NCBI GenBank assembly: GCA_934426285.1
Contig: CAKRYE010000002.1
Coordinates: forward strand, 4,628-68,627
Source: an uncultured Blautia sp.
Lineage (GTDB): Bacteria; Bacillota; Clostridia; Lachnospirales; Lachnospiraceae
DNA: 64,000 nucleotides
Direction: 5' to 3'
A model generated the notes under the pieces. That model saw only the letters and a program-made list of their open reading frames with translations. It was not told the DNA's origin and made no database searches. This document shows positions 1 through 64,000 of the stretch, in pieces. A program made the position numbers and the translations under genes. The first letter of the stretch is position 1; the number at the start of each line of letters is the position of its first letter.

Positions 1-2911
1 TTGCATAGATTCTGTAACCAAGGGCTTCGAATCTTCTTGCAATCGGAATAATATCTTCTTTATCCTCATCCTTTACAGTGATAATCATGTTTTTATGCTT
101 CGGAAGGCGGATTCCTGCTCCCAGGAATGCTTTGTACAGTGCTTCATTAAAGCTTTCTGCAATACCAAGACATTCACCTGTGGATTTCATTTCCGGTCCA
201 AGGCTGATATCAGCGCCACGGATCTTCTCAAAGGAGAATACCGGCATCTTAATTGCAAAATATTTTGCCTCCGGCTGAAGACCAGGCTCATATCCCATAT
301 CTTTCAGCTTATGTCCCAGAATAACTCTGGTAGCAAGAGGAACGATCGGAATACCAGTTACCTTGCTGATGTATGGTACTGTACGGCTAGAACGAGGGTT
401 AACCTCGATTACATACACCTCATCACCGCATACAATAAACTGGATATTGATCATACCGATTACGTGAAGAGCCTGTGCCAGACGATTGGTATAGTCTGCA
501 ATAGTTTCTTTTGCCTTTTCACTGATCGTCTGAGCCGGATATACGGAAATACTGTCTCCTGAGTGGATACCTGCACGTTCAATATGTTCCATGATACCAG
601 GAATCAGGATCTGCTCACCATCGCATACAGCATCAACCTCAATTTCCTTACCCATCAGGTATTTATCCACCAAAATCGGATGCTCCTGTGCAATCTGATT
701 GATAATTCCGATATATTCTTCTACATCCTCATCGCTGACTGCAATTCTCATTCCCTGTCCGCCAAGTACATAAGAAGGACGAACCAGTACCGGATATCCC
801 AGCTCTCCGGCAGCTTTCTTAGCTTCCTCAGCAGTGAATACCGTATGTCCCTTTGGTCTTGGGATCTGGCATTTTTCCAGGATCTCATCAAAGAGCTCAC
901 GGTCTTCCGCAGCATCTACATTTTCTGCAGATGTTCCCAGAATCTTCACACCCATCTTAATCAGAGCTTCCGTCAGTTTAATGGCAGTCTGTCCACCAAA
1001 CTGAACCACTGCTCCATCAGGCTTCTCAACATTTACTACATTCTCAACATCTTCCGGAGTCAGAGGCTCGAAATACAGCTTATCTGCAATATCAAAGTCA
1101 GTACTTACTGTCTCAGGGTTATTGTTGATGATAATTGTCTCATATCCTTCCTTGGCAAATGCCCATGTACAATGTACAGAGCAGAAGTCAAACTCAATAC
1201 CCTGACCAATACGGATAGGACCAGAACCAAGTACCAGGATTTTTTTCTTATCCGGTGTGGCTGCAGCTTCATTTTCTGTCTGCTCATCACCGTATACGGA
1301 ATAATAATATGGTGTCTCTGCTGCAAACTCTGCTGCGCAGGTATCAACCATCTTATAAGCAGCCTTAATTCCCCATTCCTGACGGAGTGCTTTTACCTCT
1401 GCCTCAGTTTTTCCGGCAAGGTCGGCAATGATATAATCAGGGAATTCCATACGTTTCGCTTCCAGAAGAAGCTCTTTTGTAAGCTCCTGGCTCTTCAGTG
1501 CCTGCTCCATCTCTACCAGGATCGCAATCTTATCAATAAACCACAGGTCGATCTTGGTGATATTATGAAGTTCTTCCTGAGGCATATTTCTGCGGATAGC
1601 CTCTGCAATCTTCCAGATTCTGCGGTCATCCACAATCTTCAGCTCTGACAGCAGTTCATCATCTGTCAGCTCAGAGAAATCATAGGACATCAGACTGTCC
1701 ACATGCTGTTCCAGAGAACGGATTGCTTTCATCAGAGCACCTTCAAAGTTATGGCAGATACTCATAACCTCACCGGTAGCCTTCATCTGAGTGGTAAGTG
1801 TTCTCTTTGCTGTAATAAATTTATCAAATGGAAGACGCGGAATCTTAACTACACAGTAGTCCAGCATCGGCTCAAAGCTTGCGTAGGTTTTACCGGTAAT
1901 GGCATTTGGAATCTCATCCAGAGTATATCCCAGAGCAATCTTGGCAGCAACCTTGGCAATAGGATAACCGGTAGCTTTACTAGCCAGTGCAGAGGAACGG
2001 CTTACTCGCGGATTAACCTCAATTACGCAATATTCAAAGCTTTCCGGATGAAGGGCGTACTGTACATTACATCCACCTGTGATTCCCAGTTCTGTGATAA
2101 TATTTAATGCAGATGTACGAAGCATCTGATACTCTTTATCTCCCAGAGTCTGAGAAGGGGCTACTACGATGGAGTCACCGGTATGCACACCTACAGGGTC
2201 AATATTTTCCATATTGCAGACTGTGATGCAGTTACCTGCACTGTCACGCATTACCTCATATTCAATTTCTTTCCATCCGGAAATACAACGCTCTACCAGA
2301 ACCTCTCCTACACGGGAAAGACGAAGACCGTTTTCCAGAATTTCACGAAGCTCTGCCTCATTGTAGGCAATACCGCCGCCGCTTCCGCCAAGTGTATAAG
2401 CAGGGCGAAGAACTACAGGATAGCCGATGGAATTGGTGAAAGCCAGTCCATCTTCTACTGTGGTAACAACCTTAGAAGCAGCAACCGGTTCTCCGATCTT
2501 CTCCATGGTATCCTTAAATTCCTGACGGTCCTCGGCCTTCTTAATAGTCTCAGCAGTGGTACCGATCAGTCTTACATTATGTTCTTTTAAGAAGCCTTTC
2601 TCATCCAGCTCCATAGCAAGATTCAGTCCTGCCTGTCCTCCCAGTGTAGGAAGTACACTGTCAGGCTTTTCTTTCAGGATCAGCTGCTCTACTACTTCTA
2701 CTGTCAGAGGCTCAATATATACTCTGTCAGCAATATCCTTGTCTGTCATGATGGTGGCAGGGTTAGAGTTAAGAAGAACTACCTCCAGACCTTCTTCCTT
2801 CAGAGAACGGCAGGCCTGTGTTCCTGCATAGTCAAACTCTGCAGCCTGGCCGATGATAATCGGGCCGGAACCAATTACAAGTACTTTTTTAATGTCTTTA
2901 TTTCTTGGCAT
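1..2911 (-). CDS. carB: carbamoyl-phosphate synthase large subunit (3' end beyond window)
   Basis: Reading the minus strand from 2911 gives an N-terminus [20 protein letters not shown] followed by [10 protein letters not shown], then the [10 protein letters not shown] and [10 protein letters not shown] blocks typical of CarB. The protein uses two ATP-grasp halves to make carbamoyl phosphate from bicarbonate, ATP and CarA-derived ammonia, for pyrimidine and arginine synthesis. About 970 residues are present; the family is usually about 1060-1070, so the missing part should be the end of the C-terminal allosteric MGS-like domain. The ATG overlaps the carA stop (TAATG), indicating translational coupling. 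The reading frame appears intact to the window edge. Confidence 0.97.
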
Positions 2912-3987
2912 TATTTATTTCCTCCCATCATATCCATAAATCTGTCAAACAGGTAACTGGAATCCTGCGGTCCCGGGCATGCTTCAGGATGGAACTGTAC
3001 AGTAAAGATATTCTTTCCTTCGTATGCCATACCTTCGTTTGTGCCGTCATTGACGTTAACGAATGCAGGTTTTGCAATGTTTTTTTCTTCAAGTCCCTCA
3101 GCATCTACTACATAGCCATGGTTCTGGGAAGAAATGTAAACACGTCCTGTTGCAAGGTCTTTGACCGGATGGTTTCCGCCTCTGTGTCCGTATTTCATCT
3201 TATGGGTATCTCCACCTGTTGCAAGAGCCATAAGCTGATGTCCAAGACAGATTGCGAAGATCGGAACTTCAGAATCATATAATTTTTTTATTTCCTTTAT
3301 AATAGAAGTACATTCCTTTGGATCTCCAGGGCCGTTACTTAACATAATGCCATCCGGATTTGCCTCCAGAATCTCTTCCGCAGGTGTCAGTGCCGGATAA
3401 ATTGTAACCTCACATCCTCTTTCATTCAGGGAACGTGCAATGTTTCTCTTTGCTCCCAGGTCAAGAAGTGCTACTTTCGGACCATCGCCTTTTAAAATTT
3501 CTTTCTCGCGGCATGTTACCTTCTCTACTACCTTACCTGTTGTATATGCTTTTAACTGGGGGATAATTGTATCTAAATCATAATTTTCATTGACGGTGAT
3601 CATACCGTTCATGGTACCTTTCTCACGAAGGATTTTCGTTAAGGCTCTGGTATCAATTCCGGCAATACCTGGAATATCATGCTTTGTTAAGAAATGCTGA
3701 ATCGTGTCCACGCTTCTGAAATTACTTGGGACACGGGATAATTCGCGGACAATAAAGCCGTCCACCCATGGCTTTGATGACTCCTGGTCATCATAACAGA
3801 TTCCGTAATTCCCAATGAGGGGATAAGTCATACATACTGCCTGTCCTGCATAGGAAGGGTCGGTCATTACTTCCAGATAACCGGTCATGGAAGTATTAAA
3901 GACGATTTCGCTGATAACGTCTCTCGTTGAACCAATGCTTGTACCTTTGAACACATGGCCATCTTCTAATATCAGAAATGCTTTCAT
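2911..3987 (-). CDS. carA: carbamoyl-phosphate synthase small (glutaminase) subunit
   Basis: A 358-residue protein of normal CarA length. It hydrolyses glutamine and channels ammonia to CarB. The N-terminal CPSase_sm_chain domain ([30 protein letters not shown]) covers about residues 1-135. The C-terminal class I glutamine amidotransferase has the nucleophile elbow [12 protein letters not shown] with its Cys, and the His-x-Glu of [11 protein letters not shown] near the end. The start is supported by AGGGAG upstream of the ATG. It is the first gene of a carA-carB operon with its own promoter at 4049-4077 and a short leader with no room for a PyrR-type attenuator. Confidence 0.97.
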
Positions 3988-4048
3988 ACAATCTCCCTTT
4001 CTTATCTTTATATTGTGTCTATCACTTATTTTTTCCTAAATCTTCAAG

Positions 4049-4077
4049 ATTGTATCACAGCAAAGTGCTTTTTTCAA
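4049..4077 (-). promoter_or_regulatory. sigma-A promoter of carAB
   Basis: Read on the minus strand: -35 TTGAAA (4077-4072), 17-base spacer, -10 TACAAT (4054-4049). Transcription would start near 4042, giving a leader of about 55 bases before the carA ATG. No attenuator hairpin is visible in that leader. Confidence 0.75.
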
Positions 4078-4192
4078 CCTTATAAGATACTAAAAATAAT
4101 TAAGTTGATATTAAAAACTTTTTTGTAATTTCAGGCAGATCCGATCATATGCATTCACTGCTTTCTCACATCCAAATACCTCTATACTGTCA

Positions 4193-4274
4193 AGCGGATA
4201 AAATCATCCGCTTCGCTACGCGGCTCTGCACTGAATAACTGCTCCGCAGTTTATCAGAAGAAGCTTGCACTTCT
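4193..4274. repeat. intergenic block of three consecutive hairpins, partly repeated at 52703
   Basis: The 419-base gap between carA and tRNA-Leu holds three adjacent stem-loops: AGCGGAT/ATCCGCT with a 6-base loop (4193-4212), CTGAATAACTGC/GCAGTTTATCAG with a TCC loop and two mismatches (4231-4257), and AGAAG/CTTCT (4256-4274). The first, with its flank (22 bases, 4191-4212), recurs exactly at 52703-52724. It lies upstream of both flanking promoters, so it is not part of either leader. It could be a REP- or MITE-like remnant or an unrecognised small RNA. The rest of the gap is AT-rich with only the two promoters recognised. Confidence 0.5.
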
Positions 4275-4337
4275 CCGTAACAAATTGTGCGTTTTGAGGA
4301 TACTGTAAAAAAAATTAAAAAAATTTCAAAAAAGCTA

Positions 4338-4366
4338 TTGACTTTTATCCATACATCGGTTATTAT
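4338..4366 (+). promoter_or_regulatory. promoter of tRNA-Leu
   Basis: -35 TTGACT (4338-4343), 17-base spacer, -10 TATTAT (4361-4366), about 40 bases before the mature tRNA 5' end. This is a strong consensus promoter of the kind expected for stable RNA. Confidence 0.8.
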
Positions 4367-4406
4367 AAATGAGCAGTCGCGAGAGAGCGATTGATAAATA
4401 AGAAAT

Positions 4407-4490
4407 GCAGAAGTGGCGGAATTGGCAGACGCGCAGGCTTCAGGTGCCTGTGGTAGCAATATCGTGTGGGTTCAAGTCCCATCTTCTGCA
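4407..4490 (+). tRNA. tRNA-Leu(CAG)
   Basis: 84 bases that fold as a class II tRNA. The acceptor stem is GCAGAAG with CTTCTGC, then discriminator A. The anticodon stem CAGGC/GCCTG encloses the loop TTCAGGT, giving anticodon CAG (reads CUG). A long variable arm is followed by a T-arm with GGTTCAAGTCC. The 3' CCA is not encoded. It is a single-gene unit; a T-rich stretch follows immediately (4491-4510) and a bidirectional hairpin lies at 4538-4580. Confidence 0.95.
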
Positions 4491-4537
4491 TTATTTTTTT
4501 TGTCTTTTTTAACCAACCTTATCATAACCACAAAAAA

Positions 4538-4580
4538 AGAAGACACGATTTATCAGAATCTGAAATAAATCATGTCTTCT
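4538..4580. terminator. bidirectional terminator between tRNA-Leu and the SGNH gene
   Basis: A 16-bp stem with one mismatch: AGAAGACACGATTTAT pairs with ATAAATCATGTCTTCT around a short loop. T-runs follow on the plus strand and an A-run precedes it, so it can stop both the tRNA transcript and the convergent minus-strand gene. Confidence 0.8.
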
Positions 4581-4646
4581 CTTTTTATTTTCTTTTTTAT
4601 TTCCAAAGCTATCAGCCGTATGCATTGCCTCTGCCTGTTTTATCCG

Positions 4647-5786
4647 TTACTGCACCTGACTCATAATATAGTTATATATCTTCATGCAGGTCTCTCTGTC
4701 ATAGTGCGTTCCATCGGCAGTCTTATACCCCTGCTTTGTCAGCCAGGAATACAGGTCTATAAAATCAGCTCCTGCAATCTGCGCTTTCATTTTTTTATTA
4801 AATGCTTTAATTGTCTTATTGTCCGCATATTCATCCGGTATTTCTACAGGACCCACTGCCAGGATATGTACCCGAACTCCTTTTTGCTTCCACTGGGGAA
4901 TCTTCTCATTAAGCAGGCTGATATAATTATCAATATTATCCAGGTCATTCACTCCCAGCCAGAAAAACAGATCCTCATTCCCCTGAATCTGTTCATCCAC
5001 TGCTTTTACAGCAGTATCACGAAGCCATACATATCCCATGCTCCCCTTACAGATCCATGCAACCTTCTCGTCTCCTGTGAACTCCCGAAGCTCTTCAGTC
5101 CGGGAATCTCCCAGAATGATCACCGGTTTCGGTGCAGGCCTGCATGCCTTAACAGGCTCACTATAACCTGAATAAACCACTGCATTAGGATTTCTGCAAT
5201 ATGCACGGACACGATAATAATAATCCTGTCCTTCCTTCAATGTATTATCCCCGAAAGAAAATACCGTATTTCCAGATGCAACTCCTACCCTTATATATTT
5301 CCCCTGCTCAGAATCAGCACGGAAAACCTGATATCCGTCTGCTGATGAAATTTTACTCCAGGTAATCAATGCCTCTGTATCGCTGCTCCTTTTCGCCTGG
5401 CTGACCACCGGACTGGAAGGAGCAGTCTTAATTGTCAATACTTTTGACATTTTACTGTATATCACTTTTCCATTCTTCTTTGTATAGGAACGGATTTTAT
5501 ATTTATACACCTTATCCTGCGAGCCTTTTAGGATCAGCTGATTCTTTCCGGCAGGATAATTTCCCAGACTACGGTATTTTTTATATAATTTATAATATAA
5601 AAATACCTGACATCCGGAGGATCCCTTTGCCTTATTCCACTGTAAAGTTACTGTATCCCCTTTTGCAGTTCCCTTCAATACAGGAACTGCAGGTTGGGTC
5701 TGGGCAGCTATAGCACTTACAGTTCCTGACTGCAATACAAGAAGTATTGCAGTCAGAAATATCACCTTTTTCAGTATTTTCCTCAA
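4647..5786 (-). CDS. secreted SGNH/GDSL-type hydrolase with two FN3-like domains
   Basis: A 379-residue exported protein. The signal peptide (KKVIFLTAILLVLQSG... to about residue 28) is followed by two fibronectin type III-like domains (about 32-120 and 125-215), then a C-terminal SGNH domain. That domain has block I as GDSRTEEL (nucleophile Ser), GVNDL as the Asn block, and DGTHYD near the end supplying Asp/His. The family deacetylates or de-esterifies glycans and lipids; a role on extracellular or wall polysaccharide acetyl groups is inference. The start is TTG, eight bases after GGAGG. The FN3 domains resemble the one in the neighbouring LRR protein. Confidence 0.8.
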   Translation of the reverse strand: MRKILKKVIFLTAILLVLQSGTVSAIAAQTQPAVPVLKGTAKGDTVTLQWNKAKGSSGCQVFLYYKLYKKYRSLGNYPAGKNQLILKGSQDKVYKYKIRSYTKKNGKVIYSKMSKVLTIKTAPSSPVVSQAKRSSDTEALITWSKISSADGYQVFRADSEQGKYIRVGVASGNTVFSFGDNTLKEGQDYYYRVRAYCRNPNAVVYSGYSEPVKACRPAPKPVIILGDSRTEELREFTGDEKVAWICKGSMGYVWLRDTAVKAVDEQIQGNEDLFFWLGVNDLDNIDNYISLLNEKIPQWKQKGVRVHILAVGPVEIPDEYADNKTIKAFNKKMKAQIAGADFIDLYSWLTKQGYKTADGTHYDRETCMKIYNYIMSQVQ

Positions 5787-5840
5787 GCAGCCTTCCTCCT
5801 TTCGGAAACATCCTCACAGTGAGTTCCTGTCAACCATTCA

Positions 5841-7325
5841 TTATTTAACTTTTACAGCCTTCACTCCACCCCAGGAAGTATATACCTTCTTGCCATTTAC
5901 TACTTTATACGCTCTGGCTCTGAAATAGTATGTTTTCTTACTTCCAAGACCAGTTTTTGTTACGCTCAAAGATTTTGTATCCTTTGTAACCGCAGAATTC
6001 ATTTTATTTTTAGAAGTTCCGTAGTATACCTGATATCCGTCAGCTCCCTTTACTGCTGCCCATTTAACAGTCGCTGTTTTTGCCTTGGATGATTTCACGG
6101 AAATAGCCGGTCCGGCAGCTGCTGCTCTGGCTTTAACCTCTGCAGTTCCTGTCCATGGCTGTTCCACTTTATTCTTATCCTGCACCATAACAGTAGCAGT
6201 CAGTCTATATGTATAAGTTGTTCCCGGAGTAACATTGCTGTCTGTGTAGCTGTCTCCAAATTCAGGATCATCCAGATCGCCTTTTCCCCAGGTTTTGATG
6301 GTCTGATAAGCTCCGTTTCCTGCCTTTCTCTCCAGTGTATAGCTTGCATCCTGAGAAGTGGAACCAATGTTCAGGCTGATTTCATCCCAGGAAGCAGAAG
6401 CAGAAACTTTTGCCTTTACCATTTTCACCTTGCCACGCACTGCTGAATCACAGCTGAATCTCTGAGGCTCGCGAACCCATTCCGGTGTAAAGTCAACAGA
6501 TGAGGTCTGGCTGAGAGAATTTCCTTCAATGTACAGAGCAGCTACCTGGTATCCGTCATTACCACCGGAAAGCTTTGTAATTTTGTTATTTGCCAGATTC
6601 AGGCTCAGTCCTGCAAAACCGGAGCAGTTAAAAGATGTAAGAGCATTATAGCTTACATCAATCTCTGTAAGGCTCTTCAGATAATCACTGGAAATGTTAG
6701 AAAGTCCCAGGTTTGCCTGAGATGTAAAATTATTGTGGCTGGCATTGATATAATCCAGTTTTTTCAGATATTTAATGTTCGGCATTGCGATTTTAGTCAA
6801 TTTATTATTAGAGCAAAGAACAGCTACCATTCCTGTACAGCGGCTGAGATTCAAAGTTCCCTTTAAAGCATTATCACTTACATTAATGCTTGTCAGCTTC
6901 GTATTCTTTGTCAGATTCACAGATGTAAGCTTATTATTTGATGCGTCCAGAGTAGTAAGGGAAGTAAAGTACTCGATTCCCTTCAGATTGGAAATTCCAA
7001 GACCTGACACATTCAGTGTCTGCACTGCTTTGATCTCTGCATCTGAAAGCTTCTTATCCTTATTGGTATCCAGATTATTCAGCACATAGCTGTAAAACTT
7101 TTTGTCTGGAAAATTGGTAGTATTTACTGCAATTGCGGAAGCAGCCTCTGCAGCATCAGAACTAAACTCCTCACTTTCCTCTGCTACCGGAGTTTCATCC
7201 TCGCTTACGGATGTCTCAACAGCAAAATCACTGAAGTCAGCTGCACTGACCCCTATTCCTGATGTCAGTACTGTTGCACTGATCACGCTTGCCATTAATA
7301 ACTGGTATAATTTTCTGTTTTTCAT
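5841..7325 (-). CDS. secreted leucine-rich repeat protein with C-terminal FN3 domain
   Basis: 494 residues. A signal peptide (to about 29, cut near VSAAD) is followed by an acidic Ser/Glu/Ala linker and an EF-hand/dockerin-like loop LDTNKDKKLSDAEI at about 85-98. Then come about seven irregular leucine-rich repeats (LTTLDASNNKLTSV, LTSINVSDNALKG) to about residue 270, a beta-rich domain, and a final FN3-like domain from about 405. It has no LPXTG, lipobox or wall-binding repeat, so it should be released or held non-covalently. The function is unknown; LRR proteins of this type usually mediate surface binding. The start has AGGAGA upstream. It was probably acquired or duplicated together with the adjacent FN3 protein (inference). 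Confidence 0.75.
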   Translation of the reverse strand: MKNRKLYQLLMASVISATVLTSGIGVSAADFSDFAVETSVSEDETPVAEESEEFSSDAAEAASAIAVNTTNFPDKKFYSYVLNNLDTNKDKKLSDAEIKAVQTLNVSGLGISNLKGIEYFTSLTTLDASNNKLTSVNLTKNTKLTSINVSDNALKGTLNLSRCTGMVAVLCSNNKLTKIAMPNIKYLKKLDYINASHNNFTSQANLGLSNISSDYLKSLTEIDVSYNALTSFNCSGFAGLSLNLANNKITKLSGGNDGYQVAALYIEGNSLSQTSSVDFTPEWVREPQRFSCDSAVRGKVKMVKAKVSASASWDEISLNIGSTSQDASYTLERKAGNGAYQTIKTWGKGDLDDPEFGDSYTDSNVTPGTTYTYRLTATVMVQDKNKVEQPWTGTAEVKARAAAAGPAISVKSSKAKTATVKWAAVKGADGYQVYYGTSKNKMNSAVTKDTKSLSVTKTGLGSKKTYYFRARAYKVVNGKKVYTSWGGVKAVKVK

Positions 7326-7469
7326 CTTATTCTCTCCTGTCTTTTCAGAATTATTGTTTTTTCACGACTGTATGCCGGATCGTTACATTCTTCGCAGTTA
7401 CAATCTGTCTCTGATACGATATAACCTTATCACTTTTCTCTGCCTATTGCAACATTTTTTTAATTATAA

Positions 7470-7484
7470 TGTAAAATTTTTACA
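7470..7484. promoter_or_regulatory. perfect inverted repeat upstream of the LRR gene (possible operator)
   Basis: TGTAAAATTTTTACA is a 15-base palindrome (7-bp arms, one central base). It abuts a minus-strand TATAAT (complement ATTATA at about 7464-7469) that could be the -10 of the LRR gene. Its position fits a repressor site, but AT-richness makes chance occurrence possible. Confidence 0.35.
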
Positions 7485-7521
7485 AATCTGTAAAATATAT
7501 TTTTCTTAATACAGGTGCAAA

Positions 7522-7563
7522 AGAGAACTAAGTATCCAATTTTATTTGGTTTCTCAGTTCTCT
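7522..7563 (-). terminator. terminator of the zinc-ribbon gene
   Basis: A stem AGAGAACTAAG/CTCAGTTCTCT (one mismatch) with an inner CCAA/TTGG pair lies just after the stop at 7590 and is followed by T-rich sequence on the minus strand. Confidence 0.6.
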
Positions 7564-7589
7564 TTGTATTTCTTATAGCCTTATATTAA

Positions 7590-8213
7590 TTATACTTCTG
7601 TTTTCTCCACAGCTTCCTCTGCTTTTTCCTCCACAGGCTGTTCCTCCCGGAATTCTGCATTTTCCGGTTTCTCTGGCTCCTCTGCTTTTGTACTCCCCTG
7701 GGCAGCTTCTGTCTCTGCTTCCGCCTCTGCAGGCTCACCTTTCTCATCTGTCTCCTCTTCGGATGCTTCTACAGGTTCTTCCACAAGATCTTCCACAGGA
7801 TCCTCTACAGGTTCTGCAGGCTCCGGTGTTGGACAGGGCGTTCCACAATATGGACAAAAGCTTACGGAAAGATCTACTTCCTTCTCACAGGAAGGACAGA
7901 TTTTCTTTCCTCTGAGATTAGCGGCACTGTCCTTAAACTCTCTGATCTTCAGAAAATGTTGATCGATTTCCTGGCAGATTACACTGAGTTCACCGTCAAT
8001 GCCTTCTCCTTCAGCATGTCTCTTGTAGATGATGTCTCCCAGATCTGCTTTCAGTTTTTCGATCGTCCGCTCTTCACCGGAAATTTTTCCGCGAATTTTC
8101 TGAGTCTCAATAGTCTGCTCTGCACGGGCTCCCAGCTCTTTTGTTGTTTTTCCAAGCTCCTTTGTTGTTTTTGAAAATGTTTTTACGATACCGTCAAAAA
8201 AATCTGTTCCCAT
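7590..8213 (-). CDS. zinc-ribbon protein with coiled-coil head and acidic tail
   Basis: 207 residues, cytoplasmic by sequence. An amphipathic N-terminus with a repeated KTTKELG heptad and a helical stretch (about 1-95, EERTIEKLKADLGD) precede a zinc ribbon CPSC-x9-CPYC at about 106-122. The rest is a Glu/Pro/Ala low-complexity tail. Similar zinc-ribbon proteins are common in Clostridia, often without known function. It has its own AAAGGAG site, a TATAAT-like -10 at 8234-8239 and a terminator, so it is probably a single-gene unit. I do not assign a function. Confidence 0.6.
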   Translation of the reverse strand: MGTDFFDGIVKTFSKTTKELGKTTKELGARAEQTIETQKIRGKISGEERTIEKLKADLGDIIYKRHAEGEGIDGELSVICQEIDQHFLKIREFKDSAANLRGKKICPSCEKEVDLSVSFCPYCGTPCPTPEPAEPVEDPVEDLVEEPVEASEEETDEKGEPAEAEAETEAAQGSTKAEEPEKPENAEFREEQPVEEKAEEAVEKTEV

Positions 8214-8277
8214 AATACCGACTCCTTTCTACAATTATAAAGTATATGGTTTTCATAACTGTTCTGCATTTTTACAG

Positions 8278-9675
8278 TTATCGTTTTTCAATCCGCTCCT
8301 GCCCTCTGAGCTGAATTTTCGGGCCTCCATTGCCTTCAATATATTCCCTTGTGATCACAACCTCTCCGATATTGTCATCTTTGGGAATCTCATACATAAT
8401 ATCCAGCATATATTCCTCCAGAATCGCGCGCAGGGCTCTGGCTCCTGTATCCTTTTCCAGTGCCTTCGCAGCTATGGCATGAAGGGCTCCTTCCTCGAAT
8501 TCCAGTTTTACCTCATCCAATGCCAGAAGCTTCTGATACTGTTTCAGTATTGCGTTCTTTGGCTCCTTCAATATCTTGACCAACATATCCTCAGACAAAC
8601 CATCCAAAGTAAAGATGATCGGCAGACGTCCGATAAACTCAGGAATCATTCCGAAGCTTCGGATATCCTCCACTGTAACCTTCTGCAGAAGGTGGGGATC
8701 ATGATCATATTTATCCTTCAGATCTGCATAGAATCCAATAGATGCCTGTTTATTCAGCCTCTCTTTAATAATATTCTCCAGATCCGGAAAAGCTCCCCCA
8801 CAGATAAAAAGAATATTTCTGGTATTTACCGTTACAAGAGGTACCATGGCATTCTTGCTGTTGGCACCAACCGGAACCTCTACTTCACTGCCTTCCAGAA
8901 GCTTCAGCATTCCCTGCTGCACCGCTTCTCCACTGACATCACGCTGATTGGTATTTTTTTTCTTGGCAATCTTGTCAATTTCATCAATAAAGATAATTCC
9001 ATGCTCTGCCCTTTCCACATCATTATCTGCAGCAGCCAGAAGCTTGGATACTACACTCTCTATATCATCTCCAATATAGCCAGCCTCCGTAAGAGAAGTT
9101 GCATCAGCAATGGCAAGAGGTACATCCAGAAGCTTTGCAAGGGTTTTTACCAGATAAGTCTTTCCGCAGCCGGTAGGTCCGATCATAAGCATATTGGATT
9201 TCTCTATTTCAATCTCATCCATGGTATCCGTAGCTACTCTTTTATAATGATTGTAAACAGCTACAGACATTACTTTCTTGGCTTTCTCCTGTCCTATCAC
9301 ATACTGATCCAGTGTTTCTTTGATCTTATGTGGTGCAGGAATATTTTTCAGATCCAGGACCGGTTTTTCTGCCTTTTCTTCCTTCTTCTTATGGATCTTT
9401 TTAGGCTGCTGCCCGGGATTCTGAAAACTGCTCAGATCGATCATGCTCACATTAGGCATATTCATCAGATCCGCATAATTAAATTTTCCATCATTAAACT
9501 GCTGGTTCATGGAATTAAAGCTTTTCTGCATACAGTCTGTACAGATATGTATATTATTCGGCAGTTCGATCATAGGTCCGGCTTTGCTCTCCGGTCTGCG
9601 GCAGAGAAAACAGAATTTCTCCTGTTTTTTCTCTTCCTGATCTATCACTTCGTCATCATTATAGTTATCAGTCAT
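8278..9675 (-). CDS. clpX: ATP-dependent Clp protease ATP-binding subunit ClpX
   Basis: 465 residues from the ATG at 9675, chosen because GGAAGGGAG precedes it; an upstream in-frame ATG at 9744 lacks such a site. The N-terminal C4 zinc-binding domain (FCFLC...HICTDC) is at about 20-50. The AAA+ module has Walker A GPTGCGKT, Walker B IIFIDEID and the C-terminal sensor GARALRAI. The SIGF tripeptide loop that docks on ClpP is present, so a proteolytic ClpXP role is supported. The linker between zinc finger and AAA+ is longer and more Lys-rich than in the classical protein. clpP and tig are not adjacent, so this may be a second ClpX copy. Confidence 0.88.
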   Translation of the reverse strand: MTDNYNDDEVIDQEEKKQEKFCFLCRRPESKAGPMIELPNNIHICTDCMQKSFNSMNQQFNDGKFNYADLMNMPNVSMIDLSSFQNPGQQPKKIHKKKEEKAEKPVLDLKNIPAPHKIKETLDQYVIGQEKAKKVMSVAVYNHYKRVATDTMDEIEIEKSNMLMIGPTGCGKTYLVKTLAKLLDVPLAIADATSLTEAGYIGDDIESVVSKLLAAADNDVERAEHGIIFIDEIDKIAKKKNTNQRDVSGEAVQQGMLKLLEGSEVEVPVGANSKNAMVPLVTVNTRNILFICGGAFPDLENIIKERLNKQASIGFYADLKDKYDHDPHLLQKVTVEDIRSFGMIPEFIGRLPIIFTLDGLSEDMLVKILKEPKNAILKQYQKLLALDEVKLEFEEGALHAIAAKALEKDTGARALRAILEEYMLDIMYEIPKDDNIGEVVITREYIEGNGGPKIQLRGQERIEKR

Positions 9676-9830
9676 ACTGACTCCCTTCCTCTCAACATTT
9701 CTATAAAATTTCTTCCGCAACTGTTTCATAGCTTTCATAAACAATAGATTGCTTAACAGTTACTCCCAATTATATAGAATTATATCATATTCCCCGCATA
9801 TCTCAAAATTAAAGTTTTATAAAATCATTA

Positions 9831-9864
9831 AAAGAGATACCGCTTTTCTCTGCAGTATCTCTTT
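9831..9864 (-). terminator. terminator downstream of the HtrA gene
   Basis: A perfect 10-bp stem AAAGAGATAC/GTATCTCTTT around a 14-base loop lies just after the htrA stop and before clpX. On the minus strand it is followed by TTTTAATGATTTT. Confidence 0.65.
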
Positions 9865-9876
9865 CTTATAAGCAGA

Positions 9877-11295
9877 TCAGCTGTTTTCTGATCTGGATCC
9901 TAAAGTAATCTCAACTGTGCTCTCCTGGTATTCCCCGTCAGTAGCTCTGGCCACCACTGCTTCTATCTTCTCGCCAGACTTATAATACTGGAGTTTTTCC
10001 AGAAGATCATCCCCGCTGGTCACACTCTGTCCATCAAATTTCACAATAATATCTCCCTTACAGATGCCACCTTTCTCAGCCGGTGATTTCTCCTCAACGC
10101 CTCTGACAAAAGCTCCCTCCGGCATATCATACATCTGTATGGCCTCTGTAGTAAGATTGGAAAGAACTACCCCCAGATAGCCTTTCTCTTCAGCGGAAAC
10201 CTTCTCCCTGGTCTGACGGTTCATCAGATCCTCAAGAATAGGCTTTGCCCTGGAAATGGGAATCGCATATCCCATTCCTTCCACTGTACTGTCGGCATAT
10301 TTAGCAGAATTAATACCGATCAGTTCTCCCTTCATATTCAGAAGTGCCCCTCCGCTGTTGCCGGGATTAATGGCTGCATCTGTCTGAATCAATCCGGAAC
10401 TGCTTGTACCATCCTCTGTGGAAATCGTTCTGTTCAGCGCACTGATCCATCCGGAGGTCACTGACTGTCCATATCCCAGCGCATTACCAATTGCCACTAC
10501 CTGCTGACCTACCACCAGATCCTCTGAGCTTCCAATCTGTGCAATCTTGATCTCACTCAGTGTATCCTCAGGAATATCTGCCTTCTTTACAGCGATCACA
10601 GCCAGATCATTGTCGGAATCTGTACCCTTGATCCTGGCACTGACTGCATCCTCCAGATTCAGGTCGCCGGTATCATCTGCATTCTCAGTCTCCGTTTCCG
10701 CATTCATTACATCATTTCCGATAAAACATACACTTAAAGTAGATGCTCCGTCTACCACATGATTATTGGTAGCGATCAAAAGCTCCTCATCATTATCTCC
10801 TACGATAATCCCTGAACCGGTAGCTGCACTTTTGTACTGACGCGAACCATAGCCAAAGAAGCTTGGTATTTCCTGTACGCTTACTGTAGTAATAGCCACT
10901 ACCGAAGGCATAGATGCCTGGGCTACTGAAGCCACAGTCCCATTCCCGGACTCTGTATCTGCCCCAATCTCCCCGTCAGAACCGTCATCTGTCACAGTTC
11001 CAGCCACACTCTGGGTTGTTTCAAGATGTGTACTTTTTTCATCAGTTTTCAGATATTTACCTGCCACAAAGCTTACCGATAGAAAAACGGCAGAAGCTAC
11101 CAGCCCGAAAAGCACTGCCAGAGCCACTGTCGTCCCTGCTTTTTTTCCAAAAGAATCTGTTTCTTTTTTATTCCGGACAGGCGGCACCCTGTCAGGCACA
11201 GTTCCGGTCTCCTCATGGAACTGATAATGTTCATATCTTGGAGCCTGCTCCCCGGATGTCTGTTGATCTTCCCTCCGGTCTTCTTCATTATACAT
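9877..11295 (-). CDS. membrane-anchored HtrA/DegP-type serine protease with PDZ domain
   Basis: 472 residues. The cytoplasmic N-terminus is charged, with one transmembrane anchor at about 50-75 (TTVALAVLFGLVASAVFLSV). An acidic linker leads to an S1C trypsin-like domain with the triad His (TNNHVV), Asp (DNDLAVIAV) and Ser (GNSGGALL), then a C-terminal PDZ domain (GYLGVVLSN to the end). This is the usual Gram-positive HtrA plan for degrading misfolded proteins outside the membrane. The site GCAGGTGAT precedes the ATG. It appears to be a single-gene unit with its own promoter and terminator. Confidence 0.93.
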   Translation of the reverse strand: MYNEEDRREDQQTSGEQAPRYEHYQFHEETGTVPDRVPPVRNKKETDSFGKKAGTTVALAVLFGLVASAVFLSVSFVAGKYLKTDEKSTHLETTQSVAGTVTDDGSDGEIGADTESGNGTVASVAQASMPSVVAITTVSVQEIPSFFGYGSRQYKSAATGSGIIVGDNDEELLIATNNHVVDGASTLSVCFIGNDVMNAETETENADDTGDLNLEDAVSARIKGTDSDNDLAVIAVKKADIPEDTLSEIKIAQIGSSEDLVVGQQVVAIGNALGYGQSVTSGWISALNRTISTEDGTSSSGLIQTDAAINPGNSGGALLNMKGELIGINSAKYADSTVEGMGYAIPISRAKPILEDLMNRQTREKVSAEEKGYLGVVLSNLTTEAIQMYDMPEGAFVRGVEEKSPAEKGGICKGDIIVKFDGQSVTSGDDLLEKLQYYKSGEKIEAVVARATDGEYQESTVEITLGSRSENS

Positions 11296-11379
11296 ATTAT
11301 CACCTGCTCCCTTCGCACCTGTTTATTCTGATATCAGCAGATTGAAATTCCTGTCCTGATATCCTGTTCTCTAGGAAAC

Positions 11380-11388
11380 AGTATAGCA
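11380..11388 (-). promoter_or_regulatory. extended -10 promoter of the HtrA gene
   Basis: On the minus strand TGCTATACT forms a TGn-extended -10, about 85 bases before the htrA start. No convincing -35 is seen at 17 bases. No inverted repeat typical of CssR or another regulator was recognised. Confidence 0.45.
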
Positions 11389-11441
11389 ATGAATTGTGTT
11401 CAAAATGTGACAATAATCGTAAAATGACGTGAAGGAAAACC

Positions 11442-12365
11442 TTAGCCTTTTTTCCAGTAATAGGGGTTCATTGTACATGCAAATACGATTTTGTTCGGAA
11501 GCTTATTGTATCTTTTTCCAAGAAAATATCCGGCATATTTAGCTCCGCTCTGCAGGATCAGCTGAGGGATCAGCCACACATGTCCGGTTTTTACCAGATA
11601 TACCATACTTCTTTTTACCAGGCGCAATCCCTCTCCCTCAGAAGGCACATCTGCAAAAATTTCCGGATGTTCTGCCTGCGAAACACCCAGGTCAAAATTA
11701 CGGTGAAACTGCTGGACACAGGAATAATTGTGTGAATGATAAACCCTGGCATCTGCTGCATAGGCAATAGAGTATCCCTGCTTTACCATGTTCCCTGCAC
11801 AGATCATATCCTCATTAAAAATAGCTCTGTTTACAAAGCCTCCCACATCCTGATAACTCTCTCTTTTATATGCTGCGCATACATTAGAGCAGAAATACGT
11901 CTTTATTCCATATTGTTTCACATCAGATAAGGATTTTACTGATGAGTGTTCCGGATAATTAAAGGAACGGGTGTAACGTTCCAGAAAACCACAGTCCGAT
12001 TTGGGAAGCTGTCTGGCATAAGCCGCTCCTATTTTCTCATTCTGGTCCAGGGCTTTCAGCAGATTCCCGATCAGCTTATGATCCGCCGGAAGAGCATCCT
12101 GTGTCATAAACACCATAACCCTGGCATCAGACAGCTCTGCTGCCCGTCTTCTTGTACCGCCATGATCAAAATCCTTCTGCTCCAAATGGTGCACTTCCAC
12201 CAGCTTACAATTCTCCCATTCCCGGTTCCAGTATTGCTCTCCTGTATTCATGACTACAATTCTGTCTGGAGGACATTCCTGTCTCTCCAGTCTTGTCAGC
12301 AATTCCATAAATTCTTTTCCCGGACGGTATGTGGGAATAATCACATCCACATTTCTGTTTTTCAT
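11442..12365 (-). CDS. family 2 glycosyltransferase, rhamnosyltransferase-like
   Basis: 307 residues from the ATG at 12365 (GGAG six bases upstream; an in-frame GTG lies 12 bases earlier). It starts VDVIIPTYRPGKEF, the GT-A fold opening strand. MTQDALPAD occupies the place of the DxD metal site, FNEDMICAGNM supplies the ED acid/base motif, and KDFDHGGTRRRAA resembles RfbF-type rhamnosyltransferases. It is a soluble cytoplasmic enzyme without transmembrane segments and a likely elongating transferase for the adjacent polysaccharide. A 14-bp hairpin separates it from the LCP gene upstream, so it may be partly uncoupled from that operon. Confidence 0.82.
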   Translation of the reverse strand: MKNRNVDVIIPTYRPGKEFMELLTRLERQECPPDRIVVMNTGEQYWNREWENCKLVEVHHLEQKDFDHGGTRRRAAELSDARVMVFMTQDALPADHKLIGNLLKALDQNEKIGAAYARQLPKSDCGFLERYTRSFNYPEHSSVKSLSDVKQYGIKTYFCSNVCAAYKRESYQDVGGFVNRAIFNEDMICAGNMVKQGYSIAYAADARVYHSHNYSCVQQFHRNFDLGVSQAEHPEIFADVPSEGEGLRLVKRSMVYLVKTGHVWLIPQLILQSGAKYAGYFLGKRYNKLPNKIVFACTMNPYYWKKG

Positions 12366-12391
12366 ATTTATCTCCACTATTTTTTTATTCT

Positions 12392-12427
12392 AGAAAGGAC
12401 CATCCTGTCTTTCGGATGGTCCTTTCT
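12392..12427 (-). terminator. strong hairpin between the LCP and rhamnosyltransferase genes
   Basis: A perfect 14-bp stem AGAAAGGACCATCC/GGATGGTCCTTTCT with an 8-base loop. The run after the stem on the minus strand is A-rich rather than U-rich, so it may be a partial terminator or an mRNA-stabilising element. Confidence 0.55.
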
Positions 12428-12443
12428 GTTCAGCATAATCCTA

Positions 12444-13829
12444 TTATTCTTCGTTGTCATAGTTTCCGGATTCAGCAGCTCCGTCAGAAAATCCACCGTC
12501 ATCTCCGCCACCATTATCATAATCTGAACCACTGTCATTATCATAATCTGAGCCGCCGCCATTGTCATAATCCGAGCCACCGCCATTGTCATAGTCTGTG
12601 CCACCGCCGTAATCATAATCTGTACCGCCACCATTATCATAATCTGTGCTTTCGCTATTACTATCATAATAATCATTATCTGTGGAAGAACTGTTTCCAG
12701 ACCATACAAATGTATTATCATCTGTATTAGTTGTATCATCCTGCGTGGTGGATGTTGCCGCTTCATCCAGTTTTCCTTCTCCGCCTACAATCTCCAGAAT
12801 CTTATTGCTTTTCTCAAGAACCTCCGAGGATGGCGTATAATCCTGGTCATTATACAGGAATTTGTGAAGCTCTGTTACATTGCTTGCCAAATCAGTAGGA
12901 ACAATGATACTTCCCTTAATATTTGAGAATTTGTACTTCGCCGGAAATCCGGTGCTTTCAGAAAAATTATATCCAATCACTGTTGGAATCAGTCCAAGAA
13001 TATCCTGCTTGGAAAGAGAGGTCTGTACCATAGGGAACACATCATCCATAATCTTGAAAATAGAGGTTAAACCTGCTATCTTCGCCTTATCAAAGAGCAT
13101 TCCCAGAACTTTTCGCTGTCTTTCTGTACGTCCCATATCCATACTTGCAGTATAACGGATACGACAGTAAGAGGTAACCTGTACACCATTCAGGTGATAG
13201 GTATCTACGATTGCTTCCAGATCCTCAGGCTTAGGATCTGGTTCCTCCACCGGAGTATAGCTCTTACCTGTCAGCTTGGATGTCTCCTGACAATAGTTAT
13301 TCATATGCACGATTTCCGCATAGGAAAGAGGAATATCCAATCCTCCCAGATCATCCACAACCTCTGCCAGGGCAGAGAAATCCGCTGTGGCATAATCGGA
13401 AATATCCAAATCCAGGTTGGTATTCAGCATGGCAATTGCCTGCTCCGGTCCTCCATAAGCATACGCAGCGTTTGCTTTTGTATAAGTTCCATTTCCAATA
13501 TCCAGAAATGTATCTCTGTAAACAGAAGCCATACGTACCTCACCGGTATCATTGTTTACACTTACAATGATCATGGTATCACTGTTCTGTGCAGACAGAC
13601 TAGATCCCTCACCACGGGTATCAATTCCAAACAGTACATAGGTTTTGTACCCTGTCATTTTCGGAGCCTCCGGATTCACCGGAATCGTCTCACGCTTCAG
13701 CTCCGGCTGCTGGATCTTATCCAGTCTGGAAGAAATCTGTCCGTAGACATACAGTCCGCCAATAAACAGCAGAAGCACAACAATTTCAAGCACAAACAGT
13801 ACTTTTTTCTTTTTTCCTGGTTTAGCCAT
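12444..13829 (-). CDS. LytR-CpsA-Psr (LCP) family glycopolymer transferase
   Basis: 461 residues from MAKPGKKKK at 13829; an ATG 30 bases earlier overlaps the end of the upstream gene and is less likely. A short basic N-terminus, one membrane anchor (VLFVLEIVVLLLFIGGLYVY, about 10-30) and the extracellular LCP domain (about 70-330) are visible. The domain has the conserved Asp/Arg positions of FGIDTRGE, SDTMIIVSVN, VYRDTF, and RIRYT...MGRTERQRKV. LCP enzymes move undecaprenyl-linked polymers onto peptidoglycan. The C-terminus after about 365 is a Thr/Asp/Ser/Gly-rich tail with six 8-residue repeats. It lies directly after the phosphoglycosyltransferase gene, fitting attachment of the polymer made by this locus. 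Confidence 0.9.
   Translation of the reverse strand: MAKPGKKKKVLFVLEIVVLLLFIGGLYVYGQISSRLDKIQQPELKRETIPVNPEAPKMTGYKTYVLFGIDTRGEGSSLSAQNSDTMIIVSVNNDTGEVRMASVYRDTFLDIGNGTYTKANAAYAYGGPEQAIAMLNTNLDLDISDYATADFSALAEVVDDLGGLDIPLSYAEIVHMNNYCQETSKLTGKSYTPVEEPDPKPEDLEAIVDTYHLNGVQVTSYCRIRYTASMDMGRTERQRKVLGMLFDKAKIAGLTSIFKIMDDVFPMVQTSLSKQDILGLIPTVIGYNFSESTGFPAKYKFSNIKGSIIVPTDLASNVTELHKFLYNDQDYTPSSEVLEKSNKILEIVGGEGKLDEAATSTTQDDTTNTDDNTFVWSGNSSSTDNDYYDSNSESTDYDNGGGTDYDYGGGTDYDNGGGSDYDNGGGSDYDNDSGSDYDNGGGDDGGFSDGAAESGNYDNEE
12505..12648 (-). repeat. six 24-base tandem repeats in the LCP gene
   Basis: The 3' part of the LCP gene repeats a 24-base unit coding (S/T)DYDNGGG six times, with a few substitutions (DYDY, NDSG). 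In-frame units of this type expand and contract by slippage without breaking the protein. Confidence 0.8.
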
Positions 13830-13848
13830 ACTCTTCTTTCCCCTTATC

Positions 13849-15252
13849 TTAATATGCATTCTTATTTACAAATCCCTTAAAAAAGGTAAGAAAAATAATC
13901 TTTATATCAAAGCCTATACTCCAGTTCTCAATATAATAAAGATCACATTCTATCCTCTTTCTGATGGATGTATCTCCACGATAGCCTTTTACCTGCGCCC
14001 ATCCGGTAAGCCCCGGACGAACCTGATGTTTCACCATATACCTAGGGATTTCTTCTCTGAATTTCTCTACAAAAAACGGTCTCTCAGGTCTGGGACCTAC
14101 CAGACTCATATCACCTTTTAAAATATTGAAAAGCTGCGGAAGCTCATCAATACTGGTATGCCGCATAAACTTACCGATCCCGGTCACACGTGGATCATTC
14201 TTTACCGTCCACGCCTTCTTCTCCTCCGACTCCGGCTGTACTTCCATAGAGCGGAATTTATACATCCGGAAATTCTGATTGTGAAGTCCCACCCTCTCCT
14301 GCTTGTAAATCAGGGGACCCGGGGAGGTCAGCTTGATCAGCAAACACATCAGAAGCATGATCGGAGACGTCACAATAATCCCTGCAATTGAACCCACAAT
14401 ATCCATAGCGCGTTTCACCATCGCATTAAATGTATTGTTCAACGGCACATAACGGATATTGATAACCGGAAGTCCCAATATATCCTCTGTATAGGGCTTT
14501 GTAGGAATAATCTTATTATAATCCGGGATAAATTTTGTGTGTACTCCCGACTTTTCACACAATGCTACAATCTCCTCAAGTCGATAGTACTCACTCAGTC
14601 CCAGTGTAATGGCGATCTCATCCAGGCGGTTTTCAGGCAAAATCACATTCAGATTTGCGATTCTTCCCAGCACCTTAATCCCCCGGTAGGCAGTCCCTGC
14701 CGGAACATTATCATCCAGGATTCCCCGGATCACATAACCCCACTGCGGGTTAGCCAGTACACGATCAATATATTCCTCAGCAGCCCTGCTGTATCCCACA
14801 CAGATCATCTGTGTCTGGTTCATGCCCTTTTCACGCATATCTCTGAGAAGAGCAAATATCAGCATACGGGTTCCCCACTGAAGGACAATATTGATCAGAT
14901 AAAACATAATATATGTGGATCGGGAAAAATCTCCCTCATCAATCATATAAAATGTAAACATAAGAATCAGAAGTCCCAGGGAATTGGCCTTCACAATATT
15001 TGCCAGAACCAGCCGGCGTCCCTGCATCCGCATAGGCGTATACAAGGTAAATGCCTGATACAAAAGCAGATAAACCGGTATGATAAAGACAAGCATCAGC
15101 ATATACTGCTGAAAGCTCCTTGTCCTTACCGCAGTTGCCGACATAGGACCCACAAAACGTATCAGCCATGCCAGAAAATATGAAAGCGCAAGCACAACAG
15201 CATCTATAAGCATATGGAGACGACTAAAATTCTTTTCATTGTCCTTTAACAA
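13849..15252 (-). CDS. undecaprenyl-phosphate glycosyl-1-phosphate transferase (WbaP/CpsE type)
   Basis: 467 residues. It has four or five N-terminal transmembrane helices (to about 130), a CoA-binding-like NAD-fold middle domain (about 140-260), and another helix (DIVGSIAGIIVTSPIMLLMC). The C-terminal catalytic bacterial sugar transferase domain has KQERVG, RMYKFRSM, TSIDELPQLFNIL and GDMSLVGPRPERP. It loads the first sugar phosphate onto undecaprenyl phosphate, the committing step of polymer synthesis. The start is TTG preceded by GAGGTG; this keeps the full first helix. It has its own promoter (15337-15366) and a structured leader. Confidence 0.92.
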   Translation of the reverse strand: MLKDNEKNFSRLHMLIDAVVLALSYFLAWLIRFVGPMSATAVRTRSFQQYMLMLVFIIPVYLLLYQAFTLYTPMRMQGRRLVLANIVKANSLGLLILMFTFYMIDEGDFSRSTYIMFYLINIVLQWGTRMLIFALLRDMREKGMNQTQMICVGYSRAAEEYIDRVLANPQWGYVIRGILDDNVPAGTAYRGIKVLGRIANLNVILPENRLDEIAITLGLSEYYRLEEIVALCEKSGVHTKFIPDYNKIIPTKPYTEDILGLPVINIRYVPLNNTFNAMVKRAMDIVGSIAGIIVTSPIMLLMCLLIKLTSPGPLIYKQERVGLHNQNFRMYKFRSMEVQPESEEKKAWTVKNDPRVTGIGKFMRHTSIDELPQLFNILKGDMSLVGPRPERPFFVEKFREEIPRYMVKHQVRPGLTGWAQVKGYRGDTSIRKRIECDLYYIENWSIGFDIKIIFLTFFKGFVNKNAY

Positions 15253-15279
15253 TCCTTTGTCACCTCATTTTTATTGCCT

Positions 15280-15324
15280 GTAACTGCCCCATCCCTCACA
15301 GAATTCTCTCTGACAGGCAGTTAC
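15280..15324 (-). promoter_or_regulatory. structured 5' leader of the phosphoglycosyltransferase operon
   Basis: Just after the predicted start site the leader forms a perfect 9-bp stem, GTAACTGCC/GGCAGTTAC, around a 27-base loop. The bases GCCTGT in the 5' arm region can instead pair with ACAGGC near 15272-15282, so two exclusive foldings are possible. No U-run follows, so it is not a simple terminator. No known riboswitch class was recognised. Confidence 0.45.
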
Positions 15325-15336
15325 TATCGCATTTAT

Positions 15337-15366
15337 ATTATAATAGTTGATTTGTAAAAGCAACAA
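15337..15366 (-). promoter_or_regulatory. promoter of the phosphoglycosyltransferase-LCP operon
   Basis: Minus strand -35 TTGTTG (15366-15361), 18-base spacer, -10 TATAAT (15342-15337). It lies in the gap after the 15409 glycosyltransferase gene. Confidence 0.65.
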
Positions 15367-15408
15367 ATTCTTCTTCCCAATTTTATAAAATTTTTATGAA
15401 CTTTAAAA

Positions 15409-16365
15409 TTATCCTTTCAGGCGTCGGAACATATTAATCCACAATTCTATCTGTATTTTCAGGTAATGAGGCAGATTTTCCACTCGGAAAGCTACTTTTC
15501 TGTCACGCCTGCTGATCTGAAATCCATTCTTAATACCTGCCAGATATTCCCTTCCAAATCCTTTCAGACCAAAAAACAGGATTTTAATCCCAAAGCCAAT
15601 AACCAGGAAAGGCAGATTTAACACAATCTGCAGCAATGGCATATTTTTGTAGATTAAATACACATTATTTCTGGATGAATAGCGGATCTTAAACTGATTG
15701 TATCTGGATCCACTGGTACCGCTGCCCACATGATATACCTTAGCCAATGGAAAATACCAATTCTCATAGCCATTGATCCTGGCCCTGTATCCCACATCCA
15801 TATCCTCCAGGTAGGCAAAATGCTCCTCATCAAAATATCCTATTTTTTCAAAAATATCCTTTCGATAAATAGCCGCTCCCGCGCAGGAAGCAAAAATCTT
15901 CTCTTCTTTTTCATAGGTATGAATATTTTTACCCTTTCCTCTGGCAAAGGCCCAACCCAGGGCACAATAATAATTGCCTGCGTCATCCAGTCTGTCCCTG
16001 TCATGAAACTGTATCATTCGGGCTGCTCCGGAGAAAGCTTTCGGATGCCTCCTGATCCCCTGAAGCATCTGCTCAATAAAATCCCTTGTAACCTCTATAT
16101 CATTATTCAGAAGTAGTACATAGGATGCCCTGGAGGCTTTAATTCCCTCATTCACAGCCTTACAGAATCCAAAATTCTCAGGAAGCTCTATAAGACGCAC
16201 CCAGGGATACGAGGCTGCCACAAAAGCACAACTTCCGTCAACAGAACCGTTGTCTACCAGGATCACCTCAAAATTTTTTACAGTCTGACACTCCAGACCG
16301 GAAAGTACTCCATCCAGATAAGCCATCCCGTTATAATTGGGAATGATCACTGATATTTCCTGCAT
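15409..16365 (-). CDS. family 2 glycosyltransferase (WbbL-like)
   Basis: 318 residues from the ATG at 16365, which follows AGGAGGAAATC; upstream in-frame ATGs lie inside the preceding gene without such a site. ISVIIPNYNGMAYLD opens the GT-A fold, LLLNNDIEV carries the DxD-type site and YLEDMDVGYRA the acid/base motif, as in dTDP-rhamnosyl transferases of the WbbL group. The C-terminus is hydrophobic and basic (NLPFLVIGFGIKILFFGLKG), suggesting peripheral membrane binding. It overlaps the preceding double-domain transferase by 35 bases, so the two are translated together. Confidence 0.85.
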   Translation of the reverse strand: MQEISVIIPNYNGMAYLDGVLSGLECQTVKNFEVILVDNGSVDGSCAFVAASYPWVRLIELPENFGFCKAVNEGIKASRASYVLLLNNDIEVTRDFIEQMLQGIRRHPKAFSGAARMIQFHDRDRLDDAGNYYCALGWAFARGKGKNIHTYEKEEKIFASCAGAAIYRKDIFEKIGYFDEEHFAYLEDMDVGYRARINGYENWYFPLAKVYHVGSGTSGSRYNQFKIRYSSRNNVYLIYKNMPLLQIVLNLPFLVIGFGIKILFFGLKGFGREYLAGIKNGFQISRRDRKVAFRVENLPHYLKIQIELWINMFRRLKG

Positions 16366-18253
16366 GATTTCCTCCTGCTTCTTTCTTTTTCTCATCATCC
16401 TTCCAACTCATTCCCGGAAGTGGTTTCAGAGAATAATTCCATTTTGTAAGGGAAAGGTTTTTATTATAATAAGGATCTCCGTTTTTCAGGATATCCAGCC
16501 AGTGACAGCGCATATATTCAATTTCAGTCTGAAAACGGCGTACTTTTTCTTCACTGTCCTCTGCTCCCCTTGTTTTTGATTCCATATGATAAAGCTCTGC
16601 ATAGGGATCATATACAATGAGAAAGCCTTTCTTTCGCACCTTCAGACACAGATCCACATCATTAAATGCCACAGCCAGCTCCTCTGTAAAACCGCCTGCT
16701 TCCTCAAATACTTTCTTCTTCATCATCATGCAGGCGGCAGTCACTGCACTCATATCCTGCAAAAGAGATGCCTTGTGCAGATAACCGGTACGGTCTGCCG
16801 GCATATCCACAAACATATGTCCGGCAATTCCTCCCATCCCTACCACACAGCCTGCATGCTGAATGGTATGATCCGGATAGATCAGTTTTGCTCCCACTGC
16901 TCCTACCTCCGGTCGCTGGCATACTCCCAGCATCTCTTCCATCCATGAAGGCCGGATTGTTTTTATATCATTATTCAAAAACAGCAGATACTCGCCCCTT
17001 GCATGAGATGCCCCAAAATTATTGATGGCAGAATAATTAAACTCCTTTGTCCACCGCAGGAGCCGGATCCGGGAATCCCTGGAAAGTTCCTTGTAATATT
17101 GAAAAATCTCCTCTGTAGTGCTGTTATTTTCCACAATGATGATTTCAAAATTCTGATAATCTGTATTATTTTTCAGAGATTCCATACAGGTCTGCAAAGT
17201 TTCTTTTTCATCTTTATTTGGAATGATCACCGATACTAACGGCTGTCCCTGAACCGGATATTGGACACGGTAAAATCCCAGATCCGGGGTATGACTTACC
17301 TCTCCCCTGACACCGGTTCTTTTCAGGTGTTCTTCAATAGCACGCTTTCCGGCTTCAAAAGCATACATCTTACTTGCCGGATTGTCTGCAGTAGATGCCT
17401 TATGGGTCCTCCAGTGATACAAAATCTCGGGCACATGAACTACCTCCCTGGCAGCCTCTGTGCAGCGGAAAATAAAATCATAATCCTGCGCTCCGTCAAA
17501 TTCCCTGCGAAAACCTCCCGCCTGCTCCACCACACTTCTGCGAACCATAAAAAAATGGCAGATATAATTATTAGACCTTAAAAGATCCAGATTAAAATCA
17601 GGTTTCAGGTGAGGCTGAAAATGCTCATCCAGTTCTGTGGTAACCTTATCCTCATCTGTATAAACAGCATCTGCCTCCGGATGTGTCTGCAGCGTCTGCA
17701 CAATTTCATAAAGCGCATTGGGTGCCAGCAGATCATCATGATCCAGAAGCCCGAGAAATTGTCCCTTTGCCATGGCAAATGCCCTGTTTGTATTCTCTGC
17801 AATACCCAGATTTTCTTTCAGGTTACAAAAACGCACCCTCTCATCCCGGGCTGCATACTCTGCCAGAACTCTCTGCATCTCTTCATTATCAGGACTTGCA
17901 TTGGCAATACAAAGTTCCCATACTCCATATGTCTGTCCTGTTACAGAATCGATCATCTGTTTCAGGAATTCTGTAGGAGTCTGATAGGCAGGTACTATAA
18001 TACTGATCAGCGGCTCATATTTAAATCTGTGAGTTCTCTGTCTGTCCAGCGCTGCCTCATCCGGGGCATAGGCCTGATACCATGGGGCATAGGGTACTTC
18101 CTCCGGCTCAAATCTTTCATGAAGACGAATCCAGAATTCCTTTGGCCCATAATGCTTCAGATATCGAAAACCCTTTTGCACTGTATAGGGAGAAAGTTTC
18201 TTCAAAACCCTCAGCCACTGGATTTTTCCCCCTGTAGATTGTTGTTTATTCAT
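16331..18253 (-). CDS. bifunctional double-domain GT2 glycosyltransferase
   Basis: 640 residues with two tandem GT-A domains. The first (about 80-300) begins LISIIVPAYQTP with FLGLLDHDDLLAP; the second (about 340-600) begins LVSVIIPNKDEKET with LLFLNNDIKT and VAFNDVDLCL. The N-terminus (about 1-70) is a basic helical segment. Tandem GT2 proteins of this type extend polymers with two alternating or successive sugars. A paralogue is encoded at 21343-23793. It is the first gene of a two-gene unit with the WbbL-like transferase, facing away from the D,D-carboxypeptidase gene. Confidence 0.85.
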   Translation of the reverse strand: MNKQQSTGGKIQWLRVLKKLSPYTVQKGFRYLKHYGPKEFWIRLHERFEPEEVPYAPWYQAYAPDEAALDRQRTHRFKYEPLISIIVPAYQTPTEFLKQMIDSVTGQTYGVWELCIANASPDNEEMQRVLAEYAARDERVRFCNLKENLGIAENTNRAFAMAKGQFLGLLDHDDLLAPNALYEIVQTLQTHPEADAVYTDEDKVTTELDEHFQPHLKPDFNLDLLRSNNYICHFFMVRRSVVEQAGGFRREFDGAQDYDFIFRCTEAAREVVHVPEILYHWRTHKASTADNPASKMYAFEAGKRAIEEHLKRTGVRGEVSHTPDLGFYRVQYPVQGQPLVSVIIPNKDEKETLQTCMESLKNNTDYQNFEIIIVENNSTTEEIFQYYKELSRDSRIRLLRWTKEFNYSAINNFGASHARGEYLLFLNNDIKTIRPSWMEEMLGVCQRPEVGAVGAKLIYPDHTIQHAGCVVGMGGIAGHMFVDMPADRTGYLHKASLLQDMSAVTAACMMMKKKVFEEAGGFTEELAVAFNDVDLCLKVRKKGFLIVYDPYAELYHMESKTRGAEDSEEKVRRFQTEIEYMRCHWLDILKNGDPYYNKNLSLTKWNYSLKPLPGMSWKDDEKKKEAGGNHAGNISDHSQL

Positions 18254-18311
18254 GTTTCAACCTCGATTTTTTGTCAATAAGATATTTTATTTTAACATTG
18301 TATGATATTTT

Positions 18312-18341
18312 TTGCAAGAAACCTGTAAAGTATGCTATACT
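18312..18341 (+). promoter_or_regulatory. promoter of the plus-strand D,D-carboxypeptidase gene
   Basis: -35 TTGCAA (18312-18317), 18-base spacer, extended -10 TGCTATACT (TATACT 18336-18341). The leader contains an 8-bp hairpin ATGAACAG/CTGTTCAT at about 18371-18394, before the AACAGGAG ribosome binding site. Confidence 0.7.
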
Positions 18342-18438
18342 ATTATTCACAATTAGTTATTGAAAAGGGTATGAACAGTAATAAATCTGTTCATGTTCTC
18401 CCCTCTGCTACAAATATATAAACAGGAGTATTCTTATC

Positions 18439-19716
18439 ATGAAAAAACATATACGCTTTACTGCTGCGCTTCTGGCGCTTGGTCTTTGTGTTTCCACTGC
18501 AGTCTCCCAGATTCCCGTATCTGCCACTGAGGAAACCACTGCTGATACAGCAGCACAGGTACAAACAGCAGATCCTTCCGTTGTCACTACCAACGGTATT
18601 GCAGGATGGCCTCAGGCCACTGATATTTCTTCTACAGCTGCTGTTGTAATGGCAACCTCCACTAATACTGTTCTTTATTCAAAGAATGCAGACCAGGCGC
18701 TTTATCCGGCCAGTGCAGTCAAGATCATGACCTGCCTGCTTGCCCTGGAAAACAGCAGTCTGGATGACCAGGTTACCATGACAGCCACCGGTGTATCCGG
18801 AGTTACAGACGGCGGTGCAAATATCTCTGCACAGTTAGATGAGGTTTTTACCATGGAGCAATGTCTCTATGCCATTATGGTAGCATCTGCCAACGATATT
18901 GCCCTTCAGGTAGCTGAACATATCAGCGGATCTGTAGATGCCTTTGTAGCAGCAATGAATGCCCGGGCTCAGGAGCTTGGCTGTACCAATACCGTATTTA
19001 CCAATCCTACCGGTCTTCCTGATGAAAACCAGCATATAACCGCCCATGATATGGCATTGATCATGGAGACAGCCATGGCCAATGACACCTTCCGTACCAT
19101 TGCCGCCACCACCTCCTATACCATCCCGGCCACAAACGTTTCCGGCGGTGACAGAGTCCTGACTAATAATTTTACGATGATCAACAATACCAGTGACGGC
19201 TATTATGAAGCCTGCATCGGAGGAAAAGAAGGATATACTGAAGCTTCCGGAAGTACCCTGGTATGTGAGGCAGCAAAAAATAATATGAAGCTTGTCTGCG
19301 TAGTATTAAATGGAGCCTCCGGTGTTACCGATGATGAGGCCATTGCACTTTTAAATTACAGTTTCGACAATTTTGCTCCCCTCACTCTCCCTGATGATGA
19401 TTTTAATCGTCTCTCCGGAGGTACTGTGATCGTTCCAAACGGAGCAGTCGCAGATTCTCTCACTACAGAGGACACTTCCGCAGACGGACAGATCCAGCGC
19501 CAGTATTATTTCGGAGGTACCCCTGTAGGAACTGCCATTCTGGAGGATGTCCAGCAGGAAAAGGATACTGCCGCAGAAACCGGCGCCAAAAACATAAAAG
19601 CAGCCCAGGAATTTTCTTCCTCCAGAACTTATGCCCCCTATTATATTATCGGAGCTATCGGAGCCGCATTCCTGCTCTTCTTCCTTTTCCTTATGATTCA
19701 TGTGATCAAATCCTGA
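18439..19716 (+). CDS. D-alanyl-D-alanine carboxypeptidase-like protein (S11), variant KEG motif
   Basis: 425 residues. A signal peptide (to about 29) precedes an S11 penicillin-binding domain with SxxK as S92-A-V-K95 and SxN as S150-A-N152. The third motif, normally KTG, reads K263-E264-G265. A PBP5-type C-terminal beta domain follows, and a C-terminal transmembrane anchor (YYIIGAIGAAFLLFFLFLMI). The family trims the terminal D-Ala from peptidoglycan stems. The Thr to Glu change in the substrate-binding strand is expected to weaken or alter activity (inference). It is a single gene transcribed against both flanking polysaccharide units, with its own promoter and terminator. A paralogue with intact KTG is at 32162. 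Confidence 0.88.
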   Translation: MKKHIRFTAALLALGLCVSTAVSQIPVSATEETTADTAAQVQTADPSVVTTNGIAGWPQATDISSTAAVVMATSTNTVLYSKNADQALYPASAVKIMTCLLALENSSLDDQVTMTATGVSGVTDGGANISAQLDEVFTMEQCLYAIMVASANDIALQVAEHISGSVDAFVAAMNARAQELGCTNTVFTNPTGLPDENQHITAHDMALIMETAMANDTFRTIAATTSYTIPATNVSGGDRVLTNNFTMINNTSDGYYEACIGGKEGYTEASGSTLVCEAAKNNMKLVCVVLNGASGVTDDEAIALLNYSFDNFAPLTLPDDDFNRLSGGTVIVPNGAVADSLTTEDTSADGQIQRQYYFGGTPVGTAILEDVQQEKDTAAETGAKNIKAAQEFSSSRTYAPYYIIGAIGAAFLLFFLFLMIHVIKS

Positions 19717-19770
19717 TTTCTGTCAGGCAGATATTTACAATTGAAGCAGGGGACTTGATTGATTCGGTTA

Positions 19771-19813
19771 AAAAAACGGAAATCACTGCACCAGACAGTC
19801 ATTTCCGTTTTTT
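19771..19813. terminator. bidirectional terminator between convergent genes
   Basis: A 17-bp stem with one mismatch: AAAAACGGAAATCACTG pairs with CAGTCATTTCCGTTTTT around a 7-base loop, with an A-run before and a T-run after. It serves the carboxypeptidase gene on the plus strand and the GT-C gene on the minus strand. Confidence 0.88.
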
Positions 19814-19871
19814 ATTTCATCCAAACAAATATTCTTTTCTAAATCTGTAAATCAACTGTTTTCGTCCATTA

Positions 19872-21326
19872 TCAGGCATAATATGGCACTATAAGAAATG
19901 CCCAGCATGCATATGGGGAAATTACAAGTAATACTGTAACTACTCTGTATATCCAGCTTCTTACTTTTTCATTTTTCACAGCTTTTGTCAGAATACGATT
20001 CCAGCCCAGGGTAACAAAATACATCAGCGGATATAAGGCAGGCATAAGGTATCTTCCCTGTGCCTGATTATCATTATAATAAACATAATCCATAAACAAA
20101 ATCACAGGAATGATGATCAAAAGTACCATCAGAATATGGAATATGCCTTCTGCACTCCACTTTTTAGACATTACTTTTGTCTTAATCTTCCAGATATCGT
20201 CTGCCACATTTTTTTTCTGAACAATAAATCTGGTCTCTTTCAGGCTAAACGTGCCTCTCACCAGAAAAATGCCCGCAACACCAATTGCAAACAGGGCTAT
20301 ATACATTTTGCTGACCATATAGGGCATATAAATCCCCATAAGTCCGAATGTACCGATAAAGCTTACGCATACTGTCAGAGCCCAGTTGTGATACCAGCCT
20401 GGATCCTGATAAAAAATAATGTCCAGCCAGTTCCAGTTTAATTTCTCAGGCGTAGGATAACAGGATGGTCTGTAATCCTTATGGGCATATTTCTCAGCAC
20501 AGGCCGCACAGGCCTTTCTTCCCAGAAAATCCCCATCATATAAAATTGCATTGCGCACAAACCACCAGCCGCAAATTGCAGCTGTCACACCTGCAATTGC
20601 CGCACCTCTGCCAAAGAGAAAACGGACTCTCTGCATAAATGGTTCTTCCCTGCACAGCAGAATCGTTAGGCAAAACAGGAAAAAGCTGCATAATATCCAG
20701 CCGTATGCATTGTAATAAGATAATGCACATAACGCCATTCCAACTGCAAGAGTCATACAGTTTTTCCATGTCCAGTCCTCTCTCAGATAGGAGGCCCATG
20801 CATACAAAATCAACGCAGCAGACATTAAAGCCAGTGAATCTGTATTTACATAGGTTCCAAGAAAGATTGCCTGGGGCATAAAGCCTGCCAGTGCCGTAAA
20901 CATCCATCTTACTTCTCTGGAAAATTTTTCCCTGGGAAATAATTTTCCGGATGCTTTTACCAGAAAATATACAGCACAGGTCACAAACAGAACATCTGCC
21001 ATACGCGCTGCACGGAGCAAGACAGTTCCCGAAGCTCCAAAAATGGATGCAACACCCATGAAAGCAGCTGAAATCATATAGGACAGGATGGGATAATAGG
21101 CATAAGAAATCCCCCAGGTTGCATTTCGGATTGCCGGATCATCTCCTCTGGGAAGTGCTCCGTGATTGGAATAAATATAATCTGCCACAAGGTATCTCAT
21201 CTCTTCATCTGGTCCTGCGTGAAAGGGCTGAGACATTGCCCATACTGTAAGCAGTATAAAGGCAAGTAAAACCCAGATCATAGTTATCTTTTTTTCATTC
21301 ATTTCTGATTCTTTTTTCTTTAACAT
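19872..21326 (-). CDS. polytopic GT-C-like membrane protein (DUF2142 type)
   Basis: 484 residues with about ten to twelve hydrophobic segments. After the first helix (IWVLLAFILLTVWAMS) comes PFHAGPDEEMRY, an acidic GPDE motif in the first outside loop. GT-C enzymes that use lipid-phosphate sugars carry such a motif there. I recognise it as DUF2142-like. Likely role: transfer of a sugar from an undecaprenyl-phosphate donor onto the polymer outside the cell (inference from fold and from the ArnC-like and SMR genes in this locus). It is the last gene of the 37.9-19.9 kb operon, 16 bases after the double GT2 gene, ending at a strong terminator. Confidence 0.7.
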   Translation of the reverse strand: MLKKKESEMNEKKITMIWVLLAFILLTVWAMSQPFHAGPDEEMRYLVADYIYSNHGALPRGDDPAIRNATWGISYAYYPILSYMISAAFMGVASIFGASGTVLLRAARMADVLFVTCAVYFLVKASGKLFPREKFSREVRWMFTALAGFMPQAIFLGTYVNTDSLALMSAALILYAWASYLREDWTWKNCMTLAVGMALCALSYYNAYGWILCSFFLFCLTILLCREEPFMQRVRFLFGRGAAIAGVTAAICGWWFVRNAILYDGDFLGRKACAACAEKYAHKDYRPSCYPTPEKLNWNWLDIIFYQDPGWYHNWALTVCVSFIGTFGLMGIYMPYMVSKMYIALFAIGVAGIFLVRGTFSLKETRFIVQKKNVADDIWKIKTKVMSKKWSAEGIFHILMVLLIIIPVILFMDYVYYNDNQAQGRYLMPALYPLMYFVTLGWNRILTKAVKNEKVRSWIYRVVTVLLVISPYACWAFLIVPYYA

Positions 21327-21342
21327 ATCTTCTTTCTCATTC

Positions 21343-23793
21343 TCAGATTCTTTTCAGTGAAAAATCCTGGCTGTCCAGTGTAAGGTTAGGATTATAATAA
21401 GGATCTCCTTTATCCAGAACCTTTCCCCAATGCTTTTCAAAGCTGGCAATCTCACGATTAAATCTGGCAACCTTTTCCGGTGTATCCTCCAGCCCTCTGG
21501 ATTTGGATTCATAATGATAAAGCTCTGCATACGGGTTATAAACGACCAGATATCCTGCTTCCCCTAAACGCAGACAAAAATCAATATCATTAAAGGCAAC
21601 CTGAAACTCCTCACTGAGTCCTCCTACCTTTTCAAATGCCTCTCTCTTCACCATCATACAAGCTGCAGTTACTGCACTGTAATCCTGTGCGCAGATAATT
21701 CTGTGACAGTATCCGGTAGCGTCCCTCTTCTGCTGTACAAAGCAATGTCCGGCAATCCCGCCGAATCCAATCACAACTCCTGCATGCTGTACCGTATCAT
21801 CTTCGTAATACAGACGGGCTCCTACTGCACCTACATCCGGCCTCATACAATATCCCAGCAGCTGTTCCAGGCAGTCCGGGCTGATAATCTCCGTATCATT
21901 GTTCAGGAGAAGCAGATATTCGCCTTTTGCATGTGATACACCAAAATTATTGATAGCGGAATAGTTAAAAATACCATCCCAGTACACTACATGTGCCTTC
22001 GGATTGGAGGCCTCCAGTTCCCTGTAATAGTCAAAAGTAGCCTGTTCCTCACTGTTGTTCTCCACGATCACATACTCAAAATTCCGGTAGGTTGCTTTCG
22101 CTTCTATAGAATCGATACATCTCTTCAGATCATCGATATGATCTTTGTTTGGAATAATAATGGAAATCAGCGGTTTCTCCTCCCAGAGAAACTTCGTACG
22201 ATACAGTCCCAGGTATTCTCCCTTCTGAATCTCAACCGGAATTCCCATTCTGTCATAATGGGCCTGAATAGCACGCTGTCCTGCATCAAATGCATACATC
22301 TTACTTTCCGGATTTTCTGCTGTGGAATCCTCATGGCATCTCCAGTGATAAAGGATCCTTGGAATATGACGGATATACTCTTTTCCTGCCGCTTCCACAC
22401 AACGGAGCACAAAATCATAATCCTGTGCACCATCAAATTCCTTTCTCAACATACCAACCTGATCGATCAGCTCTTTTTTTACCACAAAAAGATGGCAAAT
22501 ATAGTTTACTGTACACAGAAGATCAATATTGAAATCCGGTTTAAAATGAGGCTGGAAAAACTTATGACCATCCATGGACATCTTGTCCTCATCAGAATAC
22601 AGTACTTTGATCTCTTTTTCCTGGTTCAGTGCCTTCACACACTGAAACAAAGCATCCGGAGTCAGCTCATCATCATGATCCGCAAAGGCAATAAAATCTC
22701 CTGTTGCAGCCCTGATCGCCGCATTGGTATTTTCTGCGATCTGAAGAGCCTTTGCATTACGGACCACACGGATCCTGGCATCACTTTTTTCCATAGTAGT
22801 CAGAAACTCTGAAAGAGGAGAATCTGCCCCACTTCCGTCAGAAAGACAAAGTTCCCAATTTTCATAGGTCTGTGCCTGAATAGAATCTATTAACTGCTGA
22901 AGATATTTCTCCGGTGTTTTGTAAAGAGGGATCACCAGACTAATCTTCGGATTCCAGGAGAATTTTGTTTTCCGTTGTTCTGCAAGCTCAGCCTTATCCG
23001 GTAAATGCTTCACGATCCATTTGGAATAATCTACCGGACGGTTCTTACGGTTCATTACCTTTCCAAAGACCTTTCCGGTGAGAGCTGCAGCCCCGTGAAG
23101 CTTCATATAACGGCTTCCCTTTCGGAAATACACCGCTGCTTTTTCAGCAAGCCGTTTCTGTGCCTGCAAATGCACCAGACGAAGAGTCCGCACATTACCA
23201 GCCTCAAATACAATATAAAATTCCTTTACACTGTCATAATGAAATTCAAAGAAAAATCCACTCTTTTCATCGATTTCTGTTTCCTGATACTGATTCTGTA
23301 CATCCACACGCTTCAATCTGGTAATCTCACAGGGAAGCATCTTTCTGCTCCTGTCCTCCAGCCGGATCGTCAGCGGTCTGTCAAAAGCAGCCCATCCGCG
23401 GACACGGCAAAGCTTTTCTCCGGATTCCACTTCGATGCTTTCAATAAAATACTGGGGCTTTCCCTGTTTTTTCTGAAGCTGTGCAGCAGAAGCAGAAAAC
23501 CACTGGATGCGCTTTCCCCCTTTTACTGCATAGATACCAAGTTTCTTCTTTCCTTCCAGCTCTGCCGGCAGGCGGACTTCCATCTGCACCCGCTCACCAT
23601 TTACCAGATCCAGATCCTTAAAGCGCTCCAGAGCACTGACACGCTCCTGTGCACTGATAACTACCGGAAGCGGCTCACCATCGAGAACGGCTTCCGCCTT
23701 ATAGTCTTTGGGCCAGGTTCCCTGAAGATGGTAAACAGAGCTGTCCTTCAGATCAAACCTGTCTTTCTCTACTTCGTATAGCTCTCGCTGCAT
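21343..23793 (-). CDS. double-domain GT2 glycosyltransferase with N-terminal beta domain
   Basis: 816 residues. The N-terminal third contains a beta-rich module (about 118-215, with VRGWAAFDRPLTI and GFFFEFHYD) that resembles a module in the upstream giant protein. Then come two GT-A domains: about 285-520 (PKISLVIPLYKTPEK, FIAFADHDDELTP) and about 545-800 (LISIIIPNKDHIDD, LLLLNNDTEI, VAFNDIDFCL). It is a paralogue of the 16331 gene with an added N-terminus. It probably adds two residues of the repeat unit. Its ATG overlaps the end of the giant gene by 25 bases, behind GGAGG, showing tight translational coupling. Confidence 0.87.
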   Translation of the reverse strand: MQRELYEVEKDRFDLKDSSVYHLQGTWPKDYKAEAVLDGEPLPVVISAQERVSALERFKDLDLVNGERVQMEVRLPAELEGKKKLGIYAVKGGKRIQWFSASAAQLQKKQGKPQYFIESIEVESGEKLCRVRGWAAFDRPLTIRLEDRSRKMLPCEITRLKRVDVQNQYQETEIDEKSGFFFEFHYDSVKEFYIVFEAGNVRTLRLVHLQAQKRLAEKAAVYFRKGSRYMKLHGAAALTGKVFGKVMNRKNRPVDYSKWIVKHLPDKAELAEQRKTKFSWNPKISLVIPLYKTPEKYLQQLIDSIQAQTYENWELCLSDGSGADSPLSEFLTTMEKSDARIRVVRNAKALQIAENTNAAIRAATGDFIAFADHDDELTPDALFQCVKALNQEKEIKVLYSDEDKMSMDGHKFFQPHFKPDFNIDLLCTVNYICHLFVVKKELIDQVGMLRKEFDGAQDYDFVLRCVEAAGKEYIRHIPRILYHWRCHEDSTAENPESKMYAFDAGQRAIQAHYDRMGIPVEIQKGEYLGLYRTKFLWEEKPLISIIIPNKDHIDDLKRCIDSIEAKATYRNFEYVIVENNSEEQATFDYYRELEASNPKAHVVYWDGIFNYSAINNFGVSHAKGEYLLLLNNDTEIISPDCLEQLLGYCMRPDVGAVGARLYYEDDTVQHAGVVIGFGGIAGHCFVQQKRDATGYCHRIICAQDYSAVTAACMMVKREAFEKVGGLSEEFQVAFNDIDFCLRLGEAGYLVVYNPYAELYHYESKSRGLEDTPEKVARFNREIASFEKHWGKVLDKGDPYYNPNLTLDSQDFSLKRI

Positions 23794-26700
23794 AACAATT
23801 CCTCCATTGCATCCTTTCCGGTATTCCTGGTCAGATACTGCTCCATCACCTTCTGATGCGCAGCCTCGCCCATAGCTCTTCTGGCTTTCTCATCAGTGAT
23901 CAGAGACTCCAGAGCACTGATCCATTCTTCCTTTGTTCTACACATCCAGCCGTTTTTTCCATTCTCGATCACATATTCCATCTCCCGGTTACGGCTCATA
24001 ATACTTGGCACTTTTACAAGTGCAGCCTCTGTCCACTTATTTTCTGATTTACAACAGTGGAACAGACTATCTTCCAGAGGCATCAGATTAATATCCAGAC
24101 CAGCGATCACTGCCGGAAGCTGTCTCCAATCCATAAACGGAAGTTTTTCGATACGGTTCTGTACTCTCTCCATTCCGGATTCATCCAGAATACCAACTAA
24201 TTTCAGATAAACCTCCGGATGATGTTCCATCACCTCCAGAAGCGCAGATTCTACCTGGGCAAAATCCTGGTCATGAGTTCGGGAACCACTGAGATATCCG
24301 ATATAAATTTTCTCCTCATTTTTATCTGTCTGTTCAGATGCTTCATGGGAAAGGATTTCCATTTCCATACTCATACAGTTTCGGTTGATCACTACCGGTT
24401 TTCCGGAAAACACCTCCCGGATCACCCCTGCCAGCGTCTCTGTAGATGTTATATAACCATCACAGAATTCCATACATCCATGAATCCGCTCCGCAGTTGT
24501 GCGAAAATCGCTGTATTCCTTTCCCTTCAGGAAATGAAGGCCTGCAATCTTTTCATAATCAAAAACAAGGTCATCAATGTCATAATATACACGGATCCCC
24601 GCAGCTTTCGCCCGGTCTGCCAGCATTTCCACTTCCATCAGTTTGCTGCATCGATAGAGGACAATTGCCTCATACTCTTCTAAGCTTTCCTTTTCTGCCT
24701 GATCCATCTGTATAAATCGGGAAGCATATCCTCTGAGGATCAATTGCTCACGGAAATGTTCCACCCGGTATCTGGATGCAAAAGAAATTTCCTCACCTAC
24801 AAAAAGGATTTTGCGTTTTTCCACAGGAAGCTTATGACCGTCCAGCTTTTTCCACAGGGAAAGCATCTCTTCCACAATATTCTCCGGCTGCTCATTTTTC
24901 AGCACAAGCCCTCTGGAATACCGTTTTACACGTTCCACCGGTGCTCCCACCGGAAGAACTGCCAGTGGATATCCCATGGAAATGACCTCAGAAGTTGTAT
25001 AGGAAAAGGTTTCCGGCCACACTGACGGAATCAGGAACATATCAATATCCTGTTCCAGGGCAAGCCTTGGGATCTCCTCTCTGGTATATCTTCCTGTCTG
25101 TGAAAATACCGGACTGCCAATTTCTTCATCCGATGTACCGATCAGTCTCAGACGGACATCCAGTTTTTTTTCTTCAATATATCCTGCAAGTGCTTTCACA
25201 ACCTCCAGACCTTTTTTATAACAAAGAACACCAATCAAACCAATGTTAAAGGTTTCTGTGGTTTTTCTGACTTTTTTCACTGCCGGAAGGTAATGTGGTG
25301 CATGAGGAATTACATGTAAATTATATACATCCGGATAAGCTTTCTTGAACAGCTTCGCTGTATCATCGGAAAAGGCACGGATTTCATCACAATTCAGCAG
25401 AAATTCCCGGAATTTCCTACGCCAGAGAGTCCCACTTCCATATTCCGTACACGCATTGCTGCGATTGTCCGGAATACATTTATCACATATCTGGCAGGAT
25501 CCAACACCACAGTATTTTCCCTGTGCATCAATCAGATTCACTGCAGGACAAAGTGCAAAGAAATCATGAAGAAGCATTAAAATTTTTGCCCCCTGCTCCT
25601 TCTTGAGACAAAGGATCCTCTCCAGAGTTCCATAAAGATTCTGGTATGTCACAAGCTCATTGATCCAGATTTCCTCCACACGCATCACTTCACCAAGCGC
25701 CGTCTCCAGATCATTGGCAAAAAACTCCATCTCATACTGCTTATACTGATATGTGAAATAAAAACGATTGCTCACAATATTATAGCGAATCGTAATAAAC
25801 CGGTATCCCTGCTGCAGGGCCAGCCTTCTTTTTTCCACAAGATATGCTGTGGCACCACCGCCAAGATCATGGTCAAATGCCAAGATTGTCGGAACCTCCA
25901 GCTTCCTGTTGAGAAGCTTCATCTCCACATACAGCCTTACCGGACGAAGTGGGTCTCTTCTGCAATAATCAGCAGTATCCCTGTTATAATCCGGATGCTT
26001 GCGAAGCAATGCCTCACTGTGTTCCTCCAGAAGGCGCTGCTTTTCCTCTGACGGGAAGCTTCCCCCATGCTTATGATACACAAAGAGATTATCTACCTGT
26101 ACATTTTCATAGCCTGCTGCAATTGCCCGCTGACACCAGTCATTCTCTTCTCCGTAACCCTTTCCAAAATTCTCTTCATCCAGAAGTCCAACCTCTCTGA
26201 CTGCTTTGATATTCATACCCATGCAGAAGCCCACACCAGTAGGCATAACCGGATACTGGGGACGGATCATACGGAACTCATCATCGATCTCCCACAAAGG
26301 CATTTTCTCGAACAGCTTATTATCTCTGCAAAAATCCGGAAAACTGCAGATCGTTCCACAGGTAGTAAAGGGTGTGGTGGTAGCAATATTGTCTCTGGCA
26401 AAAATAGGAAGCATAAGCCGTTCCAGCCATTCTTCCGGAACCTCCACATCTGTATTCACAAGCGCAACATGATTTTCTGCCATCTTAAGCGCACGGTTCA
26501 CAGATGGTAAAAATCCCATATTGGTTTCATTATTCAGGAGTACTACATTATCATGCTCAGCCGCATATTTTTCAAGATATTTTCCGGTTTCCGGATCTGG
26601 GCTCTTGTCATTTACAATGATCAGCCTGTATGGCACCCTGGTTTTCGCAATCCCGGAGAAAAGGGCATCAAAATATTCCAGCCCATTATATACCGGTACG

Positions 26701-29387
26701 ATCACGTCTACCATCTGCTGATACACAGCCTGGGGATAATCCTTTCTCACACTGCGCACATGACGCTGTTTGAAGTGTCTGAGATTTCCCATACTCTTGG
26801 GATCCTCAATAGCGGAAACCAGAAACTCCTCCTGTCCAGGTGATGCCGGCACTTTGCCAAGAAGAAATCTCCCGGTGTCTCCAGGATTTCCATACTCCAG
26901 AAATACCGTAACCTCTCCTGGAGCCAGAACCGTTGCCTGGAAGGAAAAACCGGCACTCTCCGCATCCGGATTGCCAATTGCCTGTGCCACATCCATCCGA
27001 TAGATTGTAGTCAACGGACTCTCCTGCAGTTTCTCTGTCCCTGCATAAAATGCGATCCTTGTCTGTCCCATCTCCTGAAATGTAGGATCAAAAGCCCAGC
27101 CCACTGTGTTCAGCACGCAGTCTTCATAATGAAAGAAATCCACACTTCCCATGCAGGTTGGTGTTGCTTCCACATTCTGCGCTGCTGCCGTTGTATTGTT
27201 ATAATGAAGAACTTTCTTCAGCAGACGTTTTACCTGGGCTTTTTTGCCAGGATGACGAAGGGCCTCCTTCTCTGCCTCTTCGGCCGCCTTCCGTTCTTCC
27301 TTTTTGGCCTTCTCTAGAGCCTTGCGCTCCTCTTCTGCTTTCTGTCTGGCCAAAAGGTTTTCCACATCCCCAAGCTCCAGATATTCCAGTTTTCCCTGGA
27401 TCACAATCTTATCCACATTTTCCGGATGCATTACCTGTATCAGATAAAATCCATCTGTTGTAAAAAATGCGGTAGTATTGTTGTCCATAATCATATGAAC
27501 GCCCTGTGGCACAAGCCTTGCACTGCAGCCGCAGTCCAGACGTTCCACCTTTACTTTCAGGAAATGGCCATTTGCCGGATTCCATCGGATATTCTGTACC
27601 CCTTTTATTGGTGAAAGATCAAATTCCACACGGAAACGGTTACCTGTAAGTCTGCCCTCTACATGAAGTGTATGCTCTTCGCAGAAGCCTCCCCCAAGGT
27701 CATAGTAGACCTTACTGTGCATCTGACGCTTTTCCCTCTCACTGTTTACAATCTCAGTAAGGGAAACCGGCATGCGCTTCTGTTCAAAGGGCGTCAGGGA
27801 ATCACAACCCACATATCCATAGACAAAATGCAGCGTCCAGTTCATGAAAATCTCATAATCTGTATATCCGATCCCGAACTCTGCCATCATATCATCCTCA
27901 TGGATCAGCTGCGGAAGCACTGAAATATGTGTATACAGCTCATGGATCAGACGCCACATAATAAAATTCACAGGAACCGGGAAAGAAAACATCCACTCAT
28001 AATCAATGATCTGATTTTCCTTCTCCCCCATAAAAATATTGCTGCAGATCAGATCCACATTTGCCGGGCAGATACACTCATAATCCCCTCTTCCCTCATA
28101 GCTTCCGAATACCTGACGGAATTCCTCTGTCCGGTAATCCGTAACTTTCCGGGCTGCAAAAAGCTCCTGATAGAGCCCCTTCAGAAGCTCTTTGATCTCA
28201 TCCACTTTCCCTTTATCCGCAAGTTCTCCGATCTCCTGATGAAGAGTTTTCCCGGTAAGAAGCGGATAAACAATTTTTCCCTGTTCTGCTTTACAGGGAA
28301 GATTCTGATATCTGTCAGAGCCCATGCTTTTTGTTCCAAGCTCCTCCAGTTTTTCTACAAACTCTTCTGCCTCCGGAACCATGGCCTCTTTTTCTGCCCA
28401 GGTCTCACCATTCCGGCGGATAATCCTTGTCAGCAGACGAAATCTCTTTTTCCGTCCCTGGTTCAGCTTCACATAAAGGATCTCTTCCTTTTCCTTAGCT
28501 TCTGATTTTCCGGCCTCAACCAGAAAAGAATTCACAAAACGATCTAGGATTTTTTCTTTTTCAAAAGCTTTTACACCCTCACTTTCCGAAAAGAGAGCCG
28601 CTGTTTTGTCCGTATAAACCGGGTAATTTCTTCCATAGGAATTGGTATAAAGACTCTCATCCGTAAAAATTTCTGTAGGAAATTTATAATCTGGATATGG
28701 ATAATAAAAATGTAGAAAAGGAAAACCACTGTTTTTCAGCAGTTCTCCCAATTCTTCTTTAGAAAAAGTACGCACAGAATGATTTCCCGGATAACCATCA
28801 ATTCCAAAAAAATGAATATCTGTATGATCTTCCGGCGCGCCTGCAAAATATTTTAGTCCCAACCTGTTTTCAATGGCAATCAGTAGTTTCCCTTCCGGTT
28901 TCAGATACCCGCCCATTTCCTGCAGAAAAGTCTCATAGGGAGTCTCCCCTTCCGTAAAGCTCATGGCATACTCCAGTACTCCATTTACCACAACATAATC
29001 AAAGCTTTCAGGAAAAGTCATATCATTGAGATTTCCCACCATAATCGTCAGATTCTCTTTTTCGCTGTTTCTGGCAAAATTAATCTCTGCTCTTCGTCTG
29101 GACAACTCCACAGAGGTTACCTTTCCGGCCTTCTGACAGAGCATTCCTGTAATTGCACCACAACCGGCGCCAATCTCCAGAACCGAATCTGTTTTTTTCA
29201 ACGGATACCAGTTCAGGATATTCTCTCTCAGATCTGAAAAATGATAGACCATAGGAAAACTTACTTCATCCTCCGGAAGATCCTGAAAAGATTTTCCTTC
29301 CCTGCCCATTTCCAGAAGCGTATTCTCAATATCACCATCTGAATAATGATCCTTCGCTGTATAGTAATCTAAATTCAGCTTTGCCAT
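23769..29387 (-). CDS. giant multidomain protein: methyltransferase, kinase-like, beta domain, coiled coil, accessory domain, GT2, GT4, GT4
   Basis: 1872 residues from the ATG at 29387 (GGAGG six bases upstream). Domains: a class I SAM methyltransferase (about 45-235, motif I VLEIGAGCG at 69-77); a phosphotransferase/kinase-like domain (about 280-560) with NVDLICSN at 443-450 and IDYEW at 461-465, matching the Asp-x4-Asn and metal Asp of APH-type kinases; a beta-rich segment (570-670); a charged coiled coil (680-712); a GWAFDP beta module (750-850); a GT2 domain (892-1150, VNTDVEV as the metal site); and two GT4-like domains (about 1180-1500 and 1510-1870). The first half follows the order of WbdD, the methyltransferase/kinase that caps and sizes ABC-exported O-antigens. 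It lies 13 bases after the wzt-like gene. Capping and extension by one chain is inference. Confidence 0.85.
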   Translation of the reverse strand: MAKLNLDYYTAKDHYSDGDIENTLLEMGREGKSFQDLPEDEVSFPMVYHFSDLRENILNWYPLKKTDSVLEIGAGCGAITGMLCQKAGKVTSVELSRRRAEINFARNSEKENLTIMVGNLNDMTFPESFDYVVVNGVLEYAMSFTEGETPYETFLQEMGGYLKPEGKLLIAIENRLGLKYFAGAPEDHTDIHFFGIDGYPGNHSVRTFSKEELGELLKNSGFPFLHFYYPYPDYKFPTEIFTDESLYTNSYGRNYPVYTDKTAALFSESEGVKAFEKEKILDRFVNSFLVEAGKSEAKEKEEILYVKLNQGRKKRFRLLTRIIRRNGETWAEKEAMVPEAEEFVEKLEELGTKSMGSDRYQNLPCKAEQGKIVYPLLTGKTLHQEIGELADKGKVDEIKELLKGLYQELFAARKVTDYRTEEFRQVFGSYEGRGDYECICPANVDLICSNIFMGEKENQIIDYEWMFSFPVPVNFIMWRLIHELYTHISVLPQLIHEDDMMAEFGIGYTDYEIFMNWTLHFVYGYVGCDSLTPFEQKRMPVSLTEIVNSEREKRQMHSKVYYDLGGGFCEEHTLHVEGRLTGNRFRVEFDLSPIKGVQNIRWNPANGHFLKVKVERLDCGCSARLVPQGVHMIMDNNTTAFFTTDGFYLIQVMHPENVDKIVIQGKLEYLELGDVENLLARQKAEEERKALEKAKKEERKAAEEAEKEALRHPGKKAQVKRLLKKVLHYNNTTAAAQNVEATPTCMGSVDFFHYEDCVLNTVGWAFDPTFQEMGQTRIAFYAGTEKLQESPLTTIYRMDVAQAIGNPDAESAGFSFQATVLAPGEVTVFLEYGNPGDTGRFLLGKVPASPGQEEFLVSAIEDPKSMGNLRHFKQRHVRSVRKDYPQAVYQQMVDVIVPVYNGLEYFDALFSGIAKTRVPYRLIIVNDKSPDPETGKYLEKYAAEHDNVVLLNNETNMGFLPSVNRALKMAENHVALVNTDVEVPEEWLERLMLPIFARDNIATTTPFTTCGTICSFPDFCRDNKLFEKMPLWEIDDEFRMIRPQYPVMPTGVGFCMGMNIKAVREVGLLDEENFGKGYGEENDWCQRAIAAGYENVQVDNLFVYHKHGGSFPSEEKQRLLEEHSEALLRKHPDYNRDTADYCRRDPLRPVRLYVEMKLLNRKLEVPTILAFDHDLGGGATAYLVEKRRLALQQGYRFITIRYNIVSNRFYFTYQYKQYEMEFFANDLETALGEVMRVEEIWINELVTYQNLYGTLERILCLKKEQGAKILMLLHDFFALCPAVNLIDAQGKYCGVGSCQICDKCIPDNRSNACTEYGSGTLWRRKFREFLLNCDEIRAFSDDTAKLFKKAYPDVYNLHVIPHAPHYLPAVKKVRKTTETFNIGLIGVLCYKKGLEVVKALAGYIEEKKLDVRLRLIGTSDEEIGSPVFSQTGRYTREEIPRLALEQDIDMFLIPSVWPETFSYTTSEVISMGYPLAVLPVGAPVERVKRYSRGLVLKNEQPENIVEEMLSLWKKLDGHKLPVEKRKILFVGEEISFASRYRVEHFREQLILRGYASRFIQMDQAEKESLEEYEAIVLYRCSKLMEVEMLADRAKAAGIRVYYDIDDLVFDYEKIAGLHFLKGKEYSDFRTTAERIHGCMEFCDGYITSTETLAGVIREVFSGKPVVINRNCMSMEMEILSHEASEQTDKNEEKIYIGYLSGSRTHDQDFAQVESALLEVMEHHPEVYLKLVGILDESGMERVQNRIEKLPFMDWRQLPAVIAGLDINLMPLEDSLFHCCKSENKWTEAALVKVPSIMSRNREMEYVIENGKNGWMCRTKEEWISALESLITDEKARRAMGEAAHQKVMEQYLTRNTGKDAMEELLCSESYTK

Positions 29388-29400
29388 AGTAATCCTCCAT

Positions 29401-30714
29401 TTATTCCACACTTACCCTGGAAAACATATCAAAATATCCCACTGCTTTCTTATCTGTGATCACTGTCAGGTTACACACATCATATAATCTGTGGAATACC
29501 GTAAAATCACCGTCTTTATAACCGGTACATCCCAGACACAGCATATATTCGCCTGCTTCCAGAGGCATTACCTGAGTAAATGTAATGTGCCTCACATCTC
29601 CTGCTTTCTGCGGCTTCACAGGCGTGTGCTCATACATGGTATTAGTTCCCGTGATCTCCGTACCTTTCAGATCCTTCAGGGTAAAGGCAAAAATCGGATC
29701 ATTGATATCTGCCTGGAAGCTCACCTTCATTTCAACAGAAAAAGTCTTTCCCTTCTCAACCACATTGGTGATCATTCCGGAATCGTCACGGATTGCAAAA
29801 TCCTGGATTTCTCCAAGCTTACTTCCATATTCCAGAAGCTGAGGATTCAAGTTCAGGCTGTCCTTCATACAAACTTCTGCCGCACTTTCGGAATCAGAAA
29901 CACTTTCCGCTTCCACTGTAGAATCTGCTTTTTCCCCTGCATTCTGATTTTCCTGGTTATCTCCCGGCTCATCGTACTGATTCACCAGTACCCGCCTGTA
30001 CAGATTTACCATCTCCTTGGCGTCACCCTCAGCCAGCTTTCTGCCTTTATTCAAAAGCACAACGCGGTCACAGTATTTTCCGATACTGCTCAGATCATGG
30101 CTGACGAAGAGAATTGTTTTTCCCAGTTTCTTGAACTCTTCGAATTTACGGTAACATTTTGCCTGGAAGAAAACATCGCCCACAGAAAGAGCTTCATCTA
30201 CGATCAGAATCTCCGGATCAATATTAATGGCAACAGCAAAAGCCAGTCGTACAAACATACCGCTTGAATATGTTTTCACCGGCTGATATACAAAATCACC
30301 GATATCGGCAAAGTCCAGAATAGACTGCAGCTTGGCATCAATTTCCTCCCTGGAAAAACCAATCATGCTTCCATTCAGATACACATTCTCAATCCCGGAA
30401 TACTCCATATTAAAGCCGGCTCCCAGCTCCAGAAGGGCTGATATCCTGCCATTTACCGTCACATTTCCGCCAGTAGGAGAAAGCACCCCTGTAATAATCT
30501 TAAGAATGGTGGACTTACCGGAACCATTGGTTCCGATGATCCCAACTGTTTCCCCTTTATTTACCTGAAAAGAAACATGATCCAGTGCAAAATGTTCTTT
30601 ATATTTTTTCTTTTTTGACAATCCCAGGGATTCCTTGAGCCGATCCATGGGATTATCATAAAGCTTATACATCTTACTCACATCATTTACTGAAATTGCA
30701 ATATCCTCTGCCAT
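29401..30714 (-). CDS. polysaccharide ABC exporter ATPase with C-terminal glycan-binding domain (Wzt/TagH-like)
   Basis: 437 residues. The nucleotide-binding domain (about 1-240) has Walker A GTNGSGKST, signature YSSGMFVRLAFA, Walker B ILIVDEALSVGD and switch FVSHD. After an acidic linker (about 245-285), the C-terminal beta-sandwich (about 290-437) resembles the Wzt C-terminal domain that recognises the modified end of a finished glycan. It partners with the permease encoded 55 bases upstream. The presence of this domain next to a methyltransferase/kinase-like protein suggests export gated by chain termination. The start follows AGAGAGG. Confidence 0.92.
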   Translation of the reverse strand: MAEDIAISVNDVSKMYKLYDNPMDRLKESLGLSKKKKYKEHFALDHVSFQVNKGETVGIIGTNGSGKSTILKIITGVLSPTGGNVTVNGRISALLELGAGFNMEYSGIENVYLNGSMIGFSREEIDAKLQSILDFADIGDFVYQPVKTYSSGMFVRLAFAVAINIDPEILIVDEALSVGDVFFQAKCYRKFEEFKKLGKTILFVSHDLSSIGKYCDRVVLLNKGRKLAEGDAKEMVNLYRRVLVNQYDEPGDNQENQNAGEKADSTVEAESVSDSESAAEVCMKDSLNLNPQLLEYGSKLGEIQDFAIRDDSGMITNVVEKGKTFSVEMKVSFQADINDPIFAFTLKDLKGTEITGTNTMYEHTPVKPQKAGDVRHITFTQVMPLEAGEYMLCLGCTGYKDGDFTVFHRLYDVCNLTVITDKKAVGYFDMFSRVSVE

Positions 30715-30769
30715 TTTAAACCTCTCTTTATTTCACTCCAAACTCGTACCTGCACAGTATCCCTGTATA

Positions 30770-31576
30770 TCAGAGAACATCTGCAAAATGGGGCTTCAGG
30801 CGTTTGAATATCACAGACCCCAGTCCAAAAAGCATTATGGTAACCACCCAGAAATAAACAGTCCAGGAAAGATGGTTCCAGATTCCCACATGACCTAACA
30901 TAGAATCACGATAACCGGTTACAACATAATACATAGGATTCAGCTTAAACAGTCTGATCACCCAGGGATGAGCATTCAGAATATTCACATCCCACATAAT
31001 AGGGGTCATCCACACTCCTACCTGAAGAAAAATATTAATAATCTGAGTCAGATCACGGAAAAAAATCACAATTGCACTTGTAGCATACACCATCCCCAGT
31101 ACCAGAAAGAATGTGCAGATGGAATAATAAATAATCTGCAGAGTATATAAGCTTGGCCTATAACCATAGCAGGTACACAGAATCAGTGCAAAGATCACAA
31201 AAAATGCATGGACAAACAATGCAGAAATAATCTTTACAATAGGAAGAATACTGATCTTAAACACAACCTTCTTGACCAGATAATTATATTCCAGCAGGGC
31301 ATTGGTTCCACCGTTCAGCGCATCCTGAAAGAAAAACCAGGGTACAATACCGGAAACCAGATAAAGTACAAAGGGATAATTCGACACAGTTCCGGCCTTT
31401 AAGCCTACTGAAAAAACAAACCAGTACACAAGGATCGTAACAACAGGCTGGATAAATGCCCATACAATCCCCAGGTAAGATCCTGCATATTTTGTTTTAA
31501 AATCATTTTTCGCCAGACTGAGGATCAGTTTTCTATTGTGATACAGCTCCATCGGCAAAGCTAAAATTTTATTCAT
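30770..31576 (-). CDS. polysaccharide ABC exporter permease (Wzm/TagG-like)
   Basis: 268 residues with about six transmembrane helices, the ABC-2 type. The N-terminal amphipathic stretch and the SYLGIVWAFIQPVVTILVYW block are characteristic of the TagG/RfbA permease group, as is the VWMTPIMWDVN loop. It forms the membrane channel for a lipid-linked polymer, powered by the ATPase encoded downstream. The start follows AAGGA, and the gene begins 11 bases after rfbC. Confidence 0.92.
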   Translation of the reverse strand: MNKILALPMELYHNRKLILSLAKNDFKTKYAGSYLGIVWAFIQPVVTILVYWFVFSVGLKAGTVSNYPFVLYLVSGIVPWFFFQDALNGGTNALLEYNYLVKKVVFKISILPIVKIISALFVHAFFVIFALILCTCYGYRPSLYTLQIIYYSICTFFLVLGMVYATSAIVIFFRDLTQIINIFLQVGVWMTPIMWDVNILNAHPWVIRLFKLNPMYYVVTGYRDSMLGHVGIWNHLSWTVYFWVVTIMLFGLGSVIFKRLKPHFADVL

Positions 31577-31587
31577 TCTGTTTTTCC

Positions 31588-32145
31588 TTATCGATTATTG
31601 TATTCCTGAAAGCTTCCCCATTTGGTATCCTTATCCGAAAAGCTTAACTCCATTCCTTCCGGGATCGGCCACTGCACTCCAATATCCGGGTCATTCCAGA
31701 TCAGTCCGCCTTCATCATTTGGATGATAAAAATCAGAACATTTATAAACAAACTCTGCATGTTCAGAAAGCACTAGGAATCCATGTGCAAATCCCTTGGG
31801 AATAAAAAACTGTTTTTTGTTTTCTGCAGACAGTACAACACCAAACCATTTTCCATAGGTTTCAGAACCTTCACGAAGGTCTACCGCCACATCAAAAACT
31901 TCTCCGCTTACAACACGTACAAGCTTATCCTGAGGATAATTAATCTGGAAATGCAGTCCGCGAAGTACCCCTTTATGTGAGCTGGACTGATTATCCTGTA
32001 CAAATTCAACATCAATGCCTGCTTCTCTGAAATCATTGTAATTGTAGGTTTCCATGAAATAGCCTCTGGCATCTCCGAAAACTGTAGGCTCTACTACCTT
32101 CAAGCCCTTAATTCCGCCACATTCTGTCACTTTAATTTTTCCCAT
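31588..32145 (-). CDS. rfbC: dTDP-4-dehydrorhamnose 3,5-epimerase
   Basis: 185 residues, the normal RmlC length, a cupin fold. It contains FVQDNQSSSHKGVLRGLHFQ with the catalytic His, DVAVDLREGS, and FIPKGFAHGFLVLSE. It converts dTDP-4-keto-6-deoxyglucose to the L-lyxo form, the third step toward dTDP-L-rhamnose. rfbA, rfbB and rfbD are not in this window, so they must lie elsewhere. The start follows AAGAGGAAAAG. Confidence 0.95.
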   Translation of the reverse strand: MGKIKVTECGGIKGLKVVEPTVFGDARGYFMETYNYNDFREAGIDVEFVQDNQSSSHKGVLRGLHFQINYPQDKLVRVVSGEVFDVAVDLREGSETYGKWFGVVLSAENKKQFFIPKGFAHGFLVLSEHAEFVYKCSDFYHPNDEGGLIWNDPDIGVQWPIPEGMELSFSDKDTKWGSFQEYNNR

Positions 32146-32161
32146 TTTCTTTTCCTCTTTT

Positions 32162-33514
32162 CTATTTATCTGTTTTTTTGTTTCTGCGGTGCTGCTCTTC
32201 TTTTTTCTTTTTTCTTATCAAAGCAGCCAGAAGAATGATCAAAAGCAACAGCATTGCCGCCCCTGTGATCAATAATACTTTTCGCAATTGAGGAATTTCC
32301 CCAGAGGCTTCTGTCTGCTCTCCGGATTCCTGTATTTCTTTATCTGCCACAGATTCCCCGGTATCTGTCTGTGTCACATCTGCAGTATTTTCCAGATCCT
32401 TCTCAGCAACCTCCTCCACCGAAGGTTCCGGTGTAGGAGTCGCTTCCAGAACCGGAACACTTCCAACCATATAATCACCGAAAAAATACTGGTTCACTGG
32501 CTTTCCGTCCAATGTTCCCTCCCTGACTGTCAGATTATCCACAGTCACACCGTTGGGAATCAGTATCTCTCCGCCATCCACCTGTATTTTTTGAAAATTC
32601 TCATATCCGTAATTGAACATTGCAGTGGAATCACTGCTTGCAATGGCAAGATCTGCTGCTTTCATGGTAACTGTAATATAAGTTGTCCCATTTCTCCTGG
32701 CTGCTGTTACAAGGGTATTTCCGGCTGCACTGGTATATCCGGTCTTTCCGCCAATACATCCCTTATAATAATATCCACTCTCCGGAGCAAGCATGGGATG
32801 ATGGGTATGCAGTACTCTTGATTCACTGTTTTTATTTGTAGGTTCGATCACATAATCGGTAGCACCGATGATTTTACGGAATTTCTTATTTTTAAGTCCT
32901 TCCCTCATGATCAGTGCCATATCATGTGCGGTAGAATAATGATTTTCATCCGGAAGGCCACTGGCATTTACAAAATGAGTATTTGTACATCCGATCTCCG
33001 CAGCACGCTGGTTCATCATATCTATGAAGTTCTGTTCTGTGCCCCCTACATGCTCTGCTATCTGTGCCGCCACCTCATTGGCGGAGCGGATCACCAGTGC
33101 ATAAAGGCAGGATTCCATACTCATCACTTCTCCAACCTGCATTCCGATATTTCCGGAATCCTGGCTGATATCCCTTGTTCCGGTCTCTGTAAAGACTACA
33201 TCTTCTGTCAGAGAACAGTTTTCTACTGCAAGCAGTAAAGTCATAATCTTTGTAATGCTGGCAGGATATCTGATTTCATCCCCACCCTTATTGTACAGAA
33301 GGACTCCACTGTCTGCATCCATCAGCACACCTGTTTCTGATGTAATGCCAGGTCCTGTGGGCCATCCCGGGATCTCATTTGTCAGAACAGATACTTCCCC
33401 AGCTGCCGTATTCTGCACACCTGCTTCCGCAGCAGAGCATATCTGTACGGCAGTCATTGCAATAACAGCAGAAATTACTGCTGCCTTAAATAAATGTTTC
33501 CATTTTTTCATCAT
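32162..33514 (-). CDS. D-alanyl-D-alanine carboxypeptidase (S11, DacA/DacF type)
   Basis: 450 residues from the ATG at 33514 (GAGAGG upstream; an in-frame TTG lies 12 bases earlier). Signal peptide to about 30. All S11 motifs are intact: SITK in PASITKIM, SAN in RSANEVAA, and KTG in GGKTGYTSAAG. The C-terminal beta domain is followed by an acidic linker and a C-terminal transmembrane segment with basic end (LLITGAAMLLLLIILLAALI). It trims stem-peptide D-Ala outside the membrane. It lies inside the polysaccharide operon between rfbC and the aminotransferase, unusual company for this family, and is a paralogue of the 18439 gene. Confidence 0.93.
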   Translation of the reverse strand: MMKKWKHLFKAAVISAVIAMTAVQICSAAEAGVQNTAAGEVSVLTNEIPGWPTGPGITSETGVLMDADSGVLLYNKGGDEIRYPASITKIMTLLLAVENCSLTEDVVFTETGTRDISQDSGNIGMQVGEVMSMESCLYALVIRSANEVAAQIAEHVGGTEQNFIDMMNQRAAEIGCTNTHFVNASGLPDENHYSTAHDMALIMREGLKNKKFRKIIGATDYVIEPTNKNSESRVLHTHHPMLAPESGYYYKGCIGGKTGYTSAAGNTLVTAARRNGTTYITVTMKAADLAIASSDSTAMFNYGYENFQKIQVDGGEILIPNGVTVDNLTVREGTLDGKPVNQYFFGDYMVGSVPVLEATPTPEPSVEEVAEKDLENTADVTQTDTGESVADKEIQESGEQTEASGEIPQLRKVLLITGAAMLLLLIILLAALIRKKKKEEQHRRNKKTDK

Positions 33515-33522
33515 ACAGCCTC

Positions 33523-34653
33523 TCAAAATCCTTTAAAAGCCAGAATTGTATCTGTGACATATTTCACAGACTCCATATCCAGATTATAAAACATGGGAAG
33601 TCTCAGAAGTCTCTCGCTCTCTCTGGTCGTGTACACGTCTTCCCCTGAAAATCTGCCGAATTTCATGCCTGCCGGGGAAGAATGAAGGGGAATATAATGA
33701 AATACACTGTAGATTCCCTTTTCTCTGAGATATTCCAGCAGCTGTGTCCTTACATCCATATTGCGCACTTTAAGATAATACATGTGCGCATTGTGGCTGC
33801 ACTCAGCCGGAACATATGGCTGTTCAATCTTGCCCTCCGCAGCCAGCGGTGCCAGATTCTCATTATAATAATTATATATTTCCATTCTTTTATGAAAAAT
33901 CCTGTCTCTCGCCTCCAGCTGCGCATAAAGATATGCAGCATTCAATTCACTGGGCAGGTAGGAGGATCCAAAATCCATCCATCTGTATTTATCTACCTGT
34001 CCCCGGAAAAACTTGCTTCTGTCTGTTCCCTTTTCTCTGAGAATTTCAGCCCGCTCCTGATATCTGTCATCCTGAAACAGGAGCGCGCCACCCTCTCCCA
34101 TAGTATAATTCTTTGTTTCATGAAAGCTGTAACATCCAAAATCTCCAATGGTACCCAGAGCCTTTCCTTTGTAGCATGCATCCACTCCCTGGGCAGCATC
34201 TTCAATCACTTTCAGATTATATTTTTTTGCGATCTCCATAATTTTATCCATCTCACAGGCAACTCCTGCATAATGGACCGGCACGATCGCCCTGGTTTTC
34301 TCCGTAATTGCAGCTTCGATCAGATTTTCATCTATATTCATGGTATCCGGACGGATATCCACAAACACAATCCTGGCTCCCCGTAAAACAAAAGCATCTG
34401 CAGTGGAAACAAAGGTATAAGAGGGCATGATCACCTCATCTCCAGGCTGGATATCCGAAAGATATGCTGCCATCTCCAGAGCATGTGTACAGGATGTGGT
34501 AAGCATTACATGTTTTACATGAAAATTCTCCTCCATCCATCTGCTGCATCTCTTTGTATATTCTCCATCACCGCATAGCTTTCCGCGCTGCGCTGCATCC
34601 CGTATGTAATCAAATTCCTTTCCTGTCAAAGCAGGTCTGTTAAAATCTATCAT
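33523..34653 (-). CDS. rffA: dTDP-4-amino-4,6-dideoxygalactose transaminase-like (RffA/WecE)
   Basis: 376 residues from MIDFNRPALTG at 34653, preceded by AAGGGATACAG. It belongs to the DegT/DnrJ/EryC1/StrS aminotransferases. GKLCGDGEYTKRC and the opening MIDFNRP match the RffA/WecE subgroup; EDAAQG binds the PLP and the Lys in SFHETKN forms the Schiff base. It converts dTDP-4-keto-6-deoxyglucose to dTDP-Fuc4N, sharing the substrate of RfbC. So the same nucleotide-sugar intermediate may be split between rhamnose and a 4-amino sugar. The subgroup assignment is good but the product is inferred. Confidence 0.85.
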   Translation of the reverse strand: MIDFNRPALTGKEFDYIRDAAQRGKLCGDGEYTKRCSRWMEENFHVKHVMLTTSCTHALEMAAYLSDIQPGDEVIMPSYTFVSTADAFVLRGARIVFVDIRPDTMNIDENLIEAAITEKTRAIVPVHYAGVACEMDKIMEIAKKYNLKVIEDAAQGVDACYKGKALGTIGDFGCYSFHETKNYTMGEGGALLFQDDRYQERAEILREKGTDRSKFFRGQVDKYRWMDFGSSYLPSELNAAYLYAQLEARDRIFHKRMEIYNYYNENLAPLAAEGKIEQPYVPAECSHNAHMYYLKVRNMDVRTQLLEYLREKGIYSVFHYIPLHSSPAGMKFGRFSGEDVYTTRESERLLRLPMFYNLDMESVKYVTDTILAFKGF

Positions 34654-34720
34654 CTGTATCCCTTTTTCTATTTCAGTTTTCTTCAGTCTCCACACATTTT
34701 CTCATACTCATATAAGAAAT

Positions 34721-36025
34721 TCAATCTTTACTTTCAGATTCCTGTGCGCTCCTGTATTTCGGAATTTTATTCTGATACACAATTTCTCTGCCCTGGGGAT
34801 CCCGGATACTCATTTCACGGTAAAAGCTTTCTGTCAGAGCATCCAGTTCCTTCCTGCTGTTCCCGGCAGTATAGTACAGGGCCAGATAAGGATTGGGACC
34901 ATATTCCACCACCTGCTCACCGTCCTGATAAAAAATCCAGTCCCTGACCACTCCTTCCCTTTTTGCCAGTTCTCTGGCAGCGCTCTGGTCAGCAATCTGC
35001 AGATTTCTTCCCTGAAAATAAATAACAGCACCTTGTCTCAGGGGCTTGTGGATATCATGGTTCTGAAACATCTGCGGGATCTTTTCCTTTTCATACAGCC
35101 AGTTAAGAAGAAGCTCTTCTATGGAAAATCCATAAACAATTTCTGTCAGCTCATGCTCATATCCAAAGAAACGTCCTGCAATCTCACATACCTGGATACC
35201 TTTTCCCGGTTTCCAGAAAAACTGCATGGACAGTGCACCATCCTTCTGTCCGGTATTACGGATATATTCCTGCAGAATGCCAAGTGCCTCCTTTTCTACC
35301 CGGGACAACAGGCAGGAGGGATATACATTTCGAGTGCTGAGAGGAAGCATTCCCTCTTCCATTTCTGTTTTTTCTCTGTCTGCAATGCTGATCACCTGTA
35401 CTTTCTGCTCAGTCACCCAGGTCATCATATTAAATTCATAGCCATCATTATATTCTTCTATAAGAATTTCCTTGCAGCTAGTGTATTCTGCAGTCTGCAA
35501 AGCTTTTTGACGGATTTCTTTTGGATCATGGATAATAAAGATACCTCTGGATCCGTATTTGTCCAGCGGTTTACAGATCAGTGGATAAGTAAGCTCTCCC
35601 ACTGTCTCAGCCAGTTCTGTCTCTGTTTTCTCTCTTAAAAGATCTACAGATATTTTTTTATATCCAGGAGAAGGAAGTCCCAGTTTTTCCAGAAGCAGCC
35701 GGCATGCAGATTTATCCCTATACCAGGGCAGCTGCTCCGGTTTCAGGTAACAGGGAAGTCCTGCCTTGTCCGCAATTTTCACCATACATTCCAGAAGCAG
35801 ATCTGAAAAAGAAGTGATGATTCCATCTACCTGTTCTTCCCTGCAGAGTGCGGCAATCCTGTCGATCTCCGTCACCGGGATCACATAAGATCTGTCCGCA
35901 TATTTTCTTGCAGGTCCATCCGGATAACCATCACACACCACTGTCTCATATCCCTTTTTTCCTGCCATCTGTACCAGCTCTGTGAATTCTCCCAGAGACC
36001 CCAGAATCAATACTTTGTGTCTCAT
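34721..36025 (-). CDS. ATP-grasp ligase (carboxylate-amine ligase-like)
   Basis: 434 residues. A pre-ATP-grasp Rossmann segment (KVLILGSLGEFTELV, about 1-100) precedes an ATP-grasp domain with YPLICKPLDKYGSRGIFII as the ATP-binding Lys/Gly-rich loop and CEIAGRFFGYEHELTE as the metal-binding region. Such enzymes form amide or peptide bonds through acyl phosphates. Its place between two PLP aminotransferase-type genes suggests acylation of an amino sugar with an amino or carboxylic acid, but the substrate is unknown. Its ATG overlaps the preceding stop by 4 bases (ATGA). Confidence 0.7.
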   Translation of the reverse strand: MRHKVLILGSLGEFTELVQMAGKKGYETVVCDGYPDGPARKYADRSYVIPVTEIDRIAALCREEQVDGIITSFSDLLLECMVKIADKAGLPCYLKPEQLPWYRDKSACRLLLEKLGLPSPGYKKISVDLLREKTETELAETVGELTYPLICKPLDKYGSRGIFIIHDPKEIRQKALQTAEYTSCKEILIEEYNDGYEFNMMTWVTEQKVQVISIADREKTEMEEGMLPLSTRNVYPSCLLSRVEKEALGILQEYIRNTGQKDGALSMQFFWKPGKGIQVCEIAGRFFGYEHELTEIVYGFSIEELLLNWLYEKEKIPQMFQNHDIHKPLRQGAVIYFQGRNLQIADQSAARELAKREGVVRDWIFYQDGEQVVEYGPNPYLALYYTAGNSRKELDALTESFYREMSIRDPQGREIVYQNKIPKYRSAQESESKD

Positions 36026-36987
36026 TTTATTTCCTCACATTCCTTTACAACTGCTGCCATATATTCCATCTCTTCAGGCCCATAACGCTGATCGCAGGGT
36101 AAGGGCAGGATATCTGCTGCCCAGTGGTATTCCAGACTGTCCCTGTCGCAGGTCTCCATCACATTTTTCCAATAAACCGGCACAAATATCTTATGTTCTG
36201 CAAGACGTTTTCTGAGTTCAGGTCCATTTACGTGAAAATACGGATAAACAAAGGGAGCCTTTGGGTTAACCCGGTTAAACACACTGTCTGATCCCAGAAG
36301 CCCTGCCAGTATCTCATAATTCTCTTCCCGCTTTTGAGCAGCCTTCTCATAATCGATACCCTTTAACAGGTTTCTGGTAAGGGCTGACATTCTGCGGATT
36401 TCCATATGCTCATAACCGGCAGCATTTTTCAGCATGTCCTTGTAATAGGTACCTGCATCCCGCTCATAACGTCCCAAAATATGTTTCATCCTGTCCGCTG
36501 AATAATCCTGCGGGATTTCCCCTGTAAATCCGGCATCTGTAGACAAATATGCACCATCACTGACACCCCAGAATTTTCTGCAGGAATACAGGGTATCAAT
36601 TCCCGGAAGAGGCTTCTGAAAAAAGGCATGGGTATGGTCTACAATAATATTCCCGTATATCCTGCTATACTCCAGAATCTGCTCATCTGTAAGCTGTCCA
36701 TAATAATTCACCAGATAAAGGACCTCATCCTCATCCAGTTTTCTCCCTGGATATTTCACATTCAGATTCTCATCCAGGTGATAAAACTCTATCTGAATAT
36801 GATTTTCCTCACAGGTCTCTGTCACAGATGCACACAGAAAAACAGGTAAAATAATCTTTTTATATCCCTTTGTCTGCAAAAGCCACAAAAGAGCCGTCCT
36901 GCCTAAATTTACTCTGTACAGATCAGGATAATATTCTGTCCCCTGCAGCTCTTCCAGCTGAAAATATCCACCGATCTCCTTTTTCAT
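36022..36987 (-). CDS. divergent DegT/DnrJ-like PLP-dependent enzyme
   Basis: 321 residues, shorter than the 370-390 usual in DegT aminotransferases. Fold type I landmarks are visible: VNLGRTALLWLL near the N-terminus, IIVDHTHAFFQ with the Asp that contacts the pyridine nitrogen, and YSCRKFWGVSDGAYL with the probable PLP Lys. The usual EGGA after the Lys is SDGA. It may be an aminotransferase for an amino sugar. It overlaps both neighbours by 4 bases (ATGA), so it is translated with the ArnC-like and ATP-grasp genes. Confidence 0.6.
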   Translation of the reverse strand: MKKEIGGYFQLEELQGTEYYPDLYRVNLGRTALLWLLQTKGYKKIILPVFLCASVTETCEENHIQIEFYHLDENLNVKYPGRKLDEDEVLYLVNYYGQLTDEQILEYSRIYGNIIVDHTHAFFQKPLPGIDTLYSCRKFWGVSDGAYLSTDAGFTGEIPQDYSADRMKHILGRYERDAGTYYKDMLKNAAGYEHMEIRRMSALTRNLLKGIDYEKAAQKREENYEILAGLLGSDSVFNRVNPKAPFVYPYFHVNGPELRKRLAEHKIFVPVYWKNVMETCDRDSLEYHWAADILPLPCDQRYGPEEMEYMAAVVKECEEIK

Positions 36988-37922
36988 TTTTCCTCTGTAT
37001 CCTCCCGGCGTATGACATAATGAGGCATTTTTTTGGCTTCATTTAAAATGTTCATCAGATAAATTCCCATAATTCCGATGGATAAAAGTACCAGTCCGAA
37101 AAATGCCAGCATCACAAGCATCTGAGAAGTCCAGCCCTCTACAGAAATACCCATGGTAAAATATCTCACCAGATAATACACCGCCATAACCATACTTACC
37201 AGAAAGCTGATAATTCCTATATTTCTTACCATTAAAAGTGGAAAAGCTGAATGAGCTGTAATATCATAGATCAGATCCTTCGCCAGCCGTTTAAAGGAGT
37301 ATCCGCTCTTTCCATAAGCTCTGTCTGCATGCTGCACCGGAACATTAATGATCCGATTAGAGCTGAGTACCAGAAGATTACCGATCTGCGGCAGATAAGT
37401 ATTTGTCTGAAGCATGGCATCCACCAGGAAACGGCGGATCAGTCGATAACTGGTAATCTGCAGATTGGGATCCTTACCCAGCATTTTGGAGGTAGCCCAT
37501 ACAGACACCTTTGTACCCAGCTTTCGAATCGGTCCGTGTTTTCTTCCCTCATAGCTGGCTATAATTACATCCACATCCGGACGTTCTTCCATAACCCGCA
37601 CCATCTTCGGCAGCTCTTCCGGCTGATGCTGGAGATCATCATCCATAGTCACTACAAAATCTCCCTTCACATGGGCAAATCCACACAGAAGCGCCGGATG
37701 CTGGCCAAAATTTCTCGCCATCTGTATGATTTTCACTCTGTGATCTCTGCTTCGCAGTTTCTCCATTACCTCATAGGAGCGATCCTTTGATCCATCATCT
37801 ACCAGAATCAGCTCAAAATCCTCCTTCAAAGTCTCCCGGAATACCTTTTCCAGACGATGATAAAGTTCCTCCAGCGTATGTTCAGAATTATATACAGGAA
37901 CAACCACTGAATATAAGCTCAT
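36984..37922 (-). CDS. polyprenyl-phosphate glycosyltransferase (ArnC/GtrB-like GT2)
   Basis: 312 residues. The N-terminal GT2 domain (YSVVVPVYNSEHTL, LVDDGSKDRS, TMDDDLQHQPEE) is followed by two C-terminal transmembrane helices (about 230-255 and 265-290). This is the plan of ArnC, GtrB and DPM1-like enzymes, which move a sugar to undecaprenyl phosphate on the inside of the membrane. It is the first gene of the long operon ending at 19872, behind a consensus promoter. Two SMR-type membrane proteins, the usual flippase partners, are encoded divergently next door. Confidence 0.85.
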   Translation of the reverse strand: MSLYSVVVPVYNSEHTLEELYHRLEKVFRETLKEDFELILVDDGSKDRSYEVMEKLRSRDHRVKIIQMARNFGQHPALLCGFAHVKGDFVVTMDDDLQHQPEELPKMVRVMEERPDVDVIIASYEGRKHGPIRKLGTKVSVWATSKMLGKDPNLQITSYRLIRRFLVDAMLQTNTYLPQIGNLLVLSSNRIINVPVQHADRAYGKSGYSFKRLAKDLIYDITAHSAFPLLMVRNIGIISFLVSMVMAVYYLVRYFTMGISVEGWTSQMLVMLAFFGLVLLSIGIMGIYLMNILNEAKKMPHYVIRREDTEEK

Positions 37923-37962
37923 ATGTCTTCCCTTTCTTTCTTAAAATATTACAATCTTTTTT

Positions 37963-37991
37963 ATCATACCATTTTCGACATTTCTTTTCAA
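37963..37991 (-). promoter_or_regulatory. promoter of the polysaccharide operon
   Basis: Minus strand -35 TTGAAA (37991-37986), 17-base spacer, -10 TATGAT (37968-37963), about 40 bases before the ArnC-like start. On the plus strand a TTGACT at about 38009 may serve the SMR genes, but its -10 is unclear. Confidence 0.7.
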
Positions 37992-38087
37992 GTTTTCGGC
38001 TCTATAAACTTGACTTCCCTGTACTTTTATGTTAGTGTTCACTCCGAGACCAAGGAATATCTGCGAATTTTCAATTTCGGAGGAATT

Positions 38088-38438
38088 ATGTCAAAGATCA
38101 AAGATTATATACAGCTGCATCTGAATATTCTGCTTTTTTCACTGACCAGTGTATTTTCCAAATTTGCTTCCATTCAATATAACCGTCATGGGCTGCACTC
38201 GCCTATGCTTTATGTCTTTTTATTTTTAATGATCGCAAACTGTGGAATATATGCCATTGCCTGGCAGCAGGTAATTAAGAAATTTTCCCTGTCCACTGCC
38301 TATGCCAACAAAAGTGTATACCTTTTGTGGTCCCAGATCTGGGCTGTTTTTATTTTTCACGAAAGTCTGTCTGTGAGAAATATCATAGGTCTTCTGGTCG
38401 TTTTATTTGGAGTCTGGATGGTGCAAAGATATGAATAA
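38088..38438 (+). CDS. SMR/EamA-type membrane protein, possible lipid-linked sugar flippase subunit (ArnE-like)
   Basis: 116 residues from the ATG at 38088 after CGGAGGAATT. Four predicted helices: NILLFSLTSVFSKFAS, PMLYVFLFLMIANCGIYAIA, an amphipathic third region (STAYANKSVYLLWSQIWAVF) and NIIGLLVVLFGVWMV. The Ser-x-Ala-Tyr-Ala and the Lys in helix three resemble ArnE/SMR proteins. It pairs with the next gene, overlapping by 8 bases, as ArnE/ArnF do. The neighbouring ArnC-like gene supports a role in flipping an undecaprenyl-phosphate sugar (inference); a drug-efflux SMR pair is the alternative. Confidence 0.7.
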   Translation: MSKIKDYIQLHLNILLFSLTSVFSKFASIQYNRHGLHSPMLYVFLFLMIANCGIYAIAWQQVIKKFSLSTAYANKSVYLLWSQIWAVFIFHESLSVRNIIGLLVVLFGVWMVQRYE

Positions 38439-38769
38439 AACCTTTATCCTGATCATGCTGGGTGGCACCTTTTTCACTGCTGTTTCCCAGATACTTTTAA
38501 AGCAAAGTTCAAATATAAAATACGAAAACAAAATCAGAGAATATCTGAATTTCCGGGTAATCCTTTCCTATGGGATATTTTTCCTCATCCTTCTTTTAAA
38601 TACCTGGTGTTATACAAAGGTTGAAATGCGCTATGGACCTGTAATCGATACCGCAGCCTATGTATTTGTCCTTCTCCTTTCCAGACTGATTCTAAAGGAA
38701 AAATTCACCAAAGGCAAAATTCTGGGAAATCTGATCATCATTGCGGGCATTCTGATCTATACCCTATAG
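38431..38769 (+). CDS. SMR/EamA-type membrane protein, second subunit (ArnF-like)
   Basis: 112 residues from MNKTFILIM at 38431, which overlaps the end of the previous gene. Four helices: TFILIMLGGTFFTAVSQILL, VILSYGIFFLILLLNTW, VIDTAAYVFVLLLSRLIL and ILGNLIIIAGILIYTL. A conserved-looking Lys (LLKQSS) follows the first helix and RYGP lies before the third. Two unequal short SMR subunits in tandem are typical of heterodimeric flippases. The pair ends at a strong terminator at 38825-38863. Confidence 0.7.
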   Translation: MNKTFILIMLGGTFFTAVSQILLKQSSNIKYENKIREYLNFRVILSYGIFFLILLLNTWCYTKVEMRYGPVIDTAAYVFVLLLSRLILKEKFTKGKILGNLIIIAGILIYTL

Positions 38770-38824
38770 CCAGAAACCTGTATATCCGAAAAAGCTGCCA
38801 GTCTATGGCAATTTTCCACCTTAC

Positions 38825-38863
38825 AAAAAAGTGCCTGGGACTCTTGTTCCCATAGCACTTTTT
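38825..38863. terminator. bidirectional terminator between the SMR pair and the amidase gene
   Basis: AAAAAGTGC pairs with GCACTTTTT, with inner TGGGA/TCCCA pairs and a short loop; A-run before, T-run after. It lies between convergent genes. Confidence 0.85.
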
Positions 38864-38884
38864 ATATTTATAATATCCAATCTG

Positions 38885-40207
38885 TTATTTTCTGTTTGTG
38901 CAGACTCCCTTGGAATCGAAGATGTACTTCTTTCCTGAAGCAGATTTCACAGTCATATTCCTGTACATACAGGCCGTCTTTCTGTTAAAATAATACCATT
39001 TCCCATTCAGGCGCAGCCATCCTGTATGTGCATATCCCTGCTTGTCTATATAATAGCGGTTCTTTTTGTAAGTACACCATCCACTGTATCTCTTTCCATT
39101 TTTATCAAAAATATATCTCTTGGAAGAGTCCGGGGAAATCAACATAATATCCTTATACATAAAACCGGATTTCGTATTAAAATAGTACCAGCTTCCATCC
39201 AGCTCCAGCCATCCAAGCTGTGCCTTTCCGTCTTTCTGGAAATAATAAGTTTTTTCCTTCACAGTCTGCCAGCCATACTGCCGTTTCCCGGTTTTATCTA
39301 CATAATAAATACCATCCTCCAGATTAAGAATCTTGTTCTTCTGCACTTTTCCTTTTATATAATAATAGTAATCTCCGTTCGTCTCTTTCCAGAGCTTCTC
39401 CGGTTCAGAAGGTACAGGAGTCGGTGTAGGAGTTGGTGTTTCCGTAACAACCTTATCCGGCAGTTGTTTGCAATACCGGATGATCGCATTGGCATCTGCC
39501 TGACCAATCTTCTTCAATTTTGCATTGGAACTCAGGAATCTGGTAACATCTGACTGATTACTGATAAATGCATGTTCAATGATCACTCCCGGAATGTTTG
39601 CCTCCACACTCTGTGCAACAATCCCATAATAATCCCGTGGTTTTCCATTCGGATATTTGCTTCCGCTTTCACTCATCCGGTATTCCATTCCCTTTGTTTC
39701 CGGAAAACGGATACGAAGCCCCAATTTTTTCAATTCCTCCACCACGTAGCTGCCAAACAACTTTTCCTGTGCAGCCAGCTTTGGTCTGTAAGTTCCCTTG
39801 GAGATCATTACAGATGCACCGTTAGGGGAAGAGCTCTCAGAATCATTGATATGCTGACTTACCAGAAGATCTGCATGATACTGCTTTGCGACCATCACTC
39901 TCTCACTGAGTCCCTTTGTTTCATTTTTGGATTTGGTAAGATAAACCTCAATATTATTTTCTTTACTTAATGCCTGCATCGTATAATTGGCAATTTTCCA
40001 GTTGATCTCCTCTTCTCTGTATACCTTCCCCTTGTGTACAGCACTGGCGCCTGACTCTCCGCCACCATGTCCCGGATCCAATACGACTACATGCTTCTGT
40101 ACTGATGCTGTTTCACTATCTGCATATACTGATGTTCCGGCAACCAAGCTTGAAATTCCCACTGCTGCTGCTAAAACGATGCCTATTATTTTCTTCGTCT
40201 TTTTCAT
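38885..40207 (-). CDS. N-acetylmuramoyl-L-alanine amidase (Amidase_3) with wall-binding repeats
   Basis: 440 residues from the ATG at 40207 (AAGGA upstream; two nearby in-frame ATGs are possible). Signal peptide to about 28. The catalytic domain (about 35-240) has VVLDPGHGGGESGA with the zinc His, EEEINWKIA with Glu, LLVSQHIN with His and IIEHAFISN with the catalytic Glu. After a Thr-Pro linker (TPTPTPTPVP) come about five cell-wall-binding repeats (YGWQTVKEKTYYFQKDG, HTGWLRLNGKWYYFN). It cuts the MurNAc-L-Ala bond. It lies 19 bases after the lysozyme gene, in one operon. Confidence 0.92.
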   Translation of the reverse strand: MKKTKKIIGIVLAAAVGISSLVAGTSVYADSETASVQKHVVVLDPGHGGGESGASAVHKGKVYREEEINWKIANYTMQALSKENNIEVYLTKSKNETKGLSERVMVAKQYHADLLVSQHINDSESSSPNGASVMISKGTYRPKLAAQEKLFGSYVVEELKKLGLRIRFPETKGMEYRMSESGSKYPNGKPRDYYGIVAQSVEANIPGVIIEHAFISNQSDVTRFLSSNAKLKKIGQADANAIIRYCKQLPDKVVTETPTPTPTPVPSEPEKLWKETNGDYYYYIKGKVQKNKILNLEDGIYYVDKTGKRQYGWQTVKEKTYYFQKDGKAQLGWLELDGSWYYFNTKSGFMYKDIMLISPDSSKRYIFDKNGKRYSGWCTYKKNRYYIDKQGYAHTGWLRLNGKWYYFNRKTACMYRNMTVKSASGKKYIFDSKGVCTNRK

Positions 40208-40225
40208 TTTCATCCTTCTTTTCAT

Positions 40226-41677
40226 TTATTTTTTCTTATACTGTCTGATGCATATACCATTTTTATCAAATACAGATACAACCTTTCTGGCACTGGTCAG
40301 GGTAATATTTTCTGCCCGGGTCCCTGAAAGCTTAGAACTGCCTTTATAAAAATAATACTTTTTACCCTGATATGTCAACCAGCCTTTATATGCTTTTCCA
40401 TTTTTCTGGAAATAATAAGTATGATATACTCCACTTTCTTTTACTGTGTACATACCATCCTGGTACCGGACACCATCCTTACCAAAGAAATAGATGTCTC
40501 CGTTTGTCCTGGTTACCCGGCGGTTTTTATACATCCATCCTTTTTTGGCATGAAACCAGTAATATTTACCGTCAATCTTTTTCATTCCCCTGGCTGCAGC
40601 ACCGTTTTCCGAAAAATAATAGGTTTTTCCCTCTATCGTCTGCCAGCCTGTAGCTTTCACTCCCTCTGTATAATAGCAGAGCGCGCCATCCTCCTCTGTC
40701 CAGCCATTTTTAACAGGCTCCTGTACACTGTCTCCGTCCTGATCCGGCTTTACAGAAGGTGTATAATTGGAATCCGCCTTCCATCTGGGCGTGATCTTTC
40801 TGGTGTAATCTACATATCCAAAATCCACATCTACATCATTCTCCGCCGGAATCCCCGGAATCAGTCCTCTGGTAGAGTTCAGTCCATTTGCAGTATTTCC
40901 GTCTGTAGCCTGCCATATTGTATAGGAATAGCGGTCTGCATCCGGAGCCTGAATGGCATCTCCGTATCTGGCAATCCACACATCCAGACCGGATAAAAGA
41001 CTCCAGTCCACATATGTATCATGCCAGTATGTATTGCAATACACCATAGGGTAATATCCTGCCTTTCGCACCTCATTACAAAAAGTCAGCGCCAGTCTGG
41101 ATATCTCTGTAGAAGAAAGCTTCTGCATCCCACTATATTCCAAATCATAAACCACCGGATAGGAAACCTTATAACCATCCATTTTCGAAATAGCAAGCTG
41201 GGCCTCCTTCAAAGCTGTTTCTGTATTAGTCGCAGTACTGAACACATAAGTTCCCACAGGAACACCTGCCAACTCTGCCTGGGTCATATTATAATCATAG
41301 GTTTTATCCAAATAGTTCAAGCCATAAGAAACTCTCACAAGTGCAAAATCAATCCCTGCATTCTTAACCTTTGTCCAGTTTATTTTCCCCTGCCATTCTG
41401 AAACATCCATTCCCCATGTGATAGCTCCCGGTATCGCCACGCCACTGCCATTATAACAGACTCCGTTTATTTTTTTCCATGCTTTGGGGGATATCTTTTT
41501 TTCAGTTTTCTCTGAAGCTCCTGCTGAAGGTACACATTCCAGTTCTTCCTCTACCACTGTGCTTCTCCTGTCATAATGAGGATTGGCCTTCACAGAATTC
41601 TGCGGGAATGCCATGCATACAGATATTGCCAACAATCCTGCCAGTAGTCCCTTTTTCGCATAATCCGCTTTTCTCAT
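40226..41677 (-). CDS. GH25 lysozyme with C-terminal wall-binding repeats
   Basis: 483 residues. Signal peptide to about 31, then a basic linker. The GH25 domain (about 85-300) begins ITWGMDVSEWQGKINW, with Asp and Glu of the family, and contains YPVVYDLEYSG with the second acidic pair. It hydrolyses MurNAc-GlcNAc bonds. About six wall-binding repeats follow (ATGWQTIEGKTYYFSENG, KGWLTYQGKKYYFYKG). The start follows AGGAGAAAAAGT. It is the first gene of a lysozyme-amidase operon with a consensus promoter at 41781-41809. Confidence 0.92.
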   Translation of the reverse strand: MRKADYAKKGLLAGLLAISVCMAFPQNSVKANPHYDRRSTVVEEELECVPSAGASEKTEKKISPKAWKKINGVCYNGSGVAIPGAITWGMDVSEWQGKINWTKVKNAGIDFALVRVSYGLNYLDKTYDYNMTQAELAGVPVGTYVFSTATNTETALKEAQLAISKMDGYKVSYPVVYDLEYSGMQKLSSTEISRLALTFCNEVRKAGYYPMVYCNTYWHDTYVDWSLLSGLDVWIARYGDAIQAPDADRYSYTIWQATDGNTANGLNSTRGLIPGIPAENDVDVDFGYVDYTRKITPRWKADSNYTPSVKPDQDGDSVQEPVKNGWTEEDGALCYYTEGVKATGWQTIEGKTYYFSENGAAARGMKKIDGKYYWFHAKKGWMYKNRRVTRTNGDIYFFGKDGVRYQDGMYTVKESGVYHTYYFQKNGKAYKGWLTYQGKKYYFYKGSSKLSGTRAENITLTSARKVVSVFDKNGICIRQYKKK

Positions 41678-41780
41678 ACTTTTTCTCCTGTTTATTCATA
41701 TCCTGTTTTTGTTCTAAAGTTTATAATTACAATTGTATTTCTCTGTTGTCTTATGTGTTTGTTACATTTTTGTTAAAAAT

Positions 41781-41809
41781 ATTATACACGTTCCCCTCTT
41801 ATCTTGCAA
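41781..41809 (-). promoter_or_regulatory. promoter of the lysozyme-amidase operon
   Basis: Minus strand -35 TTGCAA (41809-41804), 17-base spacer, -10 TATAAT (41786-41781). The leader is about 100 bases and AT-rich, with no recognised riboswitch. Confidence 0.75.
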
Positions 41810-41855
41810 GACAACAGTTACAGCCAAGCAGAAGACTTACTTACTCCAACTAAAA

Positions 41856-41906
41856 GAACAAAAAGCGCATCGGGATTCATCGACCCGAAACGCTTTTCTT
41901 TTGTTC
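41856..41906 (-). terminator. terminator of the L,D-transpeptidase gene
   Basis: GAACAAAAAGCG pairs with CGCTTTTCTTTTGTTC (small bulge) and an inner TCGGG/CCCGA closes the loop. It lies directly after the stop at 41919. Confidence 0.8.
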
Positions 41907-41918
41907 ATTATGTGTTTA

Positions 41919-44459
41919 TTATGCTGCAGGATCTGTAGGATCAAAATTTCCTGCCCCTCTCAGAGGAGTAATCGGTTTCTTTCCAAGTGGTCCCTTAAAG
42001 ACATCATCTGCTTTGTACTGTCCATCCATAATGTGGATAACAGAACCATTACAGTTCTCATATACCCATTTTGCATCAGCAACACAGGCACGGATACAAC
42101 CATGGGATGCAGGCTGTCCAAGCTTTAAATACTCTCCTGCCGGAAGATTATAACGGTTAGGCTGTCCGCAGGCAATAGAGTGAATAAAGATTCCTCCCTG
42201 TCCGCATCCATCTACATGAGTTCCGTACTGTCCCCAGGATGGTCCCATCAATGGCTGCCATACAGCGCTACGGCTGAGTCTGTAGGTTCCTGTCCAGGTA
42301 GGTGTTCCCGGCAAGCCTACGGATACGCGGATCGTCTTGATCGGTATTGTCTTGGAAGAATCCGTATAAACAGTCATGACACCATTAACCCTGTCAACTT
42401 CAAGGAAATAAGAACTTCTTCTGTACATACTGGTCACATCTGAAATTCTGTATCCATTTTTATCAAAGTAGTAAAGTACACCATTCACTCTCAGGCTGGT
42501 ATTTTTTGCAAATCCATTTCCATTTGGATCAATGTATTTCACCAGATTCTGTGCATTACTTACAATTACCCATCCTGTAGTGTATTTTCCGGTAGCATCC
42601 AGATATCCGTTGACACCATTCTTCTTCATGAACTGATTGGTCTGTACTTTGTAATTCTTCAGATAATACCAGGATCCATTATACTTTTTCCATCTGTCTG
42701 TATACAGACCACCGGTAGAAGATGCAATATACCAGTTATTCTTGTAACGTACCATGGTATTTTTGTACATAGTTCCCTTGTGGACCTGTGCATTGGAAAC
42801 CTCAAACAGATACATCTTTCCATTCATTTTTGTAAGACCGCTGGCCAGTTTTCCGCTTGGGGTAAAATATAACCCTGCTGAAGTCAGCTTATCTGTATAA
42901 TGATTTCCCTTGGAATCAAAATAGAACCATCCCACATACTTACCATCTGTTCTTGTGATCTTCTGCCATCCGTGCTTCTCTTCTACTCTGCCCGGAGTTT
43001 TTCCGAAATAATAATAATGATTTCCCACACGGTTCCATCTGTTTTTCCAGGAAACTCTCTTACCATTGGCGGCAAAATAATATCTGTAGTTATTGTATCT
43101 TACCAGTGTATCTCTGTAGATCACACCGTTTTTATCTGTTGCATAATAAGCTCCATTGGCAGCCTTTTTCATGGTGCTTTTCAGGATGTAGCCATTGGCA
43201 TCCAGCAGATAGGTGGAATCTCCTTTGATATTTCTGTCCAGTTTTGTGGCAGTTATACCACGCTTATAATACTTACCGATATCCTTAATATCAGCACCCA
43301 TGCTGTAATAGAGCCAGCGTTCTCCCTTGCTGTCAACCACCTGTCTCCAGCCTTCATGGAACATCCGTCCCGGAATTGTGCTGTTTTCTTCAAAATAATA
43401 CTGATTGGAAACTCCGTTTACAGTCAGTGTGATATCTCCTGTCCGCGGTTTTCCGTTTTCATCCAGACAGTAATATTCACCATTGATCTCAAAGTAACCC
43501 GTGTATGTTCCGGCTTCCTTCTGTTTCTTTTCCAGCTGTGCAATGGTCTCCTGTACACCATGGGCATCATAATAGCGGAATACGCTGCCGTCCCACTGCC
43601 AGGTTGCTTTTTTCTGCTGTCCTACTGTAGAAGTATAGGGAGTTACCGCTTCATTTTCACAGCCTGGATATACAACTGCTTCCTCTGCTGTTATAAAATA
43701 ATACTGTACAGTATCCTCAGAGGCTTCTGCTGCACCAGCTACAGCTTCTGTGCTGTCCTCTGCTCCTTTCCCTTCTGTGGTAACAGCTGCTGTTTCCGGA
43801 TTTACCTCAGCCTGTCCGGTCACCATATAACCATTTTCATCAAAAAGGTAACATCCTGTATGTAATTCCCCTCTATACTCCGTGCTGATCTCTACAAGAC
43901 CATCAGCTGCTGTATAAAAGCTCTCCGATGGAAGCTCATTCTGCTGTACCTCTTCCTCTGAAGCATCCGGCTGTGTGGAAGCCTCCGCAACTGTTTCAGC
44001 GTAAACCGCCTCATCTTCAGCTTCCGGCTGTGAGGAAACCTCCTCCGCTGTATCTGTCCCAAACTCAGCAGATACCTGGTTTTCCTGTTCTGCTGCCGGT
44101 GCAGTCACTGCTTTACGTAATTTGAAATGTCCGTTTTCCTGAACCCAGTCTTCAGCCTGAACAACCACTGCTGCTCCGGTCTCCAGAGAACCATCTGTTA
44201 CAACAGTTCCGGCTGTTACAGTAGATAACTCATCCTCTGCATCAGAGCTGAACTCATCCTGTATGTCGTCAGCGTCATCTGTCTGAGCATCCTGCTCATC
44301 CCCATCGCCTGCAGAAAACACATCTGCGTTTTCTGTTTCTGCCATTTCTGCCTGAACTATCTCACTGTCCGGTGAACTGAATGCCGCTGCTCCTGCTTCT
44401 CCCACAGTAGCCAGACTTAACGTCAGTCCCAACATCACTGCAACCAATCTTTTCTTCAC
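41919..44459 (-). CDS. L,D-transpeptidase (YkuD) with wall-binding repeats
   Basis: 846 residues starting with GTG behind AAGGAGGATG. Signal peptide to about 25. An acidic, Ala/Glu-rich segment runs to about 240, then more than ten wall-binding-type repeats (WYYLKNYKVQTNQF, YYFGKTPGRVEEKHGWQ) to about 690. The C-terminal YkuD domain has GGIFIHSIACG and SHGCIRACVADAKWVYE with the catalytic Cys. It forms 3-3 cross-links or attaches proteins to stem peptides, independent of beta-lactam-sensitive transpeptidases. Its substrate is the tetrapeptide made by D,D-carboxypeptidases, two of which are in this window. Confidence 0.9.
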   Translation of the reverse strand: MKKRLVAVMLGLTLSLATVGEAGAAAFSSPDSEIVQAEMAETENADVFSAGDGDEQDAQTDDADDIQDEFSSDAEDELSTVTAGTVVTDGSLETGAAVVVQAEDWVQENGHFKLRKAVTAPAAEQENQVSAEFGTDTAEEVSSQPEAEDEAVYAETVAEASTQPDASEEEVQQNELPSESFYTAADGLVEISTEYRGELHTGCYLFDENGYMVTGQAEVNPETAAVTTEGKGAEDSTEAVAGAAEASEDTVQYYFITAEEAVVYPGCENEAVTPYTSTVGQQKKATWQWDGSVFRYYDAHGVQETIAQLEKKQKEAGTYTGYFEINGEYYCLDENGKPRTGDITLTVNGVSNQYYFEENSTIPGRMFHEGWRQVVDSKGERWLYYSMGADIKDIGKYYKRGITATKLDRNIKGDSTYLLDANGYILKSTMKKAANGAYYATDKNGVIYRDTLVRYNNYRYYFAANGKRVSWKNRWNRVGNHYYYFGKTPGRVEEKHGWQKITRTDGKYVGWFYFDSKGNHYTDKLTSAGLYFTPSGKLASGLTKMNGKMYLFEVSNAQVHKGTMYKNTMVRYKNNWYIASSTGGLYTDRWKKYNGSWYYLKNYKVQTNQFMKKNGVNGYLDATGKYTTGWVIVSNAQNLVKYIDPNGNGFAKNTSLRVNGVLYYFDKNGYRISDVTSMYRRSSYFLEVDRVNGVMTVYTDSSKTIPIKTIRVSVGLPGTPTWTGTYRLSRSAVWQPLMGPSWGQYGTHVDGCGQGGIFIHSIACGQPNRYNLPAGEYLKLGQPASHGCIRACVADAKWVYENCNGSVIHIMDGQYKADDVFKGPLGKKPITPLRGAGNFDPTDPAA

Positions 44460-44506
44460 AATAACATCCTCCTTCTTATATTTCCCTATATCCGGAATCC
44501 ACAGCT

Positions 44507-44770
44507 TTATTCTCCCAGTCCGCCATCAATTGCACCTGTCAGACCGTCCAGAGCCTCTTGCTCATCAATTCCTTCACATATAAGTTCTATTTCATCCCCA
44601 CATTTTATACAGGCTCCCAATACACTGAGTACACTCTTCGCATTGGCAGTTCCTCCACAGTAATCAAAAGTTACCTTAGACTGATATTTTATTGCCTCAT
44701 TGCAGAGGATTCCTGCAGGTCTCAGATGCAGCCCCGTGGGATTTTTAATTGTTACTTTCTTACTGACCAT
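44507..44770 (-). CDS. HPr family phosphocarrier protein
   Basis: 87 residues. PTGLHLRPAG carries the phosphorylated His at position 15, and NAKSVLSVLG carries Ser46, the HPr kinase site, so both regulatory phosphosites are kept. The hydrophobic patch after Ser46 (VLSVLG) differs from the usual IMGVM. No ptsI gene is nearby; it follows cdaR by 15 bases. It could be the main PTS HPr or a Crh-like regulator, although Crh has lost His15, which argues for HPr. The start follows AGAGGT. Confidence 0.88.
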   Translation of the reverse strand: MVSKKVTIKNPTGLHLRPAGILCNEAIKYQSKVTFDYCGGTANAKSVLSVLGACIKCGDEIELICEGIDEQEALDGLTGAIDGGLGE

Positions 44771-44785
44771 TCTATTTACCTCTTA

Positions 44786-46096
44786 TCACTTGCTCTCATC
44801 CGAAACGGAGGCGGGCGAGATCACAACCTCTGTATAGACATCCTCCACCATTTCATATCCATCCGGAAGGCTCAGCTTTACAGGGACCTTATAGTTTCCG
44901 GCCTCCTTATCCTTCAGATCTATCTCAGCCTTAACATCCTCATCAATATTCAAATCTTCCAGATCCTCTGATTCTGATTTAATCCTGAGAGCAATCTGTG
45001 CAGTTTCAAATGTTACCTGCAGATTATCCGGTTTATTTTTGACCTCAATATTTTTAGTTGGCAGATTGAATTCCTGGCTTCCAACAGGAAGGATACTTAC
45101 AGTCACCCATACATCCTCACTGGAATCACTGGTAAGCTTTACATTGTCCGGAAGGAGATTCTTCAGACTGATCTTTCTCTCCACATCCTTGGATTCACCT
45201 GAAATATCAATACGATCTGCCGGAATGGTAATCACATTATCATTTTCAGACAGGCTCTCCAGACCCTCTGTATTTCCCGCAACACTGATCGTATCCGGCA
45301 CTGTCTTTACAGAACCAACCTGGTATCCGCTGGCAGGTGTTCCTATATATCCTGCTGCAATTTTAACTCCTGTGCGGATCTTCCAGAGCTTGGCAGTGAC
45401 AACAACCTTGGCATTATTCTCAATTCTCAGAGAATTCATCTCAGATTCAGAAAGTGTCTCCTGATTCTTGTCATAGATCGTAAGATTTACCTCCTGGGTA
45501 TAGTCCTCTGTATTGCCATCCAGGGCAATGGTAGCATTTACCTTATCTATTTTATTCACCAGGGTTTTGGGACCTGTAATTCTAATTTTCTCCGGACTGG
45601 CAGTCAGGCTTCCCACCTCGTAATCCTTTCCCGGCTTTGTGTCTCCCTTACTCACATTCACCACAAATTCCTGGGTTTCTTTTTCATCCAGATTAACTGT
45701 CAGATTCTGAGGTGTAACCTTAATATCACTTGGCAGCACTCCAGCTGCCGAACAGGTGACTGTGATCGGAACCATCACCGGATCTGTATCCAGACTTACC
45801 GCCTGCTGCAGATCTGCTACAGCTGTAATATCTGACAGTCTGATCCTGTCCCTTACTTTTTTACTTGCAGTAATAGCAACCTTTACAGAATCCTGGTTTT
45901 CTTCCGGCATACACATTTTACCAATGGTATCTGAAGATTCTACATATTCTTTATTGATCAGCTCCACATCTGTGATCGTATAATAATTCGTACCAACAGG
46001 ATTATCGATATTCACTACAATCAGCCATACAACGATTGCGATTGCCACAGACATGATCTTCAGAGAAAGATTATCAGTGAGTTTTCTCTTCTTCAT
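44786..46096 (-). CDS. cdaR: YbbR-domain protein CdaR, regulator of CdaA
   Basis: 436 residues. One N-terminal transmembrane helix (LKIMSVAIAIVVWLIVVNI, about 11-30) precedes about four YbbR repeats outside the membrane (for example VNLDEKETQEFVVNV..., each about 85 residues). CdaR binds and adjusts the diadenylate cyclase CdaA encoded just upstream. The genes overlap by 23 bases. In many Firmicutes glmM follows; here an HPr gene does. Confidence 0.93.
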   Translation of the reverse strand: MKKRKLTDNLSLKIMSVAIAIVVWLIVVNIDNPVGTNYYTITDVELINKEYVESSDTIGKMCMPEENQDSVKVAITASKKVRDRIRLSDITAVADLQQAVSLDTDPVMVPITVTCSAAGVLPSDIKVTPQNLTVNLDEKETQEFVVNVSKGDTKPGKDYEVGSLTASPEKIRITGPKTLVNKIDKVNATIALDGNTEDYTQEVNLTIYDKNQETLSESEMNSLRIENNAKVVVTAKLWKIRTGVKIAAGYIGTPASGYQVGSVKTVPDTISVAGNTEGLESLSENDNVITIPADRIDISGESKDVERKISLKNLLPDNVKLTSDSSEDVWVTVSILPVGSQEFNLPTKNIEVKNKPDNLQVTFETAQIALRIKSESEDLEDLNIDEDVKAEIDLKDKEAGNYKVPVKLSLPDGYEMVEDVYTEVVISPASVSDESK

Positions 46097-46961
46097 GCTT
46101 CATTCTTCCTTTCAGTAAATGCCGAAGCTTGCTGTTGTCCACAACCTGTTTATTCTGAGCCCTTACCAGGATTTCTCTGAGTTTGGCACTGTTTACTCCC
46201 CGGATCAATCTTCCGTTCTGAGCCACAGATACTTGTCCTGTCTCCTCCGATACAATAATCGTCACAGAATCTGTCTGTTCACTGATTCCAACACCTGCTC
46301 TGTGCCGTGTTCCCAGCTGTTTACTCAATTCCATATTATCTGAAAGAGGCAGGTAACAGGTTGCTGCCACAATTCGGTTCTCTCTCACGATCACAGCTCC
46401 GTCATGAAGCGGAGTATTGTGTTCAAAAATATTGATCAGAAGCTGGCTGGTCAGAATTGCATCCACATTAATACCTGTACGGATATAATCTGTCAGCTTT
46501 TCCTCCTGCTCGATCACAATCAATGCCCCTGTTTTTACTTCTCCCATATCAAAGCATGCCTTTACCAGTTCACTGATTGTTTTATCTGTAAATCTCTCCT
46601 TAACCTCCTTGCCCGCATCAAAAGGAATGAGGGCAGCCATGATCTTTTTCTGTCCCAGCTGCTCCAAAACTTTACGAAGCTCCGGCTGGAATATAACGAT
46701 CACACCTACGATCAAAGTGCTGGCCAGATTGGAAAAAATCCACAAAATGGTATTCATCTTGAAGATATAAGCAACAAGGATAAACAGGAGAACTACCAGA
46801 ATTCCTTTCAACAGGGTATAGGCATGGGTATATTTTATCCATACCATGAACTGATATACAAAAAAAGCAATCAGTGCAATCTGAATAATGTCGATTATGC
46901 CTACCTTGGGAAAAGCGATTCTTGACAAAATTTCTACCAGATTTCCTGCAATATTCTGCAT
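46074..46961 (-). CDS. cdaA: membrane diadenylate cyclase CdaA
   Basis: 295 residues. Three N-terminal transmembrane helices (about 15-90) precede the DAC domain with LHDGAVIV and GTRHRAGVGISE, the DGA and RHR motifs that bind ATP. It makes c-di-AMP, which controls potassium and osmolyte uptake and wall homeostasis. The start follows AAAGGAG. Genomic linkage with cdaR confirms the assignment. Confidence 0.96.
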   Translation of the reverse strand: MQNIAGNLVEILSRIAFPKVGIIDIIQIALIAFFVYQFMVWIKYTHAYTLLKGILVVLLFILVAYIFKMNTILWIFSNLASTLIVGVIVIFQPELRKVLEQLGQKKIMAALIPFDAGKEVKERFTDKTISELVKACFDMGEVKTGALIVIEQEEKLTDYIRTGINVDAILTSQLLINIFEHNTPLHDGAVIVRENRIVAATCYLPLSDNMELSKQLGTRHRAGVGISEQTDSVTIIVSEETGQVSVAQNGRLIRGVNSAKLREILVRAQNKQVVDNSKLRHLLKGRMKHEEEKTH

Positions 46962-47021
46962 AACGTTCTCCTTTCCAAAATAACAGAGCTTCCCCGGTTA
47001 TTTTTAATTTGTAATCCAATT

Positions 47022-48119
47022 TTATAAATCTTTTAAAGATTCTTCCAGTTTTTTCTCAAAGTCTGATGGATCTACCTCATTCTGTCTGACCACAGGTACT
47101 GCGTCTGCAGCCTGCTGTAAGGAAGTATTTTCACCGTGAAAGATGGGATTTGCATAGGAAACCACATGATCCTCCACTGCTGTATCCTCTTTTACAGGTT
47201 CCGCATTTATCTTCTTAATGCTCCGCTCAGAAGTAGCTACCGCTGCCTTGGGAACAGCTTTCACATAGTAATAATACTCATCATCTTCATATTCCAGTCT
47301 CTCTGTCCGGCTGTAATCTCCGCCAAACACCAGAAATTCCAGAAGCAATCCTACAACCACAGATACTACTGTATAAATAATAGTCTGTACAATATTAATA
47401 TTCAGTCCAAAATAGAAACCACCAGCCAGAATTATGAGCACATAAACCACGCCGCCCATTACAATGGAAATTCTCCATGCATAATCAAAAGAACGGGTAC
47501 GGATCAGATTCACAAGGAGGATCACCGCCACAAAAGCCACCACTGTGATCCACATTCCCCAGTTCTGCACCACTCCGTCTGCCAGAAGCTTCAGCTTATC
47601 TGTCATAAGGACATCCGGATTCTCCAGAAGCTTATGCTGCACTTTCAGAAAACGAATAAAATAATAAACAATTACTCCGCAGCCTGCCGGAAGTGCGGAA
47701 ACTGCACTGCTTAACAAACCGCTTCCAATAGGAAGAAGAGCCGGTATGCTGAATCCAAAAGAAAGAGGAGTAAATACCAGTACCAGATTTGTGCCTGCGC
47801 TGAATCTGAGAAAAAGGATCAGCATAAATAAGATCAGTAACAGCAGAAAACCTGCCACTTCCACTCCCAGCGCATACCCGTGAGCGATCATCAGAGCAAA
47901 ACCTGCAAAAATCATAACTCCGGAAGGTAAAATCGAACAGATCAGAGCCAGGATAAGAACAATAAATATATTGTTAAGCTGGCTCATATATCCCATATTG
48001 GCATTGATCCATGTAAAGTATAAAAGTGCCAGAATACAGCGAAGCACCGGCAGGATATAAATTTCATACTGCCCATATAAATTTTTAATCTTCTGTTTTA
48101 ATTCAAGTAATGCTGTCAT
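47022..48119 (-). CDS. conserved polytopic membrane protein of unknown function
   Basis: 365 residues with about eight to ten transmembrane helices to about residue 280 (IYILPVLRCILALLYFTWI, IFIVLILALICSILPSG, and so on). A cytoplasmic tail of about 85 residues with a Tyr-rich stretch (EDDEYYYYVKAVPK) ends in FEKKLEESLKDL. I recognise no family motif. It starts 4 bases inside the preceding gene (ATGA) with AGGAGG and lies 60 bases before cdaA. A link to c-di-AMP or envelope homeostasis is only positional inference. Confidence 0.65.
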   Translation of the reverse strand: MTALLELKQKIKNLYGQYEIYILPVLRCILALLYFTWINANMGYMSQLNNIFIVLILALICSILPSGVMIFAGFALMIAHGYALGVEVAGFLLLLILFMLILFLRFSAGTNLVLVFTPLSFGFSIPALLPIGSGLLSSAVSALPAGCGVIVYYFIRFLKVQHKLLENPDVLMTDKLKLLADGVVQNWGMWITVVAFVAVILLVNLIRTRSFDYAWRISIVMGGVVYVLIILAGGFYFGLNINIVQTIIYTVVSVVVGLLLEFLVFGGDYSRTERLEYEDDEYYYYVKAVPKAAVATSERSIKKINAEPVKEDTAVEDHVVSYANPIFHGENTSLQQAADAVPVVRQNEVDPSDFEKKLEESLKDL

Positions 48120-48550
48120 TTTTTATACCCTCCTGGAATTCCTCTGGCCGAGGATTTTTTTTCTTCACGTCCATATATCTTGTTCAGCTGTGTCAGTTCA
48201 CTGTAATATTTTTTCACGCTTTTTTTCGCACGGTGATACTTCACAGAATACTGTATGTATGTGAGCAGTGAGAAAACGATCAATACAGCAACATACCCCA
48301 CAACAATCTCTGTTCCCAGCTTTACCAGATCCATTTTATGGATATTCTCCATCAGGTATTCTCCGAAATATGCTGCAACTCCGACCAGTACAAGGCCATA
48401 TCCTATGGTCACAAGGAAAAAATTCTTGATCAGAGCCAGGCCAATATAATCACTTCTGTAATATTTGCTCACCGGAAGATATTTTTTCCCTTCTCCCTGT
48501 TCATACATTGCAAGCTTATTCATGATTTTTATCTTTTCTTCATTTAACAT
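48116..48550 (-). CDS. small membrane protein of unknown function
   Basis: 144 residues from MLNEEKIKIM at 48550 (AAGGAG upstream; an in-frame ATG lies 54 bases earlier without one). Two transmembrane helices (about 48-70, FFLVTIGYGLVLVGVAAYF, and 88-112, EIVVGYVAVLIVFSLLTYI) are followed by a basic helical tail (YHRAKKSVKKYYSEL). I do not recognise the family. It is translationally coupled to the next polytopic protein (ATGA overlap), so the two may form a complex. Confidence 0.6.
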   Translation of the reverse strand: MLNEEKIKIMNKLAMYEQGEGKKYLPVSKYYRSDYIGLALIKNFFLVTIGYGLVLVGVAAYFGEYLMENIHKMDLVKLGTEIVVGYVAVLIVFSLLTYIQYSVKYHRAKKSVKKYYSELTQLNKIYGREEKKSSARGIPGGYKK

Positions 48551-48637
48551 AAATAACTCCTTAAACGCACATGAACTTGTAATCATACAGATTGATTGTA
48601 TCATACATCATCGGTTAATGAAAGCCTTAAATCCAAT

Positions 48638-49342
48638 TTATATCCTGCCGATACACACAGTGAGAAAATAAACTGCCGATGCCCCTTTTTTCTTCAGACA
48701 GGAAGCCATAGCATCTACGGTACTGCCTGTAGTATAAACATCATCCACCACCAGAATCCTCTTTCCCTGCACATCTTCATTGACCTGAAAAGCTTCCTCC
48801 AGATTTTTTCTTCTCTGTACTGCGTTGAGCTTTTTCTGAGATTTTGTCTTCCGGATTTTAAGAACCAGATCCTGCCTGACAGGAATCCCCGTGTAACTGC
48901 TCAGTTTTTCTGCCAGAAATGCAGCCTGATTAAATCCCCGCATCCGAAGCTTTGTACGATGTACAGGCACAGGTACGATCAGATCCGGATTCCAGTCTCT
49001 CACATCCCTGCTGCCATAAAGATACATTGCCCTGGCATAAAACTCTCCGTATTCCCTGCACCCACTGTATTTATATCTGAGAACAGATTTTCGCATCCTG
49101 TCATCATACACAAAGATACCTCTGCCCTGATCAAAAATATGGGGATGTCTGAGACAATCTGCACAGTATTCACCTTTTTCCACAGGCTTCCCACACAAAT
49201 AGCATCTGGGCTGACCGATAGGTTTCAGTTTTTTTTCACATTCCGGACAGATCAGTCTGTTCTGATCCTTTAGTATTTTCTGACACACCGGACAACATCT
49301 GGGGTAAAAAACATTCAGGATATTTTTCAGCAGTGAATTCAC
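48638..49342 (-). CDS. comF: ComF family phosphoribosyltransferase-like protein
   Basis: 234 residues. An N-terminal double zinc site (CPVC, CPEC, CYLCG, CADC, about 18-65) precedes a type I PRTase fold with the PRPP loop RILVVDDVYTTGST near residue 195. ComF proteins act in DNA uptake downstream of ComEC. The start is GTG, overlapping the recD2 stop by 4 bases (GTGA). A possible role in competence must be weighed against the interrupted comEC at 62.8 kb. Confidence 0.92.
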   Translation of the reverse strand: MNSLLKNILNVFYPRCCPVCQKILKDQNRLICPECEKKLKPIGQPRCYLCGKPVEKGEYCADCLRHPHIFDQGRGIFVYDDRMRKSVLRYKYSGCREYGEFYARAMYLYGSRDVRDWNPDLIVPVPVHRTKLRMRGFNQAAFLAEKLSSYTGIPVRQDLVLKIRKTKSQKKLNAVQRRKNLEEAFQVNEDVQGKRILVVDDVYTTGSTVDAMASCLKKKGASAVYFLTVCIGRI

Positions 49343-51591
49343 TCTTCGCCTTTCTTTATTGACTCATTCAACTCCCGGATCCGCTCATCCAGGGCACTGT
49401 AACGTTTCTGCTGTTTTTCATTGCGGATCATCTCCGCAAAGGTTTCCTCACTGCCTACCACAGTTACACATTTCCTGGCCCTGGTCACAGCAGTATACAA
49501 AAGGTTTCTGTTTAAAAGCATCTGAGGGCCGGACAAAACAGGCAGGATCACTGCCGGATATTCCGAGCCCTGGGATTTATGTATGGTAATGGCGTAGGCC
49601 AGTTCCAGCTCTTCCAGCTGCTTAAAAGAATATGTGGCAAAACGTCCATCTTCAAACTCAACCTCCGCAGTTTCGGCAAATTCATTAATCTCACATAGGA
49701 TTCCGGTATCACCGTTAAAAACTCCAATTCCCTTTTCTACCGGGATCCCGTATCTTCCCCTGACCTCCCATTCCATCTGATAATCATTCTTGATCTGCAT
49801 TACCTTATCGCCCTGACGGAACAGGCGGTCTCCCAGTGTTTTTTCCTTTTTGGAACCATCCTGAGGATTCAGATATCTCTGGAGCATCTGGTTTAGCCGT
49901 TCCACTCCCAGAAGGCCTTTTCGCATAGGTGTCAGTACCTGGATTTCAAAAGGTCTGGCATTTACATATCTGGGCAGCTTATCCTGGATCAGCGCGATCA
50001 CCACACGGATGATCATATCCGCATCATATCTCTTCAGGAAAAAGAAGTCCCTGCTTTTATTATTGATCTCTACCGGTTCTCCACGGTTAATCTTATGGGC
50101 ATTTACCACAATGTCACTTTCAGAAGCCTGACGGAAGATCTTCGTCAACTCTATTACCGGAAAGCAGCCGCTGTGGATAATATCTCTCAGCACATTTCCC
50201 GGTCCCACACTGGGGAGCTGGTTTTCGTCCCCTACCAGGATCAGTCTGGTTCCTGCTGTAATTGCCAGAAGCAGGGAATGCATCAGATGAATATCTACCA
50301 TGGACATCTCATCAATAATAATCACATCTGCCTCCAGAGGATTCTGTGCATTTCTCTCAAAATGGACAGCCCCTGTACTTCTGTCATCCTCCGGCATCCC
50401 ATTCAGTTCCAGAAGTCTGTGGATAGTCTGTGCCTCATATCCGGTAGCCTCTGTCATTCGTTTGGCTGCTCTGCCTGTAGGTGCAGCCAGCCGAAGCTCA
50501 GCGCCCTCTCCCTCAAAAAAACGGATGATTGCATTGATCGTAGTTGTTTTTCCTGTACCCGGTCCTCCGGTCAGTATGAAAAGTCCATGGCCGGCTGCTT
50601 CTGTCACTGCTTTTTTCTGCATCTCATCCAGCACTGTACCGGTTTCCTTTTCAATGGCTGCAATCCTCTTTTCTACAATATTCTCATCCTCAGGGCAGCA
50701 GATATTCAGTTCACAAAGCATTCTGGCAGTATTCAGCTCCAGATAATAGTACTGGCTGGGATAGATGATTTTTTCGCCCTTCTTTTCCTGCATTACCAGC
50801 TTTCTGTCCAGAAGCATATCCATAAGATGCTTCTCCATATAAGATTCATCCACTCCCAGAAGCTTTGCACATCTGGAAAAAAGCTGATCCTTGGGAAGAT
50901 ACGTATGTCCTTCTCCCGAAGCCTGCAGCAAAGTATACAACATTCCACTGCGGATTCTGTAATCTGAATCTGCATGGATTCCTATTCTGGCTGCAATCTC
51001 ATCTGCGATCTTAAATCCTACCCCCGAAATATCCTCTGCCAGTCTGTAGGGATTTTCCTGCAGTACTGTATAAAGGGAATCCTTGTACTTCTGATATATT
51101 TTAGCTCCCAGATTCAGAGAAATCCCATATTTCTGCAAAAAAATCATAGCTTTGCGCATTTCTGTTTTTTCTGTTACCTGAGCCGCAATTTCTCTGGCCT
51201 TCTTCTCGCTGATCCCCTTCACTTCAGCCAGACGCTCCGGTTCCTCTTCCACAATTCGGATGGTATCCTCACCAAACCTGCGCACAATCCTGGCTGCCAG
51301 TGCTGCACCAATGCCCTTGATCGCTCCTGAACCCAGATATCGTTCCATAGCATATGTGTCCTCTGGAATCTTCTCTACAAAAGATGAAATCTGAAACTGT
51401 TTTCCATATACAGGATGATGGGTATAAATCCCGGAGGCCTGGATGGTTGTCCCCTGCGATACAGCCGGGAAGCTTCCTACGCAGGTTAGTTCTTCCTCAT
51501 TTTCTGAATTTTTCACCACCATAACTGTATAACCATTTTCTTCATTTCTGAAAATGATATGATCTATATATCCTGTAACAGTTTCACTCAT
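49339..51591 (-). CDS. recD2: RecD2 5'-3' DNA helicase
   Basis: 750 residues, the normal RecD2 length. The N-terminal OB and helix-hairpin-helix region (to about 200, with GSGAIKGIGAALAARI) is followed by SF1B helicase domains with Walker A LTGGPGTGKTTTI, VIIDEMSMVD as motif II, LVGDENQLPSVGPG and the late motif YAITIHKSQGSEYPAV. It lacks a RecB/RecC partner, as usual for RecD2 in Firmicutes. It acts in replication restart and repair. The gene lies between mreB-like and comF. Confidence 0.95.
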   Translation of the reverse strand: MSETVTGYIDHIIFRNEENGYTVMVVKNSENEEELTCVGSFPAVSQGTTIQASGIYTHHPVYGKQFQISSFVEKIPEDTYAMERYLGSGAIKGIGAALAARIVRRFGEDTIRIVEEEPERLAEVKGISEKKAREIAAQVTEKTEMRKAMIFLQKYGISLNLGAKIYQKYKDSLYTVLQENPYRLAEDISGVGFKIADEIAARIGIHADSDYRIRSGMLYTLLQASGEGHTYLPKDQLFSRCAKLLGVDESYMEKHLMDMLLDRKLVMQEKKGEKIIYPSQYYYLELNTARMLCELNICCPEDENIVEKRIAAIEKETGTVLDEMQKKAVTEAAGHGLFILTGGPGTGKTTTINAIIRFFEGEGAELRLAAPTGRAAKRMTEATGYEAQTIHRLLELNGMPEDDRSTGAVHFERNAQNPLEADVIIIDEMSMVDIHLMHSLLLAITAGTRLILVGDENQLPSVGPGNVLRDIIHSGCFPVIELTKIFRQASESDIVVNAHKINRGEPVEINNKSRDFFFLKRYDADMIIRVVIALIQDKLPRYVNARPFEIQVLTPMRKGLLGVERLNQMLQRYLNPQDGSKKEKTLGDRLFRQGDKVMQIKNDYQMEWEVRGRYGIPVEKGIGVFNGDTGILCEINEFAETAEVEFEDGRFATYSFKQLEELELAYAITIHKSQGSEYPAVILPVLSGPQMLLNRNLLYTAVTRARKCVTVVGSEETFAEMIRNEKQQKRYSALDERIRELNESIKKGEE

Positions 51592-51627
51592 TTATTTTCT
51601 TCCTTTCCCTGATCCTAAAGCAAAAAA

Positions 51628-51676
51628 GGCTGCCATATAAGCATAATAATATCCAAAAATGCTTACTCCGGCAACC
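51628..51676 (-). terminator. terminator of the mreB-like gene
   Basis: On the minus strand GGTTGCC pairs with GGCAGCC and an inner AAGCAT with ATGCTT, followed by TTTTTT. It lies between the mreB-like stop and recD2. Confidence 0.8.
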
Positions 51677-51685
51677 CTCTTTCAT

Positions 51686-52675
51686 TTATCCGTCGAGCCT
51701 GGCCACGACTTCTGCATATTTTCCTGTACCTACTGCAACTACACCCATTGCATTCTGCACTGTCAGCGTGCTCACACCGGTTCTCTGCTCGATCAGTGTA
51801 TCCATTCCATGAAGCAATGCCCCACCTCCGGTAAGGACAATTCCCCTGTCCACAATATCTGCAGCCAGTTCCGGAGGAGTCTTCTCAAGAACCCCATGAA
51901 CTGCTTCCACGATCTGTCCTGTAGCATCCTTAAGGGCCACACGGATTTCCTCTGAGGTAAGTGTAACAACCTTGGGAAGTCCTGTGTTTACATTACGTCC
52001 CTTCACCTCCATAGTTCTGGGGTCTGGTTCCTCACAGGCAGTTCCGATCTGTATTTTAATCTTCTCTGCCATATCTTCTCCTATAAAAAGGCCATGACTT
52101 TTTCTGGCATAATTCATGATCGCCTGGTTAAAAATATCTCCGGCCACCTTGACAGAAGCAGAAACAACTACTCCTCCCATGGAAATCACTGCAACATCCG
52201 TAGTTCCGGCTCCAATATCCACTACCAGATTTCCAAAGGGCTTGGTCACATCCAGTCCTGCTCCGATGGCTGCTGCAATAGGCTCCTCTACCATATACAC
52301 GTTTCTGGCTCCCGCCTGATAAGTAGCCTCCTCTACTGCCTTTCTCTCAATCTCCGTAATTCCGCTTGGAACGCAAATACTGATCCTTGGCTTACGGAAA
52401 GCACGCCTTCCCATTGCTTTGGAAATAAAATATTTCAGCATTTTTTCCATAACATTATAATCTACGATCACGCCCTGTCGGATAGGGCGAATAATCTCCA
52501 TATCAGAAGTAATGTGTGCCTCCGCACTGCGGGCTTCTTCCCCGATTGCTCTGATCTTCTCTGTATTTTTATCATAAACTACAACGGAAGGCTCATTAAG
52601 CACCAGACCTCTTGTTGTAGAATAAGCCAGACTGTTCCTGGTTCCCAGGTCAATTCCAATATCACTTGCAGGCAT
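51686..52675 (-). CDS. MreB/Mbl-like actin-fold rod-shape protein
   Basis: 329 residues from MPASDIGIDLGT at 52675 (AAGGGG upstream). Actin-type phosphate loops: IGIDLGTRNSLAY in place of the usual GTANTLVY, and VVDIGAGTTDVAVIS; the adenosine motif TGGGALLHGMDTLIE and FRKPRISICVPSGITEIE also match MreB. It organises cell-wall elongation. mreC and mreD are not adjacent, so this is probably an Mbl/MreBH-like paralogue. It has its own -10 (TATAAT at 52747-52742) and a leader hairpin at 52703-52724, and ends at a strong terminator. Confidence 0.88.
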   Translation of the reverse strand: MPASDIGIDLGTRNSLAYSTTRGLVLNEPSVVVYDKNTEKIRAIGEEARSAEAHITSDMEIIRPIRQGVIVDYNVMEKMLKYFISKAMGRRAFRKPRISICVPSGITEIERKAVEEATYQAGARNVYMVEEPIAAAIGAGLDVTKPFGNLVVDIGAGTTDVAVISMGGVVVSASVKVAGDIFNQAIMNYARKSHGLFIGEDMAEKIKIQIGTACEEPDPRTMEVKGRNVNTGLPKVVTLTSEEIRVALKDATGQIVEAVHGVLEKTPPELAADIVDRGIVLTGGGALLHGMDTLIEQRTGVSTLTVQNAMGVVAVGTGKYAEVVARLDG

Positions 52676-52702
52676 AGGAATCCCCTTTCTTTCTGTTTTG
52701 AT

Positions 52703-52724
52703 CAAGCGGATAAAATCATCCGCT
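52703..52724. repeat. 22-base hairpin repeat in the mreB-like leader
   Basis: An exact copy of 4191-4212: AGCGGAT and ATCCGCT around a 6-base loop. Here it falls about 10-30 bases after the predicted transcription start of the mreB-like gene, so it would form in the mRNA leader. No U-run follows, so it is not the uvrA terminator. Confidence 0.6.
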
Positions 52725-52793
52725 CTGCTGTTTGCGTATTCATTATATACAACTTTTATTGAAAAAGAAAGCCCTGCAATGTTATTTCAGATA

Positions 52794-55634
52794 TTATTCC
52801 AGGTATTTTTTCACATATTTTCCGGTATAAGAAACCGGCGACTGTGCTACTTCCTCCGGTGTTCCCCAGGCAACTACCGTACCTCCCTTGTCGCCCCCTT
52901 CCGGACCAATATCAATAATATAATCGGCTGTCTTGATCACATCCAGATTATGTTCGATGACTACTACCGTATTGCCACCCTCTGATAATCGCTTCAGAAT
53001 CTCCACAAGCTTATGCACATCAGCAAAATGAAGACCTGTTGTGGGCTCATCCAGAATATAAATGGTTTTACCTGTACTTCTCTTACTCAGCTCTGTGGCA
53101 AGCTTGATCCTCTGGGCTTCTCCTCCGGAAAGCTCTGTGGAAGGCTGTCCCAGACGGATATAAGAAAGTCCCACATCATAAAGAGTCTGGATCTTTCTTT
53201 TAATTGAAGGAACATTTTCAAAAAAGGTCAGTGCCTCCTCCACAGTCATATTCAATACATCATAAATACTCTTGCCCTTATATTTTACTTCCAGAGTTTC
53301 TCTGTTATAACGTTTTCCTTTGCAGACTTCACAGGGTACATAAACATCCGGAAGAAAATGCATCTCGATCTTTATAATACCGTCACCACTGCAGGCCTCA
53401 CATCTGCCGCCTTTTACATTAAAGCTGAAGCGTCCCTTCTTGTAGCCCTTCGCCTTGGCATCTGCTGTGGCAGCAAAAAGATCCCTGATCTGATCAAACA
53501 CTCCGGTATAAGTTGCAGGATTAGACCTGGGTGTACGCCCAATCGGTGACTGGTCAATATTGATCACCTTATCAAGCTGATCTACTCCCAGAATATCCTT
53601 ATGTTTACCAGGAATCACTCTGGCCCGGTTCAGGTCTCTGGCCAGACGCTTATACAGAATCTCATTGATCAGAGAACTCTTACCTGATCCGGAAACTCCG
53701 GTAATGCAGGTCATAATCCCCAGCGGAACTTTCACATCAATATTCTTAAGATTATTCTCTGCTGCCCCTTTGATCGTAAGGAACCCGGTCGGTTTACGTC
53801 TCTCTGCTGGTACCGGAATCTTTAATTTTCCACTCAGATAAGCTCCTGTAATAGAATTTTCATTCTTCATCAGATCTTCAGCAGTTCCCATGGCAACCAG
53901 CTGTCCGCCATGCTCTCCTGCTCCCGGCCCGATATCCACAATACAGTCTGCAGCACGCATGGTGTCCTCATCATGTTCTACAACGATCAGGCTGTTTCCC
54001 AGATCACGAAGCTTCATCAGGGAACTTAGAAGTCTGTCATTGTCTCTCTGATGAAGTCCGATACTGGGCTCATCCAGAATATAGGCAACCCCTACCAGAC
54101 CGGAGCCGATCTGTGTAGCCAAACGGATCCTTTGTGCTTCCCCGCCGGAAAGAGTACCCGTAGCACGGCCCAGAGACAAATAATCCAGACCTACATCAGA
54201 CAGAAAGCTGACTCTCGCTCTGATCTCCTTCAGTATCTGCTTACCGATCAGCTGCTGCTGTTCCGATAACTGCATATCTGCCAGAAAAGCCTTCAGCTTC
54301 TCTATAGAAAGATTGGTGATCTCATAGATATTCTTATCTGCCACTGTTACAGCCAGAGATTCTTTCTTCAGTCTCTGTCCTTTACAGGTTTTACAGGGAG
54401 TGATGCGCATAAAAGACTCATACTCCTGCTTCATGGTATCTGAGCCTGTCTCCCGGTATCTCTGCTCCACATTTCGGATCAGTCCCGGAAATGCCACATC
54501 ATAAACACCCTCTCCGCGCTGACCTTTATAATAAACTTTAACGGAATGCCCATTGGTTCCATTGACCAGAATATCCTTGATCTTCTCCGGATAATCCTCA
54601 AATGGGGTTGCCAGACTGAAATCATACTCCCTGGCAAGTGCATCCAGGATTGCTCTGGAAAAACTGCCCTCGCTTGTGCATGACTGCCATCCTGTCACCA
54701 CAATGGCACCCTCAAGAATACTCAATGATTTATCCGGAATCATCAGATCAATATCAAATTCCATCTTATATCCCAATCCCAGACAATCCGGGCAGGCACC
54801 AAAGGGATTGTTAAAGGAAAAACTTCTGGGCTCGATCTCATCAATACTCACTCCACAGTCCGGACAGGAGAAACTCTGGCTGAAATTATGGATATTTCCA
54901 TCCATAGTGTCTACCATCAAAAGCCCTTCTGCCAACTCCAGTACAGTCTCAATGGAATCGGAAAGTCTCTTCTCAATCCCCGGCTTTACGATCAGACGGT
55001 CTACAACGATCTCTATATTATGTTTGATATTCTTATCCAGGCTGATCTCCTCAGAAAGCTCATACATATTTCCGTCAATCTGCACACGGACATAACCGCT
55101 TCGCTTGGCCTGATCCAGAAGCCTGGCATGGGTTCCCTTACGTCCTCTCACAACAGGAGCCAGCAGCTGGAGCTTCGTTCGCTCAGGAAAAGACATAATA
55201 CTGTCTACCATCTGGTCTACTGTCTGCTTCTTAATCTCTCTTCCGCATTTGGGACAATGGGGAATTCCCACTCTGGCATACAGAAGTCTGAAATAGTCAT
55301 AAATCTCTGTCACAGTCCCCACTGTGGAACGGGGATTACGGTTGGTAGATTTCTGATCAATGGAAATGGCAGGGGGCAGACCCTCGATACTTTCCACATC
55401 CGGCTTCTCCATCTGTCCCAGGAACTGCCTTGCATAAGAAGAAAGGGATTCCATATATCGTCTCTGTCCCTCTGCATAAATGGTATCAAAAGCCAGTGAT
55501 GACTTACCGGAACCACTCAGTCCGGTAAGCACTACAAACTTATCTCTGGGAATATCTACACTTAAATTCTTAAGATTATTAACATTCGCTCCTCTGATCC
55601 TGATAAATTGTTTCTTCGTTGTATCCGCAGCCAT
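52794..55634 (-). CDS. uvrA: excinuclease ABC subunit A
   Basis: 946 residues, the normal UvrA length. Two ABC modules: [14 protein letters not shown] with the first signature, then [13 protein letters not shown] with the second signature [14 protein letters not shown]. Zinc fingers CPKCGREI..., CPDCGVSI and CEACSGDGI...CEVCKGKRY are intact. It finds bulky DNA damage together with UvrB. The start follows GGAGGCAGGCA. The promoter overlaps a LexA-type box, so it should be SOS-induced. uvrB and uvrC are not in the window. Confidence 0.98.
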
Positions 55635-55692
55635 TGCCTGCCTCCTGTTTCCTATAGTACTTCATTCCACTTCATTTCCGAATTCTGTTCCC

Positions 55693-55721
55693 AGTATAAT
55701 ATAGGAACATTTGTTCGTCAA
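55693..55721 (-). promoter_or_regulatory. SOS-regulated promoter of uvrA with a LexA box
   Basis: Minus strand -35 TTGACG (55721-55716), 17-base spacer, -10 TATACT (55698-55693). The sequence CGAACAAATGTTCC (55717-55704) fits the Firmicute LexA/DinR consensus CGAACnnnnGTTCG at all but the last base and fills the spacer, so LexA would block polymerase. Confidence 0.85.
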
Positions 55722-55726
55722 GCTGT

Positions 55727-56866
55727 TTACAGCAAAAATTCCGCCATAATCGAATTACTTACATGGATTCCATCCCTGCTCAGGAAGATCCTGCCATCTT
55801 GCTCCAGCAGCAATCCCATGGACTCATACTTCTCCAGAACCTCTTCATATACTGACTCTATTGTACAGCCAAAATTCTCTTGAAAATCAGACTTTACAAT
55901 TCCCCTGATCATGCGAAGACCAAGGAACATAAATTCTGCCATTTCATCTTCTCTTGTGAGAGATGGCTCTTTTTCCCTTATTTTTTCCAGATTTCTGCTG
56001 TTTTCCAGATATTTTTTCATATCTGCAGTATTGGCAAAGCGTTCTTTTCCATAAAGGGAAGAAGCTCCCAGACCAAATCCCAGATAATCCTGTCTGGTCC
56101 AGTAGCCTACGTTATGTCTGCATTCCCTGCCTTTTCTGGCATAATTGGAAATCTCATACTGTTCAAACCCATATTCCTTCAGGATCTGTGCAGTTGCTTC
56201 ATACATATTATATTCTGTATCTTCATCAGGCAGATTAAGCTTCCGCGCAGCAAAGGGTGTCCCCTCTTCCACGATCAGGCTGTATGCAGAAATATGTTCC
56301 GGTTCCAATTCTGCAACTGTTCGCAGATTTTTCACCCAGCCCTCATAGGTCTGATCCGGAATTGCACTCATTAAATCAATATTAATATTGTCAAATCCAA
56401 CTATCCTTGCCTCTTGATAGGTTTCCAGAAACTGCCCGTAATTATGAATTCTTCCCAGAATTTTCAGCTCCCTGTCCTCAGGGGACTGCAGTCCTATACT
56501 TAATCGGTTGATTCCCATTTCTCTGTATGCCTGAAGCTTGCCAATATTTGCTGTTCCCGGATTTACCTCTATGGTAATCTCTGCATCCTCTTCTATTTTA
56601 AATCTGTTTCTGATTTCTTTCAGTATGTCTCCCAGAAGTCTCTCATCCAACACAGAAGGAGTGCCTCCTCCAATAAATATGGAGGATACACTCCTTCCTT
56701 CACCTTCCTCTACTGCCTGTATTTCCCTCAGAAGAGCCTGTACATAATCAGCTTGCTCCTTTGGTCCCGAAGGCCCTGAAAGGAAATCACAGTAATCACA
56801 TTTTCTGATGCAGAACGGAATGTGGATATAGATTTCCATAGGAGAATTTTCTTTCCTATTCTTCAT
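55727..56866 (-). CDS. hemW: radical SAM HemW-like protein (coproporphyrinogen oxidase family)
   Basis: 379 residues from the ATG at 56866 (AGGAG close upstream; overlaps the lipoprotein stop). IYIHIPFCIRKCDYCDF holds the radical SAM CxxxCxxC; IFIGGGTPSVL and EVNPGT follow. The Cys spacing has no extra Cys of the CxxxCxxCxC form of true HemN, fitting HemW, a haem-handling protein. It is in the conserved lepA-hemW order. hrcA, which often follows, is replaced here by uvrA. Confidence 0.9.
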   Translation of the reverse strand: MKNRKENSPMEIYIHIPFCIRKCDYCDFLSGPSGPKEQADYVQALLREIQAVEEGEGRSVSSIFIGGGTPSVLDERLLGDILKEIRNRFKIEEDAEITIEVNPGTANIGKLQAYREMGINRLSIGLQSPEDRELKILGRIHNYGQFLETYQEARIVGFDNINIDLMSAIPDQTYEGWVKNLRTVAELEPEHISAYSLIVEEGTPFAARKLNLPDEDTEYNMYEATAQILKEYGFEQYEISNYARKGRECRHNVGYWTRQDYLGFGLGASSLYGKERFANTADMKKYLENSRNLEKIREKEPSLTREDEMAEFMFLGLRMIRGIVKSDFQENFGCTIESVYEEVLEKYESMGLLLEQDGRIFLSRDGIHVSNSIMAEFLL

Positions 56867-57098
56867 TTTCTCCTGCCAGATATTCATTCACCATTGTCAA
56901 ATTTCCGTTTGTAGTAACCGCTGCAGAGTCCACCTGTTCCACAGAAGGAGTAGGTGTATTAGAAGGCGCCGCCACAGTAATAGGCAGCACCTTGGAAGAA
57001 GCCGCATCCAATTCCTTCTTTTTTCCACAGCCAGCTATTATGATACAGAATAAACTTGCCAGTAAAATGACCACTGCCCTTCTATTTATTTTTATCAT
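56856..57098 (-). CDS. small lipoprotein of unknown function
   Basis: 80 residues from the ATG at 57098, chosen because GAGGGTG lies before it and the signal peptide then starts at once; an ATG overlapping the lepA stop would add 14 residues. The signal RRAVVILLASLFCIIIAGC has a lipobox IAGC, so the Cys would be lipidated. The rest is a Ser/Thr/Pro/Val-rich chain with no domain. It sits between lepA and hemW. Confidence 0.7.
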   Translation of the reverse strand: MIKINRRAVVILLASLFCIIIAGCGKKKELDAASSKVLPITVAAPSNTPTPSVEQVDSAAVTTNGNLTMVNEYLAGENEE

Positions 57099-57129
57099 GC
57101 CAAACACCCTCAATTCTTCTGTGCGGTTT

Positions 57130-58938
57130 TTATTTATCATCCAGCTTCAGTACACTCATAAAGGCTTTCTGCGGAATTTCCACATTACCTACCTGGCGCA
57201 TACGCTTCTTACCTTCCTTCTGTTTCTCCAGAAGTTTCTTCTTACGGGAAATATCACCACCGTAACATTTGGCAAGAACGTCCTTACGCATAGCACGTAC
57301 CGTCTCTCTTGCAATGATCTTGCTTCCGATGGCAGCCTGGATTGGAATTTCAAAAAGCTGGCGCGGAATCTCATCCTTCAGTTTCTCACACATCTTACGG
57401 CCTCTCTCATAGGCAGTATCTGCATGTACGATAAAGGAAAGGGCATCCACCTCTTCTTTATTTACCAGAATATCCAGCTTCACAAGTTCACTTCTCTCAT
57501 ATCCGCAAAGTTCATAGTCCAGGGAAGCATAGCCTCTGGAACGGGATTTCAGCGCATCAAAAAAATCATAGATGATTTCATTTAATGGAAGCTTATATTT
57601 CAGAAGGGCACGTGTTTCTTCCATATAATCCATTCCCAGATACTGTCCTCTTCGCTCCTGGCAAAGATCCATAATAGCACCGATAAATTCTGTTGTCACC
57701 ATGATCTCAGCATTTACCATAGGCTCTTCCATATATTCGATCTCTGACGGGTCAGGCAGATTGCTTGGATTTGTCAAATTGATAACTTCACCGTTTGTCT
57801 TGTGAACTTTATAAATTACGCCCGGTGCTGTGGTTACAAGGTCAAGGTTATATTCTCTTTCCAGACGTTCCTGAATGATCTCCAGATGAAGAAGTCCCAG
57901 GAATCCGCAGCGGAAACCAAAGCCAAGAGCTACAGATGTCTCCGGCTCATAGAAAAGAGAAGCATCGTTAAGCTGAAGTTTCTCAAGTGCATCTCTTAAA
58001 TCTCCATATTTGGCACCGTCTGCAGGATATAATCCGCAGTATACCATAGGATTTACTTTCTTATAGCCCGGAAGTGCTTCTGCACATGGTCTGTCCTTAT
58101 CTGTAACTGTGTCACCTACCCGAGTGTCACCAAGATTTTTAATGCTGGCAGTGATGTAACCAACCATGCCTGCTGTCAGTTCCTCGCATGGAATGAACTG
58201 ACCTGCACCAAAGTATCCTACTTCTACAACCTCTGTGGTGAAGCCGGTTGCCATCATATGGATCTGAGTGCCTCTTTTCACACGGCCATCCATAACACGG
58301 CAGAATACAATAACACCTTTGTATGCATCATAGATTGAGTCAAAGATCAGTGCCTTCAATGGTGCATCTACATCACCGTGAGGTGCGGGGATCTTTGTCA
58401 CAATCTGCTCCAGCACTTCTTCCACGTTCAGTCCTGTTTTGGCAGAAATTCTCGGAGCGTCGTGGGCTTCAAGTCCAATAACATCCTCGATCTCATTTAC
58501 TACACGGTCCGGTTCTGCACTTGGCAGATCGATCTTGTTGATAACAGGAAGAACATCCAAATCATGGTCAAGTGCAAGGTATACATTTGCCAGTGTCTGA
58601 GCTTCGATTCCCTGTGCTGCATCTACTACCAGGATCGCACCGTCACAGGCAGCAAGGCTTCGGGATACTTCATAGTTGAAGTCGACATGACCTGGGGTGT
58701 CAATCAGGTTAAAGATATATTCTTCCCCGTCTTTGGCTTTGTATACAATACGCACTGCTTGGGATTTGATGGTAATCCCACGCTCTCTTTCAAGCTCCAT
58801 GTTGTCCAGTACCTGTGACTGCATTTCACGTTCAGTCAAAGTTCCGGTCATTTCGATAATTCTGTCGGCAAGGGTGGATTTGCCATGGTCTATATGTGCA
58901 ATAATACAGAAATTTCTGATTTTGCTCTGATCTATCAT
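57130..58938 (-). CDS. lepA: elongation factor 4
   Basis: 602 residues, the normal length. GTPase motifs [21 protein letters not shown] and NKIDLPSA are in the first 150 residues. Domains II, III and V follow, and the C-terminal LepA-specific domain ends [17 protein letters not shown]...[10 protein letters not shown]. It promotes back-translocation on stalled ribosomes. The start follows CTAGGAGG. Position after spoIIP and before hemW matches other Clostridia. Confidence 0.98.
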
Positions 58939-58993
58939 TCAGGAATTCCCTCCTAGGTTCTTTTCTTTCTAATTGTTCATTTGCTAGTTGGAT

Positions 58994-59023
58994 ATTATAT
59001 CATATTATTCAGGGCTTTGTCAT
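58994..59023 (-). promoter_or_regulatory. promoter of lepA
   Basis: Minus strand -35 ATGACA (59023-59018), 18-base spacer, -10 TATAAT (58999-58994), about 55 bases before the lepA start. Confidence 0.7.
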
Positions 59024-59033
59024 CTATTTCTTC

Positions 59034-60176
59034 TTATCCCTGCAGGACTTTATTGAGGATGTAAGCAAATGGTTCCATGGCGTTTTTTACTTCCTGGACA
59101 GTGTTGGTCTGTGCACCGACTTCCAGGAGGATGGAACGAGGGCGTAAGTGAAGGTTATAGCGATAGCCGGCAAGGTAGATTCCCCTGTAAAATTCAGGGT
59201 AATATTGGGCTGCCTGATATTCCAGCTGGAAAGAGAATGCCAGGTTTTGCTGTATGTATGGATTGGGAAGATATTCCAGTGAACCTTTCGCTGTAGTGTA
59301 GCTTAGTCCATTATAAAAGAGGATCTGAGCTGTAGGTTTTCCATTAATCTCTGTTACAAGATGGCGGTCCTCGGGAACACCATCCCGATGGAGGTCTATG
59401 ATCACCTGGATATCCGGATTTTCCTGAAGGTAGGGTTCCAGATAATCCCGGGCATAATCATAGGCAGCACTGCGGTCCAGTTCCCCTCCTGCCATGTCGA
59501 ACTGTTCTTTGAGATGGACAACCTGATATCCATAATTTTCTGAAAGAAGCTGTGTCAGATAATCTCCCACTCCTACAATAGTATCCGCCTCTTCCCCTTC
59601 TCTGGAATCTGCAAATGTTTCCTGTGAATGACTGTGATAGATCAGAATCTGGGGTGTATCTGTGTCTTTTGAAATTTTAAAATCCTGTTTCAGAAAATCT
59701 CTGGCATTCAGCTGTGCAGGATTGGTTTCTGTATTGGAATCTACAATATAAAACTGTCCCAGCAGATAATCATAGTCAGCCAGCAGGTCAGGAGACAGAT
59801 CAATTACCGGATCAGGGACTGCTGTTGAAATAGTCTCCCGGGAAGTGTCCTTTTTTTCAGTCTTCTTGGTTTTCTGTTTCTTTGTTTTCTGCTTCTTCTT
59901 ACTTTTGGAATTTTCCTTCTTTTCCTTCTCTGAAATTGAAGTTTGCTCTTCCTTCGCCTTTTGTCTCAGATATTTTCCATTTTCACTGGCAATGGCCTCA
60001 TAAGTTTTCTGATCACCATACTGGTCTATTTCCCGGGATTTCTTTTCCAGAAAACGATACAGCGGCAGATGCCTGTACACATTTTTTCCTGTAAAAACAG
60101 GCTCTGGCACAATTGTCAGAATTGTAAAAAAGCACAGACTCAGCAATATGCCAAGCGCTTTCTGAAATCTGGTCAC
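59034..60176 (-). CDS. spoIIP: stage II sporulation protein P
   Basis: 380 residues starting with GTG behind GAGAGGTGAT. One N-terminal transmembrane helix (about 7-25) precedes a Lys-rich linker (about 90-115), then the SpoIIP amidase/endopeptidase domain. That domain has ILIYHSHSQETFADS and VIIDLHRDGVPE, with the zinc-type His residues, and LLEVGAQTNT near the end. With SpoIID and SpoIIM it degrades septal peptidoglycan during engulfment. A candidate sigma-E promoter lies just upstream. Confidence 0.95.
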   Translation of the reverse strand: MTRFQKALGILLSLCFFTILTIVPEPVFTGKNVYRHLPLYRFLEKKSREIDQYGDQKTYEAIASENGKYLRQKAKEEQTSISEKEKKENSKSKKKQKTKKQKTKKTEKKDTSRETISTAVPDPVIDLSPDLLADYDYLLGQFYIVDSNTETNPAQLNARDFLKQDFKISKDTDTPQILIYHSHSQETFADSREGEEADTIVGVGDYLTQLLSENYGYQVVHLKEQFDMAGGELDRSAAYDYARDYLEPYLQENPDIQVIIDLHRDGVPEDRHLVTEINGKPTAQILFYNGLSYTTAKGSLEYLPNPYIQQNLAFSFQLEYQAAQYYPEFYRGIYLAGYRYNLHLRPRSILLEVGAQTNTVQEVKNAMEPFAYILNKVLQG

Positions 60177-60195
60177 ATGATCACCTCTCAGGAGA

Positions 60196-60224
60196 ATCCT
60201 ATGACAAACTTTCCTTAAATATAC
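60196..60224 (-). promoter_or_regulatory. candidate sigma-E promoter of spoIIP
   Basis: Minus strand -35 GTATATT (60224-60218), 14-base spacer, -10 CATAGGAT (60203-60196). It matches the mother-cell sigma-E consensus in spacing and in CATA...T, with two -10 mismatches. spoIIP belongs to the sigma-E regulon in Bacillus. Confidence 0.5.
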
Positions 60225-60234
60225 TTCTGACCTG

Positions 60235-61137
60235 TCAGCAAAACGCCAGATTCAGCCCCTCTGAAATAGTAAAGCTTAAATATTTTACAGTTTCATCCAC
60301 ATCCTTCGGGGTCACAAACATGGTATGAAGATGGGGTGAGATCATTTCCTCCAGAAACTCCTTCCGTTCGGCCTCTTCCAGAGCATCCAGCAGATGGGCC
60401 ATGGAATCATGAACAATTGTTGCCGCATCTACCACTGTAGGAACTCCAATACCGATCACTTTTGTCTGTAAATTTTCCTCTGTCAGACCAATTCTGTGAT
60501 TTCCAACGCCGGATCCCGGATGAATTCCTGTATCTGTGATCTGTATGGTTCTGTTTAACCGTCTGGTACTTCTGGCAGCCAGCGCATCTATGGCAATTAC
60601 CACATCCGGTCTGGTCTCTGCCACAATTCCCTTAAGAATCTCGGAGGTCTCCATTCCTGTCTGCGCCATTACACCGGGAATAATCCCGCTGATGCGGTGC
60701 ATCTGTTCCTTTCCCAGATTTTTTAATCCGTATTCCTTGATCATATGTCTTGTGATCCGGAGATTTTCCACCACATGAGGCCCCAGAGAATCTGCTGTGA
60801 TAGCCGAATTTCCAAGCCCTGCTACCAATATGGACGTTTCCTGTTCCAATGAGATCAGATTTCTGAGATGTCTGGCAATTTCCCGGGAAATTTCTCTGTG
60901 ATAATCCTCATCCGACATGGAAAGTCCAGGGGCTTCTATTGTAATATAGTTTCCCTGGGGTCTTCCCATTGCTTTGGCACCGTTTTCTGTAGTTATTTTT
61001 ACCACCGTAGTTCGAATGTCCTTTTCCTCATCATAATTCTCACGAACCTCTACACCCCGTATTTCTACATTTTTCTCTGTAAACTGCTCCCTGGCTTCCA
61101 GTGCCAGATCTGTCCGGATTTCGTAGCTTCCCAACAT
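60235..61137 (-). CDS. gpr: germination protease GPR
   Basis: 300 residues; the family is usually 320-370, so it is slightly short. EIRTDLALEAREQF near the N-terminus resembles the SASP cleavage sequence, where the zymogen is cut. GLGNSAITADSLGP, PGVMAQTGMET, VVIAIDALAARS and GSGVGNHR match the family. It degrades small acid-soluble spore proteins on germination. The start follows AGGAGG. A 6-bp hairpin CACAGG/CCTGTG lies in the upstream region at about 61188-61203. I found no confident sigma-G promoter. Confidence 0.95.
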   Translation of the reverse strand: MLGSYEIRTDLALEAREQFTEKNVEIRGVEVRENYDEEKDIRTTVVKITTENGAKAMGRPQGNYITIEAPGLSMSDEDYHREISREIARHLRNLISLEQETSILVAGLGNSAITADSLGPHVVENLRITRHMIKEYGLKNLGKEQMHRISGIIPGVMAQTGMETSEILKGIVAETRPDVVIAIDALAARSTRRLNRTIQITDTGIHPGSGVGNHRIGLTEENLQTKVIGIGVPTVVDAATIVHDSMAHLLDALEEAERKEFLEEMISPHLHTMFVTPKDVDETVKYLSFTISEGLNLAFC

Positions 61138-61329
61138 AATTTTCCTCCTGTGTATCTAAGGTACTCTCAGAGTCTTTATTGCCATTTACACAGGATCCCC
61201 TGTGAAGTGCAAATTTATTTTTACATTGTCATTTTCCACGTTTTCACGATAAATTATACACTGTCACAAATATGTCCTATTTTCCTCTATAATAATATGA
61301 TTTTTTCTTTATTTTAGGCCAAAAATATA

Positions 61330-61358
61330 TTGACAAGTCAAAAAAACTGTAATAATAT
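61330..61358 (+). promoter_or_regulatory. promoter of rpsT
   Basis: -35 TTGACA (61330-61335), 17-base spacer, -10 TAATAT (61353-61358). The leader of about 75 bases has a hairpin CATGGG/CCCGTG at about 61374-61389. The rest of the 301-base gap to gpr holds no recognised gene. Confidence 0.8.
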
Positions 61359-61438
61359 ATATAAGCATGTTCATGGGAACGCCCGTGTCTGTTTCTATGA
61401 CAGGACATTTAAATCGAATAAAATTGGAGGTGTACGAA

Positions 61439-61702
61439 TTGGCTAACATTAAATCTGCTAAGAAAAGAATTTTAGTAAACAGAACAAAAGCAGCTAGAAA
61501 CAAATCTATCAAATCTGCTGTTAAGACTTCTATCAAAAAAGTTGAGGTTGCTGTAGAGAACAAGGATAAAGCAGCTGCAGAAGTAGCATTAAAGGATGCA
61601 GTTTCTACAATCAGCAAGGCTACATCTAAAGGTGTTTACCACAAAAACAACTGCGCAAGAAAAGTTGCTCGTTTATCCAAAGCTGTTAACAGCATTGCAT
61701 AA
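61439..61702 (+). CDS. rpsT: 30S ribosomal protein S20
   Basis: 87 residues, starting TTG behind [27 protein letters not shown] is the family N-terminus. An upstream in-frame ATG would add 24 residues without homology, so TTG is the start. Rich in Lys and helical, it binds 16S rRNA. It is the only plus-strand gene in this region and ends at a strong terminator. Confidence 0.97.
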
Positions 61703-61743
61703 TAATATATTTTAGATTTTAATTATAAGCTTATGATTAAAAG

Positions 61744-61772
61744 AGACAGCCATCACCGTCATGTGGCTGTCT
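61744..61772. terminator. terminator of rpsT
   Basis: A perfect 9-bp stem AGACAGCCA/TGGCTGTCT with an 11-base loop, followed by T7. It also lies just downstream of holA on the other strand. Confidence 0.88.
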
Positions 61773-61776
61773 TTTT

Positions 61777-62760
61777 TTATGCTTTTGAACTGTATTTGAT
61801 GATCAGTAATTCTACACTGAGCTTATCCTCCAGCCTGCCGGTTTTTACAGCTTCTTCTGCATCCACAAAATCTTCTACTGCACATTCCAGCTCTGAGACT
61901 GTATAAGCCCGGGCACAGGAAAGAACGTTGCGAAGAGCAAAAACCGGAATTCCAAGCTTGGAAGCGATCTCCGTCTGGGCAAGACCGGAAGCTGCAAATT
62001 GTTTGGCCAGAAGAAGCTGTCTGTATTGTCTGGCAAGAAGAAAAAGGATACGCATAGGAGGCTCTTTCAGAGTAAGGAGATCATAATAAAGCTCCAGAGC
62101 CCGTTTTTGATTCTTCTCCGTTACTGCACGTACCATATCGAAAATACGGTTCGTGGTCTGGGTCGTACAGATTTCTTCAATATCTCCGGCAGTAACAACA
62201 TCCCGTCCTTCTGTGTAGCAGATCAGCTTTTCAAGCTCCATGCGCAGGTTTCCCATGTCTGTACCTGTTTTTGTCAGAAGCAGCTCCATATCCCTCTGTG
62301 TAATTCTTTTTCCTGCTTTTCCCAGAAGTCCGGCCGCCCAGCCCATCAGTGTTTTCTCATCCTGTCTGATAAATTCCGCAATAGCCCCACAGGACTTCAC
62401 AGCTTTATACATACGGCTGCGCTTATCTACCTCTGATTCCACAAATACCATACAGAGATAATCCGGAAGCTCCTTCATGTACTCTGCCAGTTCCTCACAT
62501 TTATTTTTGAAAAAGCCGGTATCCTCCAGAATAATCACTCTTCTGTCTGCAAAAAAAGGCATAGTTTCACACAGATCAATAAGCTGCCGGATATCAATGC
62601 CTTTTCCTTCATAATGCGCAAAGTTCATAGTATCTCCGTCTGGATTCAAGGCTTTTTCCAAATTTGTTTTATACTGCTGCTTCAGATAAGCTTCTTCCCC
62701 ATATAAAAGATATGCTTTTCTGAAATTCCCTGTTTTAATGTCTTCCTGTATATTTTTCAA
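61777..62760 (-). CDS. holA: DNA polymerase III delta subunit
   Basis: 327 residues. KAYLLYGEEAYLKQQY near the N-terminus is the AAA+-like N-terminal block of HolA; FFKNKCEELAEY and VVTAGDIEEICT follow, and the C-terminal clamp-loader helix region ends SVELLIIKYSS. It opens the beta clamp. The start appears to be TTG with a weak site, but the protein N-terminus fits family length. It follows comEC in the usual order. Confidence 0.93.
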   Translation of the reverse strand: MKNIQEDIKTGNFRKAYLLYGEEAYLKQQYKTNLEKALNPDGDTMNFAHYEGKGIDIRQLIDLCETMPFFADRRVIILEDTGFFKNKCEELAEYMKELPDYLCMVFVESEVDKRSRMYKAVKSCGAIAEFIRQDEKTLMGWAAGLLGKAGKRITQRDMELLLTKTGTDMGNLRMELEKLICYTEGRDVVTAGDIEEICTTQTTNRIFDMVRAVTEKNQKRALELYYDLLTLKEPPMRILFLLARQYRQLLLAKQFAASGLAQTEIASKLGIPVFALRNVLSCARAYTVSELECAVEDFVDAEEAVKTGRLEDKLSVELLIIKYSSKA

Positions 62761-62816
62761 TAGTCTTTACCAGCCATTTCTGTTCATTTTCTTTCAGTCT
62801 AGCGGAAATCTGAAGA

Positions 62817-63737
62817 TCAGTCAATAATAAACCTCTGTACTTTCATTTTTTCCTCATCTACCTCCACTATCACCGCTCCACTTCTGTCTGTCCTGCAGAT
62901 TTCAGTTCCTGCATCCTCCAGGCGGTGGAGTGTTTCCGGCGAAGGATGCCCATAGGTATTAGAGGCGGAACAGGAAATTACTGCCAGCTCCGGTTTTACT
63001 ACATTCAGAAATTCTTCACCTGTAGAATACCTCGAACCATGATGGGCTACTTTTAGAAAATCCACATCCTCCAGACGATGGGCACTCTGAAGTTTTTTCT
63101 CTGTTTCCATACCAATGTCTCCTGTAAAAAGCCCCTTGAATTTCCCATATTCCAGTTCCATCACCATGGCCTCCTCATTCACATCCTCCCCCACAGCACC
63201 TTTTTCCGGCCAGAGAATATCCAGCTGTGCATTTCCATAACAGATTCTGTCTCCTGCCTTTACCTGAAGCACCTGCACCTCTGCAGTCTGCGCAAGTTCT
63301 CTCAGTTTCAGATAATTTTCCGGTTCTTCTTCCCAGTCCGGCAAAATCAGATGATCGACTCTTATGGAAGTGAGCCCCTTCCCAACATACTCAAGAATTT
63401 CCTCTGCACCACTGATATGATCCCCATCTGTATGGGAAATAAAAATCCCATCCAGCCTGGATATACCCCTGCTTTTCAGATAAGGCAGAATCTGATACTG
63501 TCCCACAGCACTTTTGTTGCTGCTCCCTCCGTCAATAAGCAGATTCCAGGTTCCTTCAATCTCCAGGACAATGCCATCCCCCTGGCCCACATCCAGACAG
63601 GCAATCCGCAGATCCGGTCTTGCCCTGTACCCCAGCAGCAAAATCCCAGATCCAATCATCCCGATGCACAGCATTGGAAGCTTCCATCTGCGTATACGCA
63701 CCCTCTGTATTCTCTCTATACATTTTTTATACATCAT
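62817..63737 (-). pseudogene. comEC: comEC 3' remnant: metallo-beta-lactamase domain only
   Basis: 306 codons encoding one hydrophobic helix (LCIGMIGSGILLLGY) and the ComEC-type metallo-beta-lactamase domain with LDVGQGDGIVLE, ISHTDGDHISGAEE, LFTGDIG and VAHHGSRYST. Full-length ComEC is about 700-800 residues; the DNA-uptake channel helices are missing. No ribosome binding site precedes the first ATG, and a stop (complement of CTA at 63756-63758) lies seven codons upstream. The gene is next to holA, the expected comEC site, so it reads as a truncated comEC beside an integrase. An independently expressed hydrolase is possible. Confidence 0.7.
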
Positions 63738-63771
63738 TTTAAAGTACTGCGCTCTCTAAAATATGAAAAAC

Positions 63772-63788
63772 TTCAAGTGTTATTTGAA
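63772..63788. other. candidate integrase core site at the comEC junction
   Basis: TTCAA and TTGAA face each other across the 7-base spacer GTGTTAT, between the comEC remnant and the integrase end. Tyrosine recombinases cut at such inverted core sites. Short arms make this tentative. Confidence 0.3.
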
Positions 63789-63832
63789 CAAATGCTTGAT
63801 TTTATTGGGTTTTCTGGCACTCGATTTCTTAA

Positions 63833-63853
63833 CTTACCACTCGCTTACCACTC
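63833..63853 (-). repeat. tandem direct repeat, possible integrase arm-type sites
   Basis: Two copies of GAGTGGTAAG (minus strand) with an 11-base period lie just after the integrase stop. They resemble, from memory, the DR2 arm sites bound by the N-terminal domain of Tn916-type integrases. Their position between the integrase gene and the element end fits. Confidence 0.45.
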
Positions 63854-63862
63854 ATTTTTTCG

Positions 63863-64000
63863 CTACATAAAATTCGCTATTCGTTCCATCTCATCCGTCA
63901 GCGTACTTTCTCGTACATGGCAATACAGATCCATCGTCATCTGCAAAGAATTATGACCTAATATTTTCTGCAATGTCTTAGGCTCCATTCCGTTTTCGAT
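63863..64000 (-). CDS. tyrosine recombinase/integrase, C-terminal 45 residues (5' part beyond window)
   Basis: The minus strand from the edge reads IENGMEPKTLQKILGHNSLQ then MTMDLYCHV and DEMERIANFM, followed by TAG at 63865-63863. LGHNSLQMTMDLYCH holds the conserved GH, the His/Trp-type position and the catalytic Tyr of tyrosine recombinases, as in integrases of conjugative elements and phages of gut Clostridia. It marks the end of an integrative element that continues past the window. Confidence 0.85.
   Translation of the reverse strand: MENGMEPKTLQKILGHNSLQMTMDLYCHVRESTLTDEMERIANFM

What the first reader, a model, noticed from the sequence alone, without database searches (positions are those of the whole stretch)
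23769..30714. WbdD-like capping module fused to three glycosyltransferase domains, next to a glycan-reading Wzt
Seen: an 1872-residue protein with methyltransferase, APH/kinase-like motifs (NVDLICSN at 443-450, IDYEW at 461-465), a coiled coil (680-712), then GT2-GT4-GT4, 13 bases after an ABC ATPase with a C-terminal beta-sandwich. Known: in E. coli O8/O9a, WbdD (methyltransferase, kinase, coiled-coil ruler) caps chains extended by WbdA, and the Wzt C-terminal domain recognises the capped end. Inference: here terminator, ruler and polymerase are one polypeptide in a Gram-positive, giving length control and export licensing in one machine. I know of no characterised example of this exact fusion.
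Basis: partly seen in the sequence, partly recalled or inferred. Interest (0 to 1): 0.82.

Follow-up and report, generated by a model that had tools for sequence, protein, structure and literature searches.

The report
Gram-positive sugar-chain capping and export machine
A gut-type Gram-positive bacterium appears to build a cell-wall sugar chain, stamp its end with a methyl-phosphate cap and let an export pump check that cap, using two neighbouring genes; the principle is known from Gram-negative bacteria, while this kinase-type Gram-positive form and a one-residue signature in the pump that tracks the kind of cap look new.

Summary
The anatomy is real. The 1872-aa protein is methyltransferase (MT), kinase, beta-sandwich, charged helix, beta domain, GT2, GT4, GT4, 13 bases after a Wzt with a Wzt_C domain. 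AlphaFold plus PDB comparison makes residues 280-545 an APH-fold kinase; K333, D445, N450, D462 are invariant in 53 sequences.

Two corrections. (1) Such a fusion is already characterised: Klebsiella O7 ORF6 has the same N-terminal order and matching residues; Gram-positive WsaE is a methyl-only version. The right relative is O7 ORF6, not WbdD. (2) The "coiled coil" is a 38-residue charged helix without heptads; a ruler is unproven.

New here: the writer profile matches 210 of 397 family genomes, with MT, kinase and polymerase fused or split. In 60 such genomes, 50 of 50 Wzt within 3 kb of a writer are long, against 23 of 52 elsewhere. The Wzt residue aligned with the methyl-cap tryptophan of A. 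aeolicus is Arg in 86 of 86 MT+kinase loci and 0 of 17 others (mostly one clade); PDB 2r5o, a methylphosphate reader by recall, also has Arg.

Best reading: methylphosphate-capped wall polysaccharide with cap-licensed export. All chemistry is inferred. New variant of a known kind.

The parts
23769..29387 (-). 1872-aa terminator-polymerase fusion (ATG start)
   Evidence: full-length homologs
28638..29387 (-). SAM methyltransferase domain, residues 1-250
27753..28550 (-). APH-fold kinase, residues 280-545; K333, D445, N450, D462 invariant
27378..27725 (-). beta-sandwich, residues 555-670, same place as the Ig-like CBM of O7 ORF6
   Evidence: model secondary structure; position compared
27210..27239 (-). 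short basic amphipathic helix, residues 717-726 (within VKRLLKKVL and what precedes it), possible membrane contact
   Evidence: a 14-aa stretch of net charge +5 or more near this place in 49 of 53 homologs; membrane contact is inference
26808..27152 (-). second beta domain, residues 746-860 ('B2'), weak copy in the next GT2-GT2 protein
   Evidence: E 6.7e-7 in the 21343-23793 protein
26190..26705 (-). GT2 domain
   Evidence: Pfam PF00535 E 1e-14
24849..25271 (-). first GT4 domain
   Evidence: Pfam PF00534 E 6e-15
23892..24239 (-). second GT4 domain
   Evidence: Pfam PF13692 E 2.1e-16
29401..30714 (-). Wzt: ABC ATPase with C-terminal jelly roll of the cap-binding type
29425..29832 (-). Wzt_C domain, residues 295-430
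   Evidence: PF14524 E 7.7e-40; matches A. aeolicus CBD and 2r5o
29488..29490 (-). Wzt Arg409, aligned with the methyl-cap Trp362 of A. aeolicus Wzt
30770..31576 (-). Wzm, ABC-2 membrane subunit
   Evidence: PF01061 E 4.5e-16
31588..32145 (-). rmlC, dTDP-4-dehydrorhamnose 3,5-epimerase
   Evidence: TIGR01221 above cut-off
21343..23793 (-). GT2-GT2 protein
16331..18253 (-). GT2-GT2 protein of the same locus
13849..15252 (-). polyprenyl-phosphate sugar-1-phosphate transferase, likely chain starter
   Evidence: TIGR03023 above cut-off
12444..13859 (-). LytR-CpsA-Psr ligase, likely attaches the chain to peptidoglycan
   Evidence: PF03816 E 5.5e-29, TIGR00350 above cut-off

Best explanation
The two genes form a cap-and-read machine for a lipid-linked, probably rhamnose-containing wall polysaccharide. 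The GT2-GT4-GT4 half extends the chain at its non-reducing end (inferred from domains). The APH-type kinase phosphorylates the end sugar and the methyltransferase methylates that phosphate, which stops growth (inferred from fold, invariant catalytic residues and the characterised relative O7 ORF6). The jelly roll of Wzt reads the cap, with Arg409 in the place of the methyl-stacking Trp of a methyl-cap reader, and Wzm/Wzt exports only capped chains (inferred). An LCP enzyme of the locus then ligates the chain to peptidoglycan (inferred). Shown here by computation: the anatomy, the predicted kinase fold, invariance of the active site, linkage of this writer to long Wzt, and the Arg signature. 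Not shown: any chemistry. Whether the helix between writer and polymerase measures chain length is left open, and for this protein I think a coiled-coil ruler unlikely.
Against: No biochemistry and no polymer structure. The sixth residue named for O7 ORF6, Y28, does not fit the offset of 18. K333 is His in L180. The Arg counts are mostly one Wzt clade (2 changes on the NBD tree), so they are not 86 events, and 14 of the 17 non-Arg rows have a gap there, so the column is less certain in them. L065 (Rhizobiales) has HRRLD in its Wzt but no detected writer, and was outside the count. L016 (Paenibacillus faecis) has another kind of N-terminal MT on the same polymerase type but a short Wzt, so an MT does not always go with a reading domain; leaving it out, the polymerase contrast is 11 of 12 against 0 of 3, p 0.009. 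My MT profiles missed that MT, so '0 of 20' covers only MTs of the profiled types. Partial Mantel also gave kinase with Wzm r 0.21, p 0.001. Three Paenibacillus loci with an MT-kinase writer have no Wzt_C hit but another C-terminal extension. One fused writer (L002 = L083) sits next to a short Wzt; its long Wzt lies about 16 kb away. Six of 60 fetched writer regions show no Wzt. The helix is not a canonical coiled coil.
Confidence: 0.73

Rival explanations
1. Methyl-only cap: the kinase no longer counts, and the MT puts a methyl directly on the end sugar, as in WsaE (and, by recall, E. coli O8).
For: MT genes without a kinase hit lie near long Wzt in this bacterial family (8 loci), and Gram-positive WsaE works this way.
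Against: Kinase catalytic residues are invariant in 53 of 53; kinase-containing loci carry an Arg at the Wzt methyl-pocket Trp column, the 8 MT-only loci do not.
Confidence: 0.1
2. Decoration, not termination: kinase and MT add substituents along the chain or on side chains, and Wzt-C reads another feature.
Against: Link of writer and Wzt-C; kinship with O7 ORF6, a shown terminator.
Confidence: 0.12
3. Terminator without ruler (concerns length control only, compatible with the best explanation): chain length follows from competition between polymerase and terminator, and the helix is only a linker.
For: Helix of the window is short and lacks heptads; the span matching residues 672-763 is 71-139 aa in 53 relatives while MT, kinase and beta-sandwich vary by about 1-2 aa SD; [quoted passage not shown]
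Against: A variable-length helix between conserved writer and polymerase is also what a tunable ruler would look like; 3 of 13 relatives tested beat about 98% of shuffles for heptads (L073, L022, L099).
Confidence: 0.6
4. The Arg at the Trp362 column reflects clade history of Wzt and says nothing about cap chemistry.
For: MT+kinase loci fall almost entirely in one NBD clade; L065 has Arg without a detected writer.
Against: The column is the residue that lids the methyl pocket in A. aeolicus, and 2r5o, from a system with a methylphosphate cap (by recall), also has Arg there.
Confidence: 0.3

Closest known systems
Klebsiella pneumoniae O7 ORF6 (PMC11231755)
   Same: One polypeptide: MT, an unannotated APH-like kinase domain (catalytic Asp D441), Ig-like CBM, helix/coil, then glycosyltransferases; CgnL and AmiN as closest solved folds; ABC transporter pathway; five of six named MT residues at a constant offset.
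   Different: Gram-negative LPS O antigen; GT2-GT2 instead of beta domain-GT2-GT4-GT4; reported coiled coil, here a charged helix without heptads; the sequence of ORF6 itself was not available for direct alignment.
E. coli O9a WbdD (PMC3482155)
   Same: MT plus kinase plus helical C-terminus; ABC transporter pathway with a carbohydrate-binding module that reads the cap; D351 and N356 of WbdD have the same spacing as D445 and N450.
   Different: Separate from the polymerase WbdA; eukaryote-like kinase; trimeric, C-terminal part 460-708 with predicted coiled coils; not among the PDB sequence matches shown for the profile.
Geobacillus stearothermophilus WsaE (PMC2943079)
   Same: Gram-positive, MT fused to two glycosyltransferase domains, ends capped, Wzm/Wzt in the cluster.
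   Different: Methyl cap only, no kinase described; S-layer protein glycan, not an LCP-linked wall polymer; no coil described in the passages read.
Klebsiella O12 WbbB
   Same: Polymerase, coil and terminator in one polypeptide (as described in PMC11231755).
   Different: Terminator is a glycosyltransferase (Kdo, by recall), not MT-kinase.
Aquifex aeolicus Wzm-Wzt (PMC9445017)
   Same: Wzt C-terminal jelly roll, E 1.5e-6 to this Wzt-C.
   Different: Reads a 3-O-methyl sugar with Trp362; the window has Arg409 there.

Membership tests
O7 ORF6-type terminator | N-terminal SAM MT with the named SAM-site residues | tested here: met
O7 ORF6-type terminator | APH-like kinase with catalytic Asp | tested here: met
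   D445 invariant in 53 of 53
O7 ORF6-type terminator | Ig-like CBM after the kinase | tested here: inconclusive
   an all-beta segment 555-670 with high pLDDT is there, but its fold was not searched alone
O7 ORF6-type terminator | coiled-coil region before the GT modules | tested here: not met
   helix present, heptads no better than shuffles
O7 ORF6-type terminator | direct sequence homology to ORF6 itself | not tested
   the ORF6 sequence was not obtained; only residue numbers from the paper and Gram-negative relatives of like build
WbdD | eukaryote-like kinase of the WbdD type | tested here: inconclusive
   the 50 entries shown are APH and related kinases, WbdD not among them; absence from a list is not proof
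WbdD | extended coiled-coil C-terminus (residues 460-708 of WbdD) | tested here: not met
   38-residue charged helix
WbdD | polypeptide separate from the polymerase | tested here: not met
   fused to GT2-GT4-GT4; split relatives exist
WbdD | phosphorylates and methylates the chain end | not testable with these tools
   needs enzyme assays or NMR
Cap-reading Wzt | C-terminal Wzt_C jelly roll | tested here: met
   PF14524 E 7.7e-40; A. aeolicus CBD E 1.5e-6 and 2r5o E 2.4e-5
Cap-reading Wzt | binds the cap and is needed for export | not testable with these tools
   needs binding and export assays
WsaE | MT plus GTs without kinase | tested here: not met
   kinase fold present with invariant catalytic residues

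The most novel reading that the evidence does not exclude
A large share of gut Lachnospiraceae (family name inferred from the named relatives) make wall polysaccharides whose free ends carry methylphosphate (MT+kinase writer) or methyl (MT-only writer), and their Wzt pumps read the cap with an Arg or a non-Arg pocket respectively, so the cap chemistry, chain stop and export licence of a whole class of Gram-positive wall polymers can be read from sequence. Writer and polymerase have been fused and split several times, and in the window's subgroup a monomeric charged helix takes the place of the trimeric coiled-coil ruler.
Probability: 0.48. Interest if true: 0.78.

Novelty: new variant of a known kind. 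Interest (0 to 1): 0.6.

Why it matters
Chain termination coupled to export has been worked out in Gram-negative O antigens and, for a methyl cap, proposed for a Gram-positive S-layer glycan. A kinase-type version spread through gut-type Bacillota would mean that common commensals control wall-polymer length and export by an end cap that ordinary sugar analysis easily misses. The wall glucorhamnan of R. gnavus, a Lachnospiraceae member, is an immune-active TLR4 ligand (PMC12413058, passages), so end groups of such polymers may matter to host biology; whether R. gnavus has this writer was not tested. The Arg/Trp contrast in Wzt gives a one-residue, directly testable prediction.

Tried and rejected
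WbdD by sequence: single-sequence and profile searches of PDB did not list WbdD (55 matches at E<=1; 60 of 68 shown at E<=10); in the structure list WbdD is absent from the 50 entries shown, which does not exclude it. Whole-model structure comparison was filled by the MT domain, so kinase plus beta-sandwich was folded and searched alone. Names: no Pfam family covers the kinase region and no NCBIfam equivalog shown passes its cut-off for the giant protein. A phosphocholine-type kinase role (LicA match; choline-binding repeats nearby) was considered and set aside because APH, AmiN and LicA matches differ little and the neighbourhood is that of a cap writer. A class-level search of 385 genomes around a Rhizobiales genome gave 1 match at E<=1e-20. 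Papers on the WbdD ruler, the O9a Wzt-C structure and the O9a reader were not held, so the nature of PDB 2r5o as E. coli O9a Wzt-C and its methylphosphate ligand rest on recall; the listing calls it only a putative ATP-binding component. Literature searches for a Gram-positive MT-kinase terminator showed no such report in the rows listed; only open-licence PMC papers are searchable and most lists were capped.

Biases. The 60 writer regions were picked by me from the places listed, best first but not every one. Short-Wzt controls L160-L179 came from genomes without a writer match, so alone is circular; some searches were run to answer that. at first left out five writer genomes in whose fetched region no Wzt was seen; they were searched and added (48 of 48 against 17 of 44 became 50 of 50 against 23 of 52). 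Wzt length (>=380 aa) stands for the domain there, and the writer list was cut off by the tool, so some 'far' Wzt may be near an unlisted writer. In one search six of the ten MT positives had been used to build the MT profile, the 20 long-Wzt places come from 15 genomes, and L142's MT gene lies 4.5 kb away. Rows with WztC but without both MT and kinase among the loci before L140 (L065 and L057 among them) were left out. The polymerase-matched tally (11 of 12, 0 of 4) was made by hand, duplicates of one contig counted once, loci without visible Wzt left out. Trees are quick trees without bootstrap, with several long branches.
Full report
WHAT IS THERE. The gene runs 29387 to 23769 on the minus strand, 1872 aa from an ATG preceded by GGAGG, 13 bases after the stop of Wzt. 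Pfam finds a class I methyltransferase, a GT2 and two GT4 domains, and leaves the stretch between MT and GT2 blank; Wzt carries Wzt_C at E 7.7e-40. Upstream are Wzm and rmlC; downstream are a GT2-GT2 protein, a DUF2142 membrane protein, another GT2-GT2 protein, a polyprenyl-phosphate sugar transferase and an LCP ligase. Two D-Ala-D-Ala carboxypeptidase-type genes, an amidase, a lysozyme-type and an L,D-transpeptidase-type gene lie around it. This is the setting of a lipid-linked wall polysaccharide.

THE KNOWN RELATIVE. In PMC11231755 I saw abstract and outline, section 10, the first parts of sections 11 and 13, and search passages. It describes Klebsiella O7 ORF6: N-terminal MT, an unannotated kinase domain whose D441A mutant was inactive, an Ig-like CBM, a coiled coil, then two GT2 modules, in one chain; the product was a methylphosphate on the terminal rhamnose. 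Its closest solved folds were CgnL and AmiN. Five of the six MT residues that the paper names fall on Y48, G73, G75, E94 and Y140 here with one offset; the sixth, Y28, does not. A Desulfobacteraceae protein of 1374 aa (L049: MT, kinase motif, GT2, GT2) and a 651-aa protein of an alphaproteobacterial genome (L180) keep those five residues and the D-x4-N ... D-x-E-W signature; L180 lacks the lysine. I therefore place the module with O7 ORF6. WbdD has a eukaryote-like kinase and a coiled-coil C-terminus (passages of PMC3482155). The S-layer enzyme WsaE (passages of PMC2943079) is a Gram-positive MT-GT-GT fusion whose methyl cap is thought to end the chain. So neither the fusion nor the Gram-positive setting is new on its own. 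I know of no report of the kinase-type fusion in a Gram-positive, and the rows listed by eight searches of the open library showed none.

THE HELIX. The 38-residue helix is 58% charged, has no heptad signal over shuffles and is rich in Glu-Lys/Arg pairs. In 53 relatives the span matching residues 672-763 is 71-139 aa (SD 13), while MT, kinase and sandwich segments vary by 1.0-1.6 aa SD; the second beta segment also varies (127-164 aa, SD 9.7). Of 52 writers that the script took as split, the tail after the sandwich is 0-176 aa apart from one that is a 1358-aa fusion. Of 13 relatives tested for heptads, three beat about 98% of shuffles (L073 1.3%, L022 0.7%, L099 2.0% as good) and ten do not. 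A variable spacer is compatible with a ruler, but for the window a trimeric coiled coil is not indicated. A 14-aa stretch of net charge +5 or more follows in 49 of 53, perhaps a membrane contact.

SPREAD AND MODULARITY. The writer profile matches 210 of 397 genomes of the family of the Oliverpabstia genome at E<=1e-20. Some matches cover only the MT part, and in loci read the kinase then often follows as a separate gene (for example L091, L092, L096, L107). Among 84 MT-kinase sequences on a tree, fused and split need 7 changes, 5 forced by starred branches. The exact long fusion is one lineage plus one further case (L012). So the window shows one of several packings of the same parts.

WRITER AND READER. 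In 54 of 60 fetched writer regions a Wzt is visible, and in 53 it has Wzt_C. The exception (L083, the same contig as L002) has a 438-aa Wzt, 90% identical to the window's in the ATPase part, about 16 kb away. Because my short-Wzt controls came from writer-negative genomes, I looked inside the 60 writer-positive genomes: of 102 Wzt-like places, those within 3 kb of a listed writer were long in 50 of 50, the rest in 23 of 52 (p 2e-11, kinship not corrected); within 6 kb 56 of 59 against 17 of 43; within 10 kb 56 of 60 against 17 of 42. In 40 loci of genomes without a writer match, my MT profiles found an MT gene within 6 kb of 10 of 20 long Wzt (2 MT+kinase, 8 without a kinase hit) and 0 of 20 short ones (p 0.0004). 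Six of ten genes beside such long Wzt had an MT domain by Pfam. With like polymerases, loci holding the MT-kinase writer had long Wzt in 11 of 12 and those without in 0 of 4, so the transporter type seems to follow the terminator rather than the polymerase. Against a simple rule: one of those four, L016, carries another kind of MT on its polymerase and still has a short Wzt, and my MT profiles missed that MT; without L016 it is 0 of 3, p 0.009.

THE ARG SIGNATURE. The A. aeolicus paper (passages) shows Trp362 lidding the pocket of the 3-O-methyl cap, and W362L essentially abolishing binding. In an alignment of 103 Wzt-C domains, window included, with the A. aeolicus stretch, that column is Arg in 86 of 86 MT+kinase loci (window Arg409, motif HRLYD), gap in 7 and Tyr in 1 of 8 MT-only loci, gap in 7 and Trp in 2 of 9 loci without MT. 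PDB 2r5o, which I recall to be the E. coli O9a reader of a methylphosphate, has DRRYD there, and the Desulfobacteraceae Wzt has ERRYD. An arginine in place of the methyl-stacking tryptophan is what a phosphate cap would call for. Against this: on the ATPase tree the MT+kinase rows are nearly one clade (2 changes), the gaps make the column less certain, and L065 has HRRLD without a detected writer. Partial Mantel on 72 loci links kinase to Wzt-C beyond the ATPase and Wzm (r 0.36, p 0.001) but not to the ATPase (r -0.09); kinase to Wzm also stays at 0.21, p 0.001.

VERDICT. Most likely this is a methylphosphate-type terminator fused to its polymerase, with a matching cap-reading exporter, serving a Gram-positive wall polysaccharide. 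Every chemical step is inferred. The kind of machine is known; the kinase-type fusion in Gram-positives, its spread, its repeated fusion and splitting, and the Arg signature are the additions. On checking I lowered the two main odds by 0.01-0.02, because of L016 and the missed MT.

Noticed in passing
L060 8294-9952, L069 8319-9974, L073 8259-9947: Paenibacillus loci with a separate MT-kinase writer have a Wzt whose C-terminal extension (about 310 aa) gave no Wzt_C hit but, in L060, the one scanned, an NHL repeat match: possibly another kind of cap reader.
   Followed up: partly
L145 10880-12268, L146 10245-11768, L147 10773-12140, L148 7600-9015, L143 5652-9155: MT-only genes (456-508 aa, MT plus CBM-like part plus tail, or in L143 fused to GT2-GT2) next to long Wzt: candidates for a methyl cap in the same bacterial family.
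   Followed up: partly
L016 8477-13498: Paenibacillus faecis 1674-aa protein: another kind of MT, CBM-like part, long helical-looking stretch, B2, GT2, GT4, GT4, beside a short Wzt.
   Followed up: partly
L181 1483-4575: A genome deposited as a Sulfurovum MAG carries a close MT and a kinase-GT2 gene back to back, separated by one in-frame stop; transfer or MAG contamination not settled.
   Followed up: no
L110, L113, L114, L115: MT-kinase genes of 570-625 aa without a CBM hit and without a visible Wzt in the fetched region: a branch with another role or partner.
   Followed up: no
window 38885-44459: Amidase, GH25 lysozyme-type and L,D-transpeptidase genes with choline-binding-type repeats lie just upstream of the polysaccharide locus.
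   Followed up: no
window 26733-27173 and 23194-23460: The second beta domain of the giant protein recurs weakly (E 6.7e-7) in the next GT2-GT2 protein (21343-23793); its role is unknown.
   Followed up: partly
P0038, P0039, P0053: Clusters of this long fusion are listed with 2731, 8154 and 4427 member sequences, so close relatives seem very common in public data.
   Followed up: no
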